In this document: piece after piece, positions 1-64,000 of the stretch | How positions within the stretch are numbered: the stretch's first letter is position 1 | Layout of the letters: each line of letters begins with the position of its first letter | Assembly (NCBI RefSeq): GCF_038593265.1 | Contig: NZ_CP151979.1 | Span: 806,001-870,000, forward strand | Reading direction: 5' to 3' | From: Ureibacillus sp. FSL W7-1570 | GTDB lineage: Bacteria; Bacillota; Bacilli; Bacillales_A; Planococcaceae | DNA length: 64,000 bases | Notes under the pieces: generated by a model | What the model was told of the DNA's origin: nothing | The model's input: the letters and a program-made list of their open reading frames with translations, nothing else | The model's database searches: none | Made by a program: the position numbers and the translations under genes

Positions 1-23
1 GGCCATGCCCCGGATCATTGAGG

Positions 24-70
24 TGAAAAAAATCGGGAGGCCAGGCAGAAAGAATCCGCCTGACCTCCCG
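24..70 (-). terminator. Rho-independent terminator of the haem monooxygenase gene
   Basis: Inverted repeat with arms at 34-46 and 58-70 (CGGGAGG-type arms, one G-T pair, 11-base loop). Read on the minus strand, the stem is followed by a run of seven T. It lies just downstream of the gene ending at 79, so it most likely ends that transcript. Confidence 0.85.
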
Positions 71-78
71 TAATTTCA

Positions 79-396
79 TTATGCTTTTTCCAAAGTGGAA
101 GCAACTTCTGAAATGATAATTTCACTACCTAAAATTGGAGATACCTCACTGGAGTTTTCCGGTCCTCGATGGGCCTCTCTGAATGCATCACTTTTTCTCC
201 AGCGGTTAAAGTCTTCGATTGTTTCCCAATACATATTGACATTCAATTCATCATATTCTGTAAGATTTTTTGTAATGAGGACTTCCACTTTCACAAAACC
301 TTCCATTTCTTGTAAAGCCCCTGGTCTTGTAAAAAATGGCGCCATTTTTTCCGCAAAACCTGTTTTTGTTTTAATTTTATTTGTGACAACGATCAT
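79..396 (-). CDS. IsdG/HmoA-type haem-degrading monooxygenase
   Basis: A 105-residue protein of the antibiotic-biosynthesis-monooxygenase (ABM) fold. It opens with MIVVTNKIKTKTGFAEKM and carries a GFVKVEVL strand and a VNMYWETIEDFNRWRKSDAF block followed by H76, the arrangement of Bacillus HmoA and staphylococcal IsdG enzymes, which open the porphyrin ring to release iron. Length is normal for the family. AGGAGG lies just upstream of the ATG. The gene stands alone and ends in its own terminator. Substrate specificity is inferred from family resemblance only; related ABM proteins can act on other substrates. Confidence 0.8.
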   Translation of the reverse strand: MIVVTNKIKTKTGFAEKMAPFFTRPGALQEMEGFVKVEVLITKNLTEYDELNVNMYWETIEDFNRWRKSDAFREAHRGPENSSEVSPILGSEIIISEVASTLEKA

Positions 397-697
397 TGTG
401 ATTTCCTCCTGATATTTTACAGATGTTTTATAAAAATCTTTTGCGGCCTAAAGCGTGGTAGAAAGGTTTTTATCCCCTTTTCGATTCACTACATCGCAAT
501 GATGGACTTTTTTTTCCATCAGATTCTTATTAAGTTCTATAGTCGTAATTGACTATGTTTCGATTGTAATACTATTACCGCAAATACTCAAACATGATTA
601 TTCATAATCATAATATTAAAATTTTTCAAATAAAAAAGAGCGGCTCGCCATTGAACTGCTCCTTTGGTTGTTATAAAAAAATCTTCTCCCGATTTAC
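397..697. other. Intergenic region with a palindromic operator candidate
   Basis: AT-rich spacer upstream of the haem monooxygenase gene and downstream of the DUF3784 gene. The only clear structure is a perfect 7-2-7 palindrome at 595-610 (TGATTAT, TC, ATAATCA). It resembles Fur/PerR/Zur boxes in composition, but those have a one-base centre. No gene was seen here. An imperfect GC hairpin with a T-run around 635-670 may end the DUF3784 transcript. Confidence 0.4.
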
Positions 698-1054
698 TCA
701 ATTTATACATTTGGAAATTTTATGGTTTCCTATATTTCTTAAAGGCTTTTTTTGGATCAAGATGAACATCTTTGAAAAAAGGATCAGCCAAATGACAATG
801 GCGAGGAATGCACCATACTGACTGAGAAAATATCCGAAAAGGGCCCCTGATAATAAAAGGATGGACCAAAGAAAAAGGGAATTTCTCATATCGATGCTCA
901 TTTTCTTTTGATCATAGTTTGCTTGTTCCTCTTTGGACAGCGTATTAAATCCACTAATGAGCATTGCGCCTTTTTCTTTTAATAGCGCAAAAATCATCGA
1001 GATCATTCCAAAAACCACTGCAAGTAGTAGACAGATGATTGTTCCGATATTCAT
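698..1054 (-). CDS. DUF3784 family membrane protein
   Basis: A 118-residue protein with an N-terminal membrane helix (residues about 3-24), a cytoplasmic stretch containing the DUF3784 signature (KEKGAMLISGFNTLSKEEQ, then YDQKKMSIDMRN), and two further helices at about 60-98. The family is common in Firmicutes and has no known function. AGAGGA lies upstream of the start. The gene is 15 bases downstream of the acetyltransferase gene on the same strand, so the two may be co-transcribed. Confidence 0.8.
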   Translation of the reverse strand: MNIGTIICLLLAVVFGMISMIFALLKEKGAMLISGFNTLSKEEQANYDQKKMSIDMRNSLFLWSILLLSGALFGYFLSQYGAFLAIVIWLILFSKMFILIQKKPLRNIGNHKISKCIN

Positions 1055-1069
1055 AGGACTCTTTTCCTC

Positions 1070-1642
1070 TCATAATTGCGATTGAGTTTCAACACTGCAA
1101 AGAATGGATTCCTTTTTCAAAGCAATCCATTCTTCTCTTGTAATTGCATAAACCTTTGTGATTCCATTTACTTTATCAGGAAATTCCTCCACCAGTTTCA
1201 TTCCCGCCGAAATCGCAGTACGATATGAACCGGCATTTGTGTGCTTCATATATGAATAAAGAATTTGAAACGGAGTATTTGTGAAAGCCCAGTCGATCAC
1301 CGCTTTTGCGGCTTCAGTTCCATATCCTTTTCTCTGCATATCTTTTCGTATATGATAACCGATTTCCGGTTTGATGTTCCCGCCAATCTGCTGCATGGTC
1401 AGTCCGCAATCTCCAATTAATTCCCCTGTTTCTTTTAATACAACCGCCCACAATCCAAAAGAGAAAATTTCATATCTTTCAATATTCCGATGAATCCATT
1501 CCCTCACTTTGGTTTCATCAAAAACATTCGGATAGTGTTGCATCACTTCGGGGTCTCCCAAAACGGCAAACAATGCGTCAAAATCCTGTTCTGTCATTTC
1601 TCTAAGAATTAATCTCTCTGTTTCAATCATCTTTTTTTCCAT
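1070..1642 (-). CDS. GNAT family N-acetyltransferase (RimJ/RimL-like)
   Basis: A 190-residue acetyl-CoA-dependent acetyltransferase. Visible landmarks are the N-terminal IETERLILREMTEQDF block, the central GDCGL and PEIGYHIRKDMQRKGYGTEAA (the Q/RxxGxG acetyl-CoA pyrophosphate loop) and the late NAGSYRTAISAGMKLVEEF, as in RimJ/RimL-type enzymes. Its substrate cannot be told from sequence; these enzymes modify ribosomal proteins, antibiotics or small amines. GAGGAG sits eight bases before the chosen ATG. It is the first gene of a short minus-strand pair with the DUF3784 gene. Confidence 0.85.
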   Translation of the reverse strand: MEKKMIETERLILREMTEQDFDALFAVLGDPEVMQHYPNVFDETKVREWIHRNIERYEIFSFGLWAVVLKETGELIGDCGLTMQQIGGNIKPEIGYHIRKDMQRKGYGTEAAKAVIDWAFTNTPFQILYSYMKHTNAGSYRTAISAGMKLVEEFPDKVNGITKVYAITREEWIALKKESILCSVETQSQL

Positions 1643-1710
1643 ATGTACGGCTCCTCACCCATTGAAATTGGGGTTTGTTTTTATTTCGTTGTAACTGTTA
1701 TCATAAATAA

Positions 1711-1800
1711 TGGAATGAAAAAACACAATCCGGTTGGTAGTCCGGATGCATCAATCGCCATATTGATGTCAGTAACCTTCCCTTCCTCGGGTTGTCCATC
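1711..1800 (+). ncRNA. Probable yjdF riboswitch
   Basis: The 90 bases upstream of yjdF fold into three adjacent hairpins: ATCCGG/CCGGAT at 1729-1746, CATCAAT/ATTGATG around 1749-1767, and AACC/GGTT around 1774-1793. They are followed by the ribosome binding site. In other Firmicutes yjdF genes are preceded by the yjdF RNA motif, which binds aromatic azaheterocycles. Position and fold agree, but I could not check this against the covariance model. Confidence 0.55.
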
Positions 1801-1835
1801 ATTCCATGATTCATTTTTTAGAGGAGGGAGTCGTC

Positions 1836-2249
1836 ATGATATTGACGATTTATTATGATGGCCAGTTTTGGATTGGAGTGATTGAATATCACGAAAACGG
1901 AAGATTAAAGGCGTATCGTTACGTATTCGGCACAGAGCCCAATGATACGGAAGTATGGGAATTTGTGAATAATCGGTTGCCTAAAATCATTCAAAGCAGG
2001 AAACAAATTGGAATTGCCGATCGGAAAAAGCTGAAGAAAAAAGTGAATCCGAAACGCCTTCAACGGAAAGTCGCCAAAGAAATGCAAAAAAGCGGGATTT
2101 CCACCAAGGCGCAGGAGGCAATAAAAAAAGAAATCGAGCAACGCAAACGGGAAACGAAGAAACTCCAAAAAGAACGCAACGAAGCACTTAAACAAAGAAA
2201 ATGGGAATTAAAAAAACAAAAAGCGAAACAAAAGCATAAAGGCCGCTAG
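1836..2249 (+). CDS. yjdF: YjdF family protein (DUF2992)
   Basis: A 137-residue protein that starts MILTIYYDGQFWIGVIEYHENG. A compact N-terminal beta-rich part (about residues 1-60) is followed by a very basic, Lys/Arg/Gln/Glu-rich helical tail, as in Bacillus YjdF. Its molecular role is not established; the link to an azaaromatic-sensing riboswitch suggests handling of toxic aromatic compounds. The start was set at 1836 because GAGGAGGG lies at 1821-1828; the in-frame ATG at 1806 has no such site. The gene is flanked downstream by a dispersed repeat and has no operon partner. Confidence 0.85.
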   Translation: MILTIYYDGQFWIGVIEYHENGRLKAYRYVFGTEPNDTEVWEFVNNRLPKIIQSRKQIGIADRKKLKKKVNPKRLQRKVAKEMQKSGISTKAQEAIKKEIEQRKRETKKLQKERNEALKQRKWELKKQKAKQKHKGR

Positions 2250-2307
2250 ACTGTTCATTTAGAGATGAAGCGAAAAGTGCGCAACTTTTTCCTGTACGTA
2301 CTGATAA

Positions 2308-2608
2308 AAAGAGGCTGGGACATAACTAATAAAGTGAACGAGCTGTAAAAAGATTTTTTGTAAAAAATTGATTGGAGTGACGGGGCGAGTGCTCCTGTCG
2401 CGCACGCTTAGTCGCTAAGCAAAAGCTTTCCTGCGACGAGCCCTCTCGAGACCCCGCAGGAGCGAAGGATTGAGCTCCGAGGAGGCTCGAGCCGGGCCCG
2501 CGGAAAGCGTCCCCGGAACGGAAATCAATTTTCTTCAATTATCAAAAAAACACCATTTTCTCCCGGGAGAAAATGGTGTTTTTTATCTTTTATCCCAGCC
2601 TCTTTCCA
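2308..2608. repeat. Dispersed palindromic MITE-like repeat
   Basis: About 300 bases bounded by inverted ends (AAAGAGGCTGGGACATAA and TTATCCCAGCCTCTTT) with a GC-rich interior unlike its surroundings and a terminator-like hairpin around 2547-2583 (CACCATTTTCTCCC/GGGAGAAAATGGTG). Elements with the GGCTGGGACA end are scattered through Bacillaceae genomes. Open frames inside are not genes. A shorter relative lies at 43771-43860. Confidence 0.65.
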
Positions 2609-2629
2609 TTTCTCTCCAACGTAAAATCA

Positions 2630-3475
2630 TCATAATGCCCGAATAAACTCGTCAAACGGCGTCGTCTTTCTGCCCAACACTTTTTCCAAATCGTCACTTG
2701 GCACATCCAACAATCCGTTGCGGATATCTTTTTGGACGATGACAGAGAATTGCGCCGCTTCCGGTGGCAAGCCCAAATCCACCAACGCTTTGACATACTC
2801 TTCATCTGAAACTGATGCGGTCTCAACTTCCCGGCCAATCGCTTTACTTGCGATTTGCGCCAACTGTTCATAAGTGATCGGTTCGCCGCCGAGTTCGTAA
2901 ATAGTTTGCTTAGGCGCAACCCCGGCCAAAATGCGGGCCGCCGCTTCCGCATAATCTTCCTTCAAGGCATAGCAAACCCTGCCCTCACCGGCGGAATATG
3001 TGAAAGGCGCCCCATTCTTCACCGCTTTCAGCATGAACGTTTCATTTTCCAAATACCAATTGTTGCGGGCAAATCCATAATCCAGGCCAGACTCCATAAT
3101 GAGCTGCTCCGTCAACTTGTGGTCAGGCGCCACAATAAGCGTGCTGTTTTGGGCATTTGGCGCACTCGTATAAACCACAAACTCCACCCCTGCTTCTTTC
3201 AACGCTTCCACCACATTTTGATGCTGCTGTTTCCGTGTCGCCAAATCATTGGATGAGACAAAGAGGACGCGGTTGATGCCCTGAAATGCTTTCACCAAGG
3301 ATTCTTTGTCCAAAAAATCCGCAATGCGCACTTCAAGCCCTTGCTTTCTGAAAGTTCCGGCTTTTTCCTCTGAGCGCACCGTCACCACGATATCCGAAAC
3401 CGGCACGAAATTTTTCAAATGCTTTACCGCTCTTCCCGCCAAATCGCCAGTGGCACTGGTTACCAGATATTTCAT
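2630..3475 (-). CDS. NmrA/QorB-type NAD(P)-dependent oxidoreductase
   Basis: A 281-residue Rossmann protein. The N-terminal nucleotide loop is atypical but recognisable (TSATGDLAGRAVKHL, residues about 6-20), followed by VVTVRSEEKAG (cofactor-selecting arginine) and FVSSND. The C-terminal substrate domain carries YELGGEPITYEQLAQ. This pattern fits atypical short-chain dehydrogenases of the NmrA/quinone-oxidoreductase-2 group, which use or sense NAD(P)H. The natural substrate is unknown. It is a single gene, read toward the 2308-2608 repeat. Confidence 0.8.
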   Translation of the reverse strand: MKYLVTSATGDLAGRAVKHLKNFVPVSDIVVTVRSEEKAGTFRKQGLEVRIADFLDKESLVKAFQGINRVLFVSSNDLATRKQQHQNVVEALKEAGVEFVVYTSAPNAQNSTLIVAPDHKLTEQLIMESGLDYGFARNNWYLENETFMLKAVKNGAPFTYSAGEGRVCYALKEDYAEAAARILAGVAPKQTIYELGGEPITYEQLAQIASKAIGREVETASVSDEEYVKALVDLGLPPEAAQFSVIVQKDIRNGLLDVPSDDLEKVLGRKTTPFDEFIRAL

Positions 3476-3650
3476 CGATTTTCCCCCGCTTCTTTGCTTT
3501 TTTTATCATTATAAAACAGAAAGGTAATAATCTCCAAAAAGAAACCTGTTTTTATCATGAAACCAGGCAGGGATGAAAAAACGCATCAACACAAACCCAA
3601 TTTGCACAAGATCAACATCCTCAATTGAAGGCTTTCGTGCTGCGTTTCTT

Positions 3651-3848
3651 TCAGGGATAAAACAGTTCATACAGCTTCATGGTGCCGATATTCATGACCT
3701 TGCCATCTTCGCGGATCGGAAAATGGATTTGATTCAATAATTTAATTAACTGATATGCGACATTTCGAAATGGGGTAATGACGTAAATCTCTATTGCCAA
3801 GCCCAGATTCTCTTGGATTTTTTTGAGTATCATATCTTTTAACATCAA
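3651..3848 (-). pseudogene. Remnant of a superfamily 1 helicase/AAA C-terminal region
   Basis: A 65-codon frame containing IYVITPFRNVAYQLIKLL and, later, VMNIGTMKLYELF. This resembles the end of UvrD/Dna2-like helicases, where a 'SPF...' strand precedes NIGTVHTFQG. Here the helicase motif is degraded and the rest of the protein is missing. Most likely a decayed fragment; the call rests on short similarity only. Confidence 0.4.
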
Positions 3849-4157
3849 ACCTTGTTGGTGAACATATATCTTTGTATTGATTCATCTCTACACCCACTTT
3901 TTGTGTTAGTGTTATTGTGTACGATGCGGTTTTTGATTCAGGCTAGTTTAATTCTTCTTTTTATGCAAAACTATGTATAACTACGATAATACAAAAACAA
4001 CAAAATATGGAATATCTAAGATATTTCCAAAACCCGTTTAACCGAAAAGATTGTCGGAACTTACACATTATACAAATTGTTATTTTTTTTTCGGCATCTT
4101 TCTGTTCGATTCATCAAACTAAATACTCATTTTTTCATAAAAAGGATGGTTGAGTTT
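3849..4157. other. Intergenic region, no gene seen
   Basis: AT-rich sequence between the helicase remnant and the next plus-strand gene. I see no convincing gene, RNA or repeat. The only useful signal is the ribosome binding site AAGGATGG at 4142-4149, which belongs to the following gene. Confidence 0.4.
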
Positions 4158-4907
4158 ATGCAAATAATGGAAGAAATCGTTTTCACAACCAATTACGAAA
4201 TTCTCGATGCGGATTGCAAAAAAGGGGATGTGATTGCGCTATTGAAAGGAAAAGGGGAAAATCTTGTCCAGCTCAATGGCGAAACCATCCTATGCTTGCC
4301 AACCGGATATTCCATGATCCGATGGACGGAAAACCATTTTTGCCTTTTACGGGGGTCGATGCTTTCCTTCTATACGCTTACCGGAGAATTTATGGATGAA
4401 ATGAAGGTCGGCCCTTGTATTTCGGATTTATTCCCTTTTAAAAATGGGGTTATCTGTATATACAGCGACCAGGGGGTTTTCGGCGAAGGGATTGGCAAAC
4501 ATATATTAAACTATGCGGAACCGGGTAAAGGCGTCACTTCACTGGAATATTTCGCGTTACGCCATCATCTCTTGTACGATGCCCTATTTGCGCGATTCAA
4601 GCCTTATGCCTGCATCGATCCGTCAACGGATGAGTTGATTTTCTTCAATCACCAATTGAAAATGGAAAAATCGATCAAGATTCCTTTTCATACGGGAAAT
4701 GTCCTTGCCTTTGCTTTAACGTATCAAAGCGGTGTCTTTCTCGAAGAAGAGCGGATGCGGATATGGAAATTCCAAACCAATCAAGTGAAAGAATATGATT
4801 TTCAATGGAATAATCATACAAGAGCCATTTTCCACCGCCACGATTACTTATTTATGGACATTGCGGACCACCATATACGGGTATTTACACCGGCTGCGGA
4901 GGATTAA
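4158..4907 (+). CDS. Hypothetical protein, possible beta-propeller-like
   Basis: A 249-residue protein I do not recognise. It is mostly alternating hydrophobic strands with aromatic turns (FTTNYEILDADCKKGD, GYSMIRWTENHFCLLRG, HDYLFMDIADHHIRVF), which suggests a soluble repeated-beta-sheet protein. No signal peptide, membrane helix or catalytic motif is evident. The start at 4158 was chosen because AAGGATGG lies eight bases upstream; codons before it in the same frame lack a site. The 3' end overlaps a minus-strand remnant. Confidence 0.65.
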   Translation: MQIMEEIVFTTNYEILDADCKKGDVIALLKGKGENLVQLNGETILCLPTGYSMIRWTENHFCLLRGSMLSFYTLTGEFMDEMKVGPCISDLFPFKNGVICIYSDQGVFGEGIGKHILNYAEPGKGVTSLEYFALRHHLLYDALFARFKPYACIDPSTDELIFFNHQLKMEKSIKIPFHTGNVLAFALTYQSGVFLEEERMRIWKFQTNQVKEYDFQWNNHTRAIFHRHDYLFMDIADHHIRVFTPAAED

Positions 4908-5261
4908 TTGGCATTCCCCCATAATCAAACAACAGACGTCAAAATCTCCCACAAGATTTTGTTTGACGTCTCCGAATAGCCATTTGTGATAAAAATCCGA
5001 CGTCAGGGAAAGGCTTTTGTAATATCGTTCCATAAATTCCTGGAATTTTATAAAATCAACCGGTTTCTTATGATTTGGGGAATCCATTGTTTTGGAAATA
5101 AAGACGAATCATCTGGTTCATTGCGTTTTTTTCGTTTTCTTCCAGTTTTTCAATAATGGCATAATACGTTGAATCTTCGCTGATGGGCAAGTTGGCATCA
5201 CGGCAAAATTGGATCATTTCTTTTGCGCCCCTTATATCTTTCCTGAATACTATGATGACTG
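4848..5261 (-). pseudogene. Frameshifted small gene of unknown function
   Basis: Two minus-strand frames join into one coherent protein if a single base shift near 5080 is assumed. The upstream part reads RKDIRGAKEMIQFCRDANLP and ends ...MIRLYFQNNGFPKS-stop; the downstream part continues NHKKPVDFIKFQEFMERYYK and then FGDVKQNLVGDFDV. The upstream part has no start codon before its stop at the left. I do not recognise the family. An inverted repeat (AGACGTCA/TGACGTCT) lies within it at about 4934-4971. Probably a decayed gene. Confidence 0.45.
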
Positions 5262-5297
5262 TTTAGGCGGGTAGTTTTCCATATTGGAAACGGAACA

Positions 5298-6281
5298 CTA
5301 CATTTCTTTATTGCTCATTTTTTCAAAATCCTCTAAAACAGGCAATATTGTTTCAACAAATGAAATGAATTTCATTGCTACAAACTGAGGAAAATCAGGT
5401 TTGGACCATTCATCAATCGGTGAAACAATTCGATAACTTAATCCTTTCCATGCTTGTTTACGATGATCCAAATGATCTCCTTGCTCAAGAACTTCTTTTT
5501 TTGTCCTTGAATGCAATTGATCGAATCCAAATAAGCCAGCGACTTCCTCTTCATGTGCATCTATGTAGGCTTTAAAATCTTCTTTGCGTTTTGTTGTATG
5601 ACCTGTTGTAAAACTAAAATCAGGTACATATTGAATTTCAATGATATTCATCTCTCGTGGGCGTGTATAGATGACAAACCGGTCGCCAGGCGAAGTTGGA
5701 GATTTAAACAATAAGCGATGTTCTTCCTTTTTTCTGATATCCAACCCAATGAACTGTAAATGATATTCGCGTTCTACATAGTCCCTAAGCAAACTTTCCA
5801 ATTCATGAAATAAGCCGGAAATGATTTCACGTTCATTATCTTGATAGACCAGTTGTGTCGGGGTCTTCTTATATGCGGGATGTGAAGGGAGAGCTTTCAT
5901 TTTACGTTCGAAAAGTTTGGGATTGGTTTCGTTTTCTTTTAATAGTTGATTTGCTTTGTCATAATCAACAACTTTGTGTTCGTAACCAAGTTTATTCAAG
6001 ACAGGAATAACATCTTTTTTAAACTGAAATGCTGCCACCATAAAACGGCCATTCTCTTTGACAAACGTAGCATATTTACTCATTTGGGCGACAACCGCCT
6101 CTCCAGCCTCCAGCTTCAATTCAATATACACCGTATTCCCATTCTTGTCTTTTCCTTTTAAATCGCATCGATAGGTAGAATGGTTGCTCCGAATGGGATA
6201 TTCCTCCTCCTCGACTGACAGCCCTTCTTCAATCAATTCTGGAAATAAACTGACAATCCGTTTTAAATCCTTTTCATACAT
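5298..6281 (-). CDS. Stand-alone PD-(D/E)XK nuclease-like protein
   Basis: A 327-residue protein whose first 90 residues carry a restriction-like nuclease core: YRCDLKGKDKNGN followed by VYIELK, giving the D...(E)xK pattern, then a helix with VVAQMSKYATFVKENGR. This resembles the nuclease domain of NucS/DUF91 proteins. The C-terminal two thirds (about 120-327) is an unrecognised alpha/beta region. It may cut or bind DNA; no partner methylase is next to it. The start at 6281 is used because AAGGAGAG lies just upstream; an upstream in-frame TTG overlaps that site. Confidence 0.6.
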   Translation of the reverse strand: MYEKDLKRIVSLFPELIEEGLSVEEEEYPIRSNHSTYRCDLKGKDKNGNTVYIELKLEAGEAVVAQMSKYATFVKENGRFMVAAFQFKKDVIPVLNKLGYEHKVVDYDKANQLLKENETNPKLFERKMKALPSHPAYKKTPTQLVYQDNEREIISGLFHELESLLRDYVEREYHLQFIGLDIRKKEEHRLLFKSPTSPGDRFVIYTRPREMNIIEIQYVPDFSFTTGHTTKRKEDFKAYIDAHEEEVAGLFGFDQLHSRTKKEVLEQGDHLDHRKQAWKGLSYRIVSPIDEWSKPDFPQFVAMKFISFVETILPVLEDFEKMSNKEM

Positions 6282-6299
6282 CTCATTCCTCTCCTTCAA

Positions 6300-6730
6300 A
6301 AAAATTGTATGTCCTAAAAGATGTCATCTTACAGTCTTGACCGCTAGAACTCAAAATGTCTTTATGAACAAAACATTATCAATCAATAAGTTCATCCGGT
6401 TCAAACTACTCACTCGGATTACCGGACGTTTAATCCAAAAACCTGTCTCCATTGAATGGCAAGTCCTATCGTTTCAATAAAAGTTTGAAACATCAGAAAT
6501 CCGAAGAAAAACTAAATACTTAGTGTGAGAACATCTATAAAAAATTAACCCCTCACTTCCAATCATTATTAGTGGGTATGTGCCTCAGTGTTGAAATAAT
6601 CGCTTTATCTCAATTTTATATTAACAAAAACAACCCACATCAGTTAATACAACATCCTTAAGAAAAATTCCCCCTTATGTCCCTCTTTTCCCTTCTGCAA
6701 GGTATATAGATAGTAGAACACCAAATCATC
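6300..6730. other. AT-rich region upstream of the replication cassette
   Basis: About 430 bases without a convincing gene. It separates the nuclease gene from the phage-type cassette and ends in AGGAGGG at 6731-6737. No long inverted repeat or attachment site could be recognised. A promoter for the cassette is expected here, but I cannot place it with confidence. Confidence 0.35.
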
Positions 6731-6743
6731 AGGAGGGATGAAA

Positions 6744-7118
6744 ATGGAATACAACGGTACGAAAGTGCTTACCACAAAGCAGCTGGCGAAATTTTTCGAT
6801 GCGGATATGGCGCGCATTTATGCCATTTTTTATCGCCATAAGGAAATTTTCAAAGAAGGAAAAGACTACTTCCTGCTCACCAAAAAGGACATTGCAGCAT
6901 GGAGCGAATCCCCTCATCTGCCCAGCTTAAAATATGTATCTCTCCTTTACCTCTGGACAGAGCATGGGGCATTCAAATTCGCACAATCATTCAAAGGATT
7001 GAGGGCTTGGCAGGGCTACTCCAATTGCATCTGCCATTTCTGTGGCACTCCAGAAGAGAAAAAGTTGCTGAACAATCTCTACGAAAAATTGGCAAGAAAG
7101 GCGGCGGAACAATGTTGA
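6744..7118 (+). CDS. ORF6N/antirepressor-like phage protein
   Basis: A 124-residue protein with an N-terminal ORF6N/KilA-type DNA-binding block: KVLTTKQLAKFFDADMARIY, then NN-type spacing and EGKDYFLLTKKDI. Such domains are found in phage antirepressors and regulators. The C-terminal half contains CICHFCG, a single CxxC pair, and a helical end. AGGAGGG (6731-6737) directly touches an ATG at 6738, so the ATG at 6744 with normal spacing is preferred. It is first in a three-gene phage-type replication cassette and overlaps the next gene by seven bases. Confidence 0.7.
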   Translation: MEYNGTKVLTTKQLAKFFDADMARIYAIFYRHKEIFKEGKDYFLLTKKDIAAWSESPHLPSLKYVSLLYLWTEHGAFKFAQSFKGLRAWQGYSNCICHFCGTPEEKKLLNNLYEKLARKAAEQC

Positions 7119-8047
7119 TCAATGGTCCTCAACTCACATTCTCCCCGATTTTGGCCAAAACCATTGGGGCGAATGGTGCAATTATATTGGAACTATTGCA
7201 TAAAGAGCTGCTCCAATCCCCCATTGTGCATGACGGGCACCATTGGTTTGTGCATACATATGAAAAGTGGCAGAAACGGTTGCCTTATTTGTCCAGGAAT
7301 ACCATCATTCGGACTTTTTTAAAACTGGAAAAGGATGGTTATATCATTTCCCAATTGATGCAAAATCAACGGAAATGGTATCGGATCAATTACGAAAAAA
7401 TCTCGCACCTCGTTGTGGATGGCGACCTGTTTCGTCATGGACGGACTATTCAAAATGGGCATAATGGGATTCCAAATTGGGATGCCGGTACCCAAAATGA
7501 GAAGATGGGAATCACAAATTGGGCTGATGCACCTTCCCAAAATGGTTACTCAAATGGGAATGCCGATGCCCAAAGTGAGAAAACGAGCAACTCAAATCGG
7601 GCAAATGAACATTCCAAAAATGTCGCAAATTGGGTAGACGGCCATCACCAGATTCCGGCAGATTCCACTGTCCAAATCGAGCTGCAGCAACCCAATTTGA
7701 TAAGGCAGTATAACTTAATCATTAAAGTTATTAATTATTTAAATAAACAAGCAAATAAAAACTATAATCCCCTTCTGCGTATCCATCATGATGATATATC
7801 CAAAAGAATTGAAGAAGGCTATACGTTCGAAGATTTTCAAGGCATCATCGATTTGAAAGTTTCCCAATGGCTGCACAACGAAAAAATGAATGTTTACTTG
7901 CGGCCGAGTACGCTATTCAAATCGCCCAACTTTGAAAAATATTTAAGAGAAGCGAAAAAACAAAAGCCTGCCAGCATTTACAAACCGATCGAACTGGATT
8001 TTACAGCGGGAGAAGATGCCCCAAAGCCGAAATGGCTTCAACATTAA
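7112..8047 (+). CDS. Phage replication initiator with conserved phage C-terminal domain
   Basis: A 311-residue protein starting MLINGPQLTFSPILAKTIGA. Residues about 1-110 form a winged-helix DNA-binding domain (YEKWQKRLPYLSRNTIIRTF, then KDGYIISQ). Residues about 115-185 are low complexity, with repeated QNG/NWA/NAD units. Residues about 205-290 match the conserved phage C-terminal domain (NYLNKQANKNYNPLLRI, then VYLRPSTLFKSPNFEKYL) seen in DnaD-like phage replication proteins. It should bind the origin and load the helicase encoded next. The start overlaps the previous stop. Confidence 0.8.
   Translation: MLINGPQLTFSPILAKTIGANGAIILELLHKELLQSPIVHDGHHWFVHTYEKWQKRLPYLSRNTIIRTFLKLEKDGYIISQLMQNQRKWYRINYEKISHLVVDGDLFRHGRTIQNGHNGIPNWDAGTQNEKMGITNWADAPSQNGYSNGNADAQSEKTSNSNRANEHSKNVANWVDGHHQIPADSTVQIELQQPNLIRQYNLIIKVINYLNKQANKNYNPLLRIHHDDISKRIEEGYTFEDFQGIIDLKVSQWLHNEKMNVYLRPSTLFKSPNFEKYLREAKKQKPASIYKPIELDFTAGEDAPKPKWLQH
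7451..7634 (+). repeat. Iteron-like cluster, candidate replication origin
   Basis: Inside the initiator gene a nine-base motif close to CAAATTGGG recurs in one orientation at 7451, 7473, 7493, 7515, 7538, 7571, 7593 and 7615, i.e. every 20-23 bases apart from a 33-base step at 7538-7571, with extra copies at 7551 and 7626. Lambda O and related initiator genes carry their origin iterons in the same place, between DNA-binding and C-terminal domains. The coding result is the Asn/Gln/Gly-rich linker. Origin function is inferred. Confidence 0.5.
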
Positions 8048-8063
8048 GGAGGGAGAGATCAAG

Positions 8064-9347
8064 ATGCGGGAATTGAACACGGATCTTCTCGAAAAAAGCA
8101 TTTTGGGAACGATGATGCAGGAAAATTATTTGATCCTTGATGCAGGCATCCAGCCGGAGATGTTTCTTTCCCAAGTCCATCGCGTCATCTATCAAGCGAT
8201 GAAGGAGTTAGCCAACGCGGGTAAACCGGTGGACTACGTAACTCTCCTGACCGAGGTGGACGTGGGAGATGCCGGGGCACAGTATCTCACAACCATTGCC
8301 TACTACGCCAATCCGGAAAAATTCGAGCATTACGCGGACATGCTGTTGGATGCATGGCGGGAGCGGCAAAAAAGTGCCATCTTGACAGAAGCCCTCTCGG
8401 AAAACTGGACCATCGAAGAAATCCAGACAAAACTGGATCAACTGTACACAAGCAACATGACCATCGAGACAAGCATCGAACAGGATTTGGTCAACATGGC
8501 GGAACGGCCGTTCTTTCCAGAAAAAATGGACGACTTCATCCCCATCGATATTGAGGAGCTGGCCAAAATGCTCTGCGGTTTCCGGCAAGGAGAAGTGACG
8601 ATCATCGCTGGAAGACCATCGATGGGTAAGACGGACGTGATGAACCACTTTGCGCTGGCTGCAGGCATGATGGGTTATTTGCCGATCATCTTTTCCCTTG
8701 AGATGAATCGGAAAATGCTGCTTGAACGCCTGGTCGCCCTCACCGGCAACATCAACCGGTTAAAAATGCGCAATCCTTATAAATATTTAAGCGAAGAGCA
8801 AAAAAACGAATGGATGGACACCCTTTACAATCTGAAGAATGCCAACCTTCACATCGACGATCGGGCCGGGTTGACGGTCCGTCAAATGCGGGCGCAAATC
8901 CGGAAACTTATGAATAAGTACCCAACGAAAAAACCGATTGTGTTCATCGATTACTTGCAAATCATTGCCTGCGAAGAAGATCGAAACAATCCTTATCTCA
9001 ACACTGCGTACATCAGCGCACAATTAAAGAAAATGGCGAAAGACTTCCATTGCCCTGTCGTTTGCCTTGCACAACTCAATCGGGCAGTGGAAACGAGACA
9101 AAACAAACGCCCGGTGATGAGCGACATCCGGGATTCCGGCAACATCGAACAGGATGCGGATGTGATTATCTTATTATTTCGGGATTCTTACTACGAACGG
9201 CTGTCGCCCGAAGAACAGAGCCAACCCCAACAGCCATACGAACGGTTGGAATTCATCGTCGCCAAAAACCGCAATGGCCCCACTGGCACAGCTTATGCGA
9301 GATATTATAAATCTACCGGAAGAATTGTGGAGGAGGAAAAGGGCTAG
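8064..9347 (+). CDS. Replicative DNA helicase, DnaB family (phage type)
   Basis: A 427-residue hexameric helicase. The N-terminal DnaB domain is recognisable (LLEKSILGTMMQENYLILDA), and the RecA-like motor has Walker A GRPSMGKT at about 183-190, the SLEM motif after it, Walker B VFIDYLQII around 293-301, LAQLNR, and SDIRDSGNIEQDAD. It unwinds DNA at the replication fork and would be loaded by the upstream initiator. AAGGAGGG at 8046-8053 fixes the start at 8064. It closes the replication cassette; no structural phage genes follow, so this is a remnant or satellite module. Confidence 0.9.
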   Translation: MRELNTDLLEKSILGTMMQENYLILDAGIQPEMFLSQVHRVIYQAMKELANAGKPVDYVTLLTEVDVGDAGAQYLTTIAYYANPEKFEHYADMLLDAWRERQKSAILTEALSENWTIEEIQTKLDQLYTSNMTIETSIEQDLVNMAERPFFPEKMDDFIPIDIEELAKMLCGFRQGEVTIIAGRPSMGKTDVMNHFALAAGMMGYLPIIFSLEMNRKMLLERLVALTGNINRLKMRNPYKYLSEEQKNEWMDTLYNLKNANLHIDDRAGLTVRQMRAQIRKLMNKYPTKKPIVFIDYLQIIACEEDRNNPYLNTAYISAQLKKMAKDFHCPVVCLAQLNRAVETRQNKRPVMSDIRDSGNIEQDADVIILLFRDSYYERLSPEEQSQPQQPYERLEFIVAKNRNGPTGTAYARYYKSTGRIVEEEKG

Positions 9348-9414
9348 ACTCCTTTGTGTCGGGGGTGGATAACGCTGTGGGCACTTGGATGTTGCAGTAT
9401 TAGTCTTGGGAGGT

Positions 9415-9528
9415 GAGTATATCAAAACAAGGTACAATCGATTCTTTATTCAATGATGTAAACACTAAAATAGAATGGCTCTTACGCACTATTGGGGAAA
9501 GTGATTGTAAATTAGCCTCATGTTAATT
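9415..9528 (+). pseudogene. Truncated small gene reading into a MITE end
   Basis: GGGAGGTGAG precedes a GTG start and a 37-codon frame (SISKQGTIDSLFNDVNTKIE, then WLLRTIGESD). The second half is translated from the MITE terminal sequence beginning near 9470, so the original gene lost its 3' end to the element. Function unknown. Confidence 0.35.
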
Positions 9529-9735
9529 TTAAATTTTTTTAATTTAGTTACAACTATTAAGAAATCGATTCCTAATATAAATGGAAACTGGCTCTTCCAT
9601 ACATTAACCAATTTAATGTTTTCAGCCGATTCAAACATCACCTTTAAAGTTTTTTAATTGACTAAACCGTTAAAATATACTTATATAACATCCTTCATAT
9701 TTACGTAAGAGCCATTTTTATATTGCCAAAAACAG
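9470..9735. mobile_element. ISL3-related MITE, partly decayed
   Basis: The right end (CGTAAGAGCCATTTTT then TTGCCAAAAACAG) is the inverted counterpart of AATGGCTCTTACG at the left (about 9475). The same terminal sequence occurs at 11921-12083 and at the left end of the ISL3 element near 19213. The AT-rich interior has no coding capacity. The outermost bases of the left end are missing. Confidence 0.55.
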
Positions 9736-9744
9736 CTATGAAAC

Positions 9745-9773
9745 CTTTAAATCCCTCTAAGTTCAGATATAAC
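9745..9773 (-). repeat. Lone CRISPR repeat fused to a gene 3' end
   Basis: This 29-base sequence equals the repeat of the small array at 11681-11904 except for one base. On the minus strand it supplies the last codons (G-Y-I) and the TGA stop of the secreted-protein gene ending at 9763. No second repeat lies next to it. It is probably a leftover of the same array, separated by rearrangement. Confidence 0.8.
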
Positions 9774-10236
9774 CTGCAACATCAAGTAAATCAGAAAATT
9801 TGAATTGACCGAATCCCTGCTTTGGAGCCGGTGGTTGAAACCAATAATACGTATAATTATCCTCTAACTCTCTGAAAACTGAGTCAGGACTTTCTGATAA
9901 AGCCTGAACCCACTCGTTCGCTGCAAGTTCCCCGCTTACCATTAAACGAGTCATGGAACCATCTGTCGAACGGTATCGTCGTACTTTCCCTAATGTACTT
10001 CCTGTATCTTGATCAACTACAGTTGTTAGCCCATCGTAGTGCCAATATGTTTTTCCATCTAGTGACGGAGTAAGTGTCAGTACCACATCTTCATCAACGG
10101 TAGAGTCGGGGGGAATAATCATTGCTGCATTCGCAATAATAGTCGGTAATGTTGGTAAATAAGGTAATAAGGTTGATAAGAAAATAATACTTATCATGAA
10201 TAAAGTTTTGATTTTATGACTTCGGCCCTTTTCCAA
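9763..10236 (-). CDS. Secreted hypothetical protein ending inside a CRISPR repeat
   Basis: A 157-residue protein with a basic N-terminus and a long hydrophobic segment (LFMISIIFLSTLLPYLP, residues about 12-37), probably a signal peptide ending near ANA-A. The mature part has no recognised domain. The start is a TTG: AAAGGAGGTGAGA is correctly spaced for it, while the nearby ATG is in another frame and opens only eight codons. The stop lies inside a stray CRISPR repeat, so the natural C-terminus may have been lost. It is 32 bases downstream of the SLH gene and likely co-transcribed. Confidence 0.6.
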   Translation of the reverse strand: MEKGRSHKIKTLFMISIIFLSTLLPYLPTLPTIIANAAMIIPPDSTVDEDVVLTLTPSLDGKTYWHYDGLTTVVDQDTGSTLGKVRRYRSTDGSMTRLMVSGELAANEWVQALSESPDSVFRELEDNYTYYWFQPPAPKQGFGQFKFSDLLDVAGYI

Positions 10237-10268
10237 CCATTCTCACCTCCTTTCCAAAGGGCAGAAGT

Positions 10269-11615
10269 TTAATATAATGGATTCGCAAAATCATACTTTT
10301 CACATCGAATGCCGTTAAATTGTAGACACTGATATTGTGGTTTTCTCACATGAAGGATAAATTCCTCTCTTGCAGCATTTACACCAATTTGTATTTCATA
10401 TCCATCAATATAAATTAATTCAATATTACTGAATCCTACGTTATTTACATTTCTTCTCGCTTCTTCTGCTTTCTCCGAAATCATCGGACTTAAAATCTGT
10501 ACAAATTTTTCTGGATAAGCAATTCTTAACCATGCTTGAGCTAGTTGTTCAGCATCTTTTTCTCGATAGTCAAAATTAATTTTCCCCATGTCCTCTCCAT
10601 CACCGATGAAAAATAACATTACATTCATTAATCTAGGTGATGGATTTTTATAGTTTTCTCGTGTCACTTGAAGTTGTGAAGTATATGCAAGACCACCCAT
10701 CGGCTGAATTTTAAGGCCTAATGAACGTAATTCTTCTAATCCTTCTTCATAAATTCTTAAAGACATCGGATCTAACTTGAATGAATTTACGTTAAAAGGC
10801 TTTCTTTCAGTAAACACATCTTGATTTTCTTTATAAATATTGATTAATTTATTTGCGATTTCTTCAGATGTATTCATCGTGATTAAATCTGAGTCATCTT
10901 GGTTTCTCTCTTCATTCGTTGGCAACCCGATTTTATTCATTGCCCGATACATAAATACAGCATAGTGCATCCGGGATAACGGTTGGTCTGCACGGAACGT
11001 TCCATCTTCAAACCCTGTTGTCACCCCCGCTTTGTAAATGGCTTCTATGTATGGAGCGTATTGATGCAATATTGGAATATCTTTAAATGTTTGTTTAGTT
11101 ACTTCTTTTGGAATATCTAAATCAAATGCAATAGCCAACGCTTTTGCCATTTCGCCGCGCGTCATATTTTGCTTCGGATAAAAAAATCCTCTGCTATCCA
11201 CTTCAAAAATTCCGGCCATTTGAAGCTCTTTAATATTGTCATGATAAATATATGTCGTAGGAATATCTCGATATTGTTTATATGGCACTATTGGTTTTAG
11301 ATCAACTGCGCGGCTAATTAATACGGCAGCATGTTGACGGCTAATCATTTGATTTGGCTTGAATGTGCCATCTTCATATCCATTGATAATGCCTTTTTGA
11401 GTCATTTCTTGAATGATCTCATAGTACTCATGTGTCTTTGGTACATCTTTAAAGTTTTTGGATGCAGCAACTGTTTGAGCAGGTGTTGCAACTGCTTGTT
11501 GGTTAATTAATTTTGCATTAGCTTCTATAGTGTTTGTTGTAAACATCAAAGAAGAAGAAGTTAAAGCTAATGCCAAAGCTGATACTAACATGACTTTATT
11601 TCGCTTCTTAGTCAT
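10269..11615 (-). CDS. S-layer-homology (SLH) domain exported protein
   Basis: A 448-residue exported protein with signal peptide (KKRNKVMLVSALALALTSSS, cleavage near ANA at about 34). Three SLH repeats follow: FKDVPKTHEYYEIIQEM...ING-YEDGTFKPNQMISR (about 55-110), a divergent second copy (YRDIPTTYIYHDNIKELQMAG) and FKDIPILHQYAPYIEAIYKAG...FEDGTFRADQPLSR (about 178-230). SLH domains bind pyruvylated secondary cell-wall polymer. The remaining 200 residues are unrecognised. AAAGGAGGGG precedes the ATG. It is followed by the secreted-protein gene on the same strand. Confidence 0.85.
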   Translation of the reverse strand: MTKKRNKVMLVSALALALTSSSLMFTTNTIEANAKLINQQAVATPAQTVAASKNFKDVPKTHEYYEIIQEMTQKGIINGYEDGTFKPNQMISRQHAAVLISRAVDLKPIVPYKQYRDIPTTYIYHDNIKELQMAGIFEVDSRGFFYPKQNMTRGEMAKALAIAFDLDIPKEVTKQTFKDIPILHQYAPYIEAIYKAGVTTGFEDGTFRADQPLSRMHYAVFMYRAMNKIGLPTNEERNQDDSDLITMNTSEEIANKLINIYKENQDVFTERKPFNVNSFKLDPMSLRIYEEGLEELRSLGLKIQPMGGLAYTSQLQVTRENYKNPSPRLMNVMLFFIGDGEDMGKINFDYREKDAEQLAQAWLRIAYPEKFVQILSPMISEKAEEARRNVNNVGFSNIELIYIDGYEIQIGVNAAREEFILHVRKPQYQCLQFNGIRCEKYDFANPLY

Positions 11616-11680
11616 GAGAACCCCTCCTTTAAAAATTTGGTATCTTCTTCCTTATATTCTAATTATACAACAAAAACAAC

Positions 11681-11904
11681 CTTTAAATCCCTTTAAGTTC
11701 AGATAAAACGGTAGAAGCGCAACAAAGCTATTTCAAATAATGAAGGCTTTAAATCCCTCTAAGTTCAGATAAAACGGAAAATAAATGAAATTTAACTATA
11801 ATCGTCTGAACTTTAAATCCCTCTAAGTTCAGATAAAACAGTGTGGGCTTTAGTTGGCTATGATGGTGAAAATTTCTTTAAATCCCTCTAAGTTCAGATA
11901 AAAC
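11681..11904 (-). CRISPR. Small orphan CRISPR array (4 repeats, truncated)
   Basis: Four 29-base repeats at 11681, 11747, 11811 and 11876, crRNA-like sense beginning GTTTTATCTGAAC and ending GGGATTTAAAG, separated by three 35-37-base unique spacers. The first copy has one changed base, as expected at the old end. After the last repeat only 16 bases of spacer remain before a MITE begins at 11921, so leader and newer spacers are gone. The repeat differs from the large arrays at 21-35 kb; no cas genes are adjacent. Confidence 0.85.
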
Positions 11905-11920
11905 TGATTGCCAACATTGA

Positions 11921-12083
11921 CTGTTTATGGCAAACTAAAAATGGCTCTTACGTTCTTTTGGTGAAAAGTCGAGTTAATTGAGAATGAGAATCTAAAAAAT
12001 TCTATTTGCACACTGATTTTCTCAATTACTCCCTCCCTATCACCAAGATTGCGTAAGAGCCATTTTCTACTTGCCAAAAACAG
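11921..12083. mobile_element. ISL3-related MITE (163 bp)
   Basis: The ends form about 44-base inverted repeats (CTGTTTATGGCAAAC... and its counterpart ending GCCAAAAACAG) containing ATGGCTCTTACG. The same end occurs at the ISL3 transposase locus near 19213. The element joins a truncated CRISPR spacer on its left to a truncated IS4 transposase on its right, so a deletion accompanied or followed its insertion. Confidence 0.75.
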
Positions 12084-13017
12084 TTCATTTCCTTTTGAAT
12101 CCATCACTTTTAGAAGACGAAAGTCATTTTCAGCACGGTTTTGAGTGGTGCCAATCAATACCATTTGATCCGACAAAACACTCGTATCTTCGGGTAGTTT
12201 AAAATCATAAACTTCCCGTATAACAGCGTTTTTCCGTAGTCTGGAAAGAAAGAAGTAGCCGTCATCCGTCATCCGATCAAAGCGCTCATAGTCTAGATAG
12301 CCACGGTCAAACACATACATGCATTCCTTGTCATCCACCATGATGTCAAGCTGTCCACGGTCATGTTCTCTTGCCGTTGTCATCAAAGCTTTTTCAGGAT
12401 AGGATATCCCCTTTTCCATAAACACAAGGCGCAAATGCAGCTTTACGCCAGCCTTTGTTTTGCGAAACTTCGCCCATTTATGATTGGTCAAATTACGTGG
12501 TAATGTGCTTGAATCAATGATTTTTAAAGGCATGACCCGTTTTGTGTATTGTGTTTTGGCATGAATTTTTGCGACTAAATCAAGAAAAAGCTTTTGAAAT
12601 AGATCTGGGTTTATACCATTTAATCGCCGTGACAACTGTGAAATACTAATAGAATTAAGGTCGACCCCTTTTTGAAGTTGGTCATCAAAAAGGCAATCGC
12701 TTAGCGCATGGAGACTTTCGATTTCTTCCAATTGCGCAAAAAGCAGTAATTTTAGAAATGACTCTGTCGTTAATTTTTTCGTATAGTAATCTAATTTCAT
12801 CGTTTTCATCAGTTCTTCAAATAATTGATTGGCGAAAACCATTGTCCAAATGAAGTTTTTCGTGTAATCTTGTCCATGAGTTTGGTCCTTTTTAGTGGAT
12901 TTGGACGGGTTACCACCTGACTTATCCATTATAAAGGACTTTTTCTTTTCACAAAATAAAATAAGTGAAGATTGTGAGTCTTTTTAATATTAAAATTAAA
13001 TTAATGCAACACTAGTG
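12084..13017 (-). pseudogene. Truncated IS4-family transposase and IS left end
   Basis: The transposase opens MDKSGGNPSKSTKKDQTH at 12929 and matches the complete IS4 protein at 59567-60691 until residue about 283, where the MITE replaces the rest; a few extra codons are read from the MITE. The first DDE aspartate (LKIIDSSTLP) and second (YVFDRGYLDYERF) are present, the catalytic glutamate region is lost, so it cannot transpose. The element's outer end CACTAGTG...GCATTAA lies at 13001-13017, on the transposase 5' side. Confidence 0.85.
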
Positions 13018-13192
13018 ATACGAATAGAAAATAAATAATCCAGCTACCGATGAATACAAATAGTAATGATTTCAAGAATTGTTTAAATGATAATGTAGCT
13101 TCTTTCGGCAATCTTCTAGTAATTGGAACGATCAGAATCGTTGTAATAATAGAAAATATTAGAGTCGTGATGAGTAATTGTGTACCAACCTT
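13001..13192 (-). pseudogene. Membrane protein fragment cut by IS4
   Basis: A 60-codon frame without a start codon encodes two hydrophobic helices (TTLIFSIITTILIVPI, then LKSLLFVFIGSWIIYFLF). The last codons and the TAA are supplied by the IS4 end, so the insertion removed the 3' part. Family not recognised. Confidence 0.5.
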
Positions 13193-13322
13193 CTTCTATT
13201 CAACGGTAGGTAGCTATAAATAGTTTCAATAATTTCAATAGTAATTTTTGACACAGCATTTTTCTCATCATAAAAAAGGAAAAATGATACAATAGTGGCA
13301 GTATTAATAAGGAGGCAGCGTC

Positions 13323-13973
13323 ATGAAAGAAAAAGTTATTGAACGATTGACTTGATACGCTAAAATCGACACACAATCTGATCCGGAAAGCTTTACAACC
13401 CCTTCTACGAAAAAACAATGGGATTTATTAAATGTACTAAAAGATGAACTAGCAGAGATTGGACTTACAGACATCACATTGGACGAGAATGGCTACTTAT
13501 TTGCCACATTACCAGCCAATACAGATAAGCCTGTACCAACTATTGGTTTTTTAGCTCATGTTGATACATCACCAGATTTTTCTGGAACAAATGTCCAACC
13601 GAAACGAATTGACAATTATGACGGCGGAGAAATTCAATTAAACGATGAATGCACTCTATCCCCTAACCAATTCCCAAATTTAAAAAATTATGTCTGACAA
13701 ACATTGATTACAACAGACGGCACGACGCTACTGGGAGCAGATGATAAAGCTGGAATTGCAGAGATTATGACGGCAATGGAATATTTAGTAAATCATCCTG
13801 AAATTAAACACGGAAAAATTCGAGTTGCCTTTACTCCTGATGAAGAAATCGGTCGTGGGCCACATAAATTTGATGTCAAAGCTTTCGGTGCGGATTTTGC
13901 TTATACGATGGATGGTGGTCCACTAGGAGAATTACAGTACGAAATCAAACTCTTTGAGGCAGAAACGAAATAA
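13323..13973 (+). pseudogene. pepT: Peptidase T pseudogene
   Basis: AAGGAGG precedes an ATG and a sequence that follows PepT, a zinc tripeptidase. The text includes [33 protein letters not shown] (metal ligand H) and [19 protein letters not shown] (catalytic E). Two in-frame TGA codons interrupt it, at codon 11 and near 13694, and it ends after GPLGELQYE, about half the normal 410 residues. The remaining sequence is gone, so the gene is inactive. Adjacent DNA to the right belongs to an unrelated transporter. Confidence 0.9.
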
Positions 13974-14051
13974 ATCATGTTTGAATATTCTGTTAATATA
14001 TTTGTAGTATAGAATTTTTCGATGTTTTCTCTCAGAAAGTAGGTATTAATA

Positions 14052-15020
14052 ATGAAAGAAATCACTCTTGGTATATTTGCAGCCTTATTTTTTGCGGTCA
14101 CTTTTATTTTAAATCGGTCCATGGAGTTAAGTGGAGGAAGTTGGCTTTGGAGTTCTTCACTAAGATTTTTCTTTATGCTCCCCTTCCTTATCGCCATTGT
14201 CTCTTATCGAACAGGTTTTGAAAATTTACGTAGAGAAATGAGAGAAAATACTTCAAAATGGTTACTTTGGAGTTTCGTGGGCTTTGTTCTTTTTTACGCA
14301 CCACTCACTTTTGCAGCAGCTTATGGACCTGGTTGGCTTGTGTCAGGAACGTGGCAGCTAACGATTGTTGCCGGTGTACTTCTTGCACCGTTATTTGTAA
14401 CCGTCGTAGATAACAAAATCATACGTCAAAAAATACCGCTCACTTCCTTATTCATTTCAAGCATTATTCTAATCGGTATTATGCTTATTCAAATACCTCA
14501 AGGAAAAGAGGTAACTTTCAATCACTTACTGCTTGGAGTGATTCCGGTAGTCATCGCTGCCTTTAGTTATCCGCTTGGTAACCGAAAAATGATGGAGTTA
14601 TGTGGCAGTCGAATCGATGCGTTTGAGCGGGTGCTTGGTATGACCATTGCATCACTGCCAGCTTGGATTATTTTAGCTGTTATTGCCATTTGTACAGTGG
14701 GGCTCCCTTCCATGAACCAAGTCATACAATCCTTTATCGTCGCTGTTAGTTCCGGTGTAATCGCGACGACGTTGTTCTTTATTGCCACAGACCGCGTGCG
14801 AGATCATCAAGGAAAACTTGCTGCAGTAGAAGCAACTCAGTCAATGGAAGTCGTATTTGTCATTATCGGAGAAATGATGATACTTGGAGTTCCTCTACCA
14901 GATCCAATTGCACTTTTCGGTCTTGCGATTATTATCGTAGGCATGCTACTTCATAGCTATCACACAGCGATTATCGGAAAAAAATCAGACCTATCAGAAA
15001 AAGCCAAACTTCTCAAATGA
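14052..15020 (+). CDS. DMT-superfamily multidrug-type efflux transporter
   Basis: A 322-residue integral membrane protein with about ten hydrophobic helices and no signal cleavage site. It opens KEITLGIFAALFFAVTFILN, has SSLRFFFMLPFL and APLTFAAAYGPGWLVSGTWQ in the first half and GKLAAVEATQSMEVVFVIIG in the second, the arrangement of the 'multidrug resistance efflux transporter' branch of the EamA/DMT group. Substrate unknown. The ribosome binding site is weak (AAAGTAGG). A hairpin at its stop codon probably ends transcription. It is a single gene between two pseudogenes. Confidence 0.75.
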   Translation: MKEITLGIFAALFFAVTFILNRSMELSGGSWLWSSSLRFFFMLPFLIAIVSYRTGFENLRREMRENTSKWLLWSFVGFVLFYAPLTFAAAYGPGWLVSGTWQLTIVAGVLLAPLFVTVVDNKIIRQKIPLTSLFISSIILIGIMLIQIPQGKEVTFNHLLLGVIPVVIAAFSYPLGNRKMMELCGSRIDAFERVLGMTIASLPAWIILAVIAICTVGLPSMNQVIQSFIVAVSSGVIATTLFFIATDRVRDHQGKLAAVEATQSMEVVFVIIGEMMILGVPLPDPIALFGLAIIIVGMLLHSYHTAIIGKKSDLSEKAKLLK

Positions 15021-15036
15021 CGTTTGGCTTTCCCCT
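15001..15036 (+). terminator. Terminator of the DMT transporter gene
   Basis: Stem AAGCCAAAC/GTTTGGCTT with a 12-base loop that overlaps the transporter stop codon. It is followed only by TCCCCTTC, so the U-tract is poor. Confidence 0.55.
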
Positions 15037-15110
15037 TCTATATCATCTCCAAACAAAATCTGCAAAAACATGTTATGTTAAACACAGTGAAATAACATAG
15101 AGGTGATACG

Positions 15111-15777
15111 ATGCCCGTTTTAACATATGAACAACTTACTTTCCTAAATTCCTATAGTATTGTTACAGAAGAGCCGAAAAACCCTTTATTTACATTGGAA
15201 AATATACATAAAGAATTTTTTCTAAAGGATTTTCTGAAGCTCATGATGGAAATTACTCAAGCAAGTACAGAGGCGGCAGCTATATCCCATTTCAGCTGTC
15301 GCTTTGGATTATTCGTTGCTACTCAATTTTATTTTCTCACTGCTTATGATGAAATTTGGGACGGAAAATTAGAAGATGTTCGTTACTTCCATGTACATGA
15401 ATATGGTATGGATACGCTCGGAACATACATTACTCCTACAGACTTCCGCTATGTAGAAGAAAATGAAAGGGAATATGTCATTTCAAAAATCCTGTATCAA
15501 GCCCATCAAATTATTGTACAACTTCGCCAAACAACAACCATCTCTCCTCTTACTCTTTGGGAGAACATCTTCGGGTATATGTTGTGGAATTATAATGTTT
15601 TGCTACAAAATCCTCTGCTGGCAGACCGAGCTTTTGAAGATATCGAAATACTTGAGGATACAAAAGTATGGCAACGTTTTTCAAATAAATCTTGGTTTTT
15701 TGAATATACAAAAGGAAAAAATCCGATGGAACTCGTCAATTCGCCAGTGCGAAAAAGTTGCTGCTTTACAAAGGACA
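15111..15777 (+). pseudogene. FhuF-like siderophore-iron reductase, truncated by an IS
   Basis: AGAGGTGATACG precedes an ATG and about 222 codons of coherent protein (MPVLTYEQLTFLNSYSIVTE). Near the end it reads NSPVRKSCCF, the start of the C-terminal cysteine cluster that binds a 2Fe-2S centre in FhuF-type ferric-siderophore reductases. The other cysteines are missing because sequence from an IS3-type orfA begins at about 15766; further codons are read through that IS antisense. The product would lack its cluster and is probably inactive. Confidence 0.7.
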
Positions 15778-16350
15778 TTCCGTCGTTAATTCAGCCTCTG
15801 ATTTTGTGCGTCCACGGCGATCTTGTAGGCCTTCTTCTCCATGTAACTCAAATTTTTTCACCCATTGGTATACCTGTTGATAAGAAACTTGATAAGTTTG
15901 GGCTGCTAATTGATAATTTTTATGGTGCTTTAAGCAAAAATCGACTATCTCCATTCGTTCTAGTAGGGTTGTTTTTCTACCTTTTGTCATTGTTTTACTC
16001 AATCCTTTACCCGAATCTTTTATATCACAATGACTAGTATACTTTTTCACCCACTTCATTAAAATCGTTCTACCTGAAATTTGATGTTTTTTCATTAATT
16101 CGAGTAAAGAATATTCACCAGATAAATAATCCTCCACCTCTTGAATCTTCTGTTCTCTTGTATAGCATCGTGGAGAAAAGTTAAAGTGAAAGACCGCTTC
16201 ACCAAAAGCTTCATACTTTCGAACCCATTCTTTTAAAGTGCTTTGGTGAATTTTATATTGACGAGCAAGCTTTTCAAATGAATAATCACCCATTAAATAG
16301 AAATGAATCAGTTTTAACATAAACTCTTTAGGATACTTGTAAAAGGTCAT
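15766..16350 (-). pseudogene. IS3-family OrfA (IS150-type), element truncated
   Basis: A 194-residue helix-turn-helix protein with three tandem HTH units (FEKLARQYKIHQSTLKEWVR, LLELMKKHQISGRTILMKWV, YQLAAQTYQVSYQQVYQWVK), typical of IS150-like OrfA proteins that bind the IS ends. The natural tail after EAELT is replaced by flanking sequence, and no OrfB with the DDE domain follows. The element is therefore incomplete and cannot move by itself. Confidence 0.8.
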
Positions 16351-16360
16351 AATGAAAGCC

Positions 16361-16411
16361 CCCTATTAGGTCAGATGAATTTTTATTTTTTCATCTGTCT
16401 ACCTAATAGGG
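16361..16411. repeat. Inverted repeat at the IS3-type left end
   Basis: CCCTATTAGGT and ACCTAATAGGG flank inner arms CAGATGAA/TTCATCTG with an AT-rich loop. It sits directly upstream of the OrfA start, probably the outer end of the element with its promoter. Confidence 0.55.
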
Positions 16412-16446
16412 AGCATATCATTTTCAGACGCCCCCTTTGTTACGAT

Positions 16447-17211
16447 CTATTTTAAATAAAAAATTCCGCCGCTTACTATTTCTATTTTAATTCGCGGCTG
16501 AAAACGTTCTCTAAGAGCTTCCTTTTCAATCTCATAGACTTCCGGTTTCTCAATGACTCCCTCATAGAAATGATTTAAAATTTCCTGTTCCCTTCTCCAT
16601 CGTTTCTCGGCCTCCTCCGCCCAAGTCATATCATCATGACCGATATAGTTTTCAATAGCTGTCTCTAATCTTTCAATGGCTCTGATTGGTGAAACAATAT
16701 AAGGAAGACAATAGGCGTTTTTCGGAAATTCCTTCGTCAGTGTCCGTTCAATCAGCCAATCTTGAAAATTGCTTTTAACACTTCCATGGATTAAATTGAT
16801 GCCCAACGAAAAAAGCATTTCTTTTGTTTGGTCGGTATGATAAGAAACTTTAAAATTTGCGCCCACCCAAGGAAATAAACTTGCCCCTTCCATATTTTCA
16901 TACATTTGAACAAAGCATCCTAAATCTTTTGTCGCCTGAAAAATTTGATGCATTCGCATGGAGCCGTAGTGGATATATTCGCCATGAATGTCTTGGTTTT
17001 CATGTTTCTTTGTGATGAAAGTTACTTTTAAAGGCTTCGGCTCTGCTTTTGTACTTTCAACGAATTGCCAATAGAAGGGGCGATTCATAATGCGTTTGTC
17101 AATATCGGCCGTTAATTGCACCGTTAAATAGTCCGGTGCTTCCTCTGTTATTTCACATCCAGTGACGGTGAAAAATGTGCGCAAATAATCATGGATTTGT
17201 TCAGCTAACAT
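16447..17211 (-). CDS. yqhG: YqhG family protein
   Basis: A 254-residue protein matching Bacillus YqhG in layout: MLAEQIHDYLRTFFTVTGCE, EYIHYGSMRMHQIFQATKDL, GVNLIHG-type centre (GINLIHGSVKSNFQDW) and a charged helical C-terminal part (WRREQEILNHFYEGV). Its role is unknown. In Bacillus the gene lies next to yqhH, as here, 24 bases downstream of the helicase gene on the same strand, so the two probably act together or share regulation. The IS3 remnant lies just beyond its 3' end. Confidence 0.8.
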   Translation of the reverse strand: MLAEQIHDYLRTFFTVTGCEITEEAPDYLTVQLTADIDKRIMNRPFYWQFVESTKAEPKPLKVTFITKKHENQDIHGEYIHYGSMRMHQIFQATKDLGCFVQMYENMEGASLFPWVGANFKVSYHTDQTKEMLFSLGINLIHGSVKSNFQDWLIERTLTKEFPKNAYCLPYIVSPIRAIERLETAIENYIGHDDMTWAEEAEKRWRREQEILNHFYEGVIEKPEVYEIEKEALRERFQPRIKIEIVSGGIFYLK

Positions 17212-17235
17212 CTTTTAGCACCTCTCAATAATCGA

Positions 17236-18855
17236 TTAGGTAAATCCAAGTTCCCCTTCCAAACCGTAATCTTCAAAATCAAAATTTGAAACAAAGTTTG
17301 GAGATTGGTAAATCCGTTCCTCTACTTTGTTTGTTAAAATATCATCCAGTTCACCGACCACTTTTTCAAATACATTGATTTTATTTGTCAATAAATCCAA
17401 AATCCGGTCTTCAATGGTATTTTGAATGGCAAGGTTGTAAATGTATACATCCTGCTCCTGTCCAAATCGGTGGACGCGGCCTATTCGCTGTTCAATTTTC
17501 ATTGGATTCCAAGGCAAATCAAAATTTATAACATGGTGGCAAAATTGCAAGTTGATGCCTTCACCGCCGGATTCTGTTGCTATGAGGACATCCGCATAAT
17601 CCCGGAACAATTGCCTCATCCAATCCCGTTTGTTTTTACTAAACTTTCCATTAAACAAGACACTTTTTATGCCTTTTTGATATAAGTACCATTGCAAATA
17701 ATGCTGCGTTGCCCGATATTCTGTAAAGATAATGACCTTATCTTTTGCCTTTTGAATAATTTCATAGGTTTTTTCAGCCTTCGAATTAATTTCTAAGTTG
17801 GACATTTTTTCTATAATTTCATCTATATAATCTATTTCTTCCTGCCTTTGAACTTTTTCTTTCAATTTAACGAGGGTCAAATAAGCCGCCTCTTTGCTTG
17901 AACACATCTCTTTCAACAAGGTGGTCATGGCGAAAGAATTGCTGAAAAGGCTTGTGCGTTCTTTTAAAGATTGAATCATTTGGTATACTTTCTGTTCCTC
18001 TTCCGTAAATTGGATCGGAATTGTTTGTACATTCCTTCCTACCCATTCAATGCCTGTATCTTGTCGGCGATTCCGAATCATGACTTGGTCAACCAATTCT
18101 TTTAAATATTCGTCTTCTGCTAATCCATTTTTTCCTTTCTTAAAGTAGGATTGGAAGCTTTCCACATTTCCTAAATGCCCCGGTTTTAGTAAAGAGACAA
18201 GATAAAAAATTTCAAAAATTTGATTTTGTATAGGGGTTGCAGTAAGCAACAAACAAAATTTCTTTTTTATTCCTTGCACAAATTGATACGTTTGGGTTTT
18301 ATGGTTTTTTAATTTATGGGCCTCATCAATAATAATCATGTCAAAATCCTGTTCGTAAATTTTTTCCCGGTACGGGCTGCGCTTTGCCATATCCATACTC
18401 ATGACGACAAAATCATATTGTTCAAAAGGGACATTTTTCTTTCGGCATCCAATTGCAGGGATGAAAAATTTACCGTTTAATTCATCCACCCACTGGGTAA
18501 GCAAAGATGCAGGCACTAATATTAACGCTTTTTTGACAAGCCCCCTCAAGATGTATTCCTTCAAAATTAAACCGGCCTCAATCGTTTTTCCAAGCCCCAC
18601 TTCATCTGCTAAAATCGCTTTTCCATTCATTTTTTCAATAACCGTCCGGGCTGCTTCTATTTGGTAATCAAGAAATTGAATATTGGTCAAAAATTTAGGT
18701 GCCTGCAAACCTGAAAAATCCGTAATTAATTGGTCTTTCACCACTTCATATGCCATTTTATACAGCGTCCAGTCATCCCACGGTCCATCTTCATTTAAGC
18801 GCCTAGCAAACTCTTCCTTCCAAGCGGAGGATTTTTCGATCAACATTTGCTTCAC
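17236..18855 (-). CDS. yqhH: SNF2-family DNA helicase YqhH
   Basis: A 539-residue two-lobe SNF2 ATPase. Motifs in order: Q-motif region (LTNIQFLDYQIEAARTVI), Walker A ILADEVGLGKTIEAG (about 80-94), DEAH box MIIIDEAHKLKNHKTQ (about 175), LLLTATPIQN, motif IV VIIFTEYRATQHYL, motif V ATESGGEGINLQFC and VI NPMKIEQRIGRVHRFGQ. It lacks accessory domains, like B. subtilis YqhH. It should translocate on duplex DNA and remodel bound proteins; the physiological task is unknown. It precedes yqhG in a two-gene operon. Confidence 0.9.
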   Translation of the reverse strand: MKQMLIEKSSAWKEEFARRLNEDGPWDDWTLYKMAYEVVKDQLITDFSGLQAPKFLTNIQFLDYQIEAARTVIEKMNGKAILADEVGLGKTIEAGLILKEYILRGLVKKALILVPASLLTQWVDELNGKFFIPAIGCRKKNVPFEQYDFVVMSMDMAKRSPYREKIYEQDFDMIIIDEAHKLKNHKTQTYQFVQGIKKKFCLLLTATPIQNQIFEIFYLVSLLKPGHLGNVESFQSYFKKGKNGLAEDEYLKELVDQVMIRNRRQDTGIEWVGRNVQTIPIQFTEEEQKVYQMIQSLKERTSLFSNSFAMTTLLKEMCSSKEAAYLTLVKLKEKVQRQEEIDYIDEIIEKMSNLEINSKAEKTYEIIQKAKDKVIIFTEYRATQHYLQWYLYQKGIKSVLFNGKFSKNKRDWMRQLFRDYADVLIATESGGEGINLQFCHHVINFDLPWNPMKIEQRIGRVHRFGQEQDVYIYNLAIQNTIEDRILDLLTNKINVFEKVVGELDDILTNKVEERIYQSPNFVSNFDFEDYGLEGELGFT

Positions 18856-18988
18856 CTCCTGTTTCCATTTAGATTGTCCAAAATTTGCAATCCTATAATG
18901 GAAATGAATTCTCGCTTTTCTTCATTGTTTCATGTAAATCGTTCAAATAACTTGAGAATAATAATGAAAACGCAAGGAGGTGAACAAT

Positions 18989-19192
18989 TTGAAAAATAAT
19001 AACAAAACGATGAACGAAAGAACTCATAACCCTTTTGAAACATATAAACATTTGCACAAAAATACAACAAGCAGCGCCAATAATCCTGAAGATCCAACAG
19101 AGGAGATTTCAGAGGAATTCGACTCAAAAGCAAAAAATAAAAACAATAAAACGAATCACGATAAAACGCAAAAATCAAACAAAAATATATAA
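18989..19192 (+). CDS. Small hydrophilic protein of unknown function
   Basis: A 67-residue, strongly hydrophilic protein rich in Asn, Lys and Glu (KNNNKTMNERTHNPFETYKH). AAGGAGGTG at 18974-18982 is ideally spaced for the TTG start. No domain, signal peptide or membrane helix is visible; it may be intrinsically disordered. The gene diverges from yqhH and ends 20 bases before the ISL3 element, which may have cut off downstream neighbours. Confidence 0.5.
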   Translation: MKNNNKTMNERTHNPFETYKHLHKNTTSSANNPEDPTEEISEEFDSKAKNKNNKTNHDKTQKSNKNI

Positions 19193-19212
19193 CCATTTTC
19201 CTCTTTTGGAGT

Positions 19213-20873
19213 GTTTATGGCAAACTAAAAATGGCTCTTACGCAATTTTGGTGAAGGCCTATAATTTTACTTTTATAGTATAATAAAAGAAAAGGTGTGA
19301 TGAATGATGAATCGTCAAATCCATTGGTCTTCACCGGATCCTTTCCTAGAAGTTCTGGATATTCAAGAAGAACCATCCTCCATTACCTTTATTGTTCGAA
19401 GCACTCATGAATCCTGCCCTTGTCCTCATTGCCAAGTGCCTTCCACACGTCCACACAGCCGATATACACGCATGATTCAAGATTTGCCGATTGCCGGAAA
19501 AGCTGTTTCCATCCTGCTTATCACAAGAAAATGGTTTTGCGACCAACCCAATTGCACCCAAAAAATTTTTACTGAACGGTATGATTGGATTTCCAAAAAT
19601 GGACGCCGAACTTTACGGTCCGAAGAAGTATTACGTAAAATCGCGTTTTCCACCAGCTGCCTCAATGGCGAAAAAGTAGCGAAAGCCCTGTCCCTCCCTG
19701 TCAGCCATGACGTATTGCTCTCCCTTATTCGGAAAACGGAGATTCATCAAGAGGTGTCCCCCTTTTATCGGAATCGATGACTTTGCTTTTCGGAAAGGAC
19801 ACAGCTATGGCACGATCATTTGTGATCTGAGCACGCACAAGCCTGTTGCATTACTTCCGGAACGTTATCCGGAAACCATATCAGAATGGCTAAAAAATCA
19901 TCAAAACATCCAAGTTGTCAGTCGTGATGGCTATCAGGCTTTTCGGAAAGGGATTCAGAACGCTTCGCAAAGTATTTTGCAAGTATATGACCGATGGCAT
20001 TTTGTCCGGGCGGTAAAGAAGCAGATCGATGCTTGCCTCACCTCGATTCTTCCTTCCGTCATCACGTTGGAAAAAGAAGAAACGGACCAACAAACCTTTC
20101 CGCATGAAACCAAACTGCAAAGGAGACAAAAAGAAAGAGCCGAAAAGAAATGGATGATGATCAAAAGCATTCAACAGGAATACAAAAAAGGAAAGAAAAA
20201 AGCGGAGTTGGCCAGAGAATTTCATATGGATCCCCGAACCATTTCAAAATATCTCAACATAACCGAGATGCCGGTTCAAGTAAAAAGAAAGCGAAAACGG
20301 CAAACCGATGGTTTTGAGCAATACATTCAGCAACTCGAACAAGAGGGCAAGACCATCCGTGAAATTGATGCGCAACTTCGTAAATATGGATATACGGGGA
20401 CACTTTCAGGTGTCCGCGTTGCAATCGAAAGCATACGAAAAGAAAGAAAACGGCAGGGGATTAAGGAATCTTCCGTTCGAATTTCCAGACGGCAAATGAT
20501 TTCATATGTTTGGAAACGAAAATCTAGACTTTTAGAAAAGGAACTGCAACTTCTTGAACAATCCTTTAAGATGTACCCATCCCTTCATTCTTTCCACCAA
20601 ATGGTTCAAACATTTAGAGAAGCATTTGATGAACGGAACTATCCGGCATTTTTCAAATGGTTGGAAAAACAATTGTCTTCTCCAAACAATCATTTATATG
20701 ATTGTGCACTTCGACTCCGTAGGGATTTACAGTCGATTAAGCTGGCATTTAGTACTTCCTACAGTAACGGAGTTGTGGAAGGCCATGTTCACCGATTGAA
20801 GCTGATGAAACGAATCATGTATGGCCGGGCGAAGCTGGATTTACTCTGTTTTTGGCAATTAAAAAATGCATGA
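19213..20873 (+). mobile_element. ISL3-family insertion sequence, damaged
   Basis: The left end has TGTTTATGGCAAAC followed by ATGGCTCTTACGCAATTTT, shared with the MITEs at 9470 and 11921. The matching inverted right end is absent; the transposase runs into CTGTTTTTGGCAA, itself like the start of another copy of the end. The element is therefore rearranged at its right side. Its transposase frame is also shifted. Confidence 0.7.
19304..20873 (+). pseudogene. ISL3-family transposase, frameshifted
   Basis: The N-terminal frame (19304-19780) has the ISL3 zinc-binding motif ESCPCPHCQVPS and a later C-x4-C (CDQPNCTQ). The second frame continues from about 19765 with PPFIGIDDFAFRKGHSYGT, the first DDE aspartate region, and runs through YDRWHFVRAVKK and FSTSYSNGVVEGHVHRLKLM. 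The join lies in a CCCCCTTTT run, so one indel or slippage separates the parts. The C-terminus after AKLDLL departs from the family. Confidence 0.8.
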
Positions 20874-20924
20874 AATGGCAATTAAATTTATTCGATATCT
20901 TGAATAATTATTCGTATCTATAAT

Positions 20925-21038
20925 CGCTTGACATGGAGCCTCTGCGGGCATGATTTCTTGCAAAGGGAGCAAGCCATAATTATATTTGGACTTTGCAAGG
21001 CAAAGTAGCCTATCATGCCCGCCACTCCATGTAAAGCG
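20925..21038. repeat. 114-bp imperfect palindrome beside the CRISPR trailer
   Basis: Three nested paired blocks: CGCTTGACATGGAG with CTCCATGTAAAGCG, GCGGGCATGAT with ATCATGCCCGC, and CTTGCAAAG with CTTTGCAAG. It lies about 60 bases beyond the oldest repeat of the first large array. It could be a MITE or a structured RNA at the 3' end of the pre-crRNA. No T-run makes it a standard terminator. Confidence 0.6.
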
Positions 21039-21096
21039 TCAAATATGCAAAAATTTATGCATAACCTTAATTGCCAAACACTACAAAAATTAATTA

Positions 21097-23583
21097 CCAT
21101 CAACATCTCATAGGTAAGATCAAAACTCACACGCTTTTTACTATCTCTTCTGACTTTTCGAAATTTCAATCCCTCATAGGTAAGATCAAAACTTGAGGAT
21201 GCGGAAGTTTTGTTCCTCGCCCATCTGCCATTTCAATCCCTCATAGGTAAGATCAAAACTAATTGCTACGCTTTTTTGCTACAACATTGTATACATTTCA
21301 ATCCCTCATAGGTAAGATCAAAACTTGTAAAAAATAATGTTATCAGTGGTAAACAGCTAAATTTCAATCCCTCATAGGTAAGATCAAAACACGGCTTGCA
21401 GACCGATAGTGAAAAAGCATACATCAATTTCAATCCCTCATAGGTAAGATCAAAACGTTCACTCTGTTTAAGAAAATAGGCATAACTATCATATTTCAAT
21501 CCCTCATAGGTAAGATCAAAACGTCCAAGCTCTCAAAGAAATTAACGATTGTTTTTCCCAAATTTCAATCCCTCATAGGTAAGATCAAAACATTTTGCAG
21601 AATGGGCTAACAAAGTAGAGAAACCTTATTTCAATCCCTCATAGGTAAGATCAAAACCGGTTTTTGAAGATGAAGTATTACATCGAAAGTTTCATTTCAA
21701 TCCCTCATAGGTAAGATCAAAACCTTTGCCGTTTTTGTCTTTTAAGCCTGTGTATTGCATATTTCAATCCCTCATAGGTAAGATCAAAACAATTATCGGT
21801 GAAATGATTGGAAAACCACGAGAAGCTGATTTCAATCCCTCATAGGTAAGATCAAAACCCGATGTGACCACCGAAAATATCGATTTCTGTATAAATTTCA
21901 ATCCCTCATAGGTAAGATCAAAACGCGCATGTTGTATGCACAGATTCATACCGTTTATATCGTGATTTCAATCCCTCATAGGTAAGATCAAAACACAGCA
22001 TACTGGAAAACGAATAGCGGAGCTATCCAATTTCAATCCCTCATAGGTAAGATCAAAACGTTGTTTCACCACATGCTGCCAACAGCAAGAATAGCGAATT
22101 TCAATCCCTCATAGGTAAGATCAAAACCCTGTTGCGTCTGAAATGGCTTTAGCAAGTCTTTCAGCATTTCAATCCCTCATAGGTAAGATCAAAACTGATT
22201 ATTGTATAAGTCAACACTTTTTTATGTATTTTATTTCAATCCCTCATAGGTAAGATCAAAACGTTGTAGGTGGCGTAGCCCGTCTAAATGAAGATGGATT
22301 TCAATCCCTCATAGGTAAGATCAAAACCAAACATCATTACTACCGTCTGTACTAGCGTTGCCTATATTTCAATCCCTCATAGGTAAGATCAAAACTGCTT
22401 TCAGCGAGTTTCTGTTTTTCTTCACGGTATTTATTTCAATCCCTCATAGGTAAGATCAAAACGAGAATCGGTAAAATGGTTTGCGGAGCAGATGGAAAAA
22501 TTTCAATCCCTCATAGGTAAGATCAAAACTTTGTTGTTGTACCAGACTTCTCAAACTCAGAAAAATTTCAATCCCTCATAGGTAAGATCAAAACCCAGCA
22601 AGTCCAGAAATTGCACCGAGAATTACTAGATTTCAATCCCTCATAGGTAAGATCAAAACTATATGGAAAGAGGAATGTATCATGAAAACAATTGAGTTTC
22701 AATCCCTCATAGGTAAGATCAAAACGGCGGCAGCGATGCATCAGTGATTTTAGGATTCAAGTTTCAATCCCTCATAGGTAAGATCAAAACGTAAAAGAAA
22801 GAGTATTTGAACAGTTTACTTATCGAAATTTCAATCCCTCATAGGTAAGATCAAAACTCCATTACGTTTCATGATTTCAACAACTTCATCACTAATTTCA
22901 ATCCCTCATAGGTAAGATCAAAACCTTGAACAGATTGGCTGGAAAGATATACGGAAAGAATTTCAATCCCTCATAGGTAAGATCAAAACAACGCCCCAGC
23001 GATATGCCGCTTCTTTCACAGTCATAATTTCAATCCCTCATAGGTAAGATCAAAACATCAATAATAAAATCAATATCCATTTTCCTTGCCAGATTTCAAT
23101 CCCTCATAGGTAAGATCAAAACAGATACGGAGGAAATGATTAAACATATCATCTTCATATTTCAATCCCTCATAGGTAAGATCAAAACCTTGCTTTGTTT
23201 TAACTTTTATCCCAAAAATCCCTCGATTTCAATCCCTCATAGGTAAGATCAAAACATCTTGTTAGGTACTTTCAAGTCATGTTTCTTTAAGATTTCAATC
23301 CCTCATAGGTAAGATCAAAACAAAGAGATAATGTCGAACACTATATTTGCAATTTGATTTCAATCCCTCATAGGTAAGATCAAAACAAAGGTGACTTGGG
23401 TGGGTGGATTGAATCAGAACAATTTCAATCCCTCATAGGTAAGATCAAAACAGAGTTTCAGAGAATCGAAATTATTAAAGTGAGTGAAATTTCAATCCCT
23501 CATAGGTAAGATCAAAACCGGTCTTTTTGAAATTCATTCATTTTTCTTCCTCCATTTCAATCCCTCATAGGTAAGATCAAAAC
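21097..23583 (-). CRISPR. CRISPR array A: 38 repeats, 37 spacers
   Basis: Thirty-base repeats every 64-70 bases. In crRNA sense (minus strand) each begins GTTTTGATCTTACC and ends GGGATTGAAAT; spacers are 34-40 bases and all different. The copy at 21097-21126 is degenerate, marking the old end, and the leader is on the right, so spacers near 23554 are the newest. Repeats at 22696 and 22761 end in C instead of T. The trailing GATTGAAAY fits a Cas6-made 5' handle. It serves the cmr genes next to it and probably the type I-B effector. Confidence 0.98.
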
Positions 23584-23760
23584 CCTAATAAAATCAACAT
23601 TTGTTAGCTATATAGTAACTTTTTATTAAAAAATAGTCAATTTGAAATTTTAGTGAAAATAATGAAATTCATTGATTTTATTGGGATTTCTATAAATTAT
23701 ACAAAAATAATTTGTCGTCGATCCCTCGGGGTTGCTGTCGTGAGACCGATCGACGACAAA
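23584..23760 (-). promoter_or_regulatory. Leader and promoter of CRISPR array A
   Basis: AT-rich leader, identical to that of array B except for one base. On the minus strand it contains TTGACT (23635-23640), a 17-base spacer and TACTAT (23612-23617), a good sigma-A promoter whose start would lie about 20 bases before the first repeat. At 23712-23759 it has a 12-base-pair hairpin (TTGTCGTCGATC/GATCGACGACAA) followed by a T-rich tract, placed to end cmr transcription. Confidence 0.85.
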
Positions 23761-23796
23761 TTATTTAATCCTTTATTTTAATTGCAATTCTTCTTA

Positions 23797-24687
23797 TCAT
23801 TTTTGTTTAGTCATTACTTTTTCTGTGACATCTTTTACTTCATTAAAAAAACCGTATCCAGATGAAGTTTTTGCTCCTAGTCCTAACTCTACTAAAGCAC
23901 TTTTTGTCCAATCGGCGACGATTTTTCCGATTATTTCTTTCGGATATCTACTGTTTTTTCCACCTCTTACAATAAACAATATCTCGATTTCAGGTGCTTC
24001 AACTTCAACGGTATAAAAATAAATTGGCACAGGTCCTAATGTATCAGTTGCAGCTTTTTTACCATCATAGTAATCACTAAAATGTGGCGTCATAATATCA
24101 TTAGAAATTTTTACATTATTAAACATGTAAATATCTAAAAACTGTAATACACCTTGTTGATCTTGAATCCCAAATATTTCTCTTCCAACTTCCGCCAATT
24201 GTCGATCGGATTTAACTAATTGAGATTCATCGCCTTCTAAAAAAGCCTCAATAAACCAGCGTCTAACTAATCCCTTAATGCTAGAACCAGGTATATATGG
24301 AAAACCATATATTGGATGAATAGATAAGGAAGTTTCTCTAACATGTTCATATCCTAGACCCTGAACAATTGATTTTGTTAATTTTCCCTTTAAAATTCTT
24401 AAATGTGCATTCGATAATTCCATTAAGGCAGATAAACGATTTTTGTTAACCCGCTCACCTAACTTTTGAATATCTTGGTGAAAGTAAATCCTTTTTATAT
24501 CTTTTTTAATATCCTTTAAAATATATTTTTTTTCACCTAAATCAATCACATTTTTTTGTTTTTTTTCACCTTTTTTCAATTGTCTATATTGGTCATAATG
24601 TATTTGATACCATAGATGAGCAGCAGGATGTTTTTTGTTTTTGTATTCTTTGAAAATTTTTCTTGTATCAATTGGATGGAATTCCAT
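23797..24687 (-). CDS. cmr6: Type III-B RAMP protein Cmr6
   Basis: A 296-residue RAMP-fold protein. The core signature is the HPIYGFPYIPGSSIKGLVRRW block (about residues 130-150) and the glycine-rich C-terminal LVELGLGAKTSSGYGFF loop. Cmr6 caps the Cmr4-Cmr5 filament at the 3' end of the crRNA. A basic N-terminal extension of about 80 residues precedes the fold. It is the last gene of the III-B operon, two bases downstream of cmr5, and is followed by the array A leader hairpin. Confidence 0.93.
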   Translation of the reverse strand: MEFHPIDTRKIFKEYKNKKHPAAHLWYQIHYDQYRQLKKGEKKQKNVIDLGEKKYILKDIKKDIKRIYFHQDIQKLGERVNKNRLSALMELSNAHLRILKGKLTKSIVQGLGYEHVRETSLSIHPIYGFPYIPGSSIKGLVRRWFIEAFLEGDESQLVKSDRQLAEVGREIFGIQDQQGVLQFLDIYMFNNVKISNDIMTPHFSDYYDGKKAATDTLGPVPIYFYTVEVEAPEIEILFIVRGGKNSRYPKEIIGKIVADWTKSALVELGLGAKTSSGYGFFNEVKDVTEKVMTKQK

Positions 24688-24689
24688 TT

Positions 24690-25094
24690 TTATGATTCAC
24701 CTTCTTTAACTTCAACCATACCATCGACAAACTTTCGCATCCAGTTTAACAATGCCATCACTTCTATTGTGAACATTCGGTAATCGCTGCTATCGAGATT
24801 AATCACAACTTCTACTAATGTTTGTTCTTTTGTAAAAAATTGAGGAAATTCTTTTTTCAACCAACTTGTTATTGTTTGATAAATTTCGTAATAAGCTTTT
24901 TTGTTCTTTTTTGAATAATAAAAAGCAAGTGTTTGGCCTAATCCATTCACTTGTATCATCGCTGGCATTTTTTTAACGTATGAACGATAGTCTTTTGCAT
25001 GTTCTCGATGTGTTTCTACAAATTTTTTAACTTCGGAAAATGCAAAAGAAGCTCGTCCACCTTCAATTGTCGATATTGGGCGGTTACTCATCAT
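24690..25094 (-). CDS. cmr5: Type III-B small subunit Cmr5
   Basis: A 134-residue all-helical protein with the Cmr5 features EVKKFVETHREHAKDYRSYV and PAMIQVNGLGQTLAFYYSKK, ending in MALLNWMRKFVDGMVEV. It forms the minor filament of the Cmr complex and contacts target RNA. Length is normal. It overlaps the cmr4 3' end by eleven bases, indicating translational coupling. Confidence 0.93.
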   Translation of the reverse strand: MMSNRPISTIEGGRASFAFSEVKKFVETHREHAKDYRSYVKKMPAMIQVNGLGQTLAFYYSKKNKKAYYEIYQTITSWLKKEFPQFFTKEQTLVEVVINLDSSDYRMFTIEVMALLNWMRKFVDGMVEVKEGES

Positions 25095-25998
25095 TATCTC
25101 CCCTATCCAGCCAAATGGTTCTCATAATTCCTTTACCAATTGTATAATTTCCACCTAACTGAAACACAGAAGGCATATGATTTTTCATAAATTGCTGAAC
25201 TTGTTCAGACGTGGATAAATCTTTTGTACCGTTTCCTCTAACATTGCCAATAAATAAGTAACTATAAAACATCGTTTCTGGCGGGACATTTTCTTCATAC
25301 CATAACGCTCCGCTATCAACCGTGCCTGTTTCACCAATTTTTACTCTTGCATTTACCTCTGTGGAAAAAGTTACAAAATTAGCAAAGTCGTTATCGCTTA
25401 ATACCACTATACGTGAAGCTAAATCAACTGTTAAAGCATCTCCAATCAGTTTTTCAAGTTGTTTAGCTAATTTTTGTGTTTTTTCATCAATCGTTACTGA
25501 AAATGTATACTCTTCCAATACAATTTTATTACCTCCAACCATCATCAGGTCTGAAGAAACCGTGTTTTCTTTTGGAACTTCTAATTTTTCTATCGATAAA
25601 TCCTGTGTAAAAGCTGTTAAATCATCATTAAAACGATTTATTACCTGTGGACATGTTATCCAGACAAAAACTCCTTTCAATGAACGGATAGGAAACAGCA
25701 ATAAACGCGCATCGCTAAAAGCAATTGCGCTCGCTTGAGTATTGTTTTCGTTATCAGTATTCTCTTTGTTTTTATCCGGTTTAGACCCGAAAACCAGTTC
25801 TAACTTGCTTTCGTCAACTTCAGGATCCATTTCAAAATGTGAACGCAACGCACCTTTTAATGAAGATGATTCAATTTTAGGGTAATTCGTATGTTTTTCT
25901 CTTTGAATTGGCAAATCAACGATTCCAATTTCACTTCCGCTTCCAGCATGAACAGATGTAATTGCATGCAGTAAAAAAGGTTTTGCAATTGAATACAT
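25084..25998 (-). CDS. cmr4: Type III-B backbone RNase Cmr4
   Basis: A 304-residue RAMP protein. The N-terminus has SVHAGSGSEIGIVDLPIQRE, where the D of GIVDLPIQR is the residue used to cut target RNA at six-base intervals in Cmr4. Next come SSSLKGALRSHF, SDARLLLFPIRSLKGVFVW (thumb) and the C-terminal GNYTIGKGIM loop. Several copies coat the crRNA. Overlaps cmr5; two bases separate it from cmr3. All features needed for target RNA cleavage appear intact. Confidence 0.95.
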   Translation of the reverse strand: MYSIAKPFLLHAITSVHAGSGSEIGIVDLPIQREKHTNYPKIESSSLKGALRSHFEMDPEVDESKLELVFGSKPDKNKENTDNENNTQASAIAFSDARLLLFPIRSLKGVFVWITCPQVINRFNDDLTAFTQDLSIEKLEVPKENTVSSDLMMVGGNKIVLEEYTFSVTIDEKTQKLAKQLEKLIGDALTVDLASRIVVLSDNDFANFVTFSTEVNARVKIGETGTVDSGALWYEENVPPETMFYSYLFIGNVRGNGTKDLSTSEQVQQFMKNHMPSVFQLGGNYTIGKGIMRTIWLDRGDNDE

Positions 25999-26000
25999 TT

Positions 26001-27134
26001 TTATCCCCCTTTAACGACTCCAGAAATAATTGAAAATCCGAATCCTTCTTGTATTAAATCATCCGAAAAGTGAAACCCGTTCGCTAAATTCATTAATTTT
26101 GAAATTTTTTCTTCATCAATGCGTACATATACCACCGTCCCAGCTGGTACCATCCACTGCCTTTGTTTTGGACGATTGCGAACAATATCCCATCCACCAA
26201 ATACTTCAGGACGGCCAACTGCCCAAGCAATCGGTTCCACTGTAATATCATTAGGAAGTACTAATTTGCCAGTCACTTCATCAAAACTTCCTGGTCTGCT
26301 TCCTTGTTTCCAAATCGAAGGCGTTAATAGAATAATTCGAGCTATACAGTTTTCTCGCAATTGATTTTCAATTTCCTGAAGTTCTTTACTGTTCCAAAAA
26401 AATGGATGCTCATATGAATTCTGTTTCACAATCCAAGGTCGGCTCTCGCCGCCAAGCCTCGCAAATCGTACATTTGTAAAATCAGGAGTGCGATCAATTA
26501 ATACTTCAAGACTGCAATCCGGTTTCATCGATAGCATGTTCATTCGATACAGATATTCATTCTTTGCTTTTTTGTTTACATAGTCTACATGTATACCGAC
26601 CTTTGCATATTCATCAACAAAATCATGTGTAATTAACAATCGATGAATAGGTGTTTGATTTAACACCGATTGTTTCCACTGATCAAAATAAGCAAATTTA
26701 CCCTGAGCATTTTTTGATTTTTTATTTTTTACTGTTGCATACAATGCCCAATCTGTTGAATTTGACGACTGAAAAAAATCATTTTGTTTTATACGAAGCG
26801 GATATCCTGTCAAACTTTCATCATCTTCTACAACTTGATAATCGAGAGGTAACGGTAATACAAGTTGATTTTTCTTACTTATAAATAATCCCTTAATACG
26901 AAAATCTCCGTGAGTATCAGGACTTCCCATCCAGCGCTTTAGTTCTTCGTTTTCTTCTTTAGTAAAGCTTTCAAATGATGAATTTGTATAAATATAAGCA
27001 CTTCTTAGTGCGTTATAAATCGTGTTTGGTCTAGGAGGAAAAAAGCCAGTCATCGTTGTATCGCTGCCAGCATCAGCGTAAGCATGGCCTCTGAAAAAAA
27101 AGGAATCGACCGGTTTAAGCGTTATCGTCTTCAT
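26001..27134 (-). CDS. cmr3: Type III-B RAMP protein Cmr3
   Basis: A 377-residue protein opening LKPVDSFFFRGHAYADAGSD and FFPPRPNTIYNALRSAYI, the Cmr3 hallmark, with a C-terminal GFHFSDDLIQEGFGFSIISG loop. Cmr3 binds the 5' handle of the crRNA and docks Cas10/Cmr2. The start overlaps the end of cmr2 by 20 bases. Length and order match known III-B operons. Confidence 0.94.
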   Translation of the reverse strand: MKTITLKPVDSFFFRGHAYADAGSDTTMTGFFPPRPNTIYNALRSAYIYTNSSFESFTKEENEELKRWMGSPDTHGDFRIKGLFISKKNQLVLPLPLDYQVVEDDESLTGYPLRIKQNDFFQSSNSTDWALYATVKNKKSKNAQGKFAYFDQWKQSVLNQTPIHRLLITHDFVDEYAKVGIHVDYVNKKAKNEYLYRMNMLSMKPDCSLEVLIDRTPDFTNVRFARLGGESRPWIVKQNSYEHPFFWNSKELQEIENQLRENCIARIILLTPSIWKQGSRPGSFDEVTGKLVLPNDITVEPIAWAVGRPEVFGGWDIVRNRPKQRQWMVPAGTVVYVRIDEEKISKLMNLANGFHFSDDLIQEGFGFSIISGVVKGG

Positions 27135-28755
27135 GGTTATTACCGCCTTTATCTTGTTTTTCCATTCTTTTGAAAAAGGTTAGCATTCTTAATAACATAA
27201 CAAACGATTTAACAGATTCCATGCTTTTATATAGTGCCATTAACTTTTCCAGTATATTAGTTAATTCTTTTTCTTCTTTTTTTACTTTCATTGAGCGTCT
27301 AAGCAGCCGACGTAGTTCAAATTCAACCATTAAATGTTTGTCTTTACTATCATAATCATTCAATGGTAAAAAAACTTCAGAAAATCGATAGATAAAAGTA
27401 TCGGATAAATCATTGGTCAATAATTCAATGATTTCGTTTAATAGATCCGAAGTTTGCATTCCGTCGATTTGCCAAGGAACGACAGTTTCATGTTTTTCCG
27501 AGCGAGTATGTATACCGATTGCCAAAGCATTTTTTTGTTGATTTTGTTCTTGATGAACGTAACTTTTTGCGCGATTTTCTAATTTTTTTGCTTCTTGCAA
27601 CAACAACTGCAACGGCGCTTTTTTATGACCTATTACCAATCCTACCGAAGCTGTTGCTCCTTGTAATCCGCTTCCTTTCATACCGAATTTTTGTCTTAGT
27701 TCATTCGCAACCTGTAACGCTTTATCTACAGGCAAAAAAGCTAGAACGTCATCGCCGCCTGCGTAAACCAAATACCCTTCTTCTTTCCGTACTACTTCGG
27801 GTACGACGCGTCTAGAAAAAGTTGCTAATGCGTCACTAACCTTACCTGCTTCTTCAGCAGTGTTGCTATTAAACCACGAACCCATATTGTCTCCGTCCAT
27901 CGAAAGAATTGCAAAATACGTGTATTTTCCAGCTATCTCAATGACCGATGGATAAAACTTGAAAGAGGAGGCATTTCGATATACTTCTTTAAAATAATCC
28001 CGTGCAACCCGTTTTCCTAAACAAATGCTGCATAAATACTCGTTATCGCGGATTCTACCGTCATCTTTTCCTTCATCGGTTCCTTTAAACTTTTCATTTC
28101 TATGCTTCCAAGTATTTTTTACTTTATTTTTCAGTTCATAAATTGTTTCATATTGATCAAATGGCTCCATACATAAAGCATCGCGCTGGGCACAAACTGT
28201 GCAAGTAAATCCACTTTCTATGAGTTGATGATAAATTTTGTCATTTTTAACCGCACTTAATCGCGCTTCAAGTGTTGATTTTTCTTCACGATAATGGCCG
28301 TTATATGGTTGAACAACCCAATATACTTCTAGCAATTGCTCAATTTGATGATTGGCCTGTTTCAACAATTGATCAGTTTGGATATGTTTTGGAAATACTT
28401 CATTGATTGCATAATGGCAAATTTTGTTAAACTCCCGTCTAACAACTGAATCAACTTTTTTTAATACATTCGTCGTTTCATCCAAAGAACCATTTACAAA
28501 TGCCGTGAATCGGTTAGGCCAAGAAGCAACATTTGCGTTGTACCCCGTTTTTTTCATTGGATTTAAATCATCTTCCGATGCTTTGGGATAGATAAACTCA
28601 ACCTTCAAACCTTGACTGCATAGAGTTTCCATTGCTCTTTCAATTAAAAAAGAAAGAATAAAACTGCCGCTCCATAAATCTTCAGTTTTGCGAGCGGAAG
28701 CAATAAAACTTTGAACAGGCCCGATCGAAAAAACTACCATTTGTTTTTCACTCAT
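27115..28755 (-). CDS. cmr2: Cas10/Cmr2 with active GGDD but no HD domain
   Basis: A 546-residue large subunit. It starts directly with VVFSIGPVQSFIASARKTED, the fold that normally follows the HD nuclease, so the N-terminal HD domain is absent. Zinc ligands: C185, C188, C195 and C242, C245. The first Palm has SMDGDNMG (about 286-292); the second Palm has YAGGDDVLAF with GGDD at about 333-336, the cyclase site that makes cyclic oligoadenylates upon target RNA binding. DNA cutting by HD is thus unlikely, and signalling to the CARF proteins should be the main output. ATGA overlap with cmr1. Confidence 0.94.
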   Translation of the reverse strand: MSEKQMVVFSIGPVQSFIASARKTEDLWSGSFILSFLIERAMETLCSQGLKVEFIYPKASEDDLNPMKKTGYNANVASWPNRFTAFVNGSLDETTNVLKKVDSVVRREFNKICHYAINEVFPKHIQTDQLLKQANHQIEQLLEVYWVVQPYNGHYREEKSTLEARLSAVKNDKIYHQLIESGFTCTVCAQRDALCMEPFDQYETIYELKNKVKNTWKHRNEKFKGTDEGKDDGRIRDNEYLCSICLGKRVARDYFKEVYRNASSFKFYPSVIEIAGKYTYFAILSMDGDNMGSWFNSNTAEEAGKVSDALATFSRRVVPEVVRKEEGYLVYAGGDDVLAFLPVDKALQVANELRQKFGMKGSGLQGATASVGLVIGHKKAPLQLLLQEAKKLENRAKSYVHQEQNQQKNALAIGIHTRSEKHETVVPWQIDGMQTSDLLNEIIELLTNDLSDTFIYRFSEVFLPLNDYDSKDKHLMVEFELRRLLRRSMKVKKEEKELTNILEKLMALYKSMESVKSFVMLLRMLTFFKRMEKQDKGGNNHEDDNA

Positions 28756-29657
28756 ATGCTCACTCCTAGTACTTCTAAAAACTCATTGCGTTCATTCTCG
28801 TATTTTTTCATATTTGTTATTGATTGCGATTGAAGTTCTGTTATAACAGGATAATATTTTCCACCTATTTCTTTTACTGAACCCCAGAGAGGAGAAGCAA
28901 ATCTTTTTTTATTACGTTTTTTATCTGATACTTGTCCTAACATACCTGTCTGATTTTTACTGGATGCTTTAGCATAAGCTATAACAACATCCCAAGCCGA
29001 TGTATATGGTCTCCCGAACCATATAGATGCAATCGTCGGATGAGATAACTTTTCATAGTTTCTAACCTTCAATGAATGGCTTGAATTAAACATTACATCA
29101 ATCCCAAAATAGTTTAATGTCCTCATTAGTTCATTTATAAAATCATCAATATCTTCATATTCCGAAAGTTGAATCGAGCCAAATCCGCGTCTTGCTCTTT
29201 GTCCCATACTTCCTAACATTGAAAACAAATGAAATACATTTTCATAAAAAGCTACATCTTCATTACGTTTTACCAACATTTTTACAGGAATTTCTTTTTG
29301 TTCTGGCAAACATGTCATTGGAGAACTATTCTTATGAGGTAATACAAATTTTTTATAGTTTCTAACAATCCAAGGTTTTTCAACAACAAAAGCAACTGGA
29401 GATTTTTGCGCATTAACAGATGTTCCGCCAAATTTTTTTGTTTCAAGTTGTAAAAGTTCTTTTGGTTCATCCATGTGTTGAACAGCACGCCACCAATACC
29501 GAATTACGCCACGCAATGAAGGAATCCGAAATTCTGCTTCAAACTGACTTCCAGAGGCTCCATGTACTCCTAAAGGGGTTATCGTTTTCAATTGATACGT
29601 TTTTGATTGCAGTGCAGTTTTATTTAATGCCAGCTCTAGCAACTGGGAATGATTCAT
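28752..29657 (-). CDS. cmr1: Type III-B RAMP protein Cmr1
   Basis: A 301-residue protein with the Cmr1 signature near the N-terminus, TYQLKTITPLGVHGASG followed by FRIPSLRGVIRYWWRAVQ, and later the G-rich LGSMGQRARRGFGSIQ loop. Cmr1 sits at the 3' side of the crRNA next to Cmr6 and helps bind target RNA. Only one base separates it from the Csx2-type gene upstream, and its stop overlaps the cmr2 start. Confidence 0.94.
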   Translation of the reverse strand: MNHSQLLELALNKTALQSKTYQLKTITPLGVHGASGSQFEAEFRIPSLRGVIRYWWRAVQHMDEPKELLQLETKKFGGTSVNAQKSPVAFVVEKPWIVRNYKKFVLPHKNSSPMTCLPEQKEIPVKMLVKRNEDVAFYENVFHLFSMLGSMGQRARRGFGSIQLSEYEDIDDFINELMRTLNYFGIDVMFNSSHSLKVRNYEKLSHPTIASIWFGRPYTSAWDVVIAYAKASSKNQTGMLGQVSDKKRNKKRFASPLWGSVKEIGGKYYPVITELQSQSITNMKKYENERNEFLEVLGVSI

Positions 29658-30944
29658 TTATGTCACCTCAGTTCGGCTATTTAATGATTTTGACATTTCT
29701 TCGAAAAACGGCCGCAAATTATCTAATGATTCTTTTAATGCTCCTTGAAAACTTTTTGCTTGAAATTGTCTTTCTTTGTTCATTTCAGCGTGGTTAATGT
29801 TGTTTCTATACTCTCTTAATTTTTGAAAAGGTTTTAGCATTTCTCTATAAGGTTTTATTTTTTTAACAACTTTTTTCATGAATTCAATGTCGCCTTGCCA
29901 CTCTTCTTCAGGCTTTTTGTCTAAATATACATTCAATGAAGAGGAGACCACATCTCTCATATCTTTATTAAACTCATCTACTTTTACTAATTTACACAAT
30001 ACAGTTATTACCGATTCAACTAAAATAGTAAGCCCTTGTTGAATTAATCCATGATCATAACACCATTTTGACATGTAATAATAATTCATGATTTCATCAT
30101 CAGAAAAATTTTCAACTTTCTTTTCAATTGTATCAATTAGTGGAATTAATTGACGGAAATGTTGGTTTTCAGAGTGTTTTATTTCTTCAGTTTTTTCCTT
30201 CCATTTATTTATTTCTGTTTGTAAGCTATTAGCTCTAGCTGTTTCAAAACATAAACCAACTGTATTTAACTGATTAATCAAGTACTTAACATTAATCAAT
30301 TCACTTTTTTTATCATCTTTTTTATGTTTGAGTTCCTGATTTACAATCTCTAATAAAACAGAAGCATTTCCAGTACGAATAAATTGGTCAGCACCATTTG
30401 TCCAAGTTAGTAAATTAGTCATACCTGTCAAATCTACAATGGGAGCAATTCTTTCTTCTACATTTATTTTTTCTATTTCTGGAATTCTACCTAATTTTTC
30501 AATCCAGCCATACATTAGCCCACCAAATTTTGCGCCTTTCACAACTTTTGCATAATTGAGAACAATTAATGCGACGATTGGATTAGTACGAAAGCTATGA
30601 GTCACGTCAAAAAAAATTCTATCTCCATATTGAATTTCATCCATAATTTTCTCAAACAATGTCCAAGTTGCATCTTCATCTTGTTCACTTGGAATCGGAA
30701 CATTTTTTACTTTTGCTTGAGGTGCTATTTCATTAAATGTTTCTTGTAAACCAGACCAATTAGCTTCTTCTGCTTCTTTTGTACAAAAAATAATAACTTC
30801 AAGGTTATCGACATAAGAACTAATGTGCTCATAAATAGCCGTTTGTATATAACGAGTTAATTTAGAACGTTTATCGTTATACTCATAGTAGCATGGTATG
30901 TATTTCCCCGTACCTAAAAAAGACATCAGTAGATTTCGGGTCAT
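29658..30944 (-). CDS. csx2: CARF-HEPN ribonuclease of the Csx2/TM1812 family
   Basis: A 428-residue type III accessory effector. The N-terminal CARF domain begins LLMSFLGTGKYIPCYYEY and has FFDVTHSFRTNPIVALIVL, the ligand-side signature. The C-terminal HEPN domain carries the RNase motif R-x4-H (RNNINH, about 380-385). Binding of cyclic oligoadenylate from Cas10 should activate non-specific RNA cleavage. GGAGGGA fixes the start at 30944. It lies between the other CARF gene and cmr1 in one operon. Confidence 0.88.
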   Translation of the reverse strand: MTRNLLMSFLGTGKYIPCYYEYNDKRSKLTRYIQTAIYEHISSYVDNLEVIIFCTKEAEEANWSGLQETFNEIAPQAKVKNVPIPSEQDEDATWTLFEKIMDEIQYGDRIFFDVTHSFRTNPIVALIVLNYAKVVKGAKFGGLMYGWIEKLGRIPEIEKINVEERIAPIVDLTGMTNLLTWTNGADQFIRTGNASVLLEIVNQELKHKKDDKKSELINVKYLINQLNTVGLCFETARANSLQTEINKWKEKTEEIKHSENQHFRQLIPLIDTIEKKVENFSDDEIMNYYYMSKWCYDHGLIQQGLTILVESVITVLCKLVKVDEFNKDMRDVVSSSLNVYLDKKPEEEWQGDIEFMKKVVKKIKPYREMLKPFQKLREYRNNINHAEMNKERQFQAKSFQGALKESLDNLRPFFEEMSKSLNSRTEVT

Positions 30945-30960
30945 AATAACTCCCTCCGAT

Positions 30961-32154
30961 CTATAAATATTTCCCCACAATTTCTTCCGTTACATCGCGA
31001 AAATCGGCTTCATCGTCATAAATCCCTATTCCTTTTGCAGCCTCTCTTTCGTAACGATCGTGATTTAACCATAAGTAATTGGCATATAACCGTTGATTTG
31101 ATGAATCATACCGATAAGCCAACCGAAATACATGCCTTCCATTACTAGCACCTTTGTATAAATGATATTTCATTTTTGAACGGTCGAGCTTATCAAAATC
31201 TTTTTCATGCATCAATTCTAAATCAGGATGTTCGTGCAGTTTAATTTTTTTCACTAATTCCTGCATTTGTTGAGCAACAAAAATAGATTGATCCTGCTGA
31301 TTTTTTATCAAATTTCGAACTTGATCAGACAAATAATACTGTGTATTGAAAATGTGGCTCCGGTCGCTTTGTTCTAGTAAAAATTGACCAAATGGAGTTA
31401 AGCCAACAAGACCTTCTTCAATCTCAAAAACATAGGGATGAGATGAGACGATTTCTTTTTCTTGATGATGCAGCTTTTCAAATTCAATAAAATCATTTAA
31501 ACATTTGCGAAGAAGTGTTGCATTCCCCTCGATAAACTTTTCCACATCGATAGGAACCCACGGAATTTGAATCAGTTGTTGCGCATGTTCATTTACGTAA
31601 ACCGTCGGATATTTCAAAATAGAGCCGACAATATAACCATAAGAAGTCATAAACTTATATCCACCCAATGGAACAAAGCAAGTAGTATTGGGTTCCCCTT
31701 GACGTAATGCATGCGTTAATTTAGACATATATTCTCCAATTTGTCGATTCAAGATACTGGCATTCGAAACATCAAATGTGACATAAGTAACCATTATATT
31801 CGCATTAAAATCTTGTCTAAATAAATAGCTTAATAATCGTTCAGCCATATAACCGCCAATACTGTTCGTCACAATAAGAACAACGGTTGGTTTTTTATGT
31901 AGCTTCCCAAATTTTTTTAAAGAATACATTGTTGAATATTCTGCGCTAACCTGATTTGGCTCTAGTTTGTTTTGCTTATGTTTCCTTATACATAAATGAA
32001 GCCACTTATTGATAACATTTTCAGTTTCTTCTGATATCTCTGTATCAAATAAATTAAGTGATTTTTCCTTAAATTTATCAAAATTATTAAAACAAAAAAA
32101 ATTACTTGAATTATTAAAAGACGTTCCGCACGTAATAACTACAGTATGATACAT
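30961..32154 (-). CDS. CARF protein (APE2256-like) with RelE-like C-terminal domain
   Basis: A 397-residue protein, first gene of the III-B operon. Residues about 1-190 form a CARF domain: VVITCGTSF at the start, VLIVTNSIGGYMAERLLSYL and FVPLGGYKFMTSYGYIVGS, typical of APE2256-type CRISPR proteins. A winged-helix segment follows (GLVGLTPFGQFLLEQ, about 253-267). The last 100 residues (DFDKLDRSKMKYHLYKG, HVFRLAYRYD, YANYLWLNHDRYERE) resemble RelE/HigB toxins, where this strand order forms the mRNA-cutting site. Cyclic-oligoadenylate control of a RelE-like nuclease is inferred. GGAGGA sets the start at 32154. Confidence 0.72.
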   Translation of the reverse strand: MYHTVVITCGTSFNNSSNFFCFNNFDKFKEKSLNLFDTEISEETENVINKWLHLCIRKHKQNKLEPNQVSAEYSTMYSLKKFGKLHKKPTVVLIVTNSIGGYMAERLLSYLFRQDFNANIMVTYVTFDVSNASILNRQIGEYMSKLTHALRQGEPNTTCFVPLGGYKFMTSYGYIVGSILKYPTVYVNEHAQQLIQIPWVPIDVEKFIEGNATLLRKCLNDFIEFEKLHHQEKEIVSSHPYVFEIEEGLVGLTPFGQFLLEQSDRSHIFNTQYYLSDQVRNLIKNQQDQSIFVAQQMQELVKKIKLHEHPDLELMHEKDFDKLDRSKMKYHLYKGASNGRHVFRLAYRYDSSNQRLYANYLWLNHDRYEREAAKGIGIYDDEADFRDVTEEIVGKYL

Positions 32155-32419
32155 TACAACAATTCCTCCAAAATTCTTACACAATTTCCACTTTATTGCT
32201 AATTATATAATAACTTTGACACATTTTTTCGGAATCCTTCATTAATTTAATAATTTTGTAAAAATTCAACAAAAATATGGGGAAAATTGAAATTTTACAA
32301 AAAAAGTGAGGAAAAAATGAGGGAAAAAAGCATAAAAAATTTAAAAGGTAAATGAATGGAATTTTATTTGGCCTTTTGTAAAGTTGACTAAGAAACAAAA
32401 CAAAGAATCAAGCCTTTAG
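32155..32419. promoter_or_regulatory. Upstream region of the type III-B operon
   Basis: AT-rich spacer between the first III-B gene and the old end of array B. On the minus strand TATAAT occurs at 32202-32207, about 48 bases before the start codon, without a good -35 box. Either a weak or activated promoter lies here, or the operon is reached by read-through from array B. No gene seen. Confidence 0.35.
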
Positions 32420-34724
32420 CCAACAATTCCTCATAGGTAAGATCTAAACATCGTACACGTCTATATGACGTGTAAACTCATTATGTTGTTTCAATCCCTC
32501 ATAGGTAAGATCTGAACAACAGTTATTAGACAACCTGGATTGCATTGAGCGTGGTTTCAATCCCTCATAGGTAAGATCTGAACCCCGAATCACTTGTCTT
32601 TGCCATTCAATTTGCTCGGTTTCAATCCCTCATAGGTAAGATCAAAACCAGCATCAATCGTATCAATTTGTTCTCCAAGTGGTAATTTCAATCCCTCATA
32701 GGTAAGATCAAAACGTACGTGTGTAGTGAACTTCCACTCCTTCGTATTCGCATTTCAATCCCTCATAGGTAAGATCAAAACACAAAAAGTTTTCAAAGTG
32801 TCACGTTCGGACAAAAGCATTTCAATCCCTCATAGGTAAGATCAAAACCAGGAAATAACTGTAAATAAGCAGTTAGATACTGGAATCTAAATTTCAATCC
32901 CTCATAGGTAAGATCAAAACACAAAGGCGATTATGCAAAACAGGTAGCAGATGAAAAATTTCAATCCCTCATAGGTAAGATCAAAACAAACTTGAAGGGC
33001 TTGAAGGCGCTGCGGAGAGAAGCGAAATTTCAATCCCTCATAGGTAAGATCAAAACTATATGACCCATTCACTCTTATTGAGTTAGACGAAGGATTTCAA
33101 TCCCTCATAGGTAAGATCAAAACAAGAGAACGCAAGGAATTATTAAGACTCAAAGCCGAATTTCAATCCCTCATAGGTAAGATCAAAACGTTGATACTAC
33201 ATACACAGTATCTGTTTTTGGGGATGGATTTCAATCCCTCATAGGTAAGATCAAAACCCATACAATCGACCGTAGTATGCAGTGCGGAATACGGATTTCA
33301 ATCCCTCATAGGTAAGATCAAAACACAAACTGAAATGAACTAAACCCGTCGACAATGCTGAATTTCAATCCCTCATAGGTAAGATCAAAACCGGTTGATT
33401 GTCGAATTAGCGAGTGCTTTAATTCGGGTTTCAATCCCTCATAGGTAAGATCAAAACTCGAAAAATTACGCGAATTAAGTGGAACAGAAGGCGGTTTCAA
33501 TCCCTCATAGGTAAGATCAAAACCTAATATGGTATCCATCCACATCTGCATCAGTTCCAAGTTTCAATCCCTCATAGGTAAGATCAAAACAACGACTACG
33601 TGAAGCACTTGAATTTTATGCTGACGAGTTTCAATCCCTCATAGGTAAGATCAAAACGAAGTTCCAGCGATTGAAATCGAAGTGCTCGGCCGGTTTCAAT
33701 CCCTCATAGGTAAGATCAAAACCGGCAAGCGGAACAGAAGCGTTGCAAGCATTGGTCGAGTTTCAATCCCTCATAGGTAAGATCAAAACGAATGGTATTT
33801 ATGAGTATAACTATGTTATCGAAGGTTTCAATCCCTCATAGGTAAGATCAAAACCGCAATCCACCAAGAATCGAAACCTGTGACGGCCATGGTTCAATCC
33901 CTCATAGGTAAGATCAAAACTTTTTTCAACCCCCTACGCCTTTGTTAATATTATGAGTTTCAATCCCTCATAGGTAAGATCAAAACAGTGGGCGCAACTT
34001 TTCTTTTTCAGATGGTCGGTCTAGTTTCAATCCCTCATAGGTAAGATCAAAACATTAACTCCAAAATAATTCGTCAAAAACGACGGATTATGTTTCAATC
34101 CCTCATAGGTAAGATCAAAACGTATCGCTCCACGTTTTTGCAACTCTCGCACACCGAGAGTTTCAATCCCTCATAGGTAAGATCAAAACGGATTTGTAGA
34201 AGGTCTACTATTTGCACAGGAAATTCGTTTCAATCCCTCATAGGTAAGATCAAAACGGTCAATCACGGAACATCATTAGAAATCGAGGACATCTGTTTCA
34301 ATCCCTCATAGGTAAGATCAAAACTTGGATTCGATGAATTCGCTTATACCTTCACTGATGAGTTTCAATCCCTCATAGGTAAGATCAAAACGTTGATTTG
34401 AAAAATCCGGATATCGACAAAATCGAAGATTTCAATCCCTCATAGGTAAGATCAAAACGGCTTGAAGATTGGTTAAAAGACAAAAAAGAACAGTATTTCA
34501 ATCCCTCATAGGTAAGATCAAAACAATTTGGCACAATTTCACTATTTAACTGCGTATAGGCATTTCAATCCCTCATAGGTAAGATCAAAACCAAAGACGA
34601 TTACAATTTACCAAACGTTATGAGCGCATTTCAATCCCTCATAGGTAAGATCAAAACGTGGTTTTGGCACATACATCTTTTTTCGATAGTCTGCATTTCA
34701 ATCCCTCATAGGTAAGATCAAAAC
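32420..34724 (-). CRISPR. CRISPR array B: 35 repeats, 34 spacers
   Basis: Same repeat family and orientation as array A. The leftmost copies (32420, 32488, 32554) differ at the GATCAAAAC end, marking the old end; the leader is at the right. The handle-terminal base (crRNA sense) is C in repeats 2-4 and 16-30 (33428-34391) and T in 5-15 and 31-35, so variants come in blocks. The repeat at 33891 lacks one T. It directly follows cas2 and its leader. Confidence 0.98.
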
Positions 34725-34901
34725 CCTAATAAAATCAACATTTGTTAGCTATATAGTAACTTTTTATTAAAAAATAGTCAATTTGAAATTTTAGTGAAAA
34801 TAATGAAATTCATTGATTTTATTGGGATTTCTATAAATTATACAAAAATAACTTGTCGTCGATCCCTCGGGGTTGCTGTCGTGAGACCGATCGACGACAA
34901 A
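34725..34901 (-). promoter_or_regulatory. Leader and promoter of CRISPR array B
   Basis: 177 bases nearly identical to the array A leader (one difference, C instead of T just before the hairpin). On the minus strand: TTGACT at 34776-34781, 17-base spacer, TACTAT at 34753-34758. The 12-base-pair hairpin at its upstream end lies directly after the cas2 stop and could end the cas operon transcript before the array promoter. Confidence 0.85.
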
Positions 34902-34902
34902 A

Positions 34903-35166
34903 TTAAATCAAAAAATCTGTCGTTGCTTTTTCTTTTCCCATGATTTCTCTTCCGGTATATTTTTGCGAACGAAACGTATATAAAATAACGGAATCTTCAT
35001 CATTATCAATTAACATTTCTAATTCTTTTTTTAATTTTACCAGGTTGGCTTTTGAAATTTCTCCTTCAAACACAGAATTTTGTACCCAATGTAAATATTT
35101 TCTACAAATTTTTAACGCTTTTCCTACTCTTTTTTCTCCAACGTCATATACAAGGATCACAAACAA
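34903..35166 (-). CDS. cas2: CRISPR-associated endoribonuclease-fold protein Cas2
   Basis: An 87-residue protein with the ferredoxin-like Cas2 start MFVILVYDVGEKRVGKALKI (D8 conserved), the WVQNSVFEGEIS strand and the C-terminal FLI. With Cas1 it forms the integrase that inserts spacers at the leader end. Last gene of the type I-B operon, 74 bases after cas1, ending next to the array B leader. Length and motifs are normal. Confidence 0.95.
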   Translation of the reverse strand: MFVILVYDVGEKRVGKALKICRKYLHWVQNSVFEGEISKANLVKLKKELEMLIDNDEDSVILYTFRSQKYTGREIMGKEKATTDFLI

Positions 35167-35240
35167 CGACCAACCCTCACTCTCTGAATCTCAAGCTAAA
35201 GATGATTCATATAAATATATTCATTTGCAAAAGATTTGTC

Positions 35241-36251
35241 TTACCACAACGAAGTATATGGCTCGTAGGGTTTTTCTCCTAAAATATGTTTTTGGATTTT
35301 GTATAATTCTAATCGGATTAACCGACGGTATGATACGTTTCTCCCTAAATGCCTATGATTGACTGTCGTTCTCATTCTTGTTTCGAGCTGTTCTATAAAT
35401 GTTCGTCTTCCTTTCTCATTTAATAATATTCCGCCGGTATGTTCTTTTTCAAAATCTTTTTGTGTGATCATTTTTTTATTGATTAGTTGAAAAATAAGGC
35501 GATCGACCATGATTGGTTTAAAAATTTCAGCCACATCTAAATTCAAAGTAAATCTTCGAAAATTAGTGGAATGCAAGTATCCGATTCTTGGATCTAGATA
35601 TGTTTTATAGATTTCACTAAGTACCATTGTGTAACACAAGGAATTGCCAAAACTGATAAGGGCATTCAATGGATTTAGGGGAGGACGTTTCGAACGTTTT
35701 TCAAATACAAAATCTTTATTGTTTATAATTTCATCAAAGCACGAATAGTATAACTCTCTGGTATTTCCTTCAAACGCCATCAATTCAGCTATTGTTTCAA
35801 TTTCATTGATTTTTTCCATAAGAACATTAATTTTTTCAATCACTTCGATAAACTTTTGGTTGCTTTCTTTTCGACGATTCGCATAATAACGTAACACTTG
35901 CTTCATTTGATTCATTGAGCCTTTCACAAATCTTCTCGCCAAGTCGATTCGTAAATCTTCATTTAAGTAATGTTCGCTTTGTTTTAATATGACATGCCCT
36001 GAGTTTAAATGTTCACGAGGATAGAACGTTCCGCTGTAGTAACCATAGTAATTGAAAAAGTGAACGCAAATTCCTTTTTGGCTTAAAAAATCGAGTAATC
36101 TTGTATTTAGATCAACTTCTGAAAAAATAAAAATGTCGTTCGTATCTTCAATGGGTATAAATTTTCGATTGCCTTCAGCATCTTCAAAATATAATGTGTT
36201 GTCTTTTCGTCTGAACTTGCCGCTTCGTAAAATGTACAGCGTTTTCTTCAT
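35241..36251 (-). CDS. cas1: CRISPR integrase Cas1 (type I-B)
   Basis: A 336-residue protein: N-terminal beta domain (LYILRSGKFRRKDNTLYFED), helical catalytic domain with FEGNTRELYYSCFD (metal-binding E), DPRIGYLHSTNFRRF (H) and LDVAEIFKPIMVDRL (D/E). It joins prespacers to the repeat with Cas2. Four-base overlap with cas4 indicates coupling. The shared leader and repeat indicate that it serves both arrays. Confidence 0.96.
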   Translation of the reverse strand: MKKTLYILRSGKFRRKDNTLYFEDAEGNRKFIPIEDTNDIFIFSEVDLNTRLLDFLSQKGICVHFFNYYGYYSGTFYPREHLNSGHVILKQSEHYLNEDLRIDLARRFVKGSMNQMKQVLRYYANRRKESNQKFIEVIEKINVLMEKINEIETIAELMAFEGNTRELYYSCFDEIINNKDFVFEKRSKRPPLNPLNALISFGNSLCYTMVLSEIYKTYLDPRIGYLHSTNFRRFTLNLDVAEIFKPIMVDRLIFQLINKKMITQKDFEKEHTGGILLNEKGRRTFIEQLETRMRTTVNHRHLGRNVSYRRLIRLELYKIQKHILGEKPYEPYTSLW

Positions 36252-36775
36252 TCATCTTCACCTGCCCAACAATATTCCCGGTAAGCACATGAACGGCAAT
36301 ACTTGATTTTTTTCGGCGGTGGAGGAACAGGGTACTTTGCTATTTTTTGAATTTCGGAAATCGCTTCATGCAATTGCTTGCGGTTTTCATCTGTTAAAAC
36401 AACGGATTCTTTCTTTTTTTCTTCAGAAAACAACAGCTCTCCTTTTGCTTGAATTCCCATTTTTTCAAGTTGATCTAAATAAAACAAAAGCTGAAAATAG
36501 CTGCTTTCTCTAAATTTTGAAGTTTTCTTAATTTCCTGAACAATTACTTCATTTCCGACTTTCTTTATCCGATCAATTTTGCCGCTGCCAATATCGACTT
36601 CTTCTTTCCCGCGCTTGCTGTAGTACTCGTGTATAAATCGGCCGATATCGATATTTTCGTCTTCCTGATCGGGAATAATATTATGCATCATGAGCCACAA
36701 CTCACGTTTGCAAATAAAGTAATACCAAATATACGTTCCGGTGATTGGAAATTGACTATCCATCCGCGTCACCAC
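36248..36775 (-). CDS. cas4: CRISPR exonuclease Cas4
   Basis: A 175-residue RecB-like nuclease with iron-sulfur cysteines: FICKREL (C22) near the N-terminus and CRSCAYREYC near the C-terminus (C160, C163, C169). Core motifs IDIGRFIHEYY, KGKEE-type and VQEIKKTSKF (the E-x-K triad) are visible. Cas4 trims prespacers and helps select the PAM. It abuts cas3 and overlaps cas1. Confidence 0.94.
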   Translation of the reverse strand: MVTRMDSQFPITGTYIWYYFICKRELWLMMHNIIPDQEDENIDIGRFIHEYYSKRGKEEVDIGSGKIDRIKKVGNEVIVQEIKKTSKFRESSYFQLLFYLDQLEKMGIQAKGELLFSEEKKKESVVLTDENRKQLHEAISEIQKIAKYPVPPPPKKIKYCRSCAYREYCWAGEDE

Positions 36776-39118
36776 TTACCAAATTAATGATGTTTGTTCT
36801 GTTTTATAACCGAGAGTTAAATCATAATAATCTTCTAATTGAGTCTTAGTCAGGTAGCCGATTCCATTAACAATTGGCGGTTTATTGTCTACCTTTCTTG
36901 GAATGGAAATAATGTATTGATAAAAGTCAGCTTTAATATCCCTAAAAGCTTTCTTCCGCTCCCATTGATCTTCAATTTTTAATATTTTTTCATAATGTTC
37001 AAATAAAGATTTCGCTTTTTCATCAAGCTCTAAAAATACTTCCATTCTGTCATACTGCTCCTCAATTAACTGAAAATGAGAAACAGGAATTCGATCTGCA
37101 TCTTTTTCACCGTCGAAATATAATGTTTGAATCCCATTCAATAGTGCCAATGACTCTTTATTAGCCGTTTTTGCTTGCAATTGTTCAAAATATTGCTCTA
37201 TGAACTGAAAAAACCGTTCTTCTGGTATTGCATCATTCTTTAATAATTCTTGTGTAATATTCAATCGAATTCCATCATAGATGTAATTTGCAAAACTCTT
37301 ATAACCATCGGTTAAATGTGCAACATGTATTTCTCCTTTTCTCATTCCATGACGATTACATCTCCCAGCAGCCTGTTGAATAGAATCAAGCGGCGCTAAA
37401 TCTCTATATACAATGTCAAAATCGATGTCAACACCTGCTTCAACTAACTGTGTACTTACTACTATCTGATATTTTTGTTTTTTAATTTCACCAATTCTTT
37501 TCAATCGTTCAATAGGAGGAATGTGAGTAGACAAAAACGTTATCTTTTTATCAGGTACAATCTCTTTTAATTTTTTGTATACTTCTTTAGCTGCATCAAT
37601 CGTATTTAATATAAACAAATATGTCTTAGATTCGTTGATGTTTAAGGTATTTACAAATTGTTCAATCGTCATTTTTTCTTTTATGTGAGAATGCAACATC
37701 ACTCTTGACAGACCTTGATAATACTTTGGGGCATCCACTAACGGCCGCATTTCATCTTCTTTAAAAATGGCAGGAATGGTTGCTGAACTAAACAGGAAAT
37801 AGCAATCTAATTCTCTAGCTAAAACTTTTAATGTTTCACGAACAACGAGCCAGTATTTGTGCGGAATCGCTTGCACTTCATCGATAATGAAAATCGAGTG
37901 GGCAAATCGATGAAACTTTCTAAGCGATGCATTTTTATTAGAAAAAATCGAATGAAATAACTGAATAAAAGTTGTCAATATGATTTCTGCATTCCATCCT
38001 TCAACTAACAGTTGTGCAGCATTGTAGTCATATTGATGATAGCCTTCTTCATTTTTTTGAATCGTGTAGCTTAAATCTGACAAATGATGATGCGTAAGTA
38101 ACAACGATTGGTCCATTTCGATTTCGTTAATATTAAATATTTCTCGAATCACTTTTTCCGTCTGATCAATGACGCTTAAAAATGGAAGGCTGTAAACAAT
38201 ACGTGATGTAACTCCTTTTTCTTGTTCGATTTTTTTTCGCAAATTTAAAGCAAATTGAAATGATGTCAACGTTTTTCCAAAACCTGTCGGCAATTGCAGC
38301 GAATAAAAATGATGATTTAAGTCAATGTTCAGGGAATCGACTTCTTGAAATGCTTTTTCCCTAAGTTCATTTAGATTGCGATTATCCCAATTCTGTTTTC
38401 TTTTGTAATTTATAACAATGTCGTAATTAAGCTTTCTTCTTTCTGGAAATAACCCTTTTTGGAGAATGCCGACTTCAGATTTGTCCGCATCGATAAGGAT
38501 GGAAAATAAAAAGATATATTGAATATACAATTCAATTGGAACTTTCTCGCGATTATATTTCATAATTTTTCTTCGGATTTTAAAAGATTCATTAAATAAA
38601 TCTTCAACCCATTGTAAACAGGTTTCTTTCGATAAAGGCTTGTATAATGAAAAAGATTGAAACGACTGATTTAGCTTTTCAAAATCGATTGCATGAACTT
38701 GCTTTTGTAACAGTTCTTTTTCGTTTTCATGAAACTGCTTAAACTCATCCAGCCAATTATTCAATTGGCCATGATGTTTCTTTACAATTAAAAATGCAAG
38801 TAAACGCAATCGTTCGTCATCAAATTTCAATTCAGATTCATATTGTAAAAATTGGTATAATAATAACGCTGAAATCAAACTATGATTTTTGAGCATACCT
38901 AAATCATTATTTTCTTTCCTAATGTATTGTTGAAAATATCCAGTTGCTTTTCCAATGTCGTGAAATAATCCAATCATATTGGAAAGTAGAAATAAGTCAT
39001 TCATATATAGACGTGAAAGACGTTTTTCATCAAAAAACTTTTCAATTTGATGTAAAACCCCCTGTACATGTTTTTCTAATGGATAGTTCGGGTGAGATAA
39101 TAGTTGGACCACAAGCAT
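36776..39118 (-). CDS. cas3: Cas3 helicase-nuclease (type I-B)
   Basis: A 780-residue fusion. HD nuclease: LFHDIGKATGYFQQYI (H53, D54) and KKHHGQLNNW, with FSILIDADKSE later. SF2 helicase: Walker A LQLPTGFGKTLTSF (about 275-287), IFIIDEVQAIPHKYW (DEVQ variant of DEAH), FLFSSATIPA, VSTQLVEAGVDIDFDI and QQAAGRCNRHG. It is recruited by the Cascade R-loop and degrades target DNA. Seems complete; placed between cas5 and cas4. Confidence 0.95.
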   Translation of the reverse strand: MLVVQLLSHPNYPLEKHVQGVLHQIEKFFDEKRLSRLYMNDLFLLSNMIGLFHDIGKATGYFQQYIRKENNDLGMLKNHSLISALLLYQFLQYESELKFDDERLRLLAFLIVKKHHGQLNNWLDEFKQFHENEKELLQKQVHAIDFEKLNQSFQSFSLYKPLSKETCLQWVEDLFNESFKIRRKIMKYNREKVPIELYIQYIFLFSILIDADKSEVGILQKGLFPERRKLNYDIVINYKRKQNWDNRNLNELREKAFQEVDSLNIDLNHHFYSLQLPTGFGKTLTSFQFALNLRKKIEQEKGVTSRIVYSLPFLSVIDQTEKVIREIFNINEIEMDQSLLLTHHHLSDLSYTIQKNEEGYHQYDYNAAQLLVEGWNAEIILTTFIQLFHSIFSNKNASLRKFHRFAHSIFIIDEVQAIPHKYWLVVRETLKVLARELDCYFLFSSATIPAIFKEDEMRPLVDAPKYYQGLSRVMLHSHIKEKMTIEQFVNTLNINESKTYLFILNTIDAAKEVYKKLKEIVPDKKITFLSTHIPPIERLKRIGEIKKQKYQIVVSTQLVEAGVDIDFDIVYRDLAPLDSIQQAAGRCNRHGMRKGEIHVAHLTDGYKSFANYIYDGIRLNITQELLKNDAIPEERFFQFIEQYFEQLQAKTANKESLALLNGIQTLYFDGEKDADRIPVSHFQLIEEQYDRMEVFLELDEKAKSLFEHYEKILKIEDQWERKKAFRDIKADFYQYIISIPRKVDNKPPIVNGIGYLTKTQLEDYYDLTLGYKTEQTSLIW

Positions 39119-39174
39119 GTTCCTCCTCTCTCACGTATAAGCTAAAAAGAAAGCACGTTCATTCACTAAACGTG

Positions 39175-39900
39175 CTAATTGATAAAACAAATATGTTCCG
39201 ATTGGCTCGTTACGTAGCTATGATCCACTAGCACTTTTATCGGTTTTCCAGTTGATTCAAAAATAATTTCTTCGTAATTTGAAACAACACGGTTAACATC
39301 CATTTCAGTTGCAACAGTTTCTTTCATGTATGTTTTTCCGTCTTCAATTAAAAGACCGTTTTCTTGAATCATGGAATGCTTCAAAACAGTTGCCATTTCT
39401 GTATAATCGTTTGACTCGGTTTTATGAACTTCTTCTATCGTTACATATTGAAACTGCGCCAAACATTCACTCAGTCCAAGCGACACAGTGTAAACCGATT
39501 TATGTTGAGATACGTATTCGATTAATCTTTCAAACAGATTTTCATCGGATATATGGATATAACACCGATAGCCAGGATCTTTTAAAAACTCTGTTCGTAT
39601 CTGTGTTCTTGGACCTTCTCGTCTTTGCTTGGGAATCCATATGTTCCCTTTTGTATTAATATGATTTAACCCTATCCTCGTTTTTTTCACAGGTTTCAAT
39701 ATTTTAATCCCATATCTAACCGTTTGATGATTCAATTTCTCTAAATAAAAATTATTTTCTTTCTCAAACCCTAAAATCGCTCCTAAAATGCCGTACATTG
39801 CGGTAGGGGGAATGATTGAATATGTTAGCGGAGAAGAAGTTGAAAAATATTTACGAAAATGTCCAAAATCACCCCATAGATCAAAAACTAGCACTTTCAT
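39175..39900 (-). CDS. cas5: Cascade subunit Cas5 (type I-B)
   Basis: A 241-residue RAMP protein with KVLVFDLWGDFGHFRKYFST and SLTYSIIPPTAMYGILGAIL-type start (here SPLTYSIIPPTAMYGILG), the Cas5 signature, and a YTVSLGLSECLAQF segment. Cas5 binds the crRNA 5' handle and contacts Cas8b. It lies 12 bases after cas7 and 56 bases before cas3 in the operon. Confidence 0.94.
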   Translation of the reverse strand: MKVLVFDLWGDFGHFRKYFSTSSPLTYSIIPPTAMYGILGAILGFEKENNFYLEKLNHQTVRYGIKILKPVKKTRIGLNHINTKGNIWIPKQRREGPRTQIRTEFLKDPGYRCYIHISDENLFERLIEYVSQHKSVYTVSLGLSECLAQFQYVTIEEVHKTESNDYTEMATVLKHSMIQENGLLIEDGKTYMKETVATEMDVNRVVSNYEEIIFESTGKPIKVLVDHSYVTSQSEHICFIN

Positions 39901-39912
39901 GTTTCTTCACCC

Positions 39913-40875
39913 TTAAAAATCCAATTCCCTAATTGAGAACCCTGCCTGCTGCAAACTGTTTTTGATATCCGTAGACAACTGAATCCGTTCATCGACTTTT
40001 ACATCGATTCTTTCAATTTTATTTTTATTTTTGTTTAAAACATCTATGAATCTATCAACATCAATGATAAATTCGCTGACATCACGAAGTTCTTCATCAT
40101 TTTTATCCGTTTTTAACGACAGGTACTTATCCAGTTCTCCAATATGGAAATGTTTTTCTTTATAAACAACGTTTATTAACAGTCTAGGAACTTGTCCAAC
40201 TTTCGAGCGTGAAATCAAGCTTTTTGTTCCATTCCACATTGCTTCCAATAACGTGTCAATATCTTCTTCGGTTAATCTAGTCGTTTTTGCTGCTTCCTCA
40301 TTGACAATTCCGTAAAAAGCAATCAATGAATACGGAAGCACGTATTCTTCGCGAAATGTTTTTTGTGTCGATTCACTTCCAGAAGCGAACGCACCTGTTC
40401 CTTTTATATACTCCATTTTTACGCGATGAAGCGATTGTCCCATTTTGAATTGAACTGGACCTGTATGAGTAATCGAACTTTTCTCTTTTGATGATTTTTC
40501 CACTGGCAAAGTTACACCAAATAAGCGAATATCTATACAAGAAGAAAGAACCTGAACATTAATAATTTCTTTCATTTCTGCTAATGACAATTTCTCTTTT
40601 TCAAGTTTTTCTCCATCTTTTATCAAAAAATCTTCAGCACGTTGTTTTGCATCCTGAATATAATCTTTCTCATCTACTATTTCACGAATAAAAATTTCCA
40701 ACCCTTTATATTGATGTAAAAAATCGCGGATCGTGCGTTTTAATCTCACATCTGTAACGATGTTTCGCCCCGTTTCTTCATCGATTCTCGGTTTATTTTC
40801 ATCAACCGGATCCCCATTTGGATTAATCCATTGAGCATCATACAAAAACAATATTTCTGAACGATTCGTTAGCAT
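39913..40875 (-). CDS. cas7: Cascade backbone Cas7 (Csh2 type)
   Basis: A 320-residue protein with LFLYDAQWINPNGDPVDENK, PRIDEETGRNIVTDVRLKRT, DIRLFGVTLP and THTGPVQFKMGQSLHRV, the DevR/Csh2 family pattern. Several copies coat the crRNA spacer in the type I-B Cascade. The start overlaps the cas8b stop by one base, showing tight coupling. Confidence 0.95.
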   Translation of the reverse strand: MLTNRSEILFLYDAQWINPNGDPVDENKPRIDEETGRNIVTDVRLKRTIRDFLHQYKGLEIFIREIVDEKDYIQDAKQRAEDFLIKDGEKLEKEKLSLAEMKEIINVQVLSSCIDIRLFGVTLPVEKSSKEKSSITHTGPVQFKMGQSLHRVKMEYIKGTGAFASGSESTQKTFREEYVLPYSLIAFYGIVNEEAAKTTRLTEEDIDTLLEAMWNGTKSLISRSKVGQVPRLLINVVYKEKHFHIGELDKYLSLKTDKNDEELRDVSEFIIDVDRFIDVLNKNKNKIERIDVKVDERIQLSTDIKNSLQQAGFSIRELDF

Positions 40876-42629
40876 TATTGAATAACCTCCTCTTTTTCAT
40901 ATAAAACTTCTTTAACTTTTGAAGCTAAACTCATTCCACAAACAAAGTAGAAATTGATTTCATCGATTGATAGTTTCCACTTTTCATTAGCTTGCAAAAA
41001 TAGAGAAGATATTTCTTCCGCCAATTCTTGTCTTGGTTTCGTGTAGGCATCATATTCAATGAATTTGTTAATAACTTTCGGGAGCAAACCTTTTATTGAC
41101 TGTTCATCCATTTTTAATCCCATTAACTGTTTAAGAAACGGTTTTGAATTGCGTTTTTTCTGTTGAACTTCCAATAAAATTTGCGTCATCGAACCTAATA
41201 AAAAGATGGCTCTTTTTTCATTTGTATTTAGTTGTTTACCAAAAACTTCAAAAATGTTGTTAAACTTACTCATAATCATCTGGCCTCCTTCGAATTGAAG
41301 CACATTGATTTTTTCCAAAAATGACAGGCAAGCCATCGCTTGTTTGATTTTCCAATAGAAATTTTGCTCATTTTCTTTTAAAAAATCTTTGCGGATTTCT
41401 TTCATTATGTATTTCAATAAAAAATTGAGTTCCAATTGTTTGGCCTTAAAAGATGATTCGACAATTGTTAAAAAATACTTATTTAAATCAAAATTTTTCT
41501 TACCTTCATCGGATTTTGCAAAAAACGTACGGAAGAAACCGAAGTGAAAATGTCTAGGTTCATTTGTTTCTTTTTTGAATAAAATGACTTTTTCAACTTC
41601 TTCTTTTGATTTAAACAATTTTTGAAGACGTGACGGCAATACATCATCAATAACAAGCAATATGCGTTCAGCGCTTTGAATTTTTTGCATAAACAAAAAT
41701 TTCAATGAAATCGTATTTTTTTGTTCAGATAGAATGTACAGTAAATCTCCTTCATCAGTCATTATTGAATTGCCGCTTTCTTTTGAAAGCTGGATCATTT
41801 TTTGTTGATTTTCAAAAATTTCGAGTATTACTTCAAAATCTTCTCCTGTATTTTCTTTGTTAATTAGAAACGATGGTATTAATAAATACGGAAGTCCATA
41901 AAATTGATACTTTAAGTGATTTTCAATATATTCCTTACCCGCTTCTACGAAACTTTTACACTCCAAACAAACCGGATAATTTCTCCATGCTGTTTCTTCT
42001 TGAAAGCCCCCCGTTATAAAACCTGGCTTATCCAATGTGTAAAATTTAAAGGCTGACATTTTTCCAATGACTGTATCTTTTTGCTCTTTACAAATGGAAC
42101 AAATTTGATTATTCGCAGATAATTCCAAATCCTTTTTGTTTATGAGATATAAAAAAGTTTCCGTAAAAAGTTCATTCTCTACCGGATATAAATGATTCAA
42201 TTTTACAGATATCAAACACTTATCCAAAGATTCGATTTTTTCAGATACAGCTGCTAAAATTGATGCTTGATCTTGTACTAACCTGTCATATATTTGTTCC
42301 AATTTTTCTTTGTTATTAATTCTTTTTTCTTTTAAAACTCCTCGAAACCAACCTAATATTTTTTGATCATAGGTATTTGATAAAGTAGTTATTTTGGCAG
42401 TCGGCGAAAAGTTTGCTCCTCTGGAAGAACCTGAACGAAACAAGTATTTCGAATAATCAGTTGAGACTTCTTCATAATCGACCCCTGTAAATTCAATACC
42501 ATTCTCAGTTTCAGAAAGTAAAATAAACATACAATAATCATAGTTAGGATTTTCAATCATTTGTTCTAACACACTTTTATTCGATTTTTCTAACACATAC
42601 CGTCCTAATGCAGCTACTGATTCAATCAT
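40875..42629 (-). CDS. cas8b: Cascade large subunit Cas8b (Csh1/TM1802 type)
   Basis: A 584-residue protein that carries the zinc site of type I-B Cas8b: CSIC at 177-180 and CLEC at 221-224. The N-terminus (MIESVAALGRYVLEKSNKSV) and the C-terminal helical part (FYFVCGMSLASKVKEV, probably including the small-subunit region) fit the TM1802 group. Cas8b reads the PAM and starts the R-loop. An internal initiation giving Cas11b is known in the family and possible here. It follows cas6 by 46 bases. Confidence 0.88.
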   Translation of the reverse strand: MIESVAALGRYVLEKSNKSVLEQMIENPNYDYCMFILLSETENGIEFTGVDYEEVSTDYSKYLFRSGSSRGANFSPTAKITTLSNTYDQKILGWFRGVLKEKRINNKEKLEQIYDRLVQDQASILAAVSEKIESLDKCLISVKLNHLYPVENELFTETFLYLINKKDLELSANNQICSICKEQKDTVIGKMSAFKFYTLDKPGFITGGFQEETAWRNYPVCLECKSFVEAGKEYIENHLKYQFYGLPYLLIPSFLINKENTGEDFEVILEIFENQQKMIQLSKESGNSIMTDEGDLLYILSEQKNTISLKFLFMQKIQSAERILLVIDDVLPSRLQKLFKSKEEVEKVILFKKETNEPRHFHFGFFRTFFAKSDEGKKNFDLNKYFLTIVESSFKAKQLELNFLLKYIMKEIRKDFLKENEQNFYWKIKQAMACLSFLEKINVLQFEGGQMIMSKFNNIFEVFGKQLNTNEKRAIFLLGSMTQILLEVQQKKRNSKPFLKQLMGLKMDEQSIKGLLPKVINKFIEYDAYTKPRQELAEEISSLFLQANEKWKLSIDEINFYFVCGMSLASKVKEVLYEKEEVIQ

Positions 42630-42672
42630 CCTTTTTCACCTCCAATAATTTTTGTAACTGCCCTCCTTTTCC

Positions 42673-42702
42673 AATCTAATCCCTTTTAGGTAAGGTCGAT
42701 TC
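42673..42702 (-). repeat. CRISPR-repeat-like element across the cas6 stop codon
   Basis: On the minus strand this 30-base stretch agrees with the array repeat at 21 of 30 positions, including CTTACCTA and AGGGATT in the same order and spacing. It encodes the last residues of Cas6 (LPKRD), contains the TAG, and lies in crRNA sense within the cas mRNA just before cas8b. Cas6 could bind or cut here. No second copy or spacer is adjacent. Confidence 0.65.
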
Positions 42703-43455
42703 TGGTCGAATCATGCCGAAACCTATCGAATTTTTGGAGCCCAGACCTGTATTAAGTAGAAAAGATAAATATTCCGGTTTGGCTTTCAACCGGTACATGC
42801 CTTTCCAGCCGGTAATCCAAGTCGATTTGTAATTCGTGACAACTTTGTCGCGACTGTCTACTTGAATGGGTTCGACAGAAAGGACCTGGCCTTCCTCTGC
42901 AAAGGGTTTATTGTAAAATGCTTCATATTTGCGAATAAAATTTTCCTCCAGTAAATGCTCAAACACTTTATCAAACGGTGAAAAGAAATGCGTAATTTTG
43001 CTTCCATCCCTACGTTCAAACGTTGAATATACAGTAATCGGCGATAAAGCGCGGACAACGATTTCACTATCTTGCACTTCCAGTTTGTCAAATTCCAATG
43101 ATTCAACCTTTAAAGAAACGCCATTCATCTCTAAATCTGCAGATAATAATAAAAAATTTGCAGTTTTTTCCACAATATCTGGTATAATTGAACTAATAGA
43201 CAGATATAATTTGTCATAAAATGTTAGTTTTTTAGTTTCTTTATCATAAGTTATATTTGACGACTGCAAGGTGCTGAATACAAACAGCTTGTACGTGCGG
43301 TTTTGATGCTGAAAACCATGTTCATGGAGAAACGTTGCTTCTTTTTGAGGCAAAATCTTGTAGACGAACGCTTGAAGCAAATGTTGGTAGTTCACTGGTA
43401 CTGTCAGCGGTTTTTCCAATGAAAAAGTAATGTGGATTGCTGGAATGATAATCAC
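42676..43455 (-). CDS. cas6: CRISPR repeat endoribonuclease Cas6
   Basis: A protein of about 257 residues with ITFSLEKPLTVPVNYQHLLQ at the N-terminus and the C-terminal glycine-rich loop LLNTGLGSKNSIGFGMI, both typical of Cas6. It cuts pre-crRNA upstream of the ATTGAAAY handle and should supply both the I-B and the III-B complexes, since the cmr operon has no cas6. The start is unclear: the GTG at 43455 is part of the ribosome binding site AGAGGTGAT, so translation may begin at a following ATT/ATC codon. First cas gene of the I-B operon. Confidence 0.9.
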   Translation of the reverse strand: MIIIPAIHITFSLEKPLTVPVNYQHLLQAFVYKILPQKEATFLHEHGFQHQNRTYKLFVFSTLQSSNITYDKETKKLTFYDKLYLSISSIIPDIVEKTANFLLLSADLEMNGVSLKVESLEFDKLEVQDSEIVVRALSPITVYSTFERRDGSKITHFFSPFDKVFEHLLEENFIRKYEAFYNKPFAEEGQVLSVEPIQVDSRDKVVTNYKSTWITGWKGMYRLKAKPEYLSFLLNTGLGSKNSIGFGMIRPESTLPKRD

Positions 43456-43498
43456 CTCTTATATGCAATTGTTAACTAATCCAGATAATACCAAGAAT

Positions 43499-43531
43499 AA
43501 AAAATGGAGTCAACGGTCGACTCCATTTTTT
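43499..43531 (-). terminator. Perfect terminator hairpin inside the cas6 leader (attenuator candidate)
   Basis: Arms AAAAAATGGAGTC (43499-43511) and GACTCCATTTTTT (43519-43531) pair perfectly over 13 bases with a seven-base loop, and the minus-strand 3' arm ends in six T plus ATT. It lies directly after the 23-residue leader ORF and 44 bases before cas6, so most transcripts may stop here unless read-through occurs. Confidence 0.85.
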
Positions 43532-43603
43532 CTATTTTTGCAACTCATCATCTTGTAGCTTATTTTCTTCTAGGTAAGATTGAATATATGCAATTGTTGA
43601 CAT
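43532..43603 (-). CDS. 23-residue leader ORF upstream of cas6
   Basis: ATG with GGAG six bases upstream; the peptide is MSTIAYIQSYLEENKLQDDE plus LQK. It has no known relatives I recognise. Part of its DNA (43562-43591) contains ATCTTACCTA, a ten-base exact match to the core of the CRISPR repeat in crRNA sense, with 18 of 30 positions matching overall. The stop codon touches the terminator hairpin. A 17-base near-identical direct repeat (GTCAACAATTGCATATA, one change) recurs just before cas6. It may be a regulatory leader peptide; product accumulation is unproven. Confidence 0.5.
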   Translation of the reverse strand: MSTIAYIQSYLEENKLQDDELQK

Positions 43604-43625
43604 TTCAAACTCCTACACGGATTTG

Positions 43626-43660
43626 ATTATAAAGTATCGAATTTCCTGGCATCTCGCAAA
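43626..43660 (-). promoter_or_regulatory. Candidate promoter of the cas6 operon
   Basis: TATAAT on the minus strand at 43626-43631, 22 bases before the leader ORF start. No good -35 box at 17 bases; TTGCGA lies at 22. The promoter may need an activator. Confidence rests on the perfect -10 and its location. Confidence 0.45.
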
Positions 43661-43770
43661 TGCAAAAAATCGCAATTCGATTTCCTATTTTTGGGTTTAC
43701 TCTCATTTCCAATATAGTTCAGCAACTATTCTTAACGAAAAATATAAATTCATCACAAATCGTGAAAATG

Positions 43771-43860
43771 AAGGGGCTGGGACAAAACTAGCTTCTAGAT
43801 AGGAAAAAAGGGCTGAGCCCAAGGTCGATTCAATCGACTTTTCGGACAGCCCCTTCCTCT
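43771..43860. repeat. Short GGCTGGGACA-type dispersed repeat
   Basis: AAGGGGCTGGGACAAAAC at the left and GGACAGCCCCTT at the right form inverted ends around GGGCTGAGCCC and GTCGATT/AATCGAC hairpins. It is a shortened relative of the element at 2308-2608 and could stop transcription entering the cas promoter region. Confidence 0.55.
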
Positions 43861-43869
43861 TCTTCGTCA

Positions 43870-44089
43870 TCATTCAGCACTAAAAAAGCGCCCCATTTTT
43901 TTATAATGTTCATTAGTGAGGATTTTGTCGATTTCTGCTTCGCTATTTTCTTCCTCCGTTACAGGAAGCGTCATTCCTGCGTATCCCCAGCCATTTGACT
44001 CAAGCCATTTCAACGAAATCATCTATAAATTCATCGTATCCTTTGTCGCAGTTTACAATGTATCCGTCTAATCGGATGTCAAATCGCAT
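43870..44089 (-). pseudogene. Frameshifted small hypothetical protein
   Basis: From an ATG at 44089 the frame reads MRFDIRLDGYIVNCDKGYDE then FIDDFVE; skipping one A in GAAATGG continues it as WLESNGWGYAGMTLPVTEEE and ends MGRFFSAE. The total would be about 72 residues, acidic, of unknown function. The single-base insertion probably inactivates it. Confidence 0.6.
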
Positions 44090-44428
44090 GAAGTATTCCC
44101 CTTTCAATAACTCTTATCAGTTCTTCATTTGGTACTGTAATATCTTAGCTAGATTTTCTTATTCTGCTATTTCCTTTTCGGCATTTCAAACACTTTTTTG
44201 AGAATTATTCATCATGCTAATTAGAAGAATGCTCACAGTTTTTCAATCAGCCAATTGCAAATAAAAATAACCGCGCATTCATCGATACAATGCGCGACTT
44301 GTCGTTGTGATTGGTTTTTAATCCTTTAAAATCATACCCTCAATTAAATCAGTTTCGTTAATATTATCAAAAAAATGTTCCATCCGTTATGAGTGTTTTT
44401 AGCCTTTCAACATGGAAAACAGAAGGAA
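44090..44428. other. Intergenic region with a minus-strand terminator
   Basis: Arms CGCGCATT (44272-44279) and AATGCGCG (44289-44296) form a hairpin followed on the minus strand by TTATTTTTATTTG, a likely terminator. Between it and the IS21 element lies the end of an unrecognised minus-strand frame (MEHFFDNINETDLIEGMILK), apparently the tail of a gene removed or split by the insertion. Nothing else was seen. Confidence 0.4.
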
Positions 44429-44490
44429 TGTATTTTGCAATAGAAAAGTGCAGAGAAATGCAATTAAAAATGCAGAGGTTTGCCACCCAT

Positions 44491-45216
44491 TTAATTCCTT
44501 TTCGACAATGCGTGGGACAGTCTATAGCTCTCGCCATGAAAAGAGATGATATGGGCGTGATGAATTAGCCTGTCCACTAACGCTGCTGTTAAACGAGAAT
44601 CTGTAAAGATCCGGTTCCATTGACTAAATTCTAAGTTAGATGTAATAATTACGCTTTTCTGTTCATAAAACTCCGATATAATTTGGAATAATAATTCAGC
44701 TCCTTCTTTACTAAATGGTAAGTATCCCATTTCATCTAAAATGACCAAATCAACCTTCTCCATCCGTTTTCTAAATGCTGATAAACGGTTGTTACGTAAA
44801 GCTTGCTCTAATTCCTCAACTAGGTGGGCAACACGGTAAAAACGAACCTCATAACCTAGTTCACAAGCTTTTTTCCCTAGTCCTGTGGCTAAATGAGTCT
44901 TCCCTGTCCCGGGTGAACCAACTAAAACTACATTTTCTCGATTCTCAATAAATTGTAGGCTACACAAATCCTCTTTGGTTAAGTGAGGAGGGAACCGAAG
45001 TTGTTCGGTCCACTCGTAATCATGTAAACTCTTTTTATCTAAGAACTTCGCCTTTTTTATCAAGCGGATTGCTCTCGCTTTTTCTCTTAATCTTATTTCC
45101 TCCTTAAGTAGCCCATATAAGAATTGTTTCGGAGTTTCAAACGGTATTTGCTCGTATACATCCGCAACATAAGCTAACCTCAATGACTTACACAATTCTT
45201 TAATGTCCTGTTTCAA
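44491..45216 (-). CDS. istB: IS21 helper ATPase IstB
   Basis: A 241-residue AAA+ ATPase related to DnaC. Walker A VVLVGSPGTGKTHLATGLGK (about 95-114), Walker B VDLVILDEMGYLPFSKEGAE and sensor VIITSNLEFSQWNRIF are intact. IstB selects target DNA and stimulates IstA. It overlaps the end of istA by four bases, the usual arrangement. Length is normal. Confidence 0.95.
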   Translation of the reverse strand: MKQDIKELCKSLRLAYVADVYEQIPFETPKQFLYGLLKEEIRLREKARAIRLIKKAKFLDKKSLHDYEWTEQLRFPPHLTKEDLCSLQFIENRENVVLVGSPGTGKTHLATGLGKKACELGYEVRFYRVAHLVEELEQALRNNRLSAFRKRMEKVDLVILDEMGYLPFSKEGAELLFQIISEFYEQKSVIITSNLEFSQWNRIFTDSRLTAALVDRLIHHAHIISFHGESYRLSHALSKRN

Positions 45217-46629
45217 TTGACAGCCTCCTCTCTAGGAGCTAATGAATCGTATTTACTCCAGTCCACTTCATAAGGATTATTATCACTAGGTAGCTTATCC
45301 TGTGCAATTAATTCATAGAACTCTTCATTAATCTTCTTCATGTCATGAGAAACTAATAAACTAGCTAGAGCTTCTAATCGTTTTCGTCGAATAATTAAAT
45401 TATCTACCAACAAAAATTCTTCCCGGTAAATACTTATTATAGCGCGAATATTCTACAACCCTTGGTTTATGAATCCATGTTTTAATTATTGAAAGCCATG
45501 GTAATGCTTTTCGCTTTTTCATATATGGCCGATAGTCATCCAATAATATCTCCCCATTAGGTGAAACAATCTTTAATTGATCCCATGTTAATATCATTTG
45601 TAATTGACTATAGTTGCCACCCTTAGGGACATGAACCAACGTCTGATCCACTTTCACTTCATTATATTTGTTTACTTTAACAAGATGCTCTTTAAATACA
45701 GGATAGGGCTTTTCCGGTAATGCTAGAAGATAATCCCGTTCTTCCTGCCATAAGTCCTCAATACGTACGTTTTTGGCATAATGAATTCTATTTCTGTCCG
45801 CCTCTAATTTATGAAATAATTGATTAGTTAAACCCTCATAGCTGTCCATTATTGGAGCTGAAGTAAAAAAGTTATAGCGTATATATCCAACTTTATTCTC
45901 AACATTTCCTTTTTCATGGCCACTTCTTGGATTGCATACCTGCACATCAAAGCCATAATAATTCTGAAATTGAACAAATTCATCAGTTAATTGTGCTTCT
46001 TCATTTTTTGTCCTTTTTTTCTTCACAGCGGGGGTCAAATTATCGATTCTTATCCTTTTAGGTACTCCCCCAACCTGTTTAAAAAGAATATTGAGACCAT
46101 GTAAGAAGCATTCTTGATTTTCAGCTGGTAACGGTACTGCAAATCCAGCATTACTATGAGGAAACGTCATAACTAAAGCATGAATATCCACAATTTCTCC
46201 ATCTTGTACAGCTTCCATTACTCCAAAGTCTACTTGAGCTTCACCCGGAGGATGTTCTAATCTTTCATACCCTTTATCCTTTTCTTCTTGGTGAGTATTC
46301 ATCCATTCAGAGATAAAGTAACAAACAGTACGATAAGAACCTTGGAAACCCATTTCCTTTAGTTCTTCAAATATTTGTTTCTTTGTTCTTCTTAATTTTT
46401 TCCTTAACTTTAAATCCTCAAAAAGCCAATCTGAAACAATTACTCCCCACTTTTCCTCATACATCATCCCTTTCTTTTTAAATGATTTCTGTTTAGGGAG
46501 TTGATCTTCATCCGCATACTTCTTAGCTGTTCGCCAATTAATTCCCATTGTTCTTTGTATTTCTGAAATAGATAAACCTTTGTTATTTCTTAAATGTTTG
46601 ATACAATTAATATCAGACATTGCTAGCAT
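45213..46629 (-). pseudogene. istA: IS21 transposase IstA, frameshifted near the C-terminus
   Basis: The main frame (45400-46629, 409 codons) has an N-terminal HTH (GLSISEIQRTMGINWRTAKK), the DDE core with AQVDFGVMEA, IRIDNLTPAV and the glutamate in GHEKGNVENKVGYIRY, and ends YLPGRIFVGR-stop. A second frame (45213-45413) carries the rest of the C-terminal helix region (IIRRKRLEALASLLVSHDM). One base shift near 45405 separates them. The catalytic core is present but the natural tail is lost without frameshifting. Confidence 0.85.
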
Positions 46630-46782
46630 CCTTTCTTACCTCCACTACCAATTGCTTGACACAATTACTGTAGTGGGACTTGGGGTGACTGGCAAGTCTT
46701 TTTTTGTTTATGCACAAAAATTTAGTGCAGGACTCTGCATTTTTCCTTTGCAAAGCTCTGCACTTTTATTTTGCCATACACA

Positions 46783-47005
46783 AGGAATGTGATGTACTTA
46801 TTTTTTATTGTTGGTTGAATAGAGATTCAATCAAATCAATACATATGTTGTTGTGATTATTCTATTGATTTGATTTATTTTTCTATAAAATTTCTACATA
46901 CCAATTGATGAAAAAGATATTAAGTTCAAATTTCCACACTTATTACTTCTGTAATTGGTTAAGAAAAAAATAAAATACAGACAAAATTTAAATGATCGAA
47001 AGCTA
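46783..47005. other. AT-rich spacer between IS21 and the restriction operon
   Basis: Short AT-rich region with an inverted repeat (AATCAAATCAATA and TATTGATTTGATT around 46834-46877). No gene was seen. It contains the original target of the IS21 element. Confidence 0.35.
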
Positions 47006-47033
47006 TAAAAAACAGAAGCCAAAATAGCTTCTG
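47006..47033 (-). terminator. Terminator of the type III restriction operon
   Basis: CAGAAGC/GCTTCTG stem with a seven-base loop, followed on the minus strand by six T and TATAG. It lies 12 bases after the res stop codon. Confidence 0.85.
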
Positions 47034-47044
47034 TAATAAATGAA

Positions 47045-50008
47045 TTATGGACAACTTATTGCTCGTAACATAAATCGATCAACATCTTTCTCCGGTCCTA
47101 TGAATTCGATATTTGTACCGATGGCTTCAAAGTGTTTGCGGGCAAAGTCGATTTTCGCTCTTTCTTCCGGACGTAAAAATTCTTCGATTTCTGTACCTTT
47201 TGTTTCAAGAACGAAGTACAGTTTTTCCTCACCATTTTTGTCAATGACAAGTGCCCAGTCAGGATTATAGGAACCGATTGGGGTGTCGATTTTGAACCAA
47301 CTTGGTAGTTTGACGTAGACTTTGACGTTTTCGTCGTTTTCAAAGCGCTGGGCAAAACTTGCTTCAATATCTGAATCATAAACAATATAGTCAAACGGTG
47401 ATTTCTCACTTCGAATAGCATTGTCGTTTAAGTAGGCCAGCAGCTCTTCGTTTTGGAACAATTCGACGGCATAATACGCATCGTTGCCGATTTTGTAATA
47501 TTTGACACCGTCATTGAGCAATAACCTCATTTCCCGCTGGATGATTTTCGTCACTTCTTCAATAAACTTTTGCGGGTTATTTTTAAAATCGTCAAGCCGC
47601 TTGCAGCCTGTTAAAATACGGACAAGCGTTTTGCGTGTTAAATTTGTGCGATTTTGCAATTCGGTAATTAAATCTGGTAAAGTGTGATGAACAGTTGCAT
47701 AATCTTCGGCGCTTTCTCTCACCGTTTGCGCATGAATTCCTTCCACTTTGTCCATCGTCACTTGATCTTTTCGGCTTAAAATACGAATTTTATGAATCGG
47801 CGGTATTTTTTGAATGCTTGCAATGCTTTTCTTAATTAATTGTTCGCTATCAAATTCAACAGAATAGACAGTTTTATATTTTATTTTCTCCCACAACTGA
47901 ATAAACTCTTCACTATCTAAAATCGCTTTATTCAATTGAACTTTTTTTCGATCGTTTGCATTTTTTATCGGCAAGCGTTGTAAATAGTGTCGTATTTCTT
48001 TTATAACCGCTTGTTTCCAAGGTTGAAACTCATCACTGAAATTTAATTCATGCTTGTCTAATGCTTCTTTTAACGATGGCTTTGCCTTTCCATTTTCATC
48101 AATATAATCATATTGTTTCAGTTCTTCATATAATTTTGCCGACAACTCATACCCCATTTGCACAGGTTCTTCTGTATCTGAATCGATATACACTAGCTTC
48201 GCAAACACATGCTTTTCGAATTTGCCAAATGTTACGCCTGTCTCCTCTTCCATTTCCTTTTGCAAAGAGGCGACAAACTCTTCATATGATTCATTTGCCA
48301 TAACCGTTAACGTGTTGACGTTATAGTCTTGGACACGTTCGCCATTTTGGTTCACTGCTAAACGTAAGCCGCGGCCAATCTCCTGCCGCCTTGATACATA
48401 CGTCCCCGCTGAATCTTTTAACGTACAAATTTGAAACACATTCGGGTTATCCCATCCTTCGCGAAGTGCCGAGTGTGAGAAAATAAAGCGAAGCGGCTCG
48501 TCTAAGCTTAATAAACGCTCTTTGTCTTTCATAATCAAATTGTAGACATCTGTATCCGCTTCTGTATTTCCCTTTGTATCTTTTAACCTTCCTTTTTTAT
48601 CTTGCGCAAAATATCCGTTATGAACTTTCTCTACATCCATATCAACATCGATGTCATTAAATAATGTACGATATTTTGGCTTCTGAATTAATTTCTTGTA
48701 TTCTTCTTCAAACATGATGGCATATTTTCCTTTAATTGGATTACCATCTTTATCATAATCACGATAGTTGGCCACTTTATCAATAAAGAAAAGACTTAAC
48801 ACTTTAATGCCGCGCGGTCTTAGACGCAGTTCTTTATCTAGATGCTCCTCAATCGTTTTGCGGATTTGATATCGTTTAATCGTATCGTCGTCAATATCGC
48901 CAATGACGTCACCTACTCGCAAATAATGACCGTTTACTTCAATGGACTCATTTCCTTCTGTCCAATCAATTTGTTCCACCATATAGCCGCGGTACAATTC
49001 CCGTTCTCCAGAAATATCGTATAAATCGTCCCCATACTTCACTGTTTTTGTTGTTCGTTTCACTTTGCCGCGCGTTTCAACATCAAGTTCAATTTTTGCT
49101 TTTCCTTCTTTTACTTCTACTAATTTTATATAAGGGACGTTAAATGATTCTTCAGAACGGACGGACATTACTTCAATTTTCTTTACGAGTTTTTGATTAT
49201 AGGCATCCACTGCATCAAGACGGTACACCATGTTGTATTTATCGACATGGGTAGCCGAATAACGCAACGTACATAACGGATTGAGTGATGCGATCGCCTC
49301 TTTGGACTTCGGTGTCGTATCGACACTTTGTGGCTCATCGATGATGACAATTGGATTCGTTTGTTGAATAAATTCAATTGGCCGATAACCGTTTAGTCGG
49401 TCGTTCGTCCGATGAATAACGTTTGCTTTATCTTCTTTTTCCGGGTCTTCAAAACTTTTACGGAAGGCATCGATATTAATAATCATCACTTGAATCGTTG
49501 TTGCCGTCGCAAAGTTACGCACTTTATCGAGCTTTTGCGAATCATAAATGAAGTATTCTAACGGTGTACGGTTGTACAACTCGTTAAAATGCTCTTTCGT
49601 AATTTGCAAAGACTTATACACACCTTCGCGAATCGCCACAGATGGCACGACAATGACAAACTTTGTAAAACCGTAATGTTTATTTAATTCGTAAATCGTC
49701 CGTAAATACACATACGTTTTCCCGGTTCCCGTTTCCATTTCAACGGTAAAATTCATCCCATCGAGCGTTTCGCTGCGCGGCAAACCGTTCTTCATTTGGA
49801 TGGCTTGGACATTTTTTAAAATTTCTTGAGAAGTAAGGTCCAAACGGTTCCCTACGCCTAATGCCGTTTGAATCATGCCGGCTTCTTCTTGCGTTCCGTA
49901 ATATACGGTAAAATTGGACTGTTTCATTTGTTGGCCTTTAAAAATTTGCACAACGGAATCAATCGCCTGCTTTTGATAATCTAAGTCAGAAATAAACTTT
50001 AACTTCAT
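47045..50008 (-). CDS. res: Type III restriction enzyme Res subunit
   Basis: A 987-residue SF2 helicase-nuclease. Walker A METGTGKTYVYLRTI (about 91-105), DEPQ box PIVIIDEPQSVD, RYSATH, then RFIFSHSALREGWDNPNVFQ and RRQEIGRGLRLAVNQ in the second lobe. Near the C-terminus NPDWALVIDKNGEEKLYFVL is followed by ETKG, the PD-(D/E)XK nuclease of type III enzymes. It works with Mod to cut DNA carrying two head-to-head unmethylated sites. It starts three bases after mod in a four-gene operon. Confidence 0.93.
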   Translation of the reverse strand: MKLKFISDLDYQKQAIDSVVQIFKGQQMKQSNFTVYYGTQEEAGMIQTALGVGNRLDLTSQEILKNVQAIQMKNGLPRSETLDGMNFTVEMETGTGKTYVYLRTIYELNKHYGFTKFVIVVPSVAIREGVYKSLQITKEHFNELYNRTPLEYFIYDSQKLDKVRNFATATTIQVMIINIDAFRKSFEDPEKEDKANVIHRTNDRLNGYRPIEFIQQTNPIVIIDEPQSVDTTPKSKEAIASLNPLCTLRYSATHVDKYNMVYRLDAVDAYNQKLVKKIEVMSVRSEESFNVPYIKLVEVKEGKAKIELDVETRGKVKRTTKTVKYGDDLYDISGERELYRGYMVEQIDWTEGNESIEVNGHYLRVGDVIGDIDDDTIKRYQIRKTIEEHLDKELRLRPRGIKVLSLFFIDKVANYRDYDKDGNPIKGKYAIMFEEEYKKLIQKPKYRTLFNDIDVDMDVEKVHNGYFAQDKKGRLKDTKGNTEADTDVYNLIMKDKERLLSLDEPLRFIFSHSALREGWDNPNVFQICTLKDSAGTYVSRRQEIGRGLRLAVNQNGERVQDYNVNTLTVMANESYEEFVASLQKEMEEETGVTFGKFEKHVFAKLVYIDSDTEEPVQMGYELSAKLYEELKQYDYIDENGKAKPSLKEALDKHELNFSDEFQPWKQAVIKEIRHYLQRLPIKNANDRKKVQLNKAILDSEEFIQLWEKIKYKTVYSVEFDSEQLIKKSIASIQKIPPIHKIRILSRKDQVTMDKVEGIHAQTVRESAEDYATVHHTLPDLITELQNRTNLTRKTLVRILTGCKRLDDFKNNPQKFIEEVTKIIQREMRLLLNDGVKYYKIGNDAYYAVELFQNEELLAYLNDNAIRSEKSPFDYIVYDSDIEASFAQRFENDENVKVYVKLPSWFKIDTPIGSYNPDWALVIDKNGEEKLYFVLETKGTEIEEFLRPEERAKIDFARKHFEAIGTNIEFIGPEKDVDRFMLRAISCP

Positions 50009-50011
50009 GGC

Positions 50012-51841
50012 TTATACACTCCTAACATCCGTGATTCCGTTCTTTTTCAATGTTTGAATCGCATTTGTTTTCACTGAATCATTGATGAAACCAGACTCTT
50101 TGAAAATCACTTTTGGTGTCATGTGCTCTGACTTATGTTTCATCATTTCATTGACAATGTCTAAGTCAATTTCATTTTCTAAGCATAATAAGACAGAACC
50201 AAAACCGACGTTGTAAATGGTTTTACCCTTATAGTCAATCTCTTCGATTGGCGTTGTGAGCGGTAAGCCAATTTTTAGTAAAATTTCATACAATAAGTCT
50301 TCTTTTGTACGGTCTTCGTCTTCTTTGATGTTGTTCTGTAAATCTAAAAGGGTCTGCTCCAAGTTCTCGAAATCAGGGTCCCACGTTTTGACATTGGAAG
50401 AATCAAGCTTAAACACTTTAAAACCAATATCTAAATCCGTTTTTCCTGTTTCTTGAACAATTTTTTCACCAGCGCGGCGAATACGTTCTTTCCCGATTTC
50501 ACAAATGTTTTTGTAACCGGCTTTATACGCTTCTGATTTTTCATCTGTTAATTCTGGCAACTGTACCATGATGAATTTGCGATTTCCACCGTCTTCAGCG
50601 TTTAACTGCATTACCGCGTGGGCGGTGGTGGCGGAGCCGGAGAAAAAGTCTAATACTATATCATGATCTCTTGTAGATAACTCTAATATTCTTCTTATCA
50701 ATTTTACTGGTTTAGGATAATCCATTACCGACTGATTATTAAATAATTCTTTTAATTCCTTTTTAGCATCTTGTGAATGTGATACTTCTTGATATGTCCA
50801 TACAGTCAATGGAGTAATAGTAGATTTTACCTCACTTAAAAATCGTTTTAAACGTGGGACATTGTTACCGTCTTTACCGAACCAAATTCGATTATCTTTA
50901 CGATATTCTTCAAATCTTTCCTTTGTTAAGACCCAACAACGCCCCTCTGGAGGTAAAACTCTTCTTCCACTTGGTGTAATTATTTCATATACTTTCTCTT
51001 CAACAACTGGACCTACCGATAAATCTCCTGACATCCAAGGTCCTCTAGGATCATTATCAGGATTAGAATACCTTCCATCAGCATCTTCACTTCTTGATAG
51101 GCCATAGAGTAATAAACTATCAATTTTTTTAGCGTAACATAAAATAAAATCATGGTTACGAGAAGCAAACTTATTCATATTAACAGGTGCAAAAGCTCTT
51201 TGCCAAATAAAAGTTGTTACAAAATTGGTTTCACCAAATACCTCATCACATAATTTTCTCAAATTTGCTGCTTCCGTGTCATCAATAGATATAAAAATAA
51301 CCCCGTCCTCTCTCAACAAATTCCTTGCCAATTTCAATCTCGGATACATCATATTCAACCAATCAGTATGGTATCGTCCGCTTGTCTCCGTATTCGCTTT
51401 TGTTGTTTGTTGTGTCATTTCTTTATAGTTTTTAATGTTATCCCTGAAATCATCTTTGTACACAAAGTCTTTCCCCGTATTATACGGCGGGTCGATATAA
51501 ATCATTTTAATCTTGCCAAAGTATGATTTTTGCAACAACTTTAGTACTTCGAGGTTGTCTCCTTCAATATAAAGGTTTTCCGTTGTATCCCAGTTTTTGC
51601 TGGATGCTTTGTCTGGGCGGAGTGTTCCCGTTGATGGCGTTTGTGCTAGTTTCATCGCTTGCGTTTTGCCGTGCCATGTGAATTCATATCGTTCATTGCG
51701 TTTTTCAATTTCTTCTCCAAGCACAAGTTTTAATTTTTCAAAGTCGATTTTTCCTTCGGTCACGACTTCCGGGAACAACTGCTTTAACGCTTCAATATTT
51801 GTTTTCACTAAATCCATCGATTTTCCGTCTAGTTTTTCCAT
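50012..51841 (-). CDS. mod: Type III modification methyltransferase Mod
   Basis: A 609-residue beta-class N6-adenine methyltransferase: catalytic motif IV DPPYNTG at 117-123 precedes the SAM-binding motif I DFFSGSATTAH at 398-408, with a long target-recognition region between (about 205-370). It methylates one strand of an asymmetric site and gives Res its specificity. The recognition site is unknown; the target region decides it. Located between the DUF4391 gene and res, with short gaps. Confidence 0.94.
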   Translation of the reverse strand: MEKLDGKSMDLVKTNIEALKQLFPEVVTEGKIDFEKLKLVLGEEIEKRNERYEFTWHGKTQAMKLAQTPSTGTLRPDKASSKNWDTTENLYIEGDNLEVLKLLQKSYFGKIKMIYIDPPYNTGKDFVYKDDFRDNIKNYKEMTQQTTKANTETSGRYHTDWLNMMYPRLKLARNLLREDGVIFISIDDTEAANLRKLCDEVFGETNFVTTFIWQRAFAPVNMNKFASRNHDFILCYAKKIDSLLLYGLSRSEDADGRYSNPDNDPRGPWMSGDLSVGPVVEEKVYEIITPSGRRVLPPEGRCWVLTKERFEEYRKDNRIWFGKDGNNVPRLKRFLSEVKSTITPLTVWTYQEVSHSQDAKKELKELFNNQSVMDYPKPVKLIRRILELSTRDHDIVLDFFSGSATTAHAVMQLNAEDGGNRKFIMVQLPELTDEKSEAYKAGYKNICEIGKERIRRAGEKIVQETGKTDLDIGFKVFKLDSSNVKTWDPDFENLEQTLLDLQNNIKEDEDRTKEDLLYEILLKIGLPLTTPIEEIDYKGKTIYNVGFGSVLLCLENEIDLDIVNEMMKHKSEHMTPKVIFKESGFINDSVKTNAIQTLKKNGITDVRSV

Positions 51842-51854
51842 GATGGTTCTCCTT

Positions 51855-52625
51855 TCATTGCAATTGTTGCTTTAACTGTTCCATTTGTTTTGTTAACTGT
51901 TGAATTTTAATATTCATCTCTACTTTTCGATTAAACTGCGTTTCTTTTTTTAGTTTATTTTTCCATTTCGTTATTTCCGCTTCGTGTGCTTGGATTTGCG
52001 CAATGAGCTGCTGTGCTTCTTCATCTTCTGCAACGATAAACGCTCCGACAACCTTTGTATGTTGAAACGCTTGTACCGCTAAATGAATATCTTTATAAAA
52101 CTGAAAAAAATGAGAAAATGATAGGTTCGTAATATGAATCGTTTTTATAAACTGATGGACCGTTTCATCATCCCCGTCCAATTGAAACCAAGGAGTGTAA
52201 TACGATTCTTCCAGTACAACCTGCGACATATCTACTTTATTTAATCGTTTTAAGCATGTGCCGATTTGAAAGTTTCCTTGCTTTTCAAAGACAATCACCA
52301 CAGGGTTCGGAAGCGCCCCTTGGATGATTTCACCGATGACCGGCAGATGATTGTCTTTCGCTTCCTCCCTCAGTTGAATCGTAATAAACATAACCCCTTC
52401 ATAATGGTATTCTTCGTTGATAAATGGCTGGATATTGATTGTGCTCGGGGTTAATAAATAACTTAATTCCATTCGTTCAATATATTTTGTAATGTAGTCT
52501 TTTTCTTTCTTGTTTAAATCGGCGAAATCATAGAACATCTTTTTATCTAATTTTTTATTGAGCGGACGAACTTTATCGTCCAGCCCAATCATACGGTAAA
52601 ACGTTAATCTAGCCATCGTTCTCAC
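51855..52625 (-). CDS. DUF4391 domain protein
   Basis: A 256-residue protein with a MARLTFYRMIGLDDKVRPLN start (after a short in-frame lead), LDKKMFYDFADLNKKEKDYI and IERMELSYLLTPSTINIQPF, typical of DUF4391, and a C-terminal coiled coil (about 205-256: EITKWKNKLKKETQFNRKVE). Function unknown. The family is repeatedly found with SNF2 helicases and type III restriction genes. Its first codons overlap the helicase stop (four bases), so it is translationally coupled. It may bridge helicase and restriction complex. Confidence 0.8.
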   Translation of the reverse strand: MRTMARLTFYRMIGLDDKVRPLNKKLDKKMFYDFADLNKKEKDYITKYIERMELSYLLTPSTINIQPFINEEYHYEGVMFITIQLREEAKDNHLPVIGEIIQGALPNPVVIVFEKQGNFQIGTCLKRLNKVDMSQVVLEESYYTPWFQLDGDDETVHQFIKTIHITNLSFSHFFQFYKDIHLAVQAFQHTKVVGAFIVAEDEEAQQLIAQIQAHEAEITKWKNKLKKETQFNRKVEMNIKIQQLTKQMEQLKQQLQ

Positions 52626-55600
52626 CCTTTTATAATGAGATAAGAAATGATTTCAAAATCCTGCAAGCTTGTATTCGCATTTGTCACAAGACTATCTAAG
52701 TTTCCTAAGCTAAAAATATTCAATGTCAATTGCTGATCGATTTTCCCAACGATATCTTCAACCGCTTTTTCTAACAGCGTTTTATATCGCCCCATGTCTT
52801 TACCGTGCTTTGTTTCTTCATAAAATGCCGCATACAGCTGTTGTTCTACTTCCTTTTGTCCATTACATAGCGAACGATAGATATCGAGAATTTTCTTGAT
52901 ATGGACATGGTTATATAACACTTCGCCGTCTTCTTTCACATAAATCAAATAATATGGATGAAGTGCGTTTTGTTCGCTAGAGGCTGTAAAGTTATTGATT
53001 TGTTTCAAGCAGAAAATGACTCCCGGCTTAATTTCTTCTCGAAGTTTTTCATTTTTATTCGTTGTAATACTAAATAGACCTAAAGGAGCCTTCTCGATTA
53101 CATCTTTGTTTTTCTTCATGAAATTTAATAAATCCATTCGGAAATCATCCATCGTGAAATCCGTTAATGAAATATTCCCAGAAATATCTTCTAAATCAAT
53201 GACTTCATTTTGTAATTTTTCGAGTTGTTTCCGGCGATACTCTAAATCTTTCATTTCGTTGCTGTTGTCGGCGATAACGTTTTCTTCCCCGGTGGAAGAG
53301 ATATCAAGAATGGTCATTCGGTCTTTGACCCTGCCGACTAGATTAATATATTCGTCTAACTCCATCGACGGCCAAAAGTTCACTAACTGAATACGTTCAT
53401 TTTTACTTCCAAGTCGGTCAATACGTCCAAATCGTTGAATGATACGCACTGGGTTCCAGTGGATATCATAATTGACAAGATAATCGCAATCTTGCAAGTT
53501 TTGCCCTTCAGAAATACAGTCGGTTGCAATGAGAATATCAATCTCTTCTGTCATATTCGGCATGACTTTCGCTCTCTCTTTAGAAATGGGTGAAAAGTTC
53601 GTTAACACACTATTGAAATCCACTTTTTTGAACTTCAATGTTGTTTTTGGATGCTCTGAACCTGTGACAACGGCAGAGTGCAGCCCGAAATTTTGTAAAA
53701 TCCACTGATGTAAGTTCTCATATAAATATTTTGCCGTATCAGCAAATGCTGTAAAAATTAATAGTTTCTTATTTTGGCCATTAATTGGATTTTCAATTTT
53801 ATTTTTAATCACTTTTTTTAATGCCAATATTTTTTTATCACGCTCAGGTGTAACCTTTTTTGCCTGTACGAGCAGCTTTGCTAAAATCTCGCGGTCATAC
53901 AGCAAATCTTGCTTCCAGCGAATGAGATCCATGTCTTTCATTAATATTTTTACTTTGGATCCAATGAGCGCATCTTCTAATTCTGGGTCTTCAATATCAA
54001 TATCTGTAATGTCTCCGATCGTTTCATTTCCTGGATTATAGTTATCAATTTTATCAATTAGTGAATCAATATTATGAATAATATTTTGTAATGTTAGAGA
54101 AAACGAATGAATGCTGCTTTCTAAACGTTTTAATAAATTCGATTTCATCAAATGTACAAGGCTATTTTCGCGGTCTGTTTGTTTAAAAATTCTTCCATTG
54201 GCGACTTTCGTATCGTATTTTTCGCTATAGACGTCTTTCATGTGCGGCAAAATATATTGCATCGGCGAATACACCGCTAATCGTAAACGCAATATTTCGT
54301 TATTAATTTTTTCAAGTGCTGGAAACTCATCTTTTTCATCAATCGTTTCCTTTATATTGATTGGCTTTAAACGCATTGGAAATTGACCGATATCTTTCAC
54401 ATTATAATATTTTTCAATATGCCGACGAGAGCGAGCAATCGTTAGCGAATCAAGAAGTGTGAAATAATCCCAGCTTAACATTTCCAGCAATCGTTCGGTT
54501 GTCCGTTTTTCTTCAGGCAAGTTGCTCCATTTGTTAAACTGTGATTGCGCCAAACGAATCGTTTGGCTGATGCTTTTAATGTTTGCCATTTCCGCTAACG
54601 CTTTGTCATTTCCTTCGGTAATAAAGGCAATTTGATTTTTTAAGTCATCGAGCTTATTGTTAACCGGAGTAGCGGAAAGCATCAACACTTTCGTTTTTAC
54701 CCCCGCTTTAATAATATCGTTCATTAGTCTTGAATATCTTGTGACGCGGTCGTTGCGCGGATCGTTATTGCGGAAATTATGAGATTCGTCGATGACAACT
54801 AAATCGTAGTTCCCCCAGTTTACATGTTCGAGGTTAATGTCTCCGCTATAGCCACGTTCCCGAGATAAATCAGTATGGTTCAACAAATCATAAGAAAAAC
54901 GGTCTTCGGCTACGATATTTCGTTTATCGTTTAAACGGTAAATCGCCCAGTTTTCTCTCAATTTTTTCGGTGCTAGTACAAGAACACGATGATTGCGCAA
55001 TTCATAATATTTAATGACCGCTAACGCTTCAAACGTTTTTCCTAAACCGACGCTATCGGCAATAATGCAGCCGCCGTACGTTTCGATTTTGTTGATGGCA
55101 CCAATCACACCATCGCGCTGAAAATCATAAAGTTTATTCCAAATCAGCGTATTTTCAAACCCTGTTCTCGTTTGTAACGCCTCGTAATCTTTCGTATCTT
55201 GTAAAAAATCTTTGAAAAGATTGTAGAGTGTAACAAAGTAAATAAACTCCGGCGAATTTTCTTTATATAACACTTCTAAACGCCGTAATATTTGTTTTTT
55301 CACATCTTGTAATGCATACTCATTTTGCCAAATCGCCTCGAAATTGCGAAGGAGTTGTGTATTTGATTCCGTATCATCTACAATATTGTTAATGTATATA
55401 TTGGATGAGTTGCTGTAGCCTAATCCCGGACTTGAGAATGGTGCTCCACCGACAAGGCCGATTTGCGTTCCGTCTTTGTTTTCGACATGATATAGTCCGC
55501 CTTGAATTCGCTGATTAGTAACTGACTTGATTTGTGCTTTTTGTTTCAACCATTTTGCAAATTCTTTAGCGATATAGGCTTGGTTTAACTCTACTTTATA

Positions 55601-55864
55601 TTTTTGTTCTTCTTCAACCCCATACAACAAAGCTTCTTTTTTTTCCATTTGTTCCTTTAATAAGTTGCCGCCTTGTACAAAAGCAGGCTCTGTGAAAATA
55701 AAGCGAAACTCCTCTAATTGAAAAAGCTCTTTCTTTAATTCGACAAAAGCATATAAAGTAAATTGTGCAGCAGCAACAGATAACTTACTGCCCTTTGCAA
55801 TATATTCTTTTAATACATCCCCCACTAATCCACTTTGTTTATTATCAATAATTCCTCTCGACAT
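52622..55864 (-). CDS. Large SNF2-type helicase with degenerate PLD-like N-terminus
   Basis: A 1080-residue protein, first of the restriction operon. Residues about 15-165 resemble a phospholipase-D nuclease domain (AAAQFTLYAFVELKKELFQL, then GLVGGAPFSSPGLGYSNSSN), but the HxK part of the HKD motif is not intact. The SNF2 motor follows: IIADSVGLGKTFEALAVI (about 267-284), LVVIDESHNFRNNDP, LMLSATPVNN, ATDCISEGQNLQDCDYLVNY and NPVRIIQRFGRIDRLGS. The last 200 residues are unassigned. It likely translocates on DNA for phage restriction. AAAGGAG lies 13 bases upstream. Confidence 0.85.
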   Translation of the reverse strand: MSRGIIDNKQSGLVGDVLKEYIAKGSKLSVAAAQFTLYAFVELKKELFQLEEFRFIFTEPAFVQGGNLLKEQMEKKEALLYGVEEEQKYKVELNQAYIAKEFAKWLKQKAQIKSVTNQRIQGGLYHVENKDGTQIGLVGGAPFSSPGLGYSNSSNIYINNIVDDTESNTQLLRNFEAIWQNEYALQDVKKQILRRLEVLYKENSPEFIYFVTLYNLFKDFLQDTKDYEALQTRTGFENTLIWNKLYDFQRDGVIGAINKIETYGGCIIADSVGLGKTFEALAVIKYYELRNHRVLVLAPKKLRENWAIYRLNDKRNIVAEDRFSYDLLNHTDLSRERGYSGDINLEHVNWGNYDLVVIDESHNFRNNDPRNDRVTRYSRLMNDIIKAGVKTKVLMLSATPVNNKLDDLKNQIAFITEGNDKALAEMANIKSISQTIRLAQSQFNKWSNLPEEKRTTERLLEMLSWDYFTLLDSLTIARSRRHIEKYYNVKDIGQFPMRLKPINIKETIDEKDEFPALEKINNEILRLRLAVYSPMQYILPHMKDVYSEKYDTKVANGRIFKQTDRENSLVHLMKSNLLKRLESSIHSFSLTLQNIIHNIDSLIDKIDNYNPGNETIGDITDIDIEDPELEDALIGSKVKILMKDMDLIRWKQDLLYDREILAKLLVQAKKVTPERDKKILALKKVIKNKIENPINGQNKKLLIFTAFADTAKYLYENLHQWILQNFGLHSAVVTGSEHPKTTLKFKKVDFNSVLTNFSPISKERAKVMPNMTEEIDILIATDCISEGQNLQDCDYLVNYDIHWNPVRIIQRFGRIDRLGSKNERIQLVNFWPSMELDEYINLVGRVKDRMTILDISSTGEENVIADNSNEMKDLEYRRKQLEKLQNEVIDLEDISGNISLTDFTMDDFRMDLLNFMKKNKDVIEKAPLGLFSITTNKNEKLREEIKPGVIFCLKQINNFTASSEQNALHPYYLIYVKEDGEVLYNHVHIKKILDIYRSLCNGQKEVEQQLYAAFYEETKHGKDMGRYKTLLEKAVEDIVGKIDQQLTLNIFSLGNLDSLVTNANTSLQDFEIISYLIIKG

Positions 55865-55890
55865 CTTTCAATCTGAACTCCTTTATGAAA

Positions 55891-55955
55891 ATGTCCAACA
55901 ATTCAACATGTTGGGACATAATAAACTTCTTTTATATCAATATAGTCATATTATA
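55891..55955 (-). promoter_or_regulatory. Promoter and operator candidate of the restriction operon
   Basis: On the minus strand TATAAT lies at 55950-55955. Downstream of it, 55891-55920 is an imperfect inverted repeat (ATGTCCCAACA and TGTTGGACAT with an eight-base centre), positioned to block transcription. The WYL regulator gene nearby is a possible partner; this is inference. Confidence 0.45.
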
Positions 55956-56111
55956 CTAAAACAAAAACCGAAAAATCTTGAGAATTATGTCGATAAAATA
56001 GTAATATCTCCTGTAAGATAAACAGAATCTTTCGACCTCAGTTTTTAGATAGTAACTATTGTCCCCTAGATCAATCCATCTTTCTATATTTGTCAGTATC
56101 GACAACAAAAT

Positions 56112-56353
56112 TCACAAGACTGCTCCTTTAGGTAATTGTTCAATTAGCTTTTCTGCAGGAGAAGCAGGAGGAATGTCATCTCCTTCATCTTCCATACAAG
56201 TTCGCATAAGTATCAATGCTTCCTCTACCATCTCTACCGCTTCAAGTAATGTGTCTCCATAAGTAAAGCAGCCTCAAATGTATGGAAAATTAACGATATA
56301 ACAGTTATCTTCTTTACTATTTTCAATGATAGAATAAAATTCATATACAGCCA
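56112..56353 (-). pseudogene. HicB-like antitoxin pseudogene
   Basis: The frame starts MAVYEFYSIIENSKEDNCYI then VNFPYI, is stopped by TGA at 56274-56276, and continues GCFTYGDTLLEAVEMVEEAL, IPPASPAEKLIEQLPKGAVL. The F-P-x-x-x-GCFTYGD pattern is that of HicB antitoxins (partial RNase H fold). No hicA toxin is recognisable beside it. About 80 codons; probably inactive unless the TGA is read through. Confidence 0.75.
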
Positions 56354-56404
56354 TTAAAACACATCCATTGTTGTTCGTGAAATACTTTCTATTTAATTTG
56401 AGGA

Positions 56405-57397
56405 TCAATCTCTCTCCCCAAGATATTGTTTATACAACCTCTCCGCTTCCTCCTCCATCTCTTCCACCAGCCTCTTCGGATAGACCACTTTCGCATCTGC
56501 CCCCCATGAAAGCAGCCAGCGCACGAGCCCTTTGCTGATGATAGCTCTTGTGATTAAGCGAAAATGGTCGTCGTCCACCCTTTTGATGTCGGCGTTAAGG
56601 CCAAAGCGGTCAATCACGGCGGGCGCCAAATTATTTTTAAAAATCACCTCGATGGACGACTCTTCCCCGCCAAACATGAAAAACAGCAGATTGCGATACT
56701 TGTTGATATCAAAGCCCGGCTGCACGGCAAATTTCTGTTCCAGCATGCGGATATCCCTGATCCGGTCAATCCGATAATGGTGGATACCTTCCTTTATCGT
56801 GTTATATCCAATCAAATAATACATCTCCTCATTCCAAATAATCCCATATGGATGGATGAGGTATGTTTTGGGATCCGGGCTTCCGGATAGCACAAATTCC
56901 TTCTCGGCGGAGTATCTTCCATATTGGAACTGAATGACCCGCTTTTCGGCAATGGCCTGGTGAATGGTTTGAACCGTGTTGGCAAATTGCGGACTGTCGA
57001 TTTTCGCAAAGGTATGGACCAGCTGGTTCTCCAATAAAACCGCTTCATCTTCGGAAACAAAGGCTTTCAACTTTTCGATGATTTGCTGCGTTTCTTTCTC
57101 GGATATGAAACGGGCCGAAGAAATGGCATCCATCAAATAGCGCAGCTCATGGATTTCAAAAAATCGATCCGCAATCCAATAATGTATAAATTGATTTCTT
57201 CCGCTTTGGCTTGTTTCCACTTTAATGAACGATTCCCCCGAAGTCAAAAACTTCAAATCATTTCGAACCGCTTTTAATCCTCCTTCAATTTGATGCATCT
57301 CCAAATATTGCAAAATATCTTCAATCGACTTCGGATGTTGTTTGGAAGAATATTTCCATAAATATTCAATAATCGCCAAGATTCGTCTATACTTCAT
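56405..57397 (-). CDS. WYL-domain transcriptional regulator
   Basis: A 330-residue protein: N-terminal winged helix (MKYRRILAIIEYLWKYSSKQ, residues 1-75), then a WYL domain from about 140 (KRVIQFQYGRYSAEKEF, YLIHPYGIIWNEEMYYLIGY, GIHHYRIDRIRDIRML) and a C-terminal WCX extension ending in GADAKVVYPKRLVEEMEEE. WYL proteins sense nucleic-acid-like ligands and often regulate defence genes. It follows the restriction operon and hicB remnant on the same strand; a link to their control is inferred. Confidence 0.85.
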   Translation of the reverse strand: MKYRRILAIIEYLWKYSSKQHPKSIEDILQYLEMHQIEGGLKAVRNDLKFLTSGESFIKVETSQSGRNQFIHYWIADRFFEIHELRYLMDAISSARFISEKETQQIIEKLKAFVSEDEAVLLENQLVHTFAKIDSPQFANTVQTIHQAIAEKRVIQFQYGRYSAEKEFVLSGSPDPKTYLIHPYGIIWNEEMYYLIGYNTIKEGIHHYRIDRIRDIRMLEQKFAVQPGFDINKYRNLLFFMFGGEESSIEVIFKNNLAPAVIDRFGLNADIKRVDDDHFRLITRAIISKGLVRWLLSWGADAKVVYPKRLVEEMEEEAERLYKQYLGERD

Positions 57398-57586
57398 TCA
57401 ACCACCGCTTTTCCATTCATTCTTAATTCCATTATAAACAATCATTGGTTTGTTTTATAAATGTTTCAATAAATTGACATCACAATTTCAGTACATTTTA
57501 TTGTACGCAATATCATCCATTGTTGTCGAATCGGAAAGGCATAGTGATTGAATATATAAAAACGGAAAAAGGGAGTGAATTAGTTG

Positions 57587-57726
57587 TGACATTAGCAGAG
57601 ATATGGAGACAAGAAAGATTGGAAATAGGGATGGAAATTGGAGAAGTACTGTTCGGAACTTGCACCCCGGAGATTACACCGGTGCCGACCGTACATGAAA
57701 AAGTGCCAAAATCCGAATATTTATGA
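57587..57726 (+). pseudogene. Tail of an Rpn/PD-(D/E)XK transposase-like protein
   Basis: From GTG at 57587 the frame reads VTLAEIWRQERLEIGMEIGE, then VLFGTCTPEITPVPTVHEKV. The L-x-E-I-W-R-Q-E-x-L-x-x-G-M-x-x-G helix is common at the C-terminus of Rpn-family nucleases; the catalytic part is missing. The last codons form the first arm of a hairpin. A remnant at best. Confidence 0.4.
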
Positions 57727-57737
57727 TTTTGGCACTT
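57701..57737 (-). terminator. Perfect 13-bp hairpin
   Basis: AAGTGCCAAAATC and GATTTTGGCACTT pair perfectly with an 11-base loop. On the minus strand TTTTTC follows, so it can terminate transcription coming from the lipoprotein genes; on the plus strand it overlaps the remnant's stop. Confidence 0.65.
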
Positions 57738-57926
57738 AAATTATTGATGAAAGAATAGTTAACTGCAGATGTTTAGCCTGTCTTTTAAGAAATGGTTATA
57801 CAGTACTGTTTAAACGAATATACTATTGTCAATTTACTAATATCGGGTTGATAAAAAAATGCTAACAAAAATATATAATCTTTGATTTTGACACATAATC
57901 ATCAATGCTATCCAACCAATAAAAAA

Positions 57927-57958
57927 GGAATACCAATTGACAGACTAATTGGCATTCC
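57927..57958 (-). terminator. Terminator of the lipoprotein gene pair
   Basis: GGAATACCAATT and AATTGGCATTCC form a stem with one mismatch; the minus strand continues TTTTTTATTGG. It lies about 70 bases after the stop of the lipoprotein gene. Confidence 0.75.
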
Positions 57959-58028
57959 AACTATACGAATCATTACAAGGTTGTTTTCCATCAATAAGGA
58001 CTTGTTGTTCATCTCGAGCGGCTTACTT

Positions 58029-58556
58029 TTAAAATGTCACTTTGACCGGATGATTTTCTTGATAATCCATATTATCCCAAGAGAAAATATGCAAGGTCAT
58101 TTCCAAGTTTTCTTTAAACTCCGGGAATTCATATCCATCCAGTTCCTCGATTTTCAACTTGGCAGTGGCCGATTTGCCCGGTGCCACCTCTTGGCTCATG
58201 ACCAATAACGTCTCATCCACCATGCGTCCGTCCACAGAAACGCTCCGTGCCTGCACTTCAATGGATTCTTGCCGTTTGTTTTGAACATCGAAAACCACTT
58301 CTACCGATCTGCCCCAAATCGAATCTTCTTTCTTTACAATTTTCACAAGTGTCACTTTCACGTTATCATTATCGACAATCACTTGATTCATGTCGTTTTC
58401 ATTTTCCGACGCCTCATCCGCTTGTGTTTCTTCCGCCGGTTGTTCGGTTTCCGTTTTCTCTACAGCTCCGTCCAATTTTTCCTCCGTCGTTTCACCGCAT
58501 GCTATCAATGAAAGGAATAACATGAAAATTGCAATAGGATAAAAGAATTTTTTCAT
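58029..58556 (-). CDS. Lipoprotein with DUF4352/DUF5067-like domain
   Basis: A 175-residue exported lipoprotein: MKKFFYPIAIFMLFLSLIAC has the lipobox LIAC with the lipidated Cys at 20. An acidic linker (EETQADEASENENDMN) is followed by a beta-sandwich-like region (VIVDNDNVKVTLVKIVKKED, VDGRMVDETLLVMS, GKSATAKLKIEEL) as in DUF4352/5067 lipoproteins. It acts outside the membrane; function unknown. The second in-frame ATG is taken as the start. It follows the second lipoprotein gene by 19 bases; probably one operon. Confidence 0.75.
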   Translation of the reverse strand: MKKFFYPIAIFMLFLSLIACGETTEEKLDGAVEKTETEQPAEETQADEASENENDMNQVIVDNDNVKVTLVKIVKKEDSIWGRSVEVVFDVQNKRQESIEVQARSVSVDGRMVDETLLVMSQEVAPGKSATAKLKIEELDGYEFPEFKENLEMTLHIFSWDNMDYQENHPVKVTF

Positions 58557-58575
58557 CGTCATAACCTCCTATTTA

Positions 58576-59187
58576 TTACTCTTCCATTTTCTCCAAATCT
58601 TTCGGATAATTCGCTTCGCCGATGATTTCTTTGGTCGCCTCATCTTTCACAACGAGTCTGACATTATAGTTTTCCGGATCGGCGCCGTCAAACAGCTGAT
58701 ACATTGCGCCCGATAGACCCAATCCAAAAACGGCGAATCCATCGAAACTGTTTTCATATTCATTTCTGTCCACCCATAACGTAAATTCAGAGAAATCCTT
58801 GTTGTATTCAACATCTTTGATCGATGCAAAATCTTCGCCATTTTTCAAATCCTCGATTGTTTCGAGCAAGGATGTTTTCATCTCGGACATCATTTCCTTA
58901 TGCTTTGTTTTCGACATTTTGTAAGTAAGGGATCCGTCCTCATTCTTCGTCACTTCGATCCCTTCTTTTTCCGCTTCCGCAATAGACTGATCAATATCCC
59001 CGCCTTCAAAGAAGCTGGCCGGCAATGTCACTTCCACATTGAATAACCCTTTGTCGACATTGATGCCTTCGCTATCCGTTTCCTTTTCCTGCTGTTGAGC
59101 CTCGTTTGCCTTGCCCTCCTCATCTGCATTGCACGCTGTAAGAAGGGCGATCAATAATAATAATGCTGCGAATATAAGTTTCTTCAT
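58576..59187 (-). CDS. Lipoprotein of unknown function
   Basis: A 203-residue lipoprotein with signal MKKLIFAALLLLIALLTAC (lipid Cys at 19). The mature part has FNVEVTLPASFFEGGDIDQS, a helix DQSIAEAEKEG, and VDRNEYENSFDGFAVFGLGL; it resembles Firmicutes lipoproteins of the antigen I/II N-terminal-like type, with no assigned role. Upstream of it TACCTCC on the plus strand gives a GGAGGTA site on the minus strand. Together with the next gene it forms a lipoprotein pair. Confidence 0.7.
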   Translation of the reverse strand: MKKLIFAALLLLIALLTACNADEEGKANEAQQQEKETDSEGINVDKGLFNVEVTLPASFFEGGDIDQSIAEAEKEGIEVTKNEDGSLTYKMSKTKHKEMMSEMKTSLLETIEDLKNGEDFASIKDVEYNKDFSEFTLWVDRNEYENSFDGFAVFGLGLSGAMYQLFDGADPENYNVRLVVKDEATKEIIGEANYPKDLEKMEE

Positions 59188-59431
59188 GTTGTACCTCCAT
59201 TTTTTAGATAATTACATTTTTATCGTTTTTTTCCATTTTTGATAAGATTGAATCCAATTGAAATGAGGATGGAACATCTCACCTCCCAAAAGCCCTCAAC
59301 GTATTGGATTTTTGGACCTCAACCATTTACGTTCAATCAAGAACGATTTCTAATGAAATAATAACTGAATCCGCCATTCCTGAAAGGCCCTTTGCGTCAC
59401 TTCGGGAGTTTTTTTTGATTGGAATTTTTAT

Positions 59432-60837
59432 CACTAGCGTCGCATTAAAATAATTTAACGCCTTTAAATAAACCGAATTTTCTGAAATATAATCCAAACA
59501 CAAAAAAATCCTTTATAATGGTTGGGTGGTAATAAACCATCCAAATCCAATACAAAGGACAAAAGCATGGATAAGTTTACACGAAAAACATCATTTGAAC
59601 AATGGTTTTCACCGATTAATCGTCCATTATTTGACGACCTAGTGAAAACACATCAATTAAATCACTATACCAAGAAGCTTTATATGGCTTCATTTATGAA
59701 ACTGCTTTTGTATGCCCAACTCCATGAAACCGAGAGTTTACGGGCGTTGAGTGACGCTGTCTTTTTAGAAGAATTACAACGAGCAACGGGATTGGAATCG
59801 ATTAGTTTTTCACAGTTAGGGAGACGAATCAATACCATCCCAACTGAGTTCTTTCAAACGATTTTTCTCGATTTAGTGGCACAAATTCATCGGAAAACCA
59901 ATTTCCAAACAAGAAGAAAAGTGACAACGCCTTTGAAAATCATTGATTCGAGTACATTACCGCTTAATTTGACCAATCATAAGTGGGCAGAGTTTCGAAA
60001 AACAAAATCAGGAGTAAAGCTTCACTTACGACTTGTTTTTATGGAAAAAGGACTCTCCTATCCAGATCAAGCCGTACTCACGAATGCCAACGAACATGAT
60101 CGTGGTCAACTAGAAGTATTCGTGGATGACAAAGAATGCATGTACGTGTTTGATCGTGGTTACTTGGATTATGGGCGCTTTGATCAAATGACGGAAGATG
60201 GCTATTTCTTTGTGACCCGTTTGCGTAAAAACGCTGTTGTCCGAGTGTTAGAATCCTTTTCGTTACCAGAAGATTCACCCGTATTCTCTGATGAAATGGT
60301 TGTCATTGGAACACCACAAAATCGTTCTGAAAACGTGTTTCGCTTACTCAAATTGCATGATACAAAAAGAAATGAGCTTCATTTACTGACAAATCGGTTT
60401 GACATGGACGCAGATGAAATTGCAGAAACCTACCAATCATGTTGGGCAATCGAACTTTTTTTCAAATGGATGAAACAACATCTGAACATTAAAAAGTTTT
60501 TTGGTCACAGTGAACAAGCTGTACATCATCAAGTGTACGTAGCCATGATAGTGTACTGTCTGAATGTTTTAGCTCAGTTGAACACGAATAGCGAACGCAG
60601 TTACTTACAAATTAGTCGCTATTTGAAGGCTTCTTTGTGGAAATCCGCTCACATTTGGTTACGAAAAATCGAAGGAAACGGCGTCCCATAAAGGTTTGTC
60701 AGTCGTTGTTACACAAGTCATAGGTTATAGTAAAAAAATGGATGTTTACTACCCTCGCTTAGGTGTTTTCGTTTTATCTCTAAAGTCCAGAAAAAAATAA
60801 AACTGAAAATTCAGACATCATTTATGCGACGGTAGTG
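59432..60837 (+). mobile_element. IS4-family insertion sequence, complete
   Basis: Terminal inverted repeats CACTAGCGTCGCATTAA (left, 59432) and CACTACCGTCGCATAAA (right, read inward from 60837) differ at two of 17 positions. It holds one transposase. The truncated copy at 12084-13017 has the same outer end. Confidence 0.8.
59567..60691 (+). CDS. IS4-family transposase
   Basis: A 374-residue DDE transposase. First aspartate in LKIIDSSTLPLNLTNHKWAE, second in YVFDRGYLDYGRFDQM, glutamate in YQSCWAIELFFKWMKQHLNI (YREK-like signature). The start at 59567 is preferred because AAAGGAC lies seven bases upstream. Compared with the related copy at 12929, the region around the older start has lost about eight bases (ATGG-TTGGGTGG), which puts the first ATG out of frame. 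Probably active. Confidence 0.85.
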   Translation: MDKFTRKTSFEQWFSPINRPLFDDLVKTHQLNHYTKKLYMASFMKLLLYAQLHETESLRALSDAVFLEELQRATGLESISFSQLGRRINTIPTEFFQTIFLDLVAQIHRKTNFQTRRKVTTPLKIIDSSTLPLNLTNHKWAEFRKTKSGVKLHLRLVFMEKGLSYPDQAVLTNANEHDRGQLEVFVDDKECMYVFDRGYLDYGRFDQMTEDGYFFVTRLRKNAVVRVLESFSLPEDSPVFSDEMVVIGTPQNRSENVFRLLKLHDTKRNELHLLTNRFDMDADEIAETYQSCWAIELFFKWMKQHLNIKKFFGHSEQAVHHQVYVAMIVYCLNVLAQLNTNSERSYLQISRYLKASLWKSAHIWLRKIEGNGVP

Positions 60838-61174
60838 GGGTACTCTATACTTCAGAAATACTATGATTTATGAAATTGATTCAAGTAAAAGTGTTATGAC
60901 TTTTCCCCCCTTACCCCCACTTTTAATGGGGTGATTGTTCTTTATAATCTGCAATCTGCTTTACATTTGGTTCTGCTTCAATTTAAGAATAAGCCTATCA
61001 AAATGTCCTTCATATTTTACAAGTTGATAAAAACTGAAAATACCCCATTATTGCCATGATAATATATTTGCTTTTCTAAGCCACTTGAACAATTACTTAC
61101 TCGACTAGAACAAAGGGGCATCAAAGGCCACTTCATTCATTACCTATGTACACCACATTGCTATGTAGTATTTG

Positions 61175-61333
61175 TCACGGTTTTATATACAATCTTCTCT
61201 CGGCATACTCAACACATAATGGGCAAACTTTGATTGTCTGATTATACTCATCTTTGTAAGTTCTCATATCATTGGTTTGACGTTTACAAAAATAACATAC
61301 CTTTTTCGTTGGTTTCCTTTTTTGATTTTTATT
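61175..61333 (-). pseudogene. Zinc-ribbon protein remnant
   Basis: About 52 codons with CYFC and CPLC pairs 25 residues apart, ending AERRLYIKP. The frame has no ATG, GTG or TTG before its upstream stop, so it is either cut at the 5' end or starts unusually. Family not identified. Confidence 0.4.
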
Positions 61334-61409
61334 TTAAGCAGACGTTATAAAATGTAATTTCCATTTAATCCTAATATATGGTAATATATACAAAAAAGGA
61401 GGTGTGGAT

Positions 61410-61451
61410 ATGATAGATTTAATTATCGTTAAGTTCTTGGTCTATTACTAA
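61410..61451 (+). CDS. Tiny ORF with a strong ribosome binding site
   Basis: AAAGGAGGTG lies seven bases before ATG; the peptide is MIDLIIVKFLVYY, hydrophobic. It may be a truncated gene or a small peptide. No relatives recognised; low certainty. Confidence 0.25.
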   Translation: MIDLIIVKFLVYY

Positions 61452-61589
61452 CTGGTTAATCAACAATTCTTATGTTATAGGAATTACTATTAATTATTTC
61501 AATAGTATTGAAATAGATGTAGTATAGATTTATGGACACAACTAGGTTAAGTCATTAATATTGAACTAACGAAAGGTCGTGTCCGAATT

Positions 61590-61850
61590 ATGAGTCAAAA
61601 ACGGTATAATCAAGAATTTAAACAAACAGTGGCCCGGCTTTATCGCTCTGGCACTCCAGTCAGTCAACTCTCTAGCGAATATGGTGTTTCTGAAGTAACG
61701 ATTTATAAATGGATTAAGCAATTCTCTCCAATTGAAGGAGAACAGGAGTTAACTTTGGCTGATGTAGAAGCCATTCAAAAAGAAAATCTTCGACTAAAAC
61801 AGGAGATCGAAATTCTAAAAAAGGCTATGACCATATTCGCGAGAAAATAG
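61590..61850 (+). CDS. IS3 OrfA (HTH protein)
   Basis: An 86-residue protein with an HTH (VSQLSSEYGVSEVTIYKWIK) and a C-terminal leucine-zipper-like helix (LRLKQEIEILKKAMTIFARK). It binds IS ends and dimerises. At 61817-61823 the heptamer A AAA AAG allows -1 frameshifting into OrfB, giving the fused transposase (LKKGYDHIREKIDEQ across the junction). Confidence 0.9.
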   Translation: MSQKRYNQEFKQTVARLYRSGTPVSQLSSEYGVSEVTIYKWIKQFSPIEGEQELTLADVEAIQKENLRLKQEIEILKKAMTIFARK

Positions 61851-62725
61851 ATGAGCAAGAACTGATTGACTTAATTACAGAAGAAAGCGAACATCATCCA
61901 ATCCAAATGATGTGTCGTGTTTTAAAGATGCCTAAAAGCACGTATTATGAATCGTTTCATAAGAAGCCGAATCGCTATCATGTCGCAAACGAAAAGCTAC
62001 TTAAACGCATTCAAGCAATTCATAAAGAAAGTAAAGGACGTTATGGAGCACCCAAAATTTATGAAATGCTTAAAAAAGAAGGTTATACAGGCAGTATCAA
62101 TCGAGTTCAACGTCTGATGAAACGAGCAGGCATCAAATCTTGTATCGCAAAAAAGTTTCGCCCAACACCAACACAAAAGCCAGTAGAAGAACGAGAAAAT
62201 GTATTAAATCAAGATTTCACTACAACAACAATCAACGAAAAATGGGTAGCTGATATTACATATGTCCATACGCTTCGTGATGGTTGGTGTTATCTAGCGT
62301 CCGTTCTTGATTTACATACAAAAAAAGTGGTCGGATATAAATTCTCTCGTACCATGACAACAGAAATTGTGCTGGAAGCACTTCAGAATGCGATTCAAGA
62401 TCAAAAGCCCGATCCCGGTCTTATCGTGCATACAGATTTAGGAACACAATATACAAGTGAAGCCTTTCAAAAACTACTAAAAAAACATGAAATGGTTCCG
62501 TCATTTAGTCGAAAAGGATGTCCATATGACAACGCTTGTATTGAATCTTTTCATGCCATATTGAAAAAAGAAGAAGTGTATCTAACCAAATACGAAAGCT
62601 TTGAGACAGCGAGAATTGCGTTATTTCAATTCATCGAAGGTTGGTATAATCGCAAACGAATTCATGGAAGCATTGGTTATTTGACACCGGATGAATACGA
62701 AAAAATGTGCCGAATAGCAGCGTAA
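61823..62725 (+). CDS. IS3 OrfB (DDE integrase), made by -1 frameshifting
   Basis: The frame is open from the slippery site; an internal ATG at 61907 is not needed. It contains HTH_21 (IHKESKGRYGAPKIYEML) and the rve integrase core: WVADITYVHTLRDGW (D), IVHTDLGTQYTSEAF (D), PYDNACIESFHAILKKEEVY (E), all three catalytic residues. Expected to be active. Confidence 0.92.
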   Translation, partial: GYDHIREKIDEQELIDLITEESEHHPIQMMCRVLKMPKSTYYESFHKKPNRYHVANEKLLKRIQAIHKESKGRYGAPKIYEMLKKEGYTGSINRVQRLMKRAGIKSCIAKKFRPTPTQKPVEERENVLNQDFTTTTINEKWVADITYVHTLRDGWCYLASVLDLHTKKVVGYKFSRTMTTEIVLEALQNAIQDQKPDPGLIVHTDLGTQYTSEAFQKLLKKHEMVPSFSRKGCPYDNACIESFHAILKKEEVYLTKYESFETARIALFQFIEGWYNRKRIHGSIGYLTPDEYEKMCRIAA

Positions 62726-62758
62726 AACATGGGGTACAGAACCACTTCCCCCTTCACA

Positions 62759-62883
62759 TTTTTTTGGCACAACAGCCATTGGTTTATTTCTCCACGTCCC
62801 AAGTAGATTGTCAAAGGCTCTTTTCACTTTGACAATCTACTTGGGATGTGGAACAATCCATGAATGGTTGTTGTGCAAAAAAA
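62759..62883. repeat. Long imperfect hairpin inside the IS3 right end
   Basis: Two arms of about 57 bases: TTTTTTTGGCACAACAGCCA ... and AAGTAGATTGTCAAAG pair with CTTTGACAATCTACTT ... TTGTTGTGCAAAAAAA around a ten-base loop (62817-62826). The inner 24 bases pair almost without error. It is not coding and looks like a MITE inserted between orfB and the IS end. Confidence 0.7.
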
Positions 62884-62942
62884 CTTAATCTTTTTGTGTC
62901 CAAAAACTTGACGTAGATCCAAAACTAAAAGGGCGAATTACC

Positions 62943-63754
62943 TTGAGACTAAAAAGCTTCCTGTTTTTCTTTTCCATTTTCTTATTTTCTAATGCTTCAA
63001 TGGCAAACGCTAATGAAAGTAAAACTATTGATTTACTAAAAGATGCGGAAATTACGATTTTGATTAATGATGTAGGTCTTACTGATAGTGAAATTAACGA
63101 ATTTCCTGTAGAAGTTCTACATCAATTAATAAATAATAATGCAAAAAAAATCTATTTTAATCAAGAACATTTAGTTTTAGATCAAAATAATGAATAAATA
63201 AGATTTCGCCATTAGTCAAAAAAGATACAGACATTACTGTAGGCGCAGCTGCATTTGAAGTCAAAAGTGACAGAGCTGGTCAAAAGAAACTGTATGTGTA
63301 CGGTAATTTTAATTGGCTTAAAAGTCCTCCAAGTAGATGGACTGATGCACTTTCTATTGGTTGGCCGGAGTCTGCAGAGCTATCGTTTCCAATAAGTAGT
63401 AGAGGGGATATTGCACAATATGAAGCCAAATATTTATATAGGGATGGTCCATACAGTGCATTCGGATGGCAAACTGGTAAATCAGCTACACAACCTGATA
63501 AAGTTGCATCTTTATCAGGAGTAGGGTTTAGATTTAATTTAAAGAGTGGAATTGGTTTTACAGAGCACAAGGGATATGTTGGGCAATACCTTTATACTAA
63601 GAAATCACAAGGTTTATTTAATGTACTTGTGAGATATGGTCATTACACAATCTCATTATCACCATCTTTTACAGTTTACCCGTCAGTAGGTCTAGCTGTT
63701 ACTCCTGTGCTTAGAAATACAACTTTAAACTCCTACGCTGTATTAAGTTGGTGA
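62943..63754 (+). pseudogene. Secreted protein split by a frameshift
   Basis: A TTG start with AAAGGG upstream opens an 84-residue frame with a signal peptide (LKSFLFFFSIFLFSNASMAN) ending ...LVLDQNNE-stop. A second frame, open from about 63192, continues ISPLVKKDTDITVGAAAFEV, YVYGNFNWLKSPPSRWTDAL and ends LRNTTLNSYAVLSW. Joined they give about 265 residues, an exported beta-rich protein of a type common in Bacillus but unassigned. One indel in the A/T-rich joint likely inactivates it, unless they are two genes. Confidence 0.5.
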
Positions 63755-63785
63755 TTAAAATTAATTATAATGATAAAGGTGTAAT

Positions 63786-63992
63786 ATGGGACTATTAGTT
63801 TGGTTAATCATATCTATATTATTTATATTAAGTTATTACTTCAAAATTAAATACATTGAATCAATACTAGCAGAAAGTAAACCTAATAGTAATAATTATA
63901 AAATTTTAACTATTACCCTATTCTCAGTAGGGATATTAATTATTTCTTTTTTGCTAGTAGAGCTTTTATTCTTAAATCAGTTTAGATTCTAA
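63786..63992 (+). CDS. Small membrane protein
   Basis: A 68-residue protein with two hydrophobic helices (LLVWLIISILFILSYYF, residues 3-19, and ILTITLFSVGILIISFLLVE, about 40-60) and a short polar loop. AAGGTG lies a few bases upstream. It follows the secreted-protein gene closely on the same strand and may be its partner. Function unknown. Confidence 0.6.
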   Translation: MGLLVWLIISILFILSYYFKIKYIESILAESKPNSNNYKILTITLFSVGILIISFLLVELLFLNQFRF

Positions 63993-64000
63993 CCTAGATT

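Follow-up and report, generated by a model that had tools for sequence, protein, structure and literature searches.

A Cami1-type CARF-winged helix-RelE protein beside Csx1 in a type III-B CRISPR operon of Ureibacillus

In Ureibacillus sp. FSL W7-1570, a complete type III-B (Cmr) operon is opened by the gene for a 397-aa CARF protein, which raises the question of what the C-terminal region of this protein is and what it would do beside the CARF-HEPN ribonuclease encoded by the next gene. We addressed this question computationally in a 64,000-nt stretch of the genome, here called the window. The family closest to the protein is Cami1, which Mogila et al. reportedly described in 2023 as a CARF-wHTH-RelE mRNA interferase. 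Proteins combining CARF with RelE domains were already listed by 2014 (PMC4012209), were noted as uncharacterised in 2020 (PMC7293037), and a 2022 study assayed one for ring-nuclease activity (PMC9676260); the characterisation of Cami1 is placed in 2023 by a citing passage of a 2024 survey (PMC11229360). The initial annotation of this DNA had taken CARF proteins with toxin-like effectors other than HEPN to be rare, with few of them tested. This view does not hold for Cami1, which is published and has two structures in the PDB (8PHB, apo crystal; 8PHJ, ribosome-bound). The survey covered 1113 type III loci, 135 of them with Cami1 and 54 with both Cami1 and Csx1 (PMC11229360).

The operon and its CRISPR surroundings

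By open reading frame, the gene has an ATG start and 397 codons plus a stop, exactly filling positions 30961 to 32154 of the minus strand. As initially annotated, it stands first in the Cmr operon, whose closely spaced genes run in the order cami1-csx1-cmr1-cas10-cmr3-cmr4-cmr5-cmr6. The features of the region are as follows.

30961..32154, minus strand: cami1-type gene, 397 aa; CARF ~1-205, winged helix ~206-268, RelE-fold ~269-397
31540..32154, minus strand: APE2256/CARF7-type CARF domain, residues 1-205, from Pfam PF09651, Foldseek and conservation; S12, E72, K167
30964..31350, minus strand: RelE-fold C-terminal domain, residues 269-397, from a standalone AlphaFold2 model and PDB fold matches
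29658..30947, minus strand: csx1, TM1812/Csx2-type CARF-HEPN RNase; TIGR02221; PADLOC CARF2--CARF_HEPN, E 4.9e-108; HEPN motif RNNINH
28752..29657, minus strand: cmr1; TIGR01894; PADLOC Cmr1
27115..28755, minus strand: cas10/cmr2, 546 aa; TIGR02577; cyclase GGDD present
26001..27134, minus strand: cmr3; TIGR01888
25084..25998, minus strand: cmr4; TIGR02580
24690..25094, minus strand: cmr5; TIGR01881
23797..24687, minus strand: cmr6; TIGR01898
32488..34724, minus strand: CRISPR array on the upstream side of the operon; 30-nt repeats at intervals of ~66 nt, with the leader on the right
21163..23583, minus strand: second CRISPR array, downstream of cmr6; same 30-nt repeat

The 397-codon frame is not a chance ORF, since orthologues at 34-48% identity occur in other genera and families; relatives were gathered within the source organism's family, class and phylum. 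The counterpart in Ureibacillus terrenus differs by a single residue and was the sole match in a scan of genome contigs with patterns that reach close relatives only. Searches of plasmids and phages with the 397-aa protein gave no match, and a scan upstream of cami1 found sigma-70 promoter sites to be no more numerous than in shuffled sequence. According to the genome search, the related CARF7 genes of two loci (L028 and L031) contain an in-frame TAA, and these are possibly pseudogenes or sequencing errors.

The adjoining gene was correctly read as encoding a Csx2-type HEPN protein: it matches TIGR02221 and the PADLOC CARF2--CARF_HEPN model, and its product has an intact R-x4-H motif. In Cas10, Pfam recognised Cmr2_N from residue 7 and palm2 at 280-404; it gave no match to an HD nuclease domain, and none is recognisable. 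Because the GGDD motif is kept and no HD domain is recognisable, signalling output should dominate, which suits a signalling-dependent system. The frames at the Cas10 position in related loci are similar in length (542-578 aa).

The two CRISPR arrays share the last repeat and ~180 nt of leader at 99% identity (window 23550-23760 versus 34691-34901), which suggests a duplication of the array around the type III-B module or an insertion of the module. In the upstream array, the repeats furthest from the leader (window 32488-32583) are degenerate (GATCTGAAC versus GATCAAAAC), as is usual at the old end of a CRISPR array. Beyond the 32.5-34.7 kb array, a type I system occupies 35-43 kb, with cas4, cas3, a TM1802-type cas8 and cas6 recognised by Pfam, and cas2, cas1, cas5 and cas7 read from the translations.

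Domain architecture of the 397-residue protein

Over residues 1-389, the chain matched the PADLOC model CARF7--CARF_RelE with an E of 1e-125, far ahead of every other model. The APE2256-type CARF domain proposed from the sequence was recovered, as residues 68-199 match Pfam Cas_APE2256 (PF09651, E 2.2e-12) and Foldseek led to Cami1 and Sis0811. The full-length AlphaFold2 model, based on the gathered relatives (mean pLDDT 84.6), had Cami1 chains (8phj, 8phb) as its four best PDB matches (E 1e-15 to 1e-14, 412-427 alignment columns), and it also matched the Sulfolobus ring nucleases Sis0811 and SSO1393. The Cami1 alignments run end to end at only 16-18% identity, with a TM-score of ~0.5 and an rmsd of ~10 Å over the whole chain, values suggesting that the modelled domains are correct and that their relative orientation differs. 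Such a difference is common when a dimeric protein is modelled as a monomer. Inside these alignments lies the predicted winged helix (helices 205-210, 212-220 and 230-238; strands 243-246 and 249-252), in agreement with the initial annotation, which had placed one after the CARF domain. An EF-hand_13 match (E 0.083, below the cut-off) was dismissed as chance.

The C-terminus had been read as a RelE/HigB fold rather than HEPN, on the basis of the motifs KMKYHLYKG, HVFRLAYRYD and YANYLWLNHDRYERE, which we located at residues 327, 341 and 357. When residues 264-397 were modelled alone with AlphaFold2 from 13 relatives (pLDDT 87.7, pTM 0.84), the best 21 PDB matches were all YoeB, Cami1, HigB, RelE, YoeB/ParE or PfiAT toxin-antitoxin chains; these were individually weak (best E 0.008), and the first unrelated fold came at rank 22. 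The predicted order of a strand (272-276), two helices (277-285 and 287-305) and three strands (331-334, 344-350 and 355-362), followed by a helix (365-372), has the strand-helix-helix-strand-strand-strand arrangement of RelE. Profile searches bore this out in part: the family profile reached YoeB toxins over the C-terminal domain (E ~0.2), whereas profiles of the C-terminus alone retrieved no RelE chain from the PDB, one of them giving only chance matches such as SMAD. Pfam and NCBIfam found no RelE model in the C-terminus, and Pfam likewise found none across 15 relatives. The RelE assignment therefore has fold comparison and PADLOC, not sequence profiles, as its basis. No HEPN model of Pfam, NCBIfam or PADLOC matched there either. 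Together, the standalone fold matches, the YoeB profile match and the strand order argue against an unrelated fold and against a ring-nuclease or plain dimerisation domain at the C-terminus, outcomes for which the initial annotation had allowed. The architecture is thus CARF-wHTH-RelE.

Conservation peaks in the RelE core, at 64-69% identity to four close orthologues versus 38-46% in the CARF. The dN values, which were compared alone because dS is saturated between orthologues and gives no proper dN/dS, are lowest in the RelE part and higher in the CARF and winged helix. Almost every CARF-RelE relative retains H316, R344, W362, H365, Y368 and E369, and an HDxY motif occurs in the crystallised Cami1 as well. 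Motif and conservation, read against YoeB, make R344 and H365 good candidates for the two catalytic residues.

In the CARF part, S12, E72 and K167 are kept, as is the motif G164-G165-x-K167; the three residues coincide with the ring-nuclease residues S12, E70 and K167 of SyCsm6 (PMC9676260). Since they are tied to ligand binding and ring-nuclease activity, a self-limiting turnover of cyclic tetra-adenylate (cA4) is plausible, and the CARF part could well double as a ring nuclease. No further APE2256-family protein was found in the source genome by a search that covered this family among the ring-nuclease families.

Proposed mechanism and alternatives

Given what we computed here, i.e., a CARF domain, a RelE-type C-terminal fold, a full-length likeness to Cami1 and a position beside Csx1 in a Cmr operon, the protein is very probably a Cami1-family effector with a mechanism derived from its family. 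Binding of foreign RNA by the Cmr complex would lead Cas10 to make cA4, which would be bound by the CARF dimer, and the resulting change would be relayed through the winged helix to the RelE domain. The latter would then cut mRNA in the ribosomal A site, as does Cami1, an active mRNA interferase (PMC11229360), and translation would be halted. Cami1 is reportedly also captured by the ribosomal stalk. The CARF domain is probably also a slow degrader of cA4 that switches the response off, in line with the intrinsic ring-nuclease activity of Cami1 (PMC12409355, PMC12830947). The neighbouring Csx1, presumably activated by the same cA4, would cut free RNA. Most of the type III defence probably falls to these two effectors, since an HD nuclease is not recognisable in the Cas10. 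The suggestion of two RNA-cutting responses from one Cas10 thus holds insofar as a RelE and a HEPN effector share one Cmr operon; the arrangement itself was already described, since the 2024 survey assigns both Cami1 and Csx1 to cA4 (PMC11229360).

The conserved CARF residues also fit a protein that is mainly a ring nuclease, its CARF domain degrading cA4 to restrain Csx1 and its RelE domain being inactive or secondary. In vitro, the likewise-built CARF7-RelE protein SyCsm6 turned over both cA4 and cA6, and no RNase activity was seen on naked RNA (PMC9676260), an inertness that fits ribosome dependence, without proving it. No other APE2256-family protein was found in the source genome, whereas in two related loci an additional CARF7 gene lies upstream. 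However, a RelE core more conserved than the CARF domain is unexpected for a decayed domain, and the characterised Cami1 is active, so we consider this reading improbable. The RelE-fold domain might instead act on another target than A-site mRNA, such as ribosome-free RNA, tRNA or, like ParE, gyrase, as the large sequence divergence from Cami1 and the presence of non-RNase ParE toxins of the same fold in the RelE/ParE superfamily (PMC11980606) would allow; this is quite improbable, given that the standalone fold matches best to YoeB, HigB and Cami1, that R, H and Y are conserved at RNase-like positions, and that the full-length model matches ribosome-bound Cami1. A preceding winged helix, as in Csa3, and weak Csa3 matches of the overall model could speak for a C-terminus that is HEPN or a non-nuclease serving plain dimerisation or transcription regulation; this is hardly credible when the 21 best matches of the standalone model come only from the RelE superfamily and Cami1 and no HEPN model matches.

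Comparison with related loci and known systems

A locus from another family of the class (L054) has a Cami1-Csx1-Cmr operon in the same order, and another (L055) has no Csx1, with Cmr1 directly after Cami1. In two genomes nearer to the source than that of L054, an extra CARF7 protein of 234-263 aa is encoded directly upstream of cami1, which is followed by Csx1 (L052, 8603-9394; L053, 1846-2550); it is absent from the window. This extra protein lacks a full RelE part and may be either a truncated copy or a protein dedicated to ring-nuclease activity.

Cami1 (8PHB, 8PHJ) shares with the 397-aa protein its domain order, full-length fold, type III operon, APE2256-type CARF and the HDxY of its RelE domain; it differs by the low identity in the structural alignment. 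Cami1 is an already described, fairly common family, often found beside Csx1, and the protein adds no new effector type. It belongs to PDLC01935, a subfamily rich in Bacillota that has a distinct set of RelE motifs (YKGASNG...FRLAY...WLNHDRYERE). As this subfamily is divergent from the characterised Cami1, its RelE domain might differ in active-site set, substrate or activating oligoadenylate, and the Cami1-type protein and Csx1 could then answer different signals from one Cas10, which we regard as unlikely. As a Bacillota example of the Cami1-Csx1 pair with a Cas10 in which no HD nuclease can be recognised, the operon offers a clean natural case for how two RNases, both presumably driven by cA4, divide their work.

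SyCsm6/Sll7062 of Synechocystis 6803 has the same architecture, S/E/K ring-nuclease residues and Csx1 neighbour, but its operon is III-D rather than III-B and it showed no RNase activity on naked RNA. The Crn1-type CARF7 ring nucleases Sis0811 and SSO1393 have the same CARF fold; stand-alone Crn1 proteins are CARF without an effector, whereas here a folded RelE domain of 130 residues follows. The type II toxins YoeB, HigB and RelE have the fold of the C-terminus and are held by an antitoxin, whereas here the fold is fused to a cOA sensor. The HEPN domain with R-x4-6-H that marks Csm6 and Csx1 is absent from the 397-aa protein and present in the product of the adjoining Csx1/TM1812 (Csx2) gene, a CARF-HEPN RNase that presumably answers the same cA4 signal with a HEPN rather than a RelE nuclease.

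Follow-up and report, generated by a model that had tools for sequence, protein, structure and literature searches.

A degenerate CRISPR repeat-like element across the cas6 stop codon of a Ureibacillus type I-B operon, and a probable CreR gene upstream of it

The cas6 gene of a type I-B CRISPR-Cas operon in Ureibacillus sp. FSL W7-1570 ends inside a solitary, degenerate sequence that is very probably related to the repeat of the CRISPR arrays of the same region. This element occupies positions 42673..42702 on the minus strand of the window (the whole 64-kb stretch of DNA that was analysed) and spans the last nine cas6 codons, stop codon included, together with 3 nt beyond them. Our tentative preference is that the cas mRNA carries a solitary Cas6 site here, through which Cas6 may exert negative feedback on itself in cis. 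In form the element looks like a solitary ectopic repeat of the psiR2 type, which retains the bases flanking the cut but not the handle. About 0.9 kb upstream of the element lies what is probably a CreR gene, with a guide that matches a TTA-flanked site in the cas6 promoter region. To judge from its sequence design, this CreR is the better-supported repeat-derived regulator of the locus, and it looks like the main self-control switch.

The element and its operon

The operon runs along the minus strand and encodes a complete type I-B CRISPR-Cas system, in which Cas8b, Cas7, Cas5, Cas6, Cas3, Cas4, Cas1 and Cas2 are all present. Its first gene is cas6 (42676..43455), followed by cas8b of the TM1802/Csh1 type (40875..42629, with the start at 42629) and then, in this order, by cas7, cas5, cas3, cas4, cas1 and cas2 (34903..40875). 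A CRISPR array lies downstream of cas2 (32420..34724, minus strand), and another, built on the same repeat, occupies 21097..23583, also on the minus strand. In the crRNA sense, the array repeat reads GTTTTGATCTTACCTATGAGGGATTGAAAC/T. The listed GTG start of cas6 overlaps the gene's own AGAGGTG ribosome-binding motif (43455-43435, minus strand), so that translation may really begin a few bases further on, at a less common start codon.

Other features of the window lie further from the element. Upstream of the cas operon, at 44491-46629 on the minus strand, are two ORFs that we take to resemble an IS21-type helper and its transposase. Beyond them, at 47045-55864 on the same strand, more defence-like genes are found, including a type III restriction endonuclease (below the model cut-off), a DNA methylase and a large helicase, for which several models, DISARM DrmD among them, give weak matches. 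A small array of four copies of a different repeat, GTTTTATCTGAACTTAGAGGGATTTAAAG, is located at 11674-11904; a lone copy of that repeat lies 1.9 kb away at 9738-9773, and repeated CGTAAGAGCCATTTT stretches stand beside both the small array and the lone copy.

Read along the minus strand from 42702 to 42673, the element is GAATCGACCTTACCTAAAAGGGATTAGATT, and the cas6 stop codon TAG (42678-42676) falls inside it, as an earlier note on this DNA had reported. Its identity to the array repeat is 20/30 rather than the 21 of 30 given in that note, so that the likeness stands with a corrected count. The two blocks CTTACCTA and AGGGATT are both in register with the array repeat, again as reported. The element had further been placed exactly between cas6 and cas8b; it does lie at this junction, with 43 nt between it and the cas8b start, but it is largely coding rather than purely intergenic. 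The observation as first reported is therefore partly confirmed.

The core of the element, CTTACCTAAAAGGGATT (42678..42694, minus strand), matches the array repeat at 15/17 positions. By analogy with the array, and using the 8-nt handle rule (PMC8501985, from the part of that article available to us), the Cas6 cut is predicted to fall between 42681 and 42680. The pattern kept around this cut is CTTACCT-NNN-AGGG^ATT. Bases have been lost on the outer 5' side and at the end of the 8-nt handle, and the putative 5' handle, ATTAGATT, agrees with the array handle at 5/8 positions by manual count. The predicted 11-bp stem of the array repeat (-7.4 kcal/mol, z -2.8) is also lost, the element giving only -3.8 with a z of -0.63. 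Loss of the stem looked for in a Cas6 substrate argues mildly against recognition of the element by Cas6.

Chance, descent and conservation

The overall identity does not by itself distinguish the element from background. In 60 first-order Markov simulations, the expected number of matches of at least 20/30 is 0.62 per 64-kb window over both strands, and the best score is at least 20 in 28 of the 60 simulations; the 20/30 count alone is therefore not significant, and we discarded it as a basis for significance. This result leaves some room for the simplest alternative, namely that the codons of the cas6 tail happen to resemble the repeat.

Several comparisons based on the core make such a coincidence unlikely in our judgement. 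The sequence CTTACCTANNNGGGATT has 72 copies in the 3.28-Mb genome, 71 in the two arrays and one at the element. When the pattern CTTACCTATGAGGGATT is searched with up to two mismatches, counting the terminal repeats at 21097 and 32420 as array, the element is the only genome site outside the arrays and their terminal repeats. At three mismatches, five other sites appear outside the arrays, and a reversed control pattern gives seven sites with up to three mismatches. From our own scaling of this control, chance alone would give about 0.4 sites per genome with at most two mismatches in the core, so that the element is unusual for its location and not for existing. Against coincidence, the sole site is in the sense strand, in the cas operon and at the cas6-cas8b junction; by our estimate the figure is about 5e-4 for a sense site at any place in the operon, without correction for how the core was chosen. 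Moreover, random synonymous codons for the same peptide, drawn according to the codon usage of the window, reach 15/17 in register with a frequency of only 0.0033. The repeat-matching tail codons include ACC and AGG, which are uncommon here.

The same core was scored in 64 type I-B cas6 3' regions, with a generic repeat used for loci without a detected array. The 15/17 of the element is far outside the range of 61 of these regions, which reach at most 11/17 in sense; high sense scores of 15-16/17 are found only in the window, in Ureibacillus terrenus and in locus L051. On the antisense strand the best score is 15, in L103, with at most 12 elsewhere. We therefore reject the idea that an element of this kind is a regular feature of cas6 stops in type I-B loci, as it is seen only in the window, U. 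terrenus and L051, in the last of which the site lies 103 nt past the stop. A scan for the exact core in 30 more cas6 loci of the phylum, drawn from the 153 genomes with Cas6 among 398, finds arrays in three (L178, L182 and L184) and one lone antisense match in L180; because the scan did not use repeats derived from these loci themselves, it is a weak test. Viral contigs scanned for CTTACCTAAAAGGGATTAG gave 0 matches, and Rfam gave none over 42500-44100.

Note that the duplicate loci L086, L089, L090, L095, L107 and L109 are omitted from the 64-region scan, from the Cas6 tree and guide search described below, and from the comparison of the L088 and L103 repeats. L054, which has no match to Cas8b, Cas7 or Cas6 of the window, is omitted from the later comparisons.

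Among the genomes examined, U. terrenus (G252, L086) is the only other one found with this cas6-cas8b junction. Its Cas6 is 97% identical to that of the window, the cas6 genes diverge by 2.7%, and the element is kept. A 24-nt stretch (42699-42676) is identical in the two, and three of the six remaining element bases differ. Since an unchanged core over 24 nt is compared here at about 2.5% divergence, this is suggestive but weak evidence and is not significant. The more distant relatives examined are without the element, and outside the genus the nearest Cas8b relatives (L085, L087, L088, L030 and L031) have no cas6 at this place. The element is thus known from a single independent lineage.

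The part of cas6 that carries the element appears to be an addition to the gene. The domain models PF01881 and TIGR01877 end at residues 249 and 250 of the 259 residues of Cas6, before the last residues RPESTLPKRD, and 12 residues follow the GFG motif, compared with 5-8 in seven array-side relatives (L030, L031, L038, L039, L085, L087 and L088); the element therefore sits in an extra cas6 tail. In a tree of Cas6 (58 rows of 230-330 codons, taken from the plus strand of the oriented loci), the Cas6 of the window groups with the array-side Cas6 proteins with support of 100/99, which implies that cas6 or its surroundings have moved.

Both the longer tail and this grouping suit a second alternative, in which the element is a relic without present function: a decaying repeat, left by an array once upstream of cas8b or by a former CreA or CreR at the junction, into which the cas6 frame now runs. 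Arrays or degenerate repeats do occur upstream of cas8b in the close Cas8b relatives L085 and L088, and CreA-like pairs exist at the junction in L103 and L051. However, in the array-side relatives 186-214 nt separate the cas6 stop from the first repeat core, and the L085 array ends about 240 nt before cas8b, so that a relic must assume a deletion too. The wear is also of another kind, because the element is worn at both ends with its core intact, whereas the terminal repeats of the two arrays of the window are worn mainly at the 3' end. We consider a relic possible although doubtful, and rank it close behind the solitary Cas6 site.

A probable CreR gene and related guides

The CreR gene went unmentioned in the earlier note and came to light from the surroundings of the element. 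All of its parts lie on the minus strand. The first repeat, psiR1 (43602..43632), is very degenerate, contains inserted bases and is weak outside its handle; the handle, TTTGAAAT at 43609-43602, matches the array handle ATTGAAAT at 7/8 positions. A -10-like TATAAT can be read inside psiR1, with no scored -35. The pseudo-spacer psiS, GTCAACAATTGCATATA, is 17 nt long (43585..43601), and its first 14 nt would form the spacer of a predicted 44-nt mature RNA. The second repeat, psiR2 (ATCTTACCTA, 43557..43586), is exact to the array repeat over 10 nt and matches it at 17/30 overall and, by manual count, at 12/17 in the core. A strong intrinsic terminator (43499..43531) lies between psiR2 and cas6. 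From the psiR1 cut to the psiR2 cut, the distance is 44 nt, or 8 + 14 + 22, in agreement with an 8-nt 5' handle and a 22-nt 3' handle; the predicted mature RNA starts with TTTGAAATGTCAAC.

The predicted target (43460..43479, minus strand) consists of a TTA PAM at 43479-43477 and GTTAACAATTGCATATA at 43476-43460. The psiS is identical to the latter at 16/17 positions, directly after TTA, and psiS and its target are the only two genome sites at one mismatch or fewer. The PAM is that measured in a related system, the type I-B system of Parageobacillus thermoglucosidasius, where 11-25-nt guides are described, in the part of the article available, as repressing without cleaving (PMC10551041). The target starts just downstream of a promoter-like site (43513-43485); such sites number 8 against 5.4 expected and are therefore not evidence. 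The 177 nt from 43632 to 43456 show a single difference from U. terrenus, against the 2.7% seen in cas6. Since the guide finds this TTA-flanked match in the cas6 promoter region, transcriptional autorepression by Cascade would be expected there.

A 23-codon ORF with an AGGAG Shine-Dalgarno-like motif (43603-43532, minus strand) overlaps CreR and ends just before its terminator. We considered this mini-ORF as simply a peptide gene and re-read it as CreR, which leaves the ORF and its AGGAG motif unaccounted for; a mini-ORF with a stem-loop is the description given for some CreT toxins (PMC8501985, in the part available).

Guides of a similar kind were sought in other loci by taking repeat-like sites and comparing the 14 bases after each with TTA-flanked sequences in the vicinity of cas6 or cas8b. 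Matches are found in 9/157 regions, compared with 2/157 when the target regions are reversed. The loci are L032, L034, L041, L043, L044, L045, L106 and L146, in which the CreR-like guides lie upstream of cas6, and the doubtful L120. In the aligned letters of L032, L034, L041, L043, L044 and L106, the mismatches include positions 6 and 12, which, according to the section of PMC8501985 available, take no part in pairing; this supports these six as real CreRs. The match runs without a break over the first 13 bases in L045 and the first 11 in L146, and L120 does not fit. The L032 repeat belongs to an array-like stretch, so that the guide there could simply be a normal terminal spacer. The search missed the CreR of the window because its psiR1 is too degenerate, and this CreR was found by eye and then checked; unlike most of the other loci with their mismatches at positions 6 and 12, it has its single psiS mismatch at seed position 3.

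Two further loci have degenerate repeats at the cas6-cas8 junction itself. In L103 (uncultured Peptococcaceae), an antisense pair is located at the cas6-cas8b junction, together with a small ORF that has a very strong ribosome-binding site (L103:8560-9060, CALBJS010000293.1). By total count, the best match of the L103 psiS is 19/23, upstream of the small ORF and after ATTG, not TTA, and the junction appears CreTA- or CrePA-like. The L103 psiR2 and the cas6-stop element of the window have the 15-mer TACCTAAAAGGGATT in common. In L051 (G272), a sense pair lies at the junction (oriented, about 3533-3640), and after its second repeat come CAGTCT and a run of T, which together with the AGACTG of the repeat could make up a terminator.

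Possible function and known systems

The earlier note had raised a possible link between the element and degenerate-repeat RNAs such as CreA. The junction pairs in other type I-B loci speak for such a link, but the element itself does not qualify as a member of the CreA/CreR class. No psiR1 (handle of at least 7/8) is present 30-110 nt upstream of its predicted cut and no psiR2 (at least 9/14) downstream of it; the identical scan around the CreR psiR2 does recover its psiR1. For the 14 nt after the would-be handle, the best target beside a TTA PAM in the window has 10/14 matches, with 6/8 in the seed, and no target for this sequence is found near cas6. The would-be pseudo-spacer coincides with the ribosome-binding region of cas8b, and U. 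terrenus does not keep it exactly. An adjacent creT toxin gene is likewise absent, as the 43 nt before cas8b leave no room for a separate gene.

These results bear on the remaining alternative, a CreA/CreR guide gene with one repeat and a pseudo-spacer running into the cas6-cas8b junction. The creA of Haloarcula hispanica, as far as the source goes (PMC8501985), likewise has one repeat between cas6 and cas8. Nevertheless, with no partner repeat, no good TTA-flanked target and a handle as degenerate as ATTAGATT, we rejected a guide function for the element; this alternative is largely refuted and highly improbable.

If the element is instead a solitary Cas6 site, Cas6 would recognise it in the cas operon mRNA and cut at GGG^AUU, a position that splits the final sense codon behind its first base (G^AU), immediately ahead of the stop. 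The cut would leave the cas6 mRNA without a stop codon and free the mRNA of cas8b, cas7, cas5 and the following genes, thereby parting the cas6 message from the Cascade genes. Such feedback would be strongest when free Cas6 exceeds pre-crRNA. Since the core of the element (15/17) is closer to the array repeat than that of the CreR psiR2 (12/17), Cas6 should recognise the element if it processes psiR2. On the other hand, CreR already offers feedback, so that a second layer of control is not needed, which counts against a Cas6 site. A combination of the two, in which CreR and Cascade repress the cas6 promoter and Cas6 cuts its own mRNA at the stop, would let Cas6 output track the supply of pre-crRNA; we regard such two-level self-control as rather speculative. 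Overall, the interpretation in the earlier note is partly supported, in that a link to Cas6 is plausible and the sequence does not qualify as a CreA or CreR.

In the literature searched, we found no Cas6 site in a cas6 stop codon and no Ureibacillus CreR, although published cases may exist. The nearest known systems each share part of the features of the element. Like the CreA of CreTA in H. hispanica, as described in the part of PMC8501985 available, it is an ectopic repeat at a cas6-cas8 junction, but it comes without a toxin gene, a target or a usable handle. The Racr RNAs, which are phage RNA anti-CRISPRs made of solitary repeats (PMC10651486, in the part available), resemble it as solitary repeat-like units that could engage Cas6; the element differs from them in being degenerate and in lying in a host cas operon, not in a virus. 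With CreR it shares the nature of a degenerate ectopic repeat beside the cas6 of a type I-B locus. The whole design of a CreR (psiR1, short psiS, psiR2, promoter target and right PAM) is seen in the upstream element at 43632-43499, whereas the cas6-stop element has one repeat and no psiS target and lies inside coding mRNA. In the available portions of two reviews (PMC12737573, PMC13131331), known CreRs act through Cascade on a promoter and not through Cas6 on mRNA.

Taken with the CreR-like guides of eight further type I-B loci, the upstream CreR suggests that self-control of this kind is common in Bacillota. The known ectopic repeats, CreA and CreR, turn Cascade on promoters; a repeat acting inside the cas mRNA would, if true, be their post-transcriptional counterpart, with Cas6 as the sensor.
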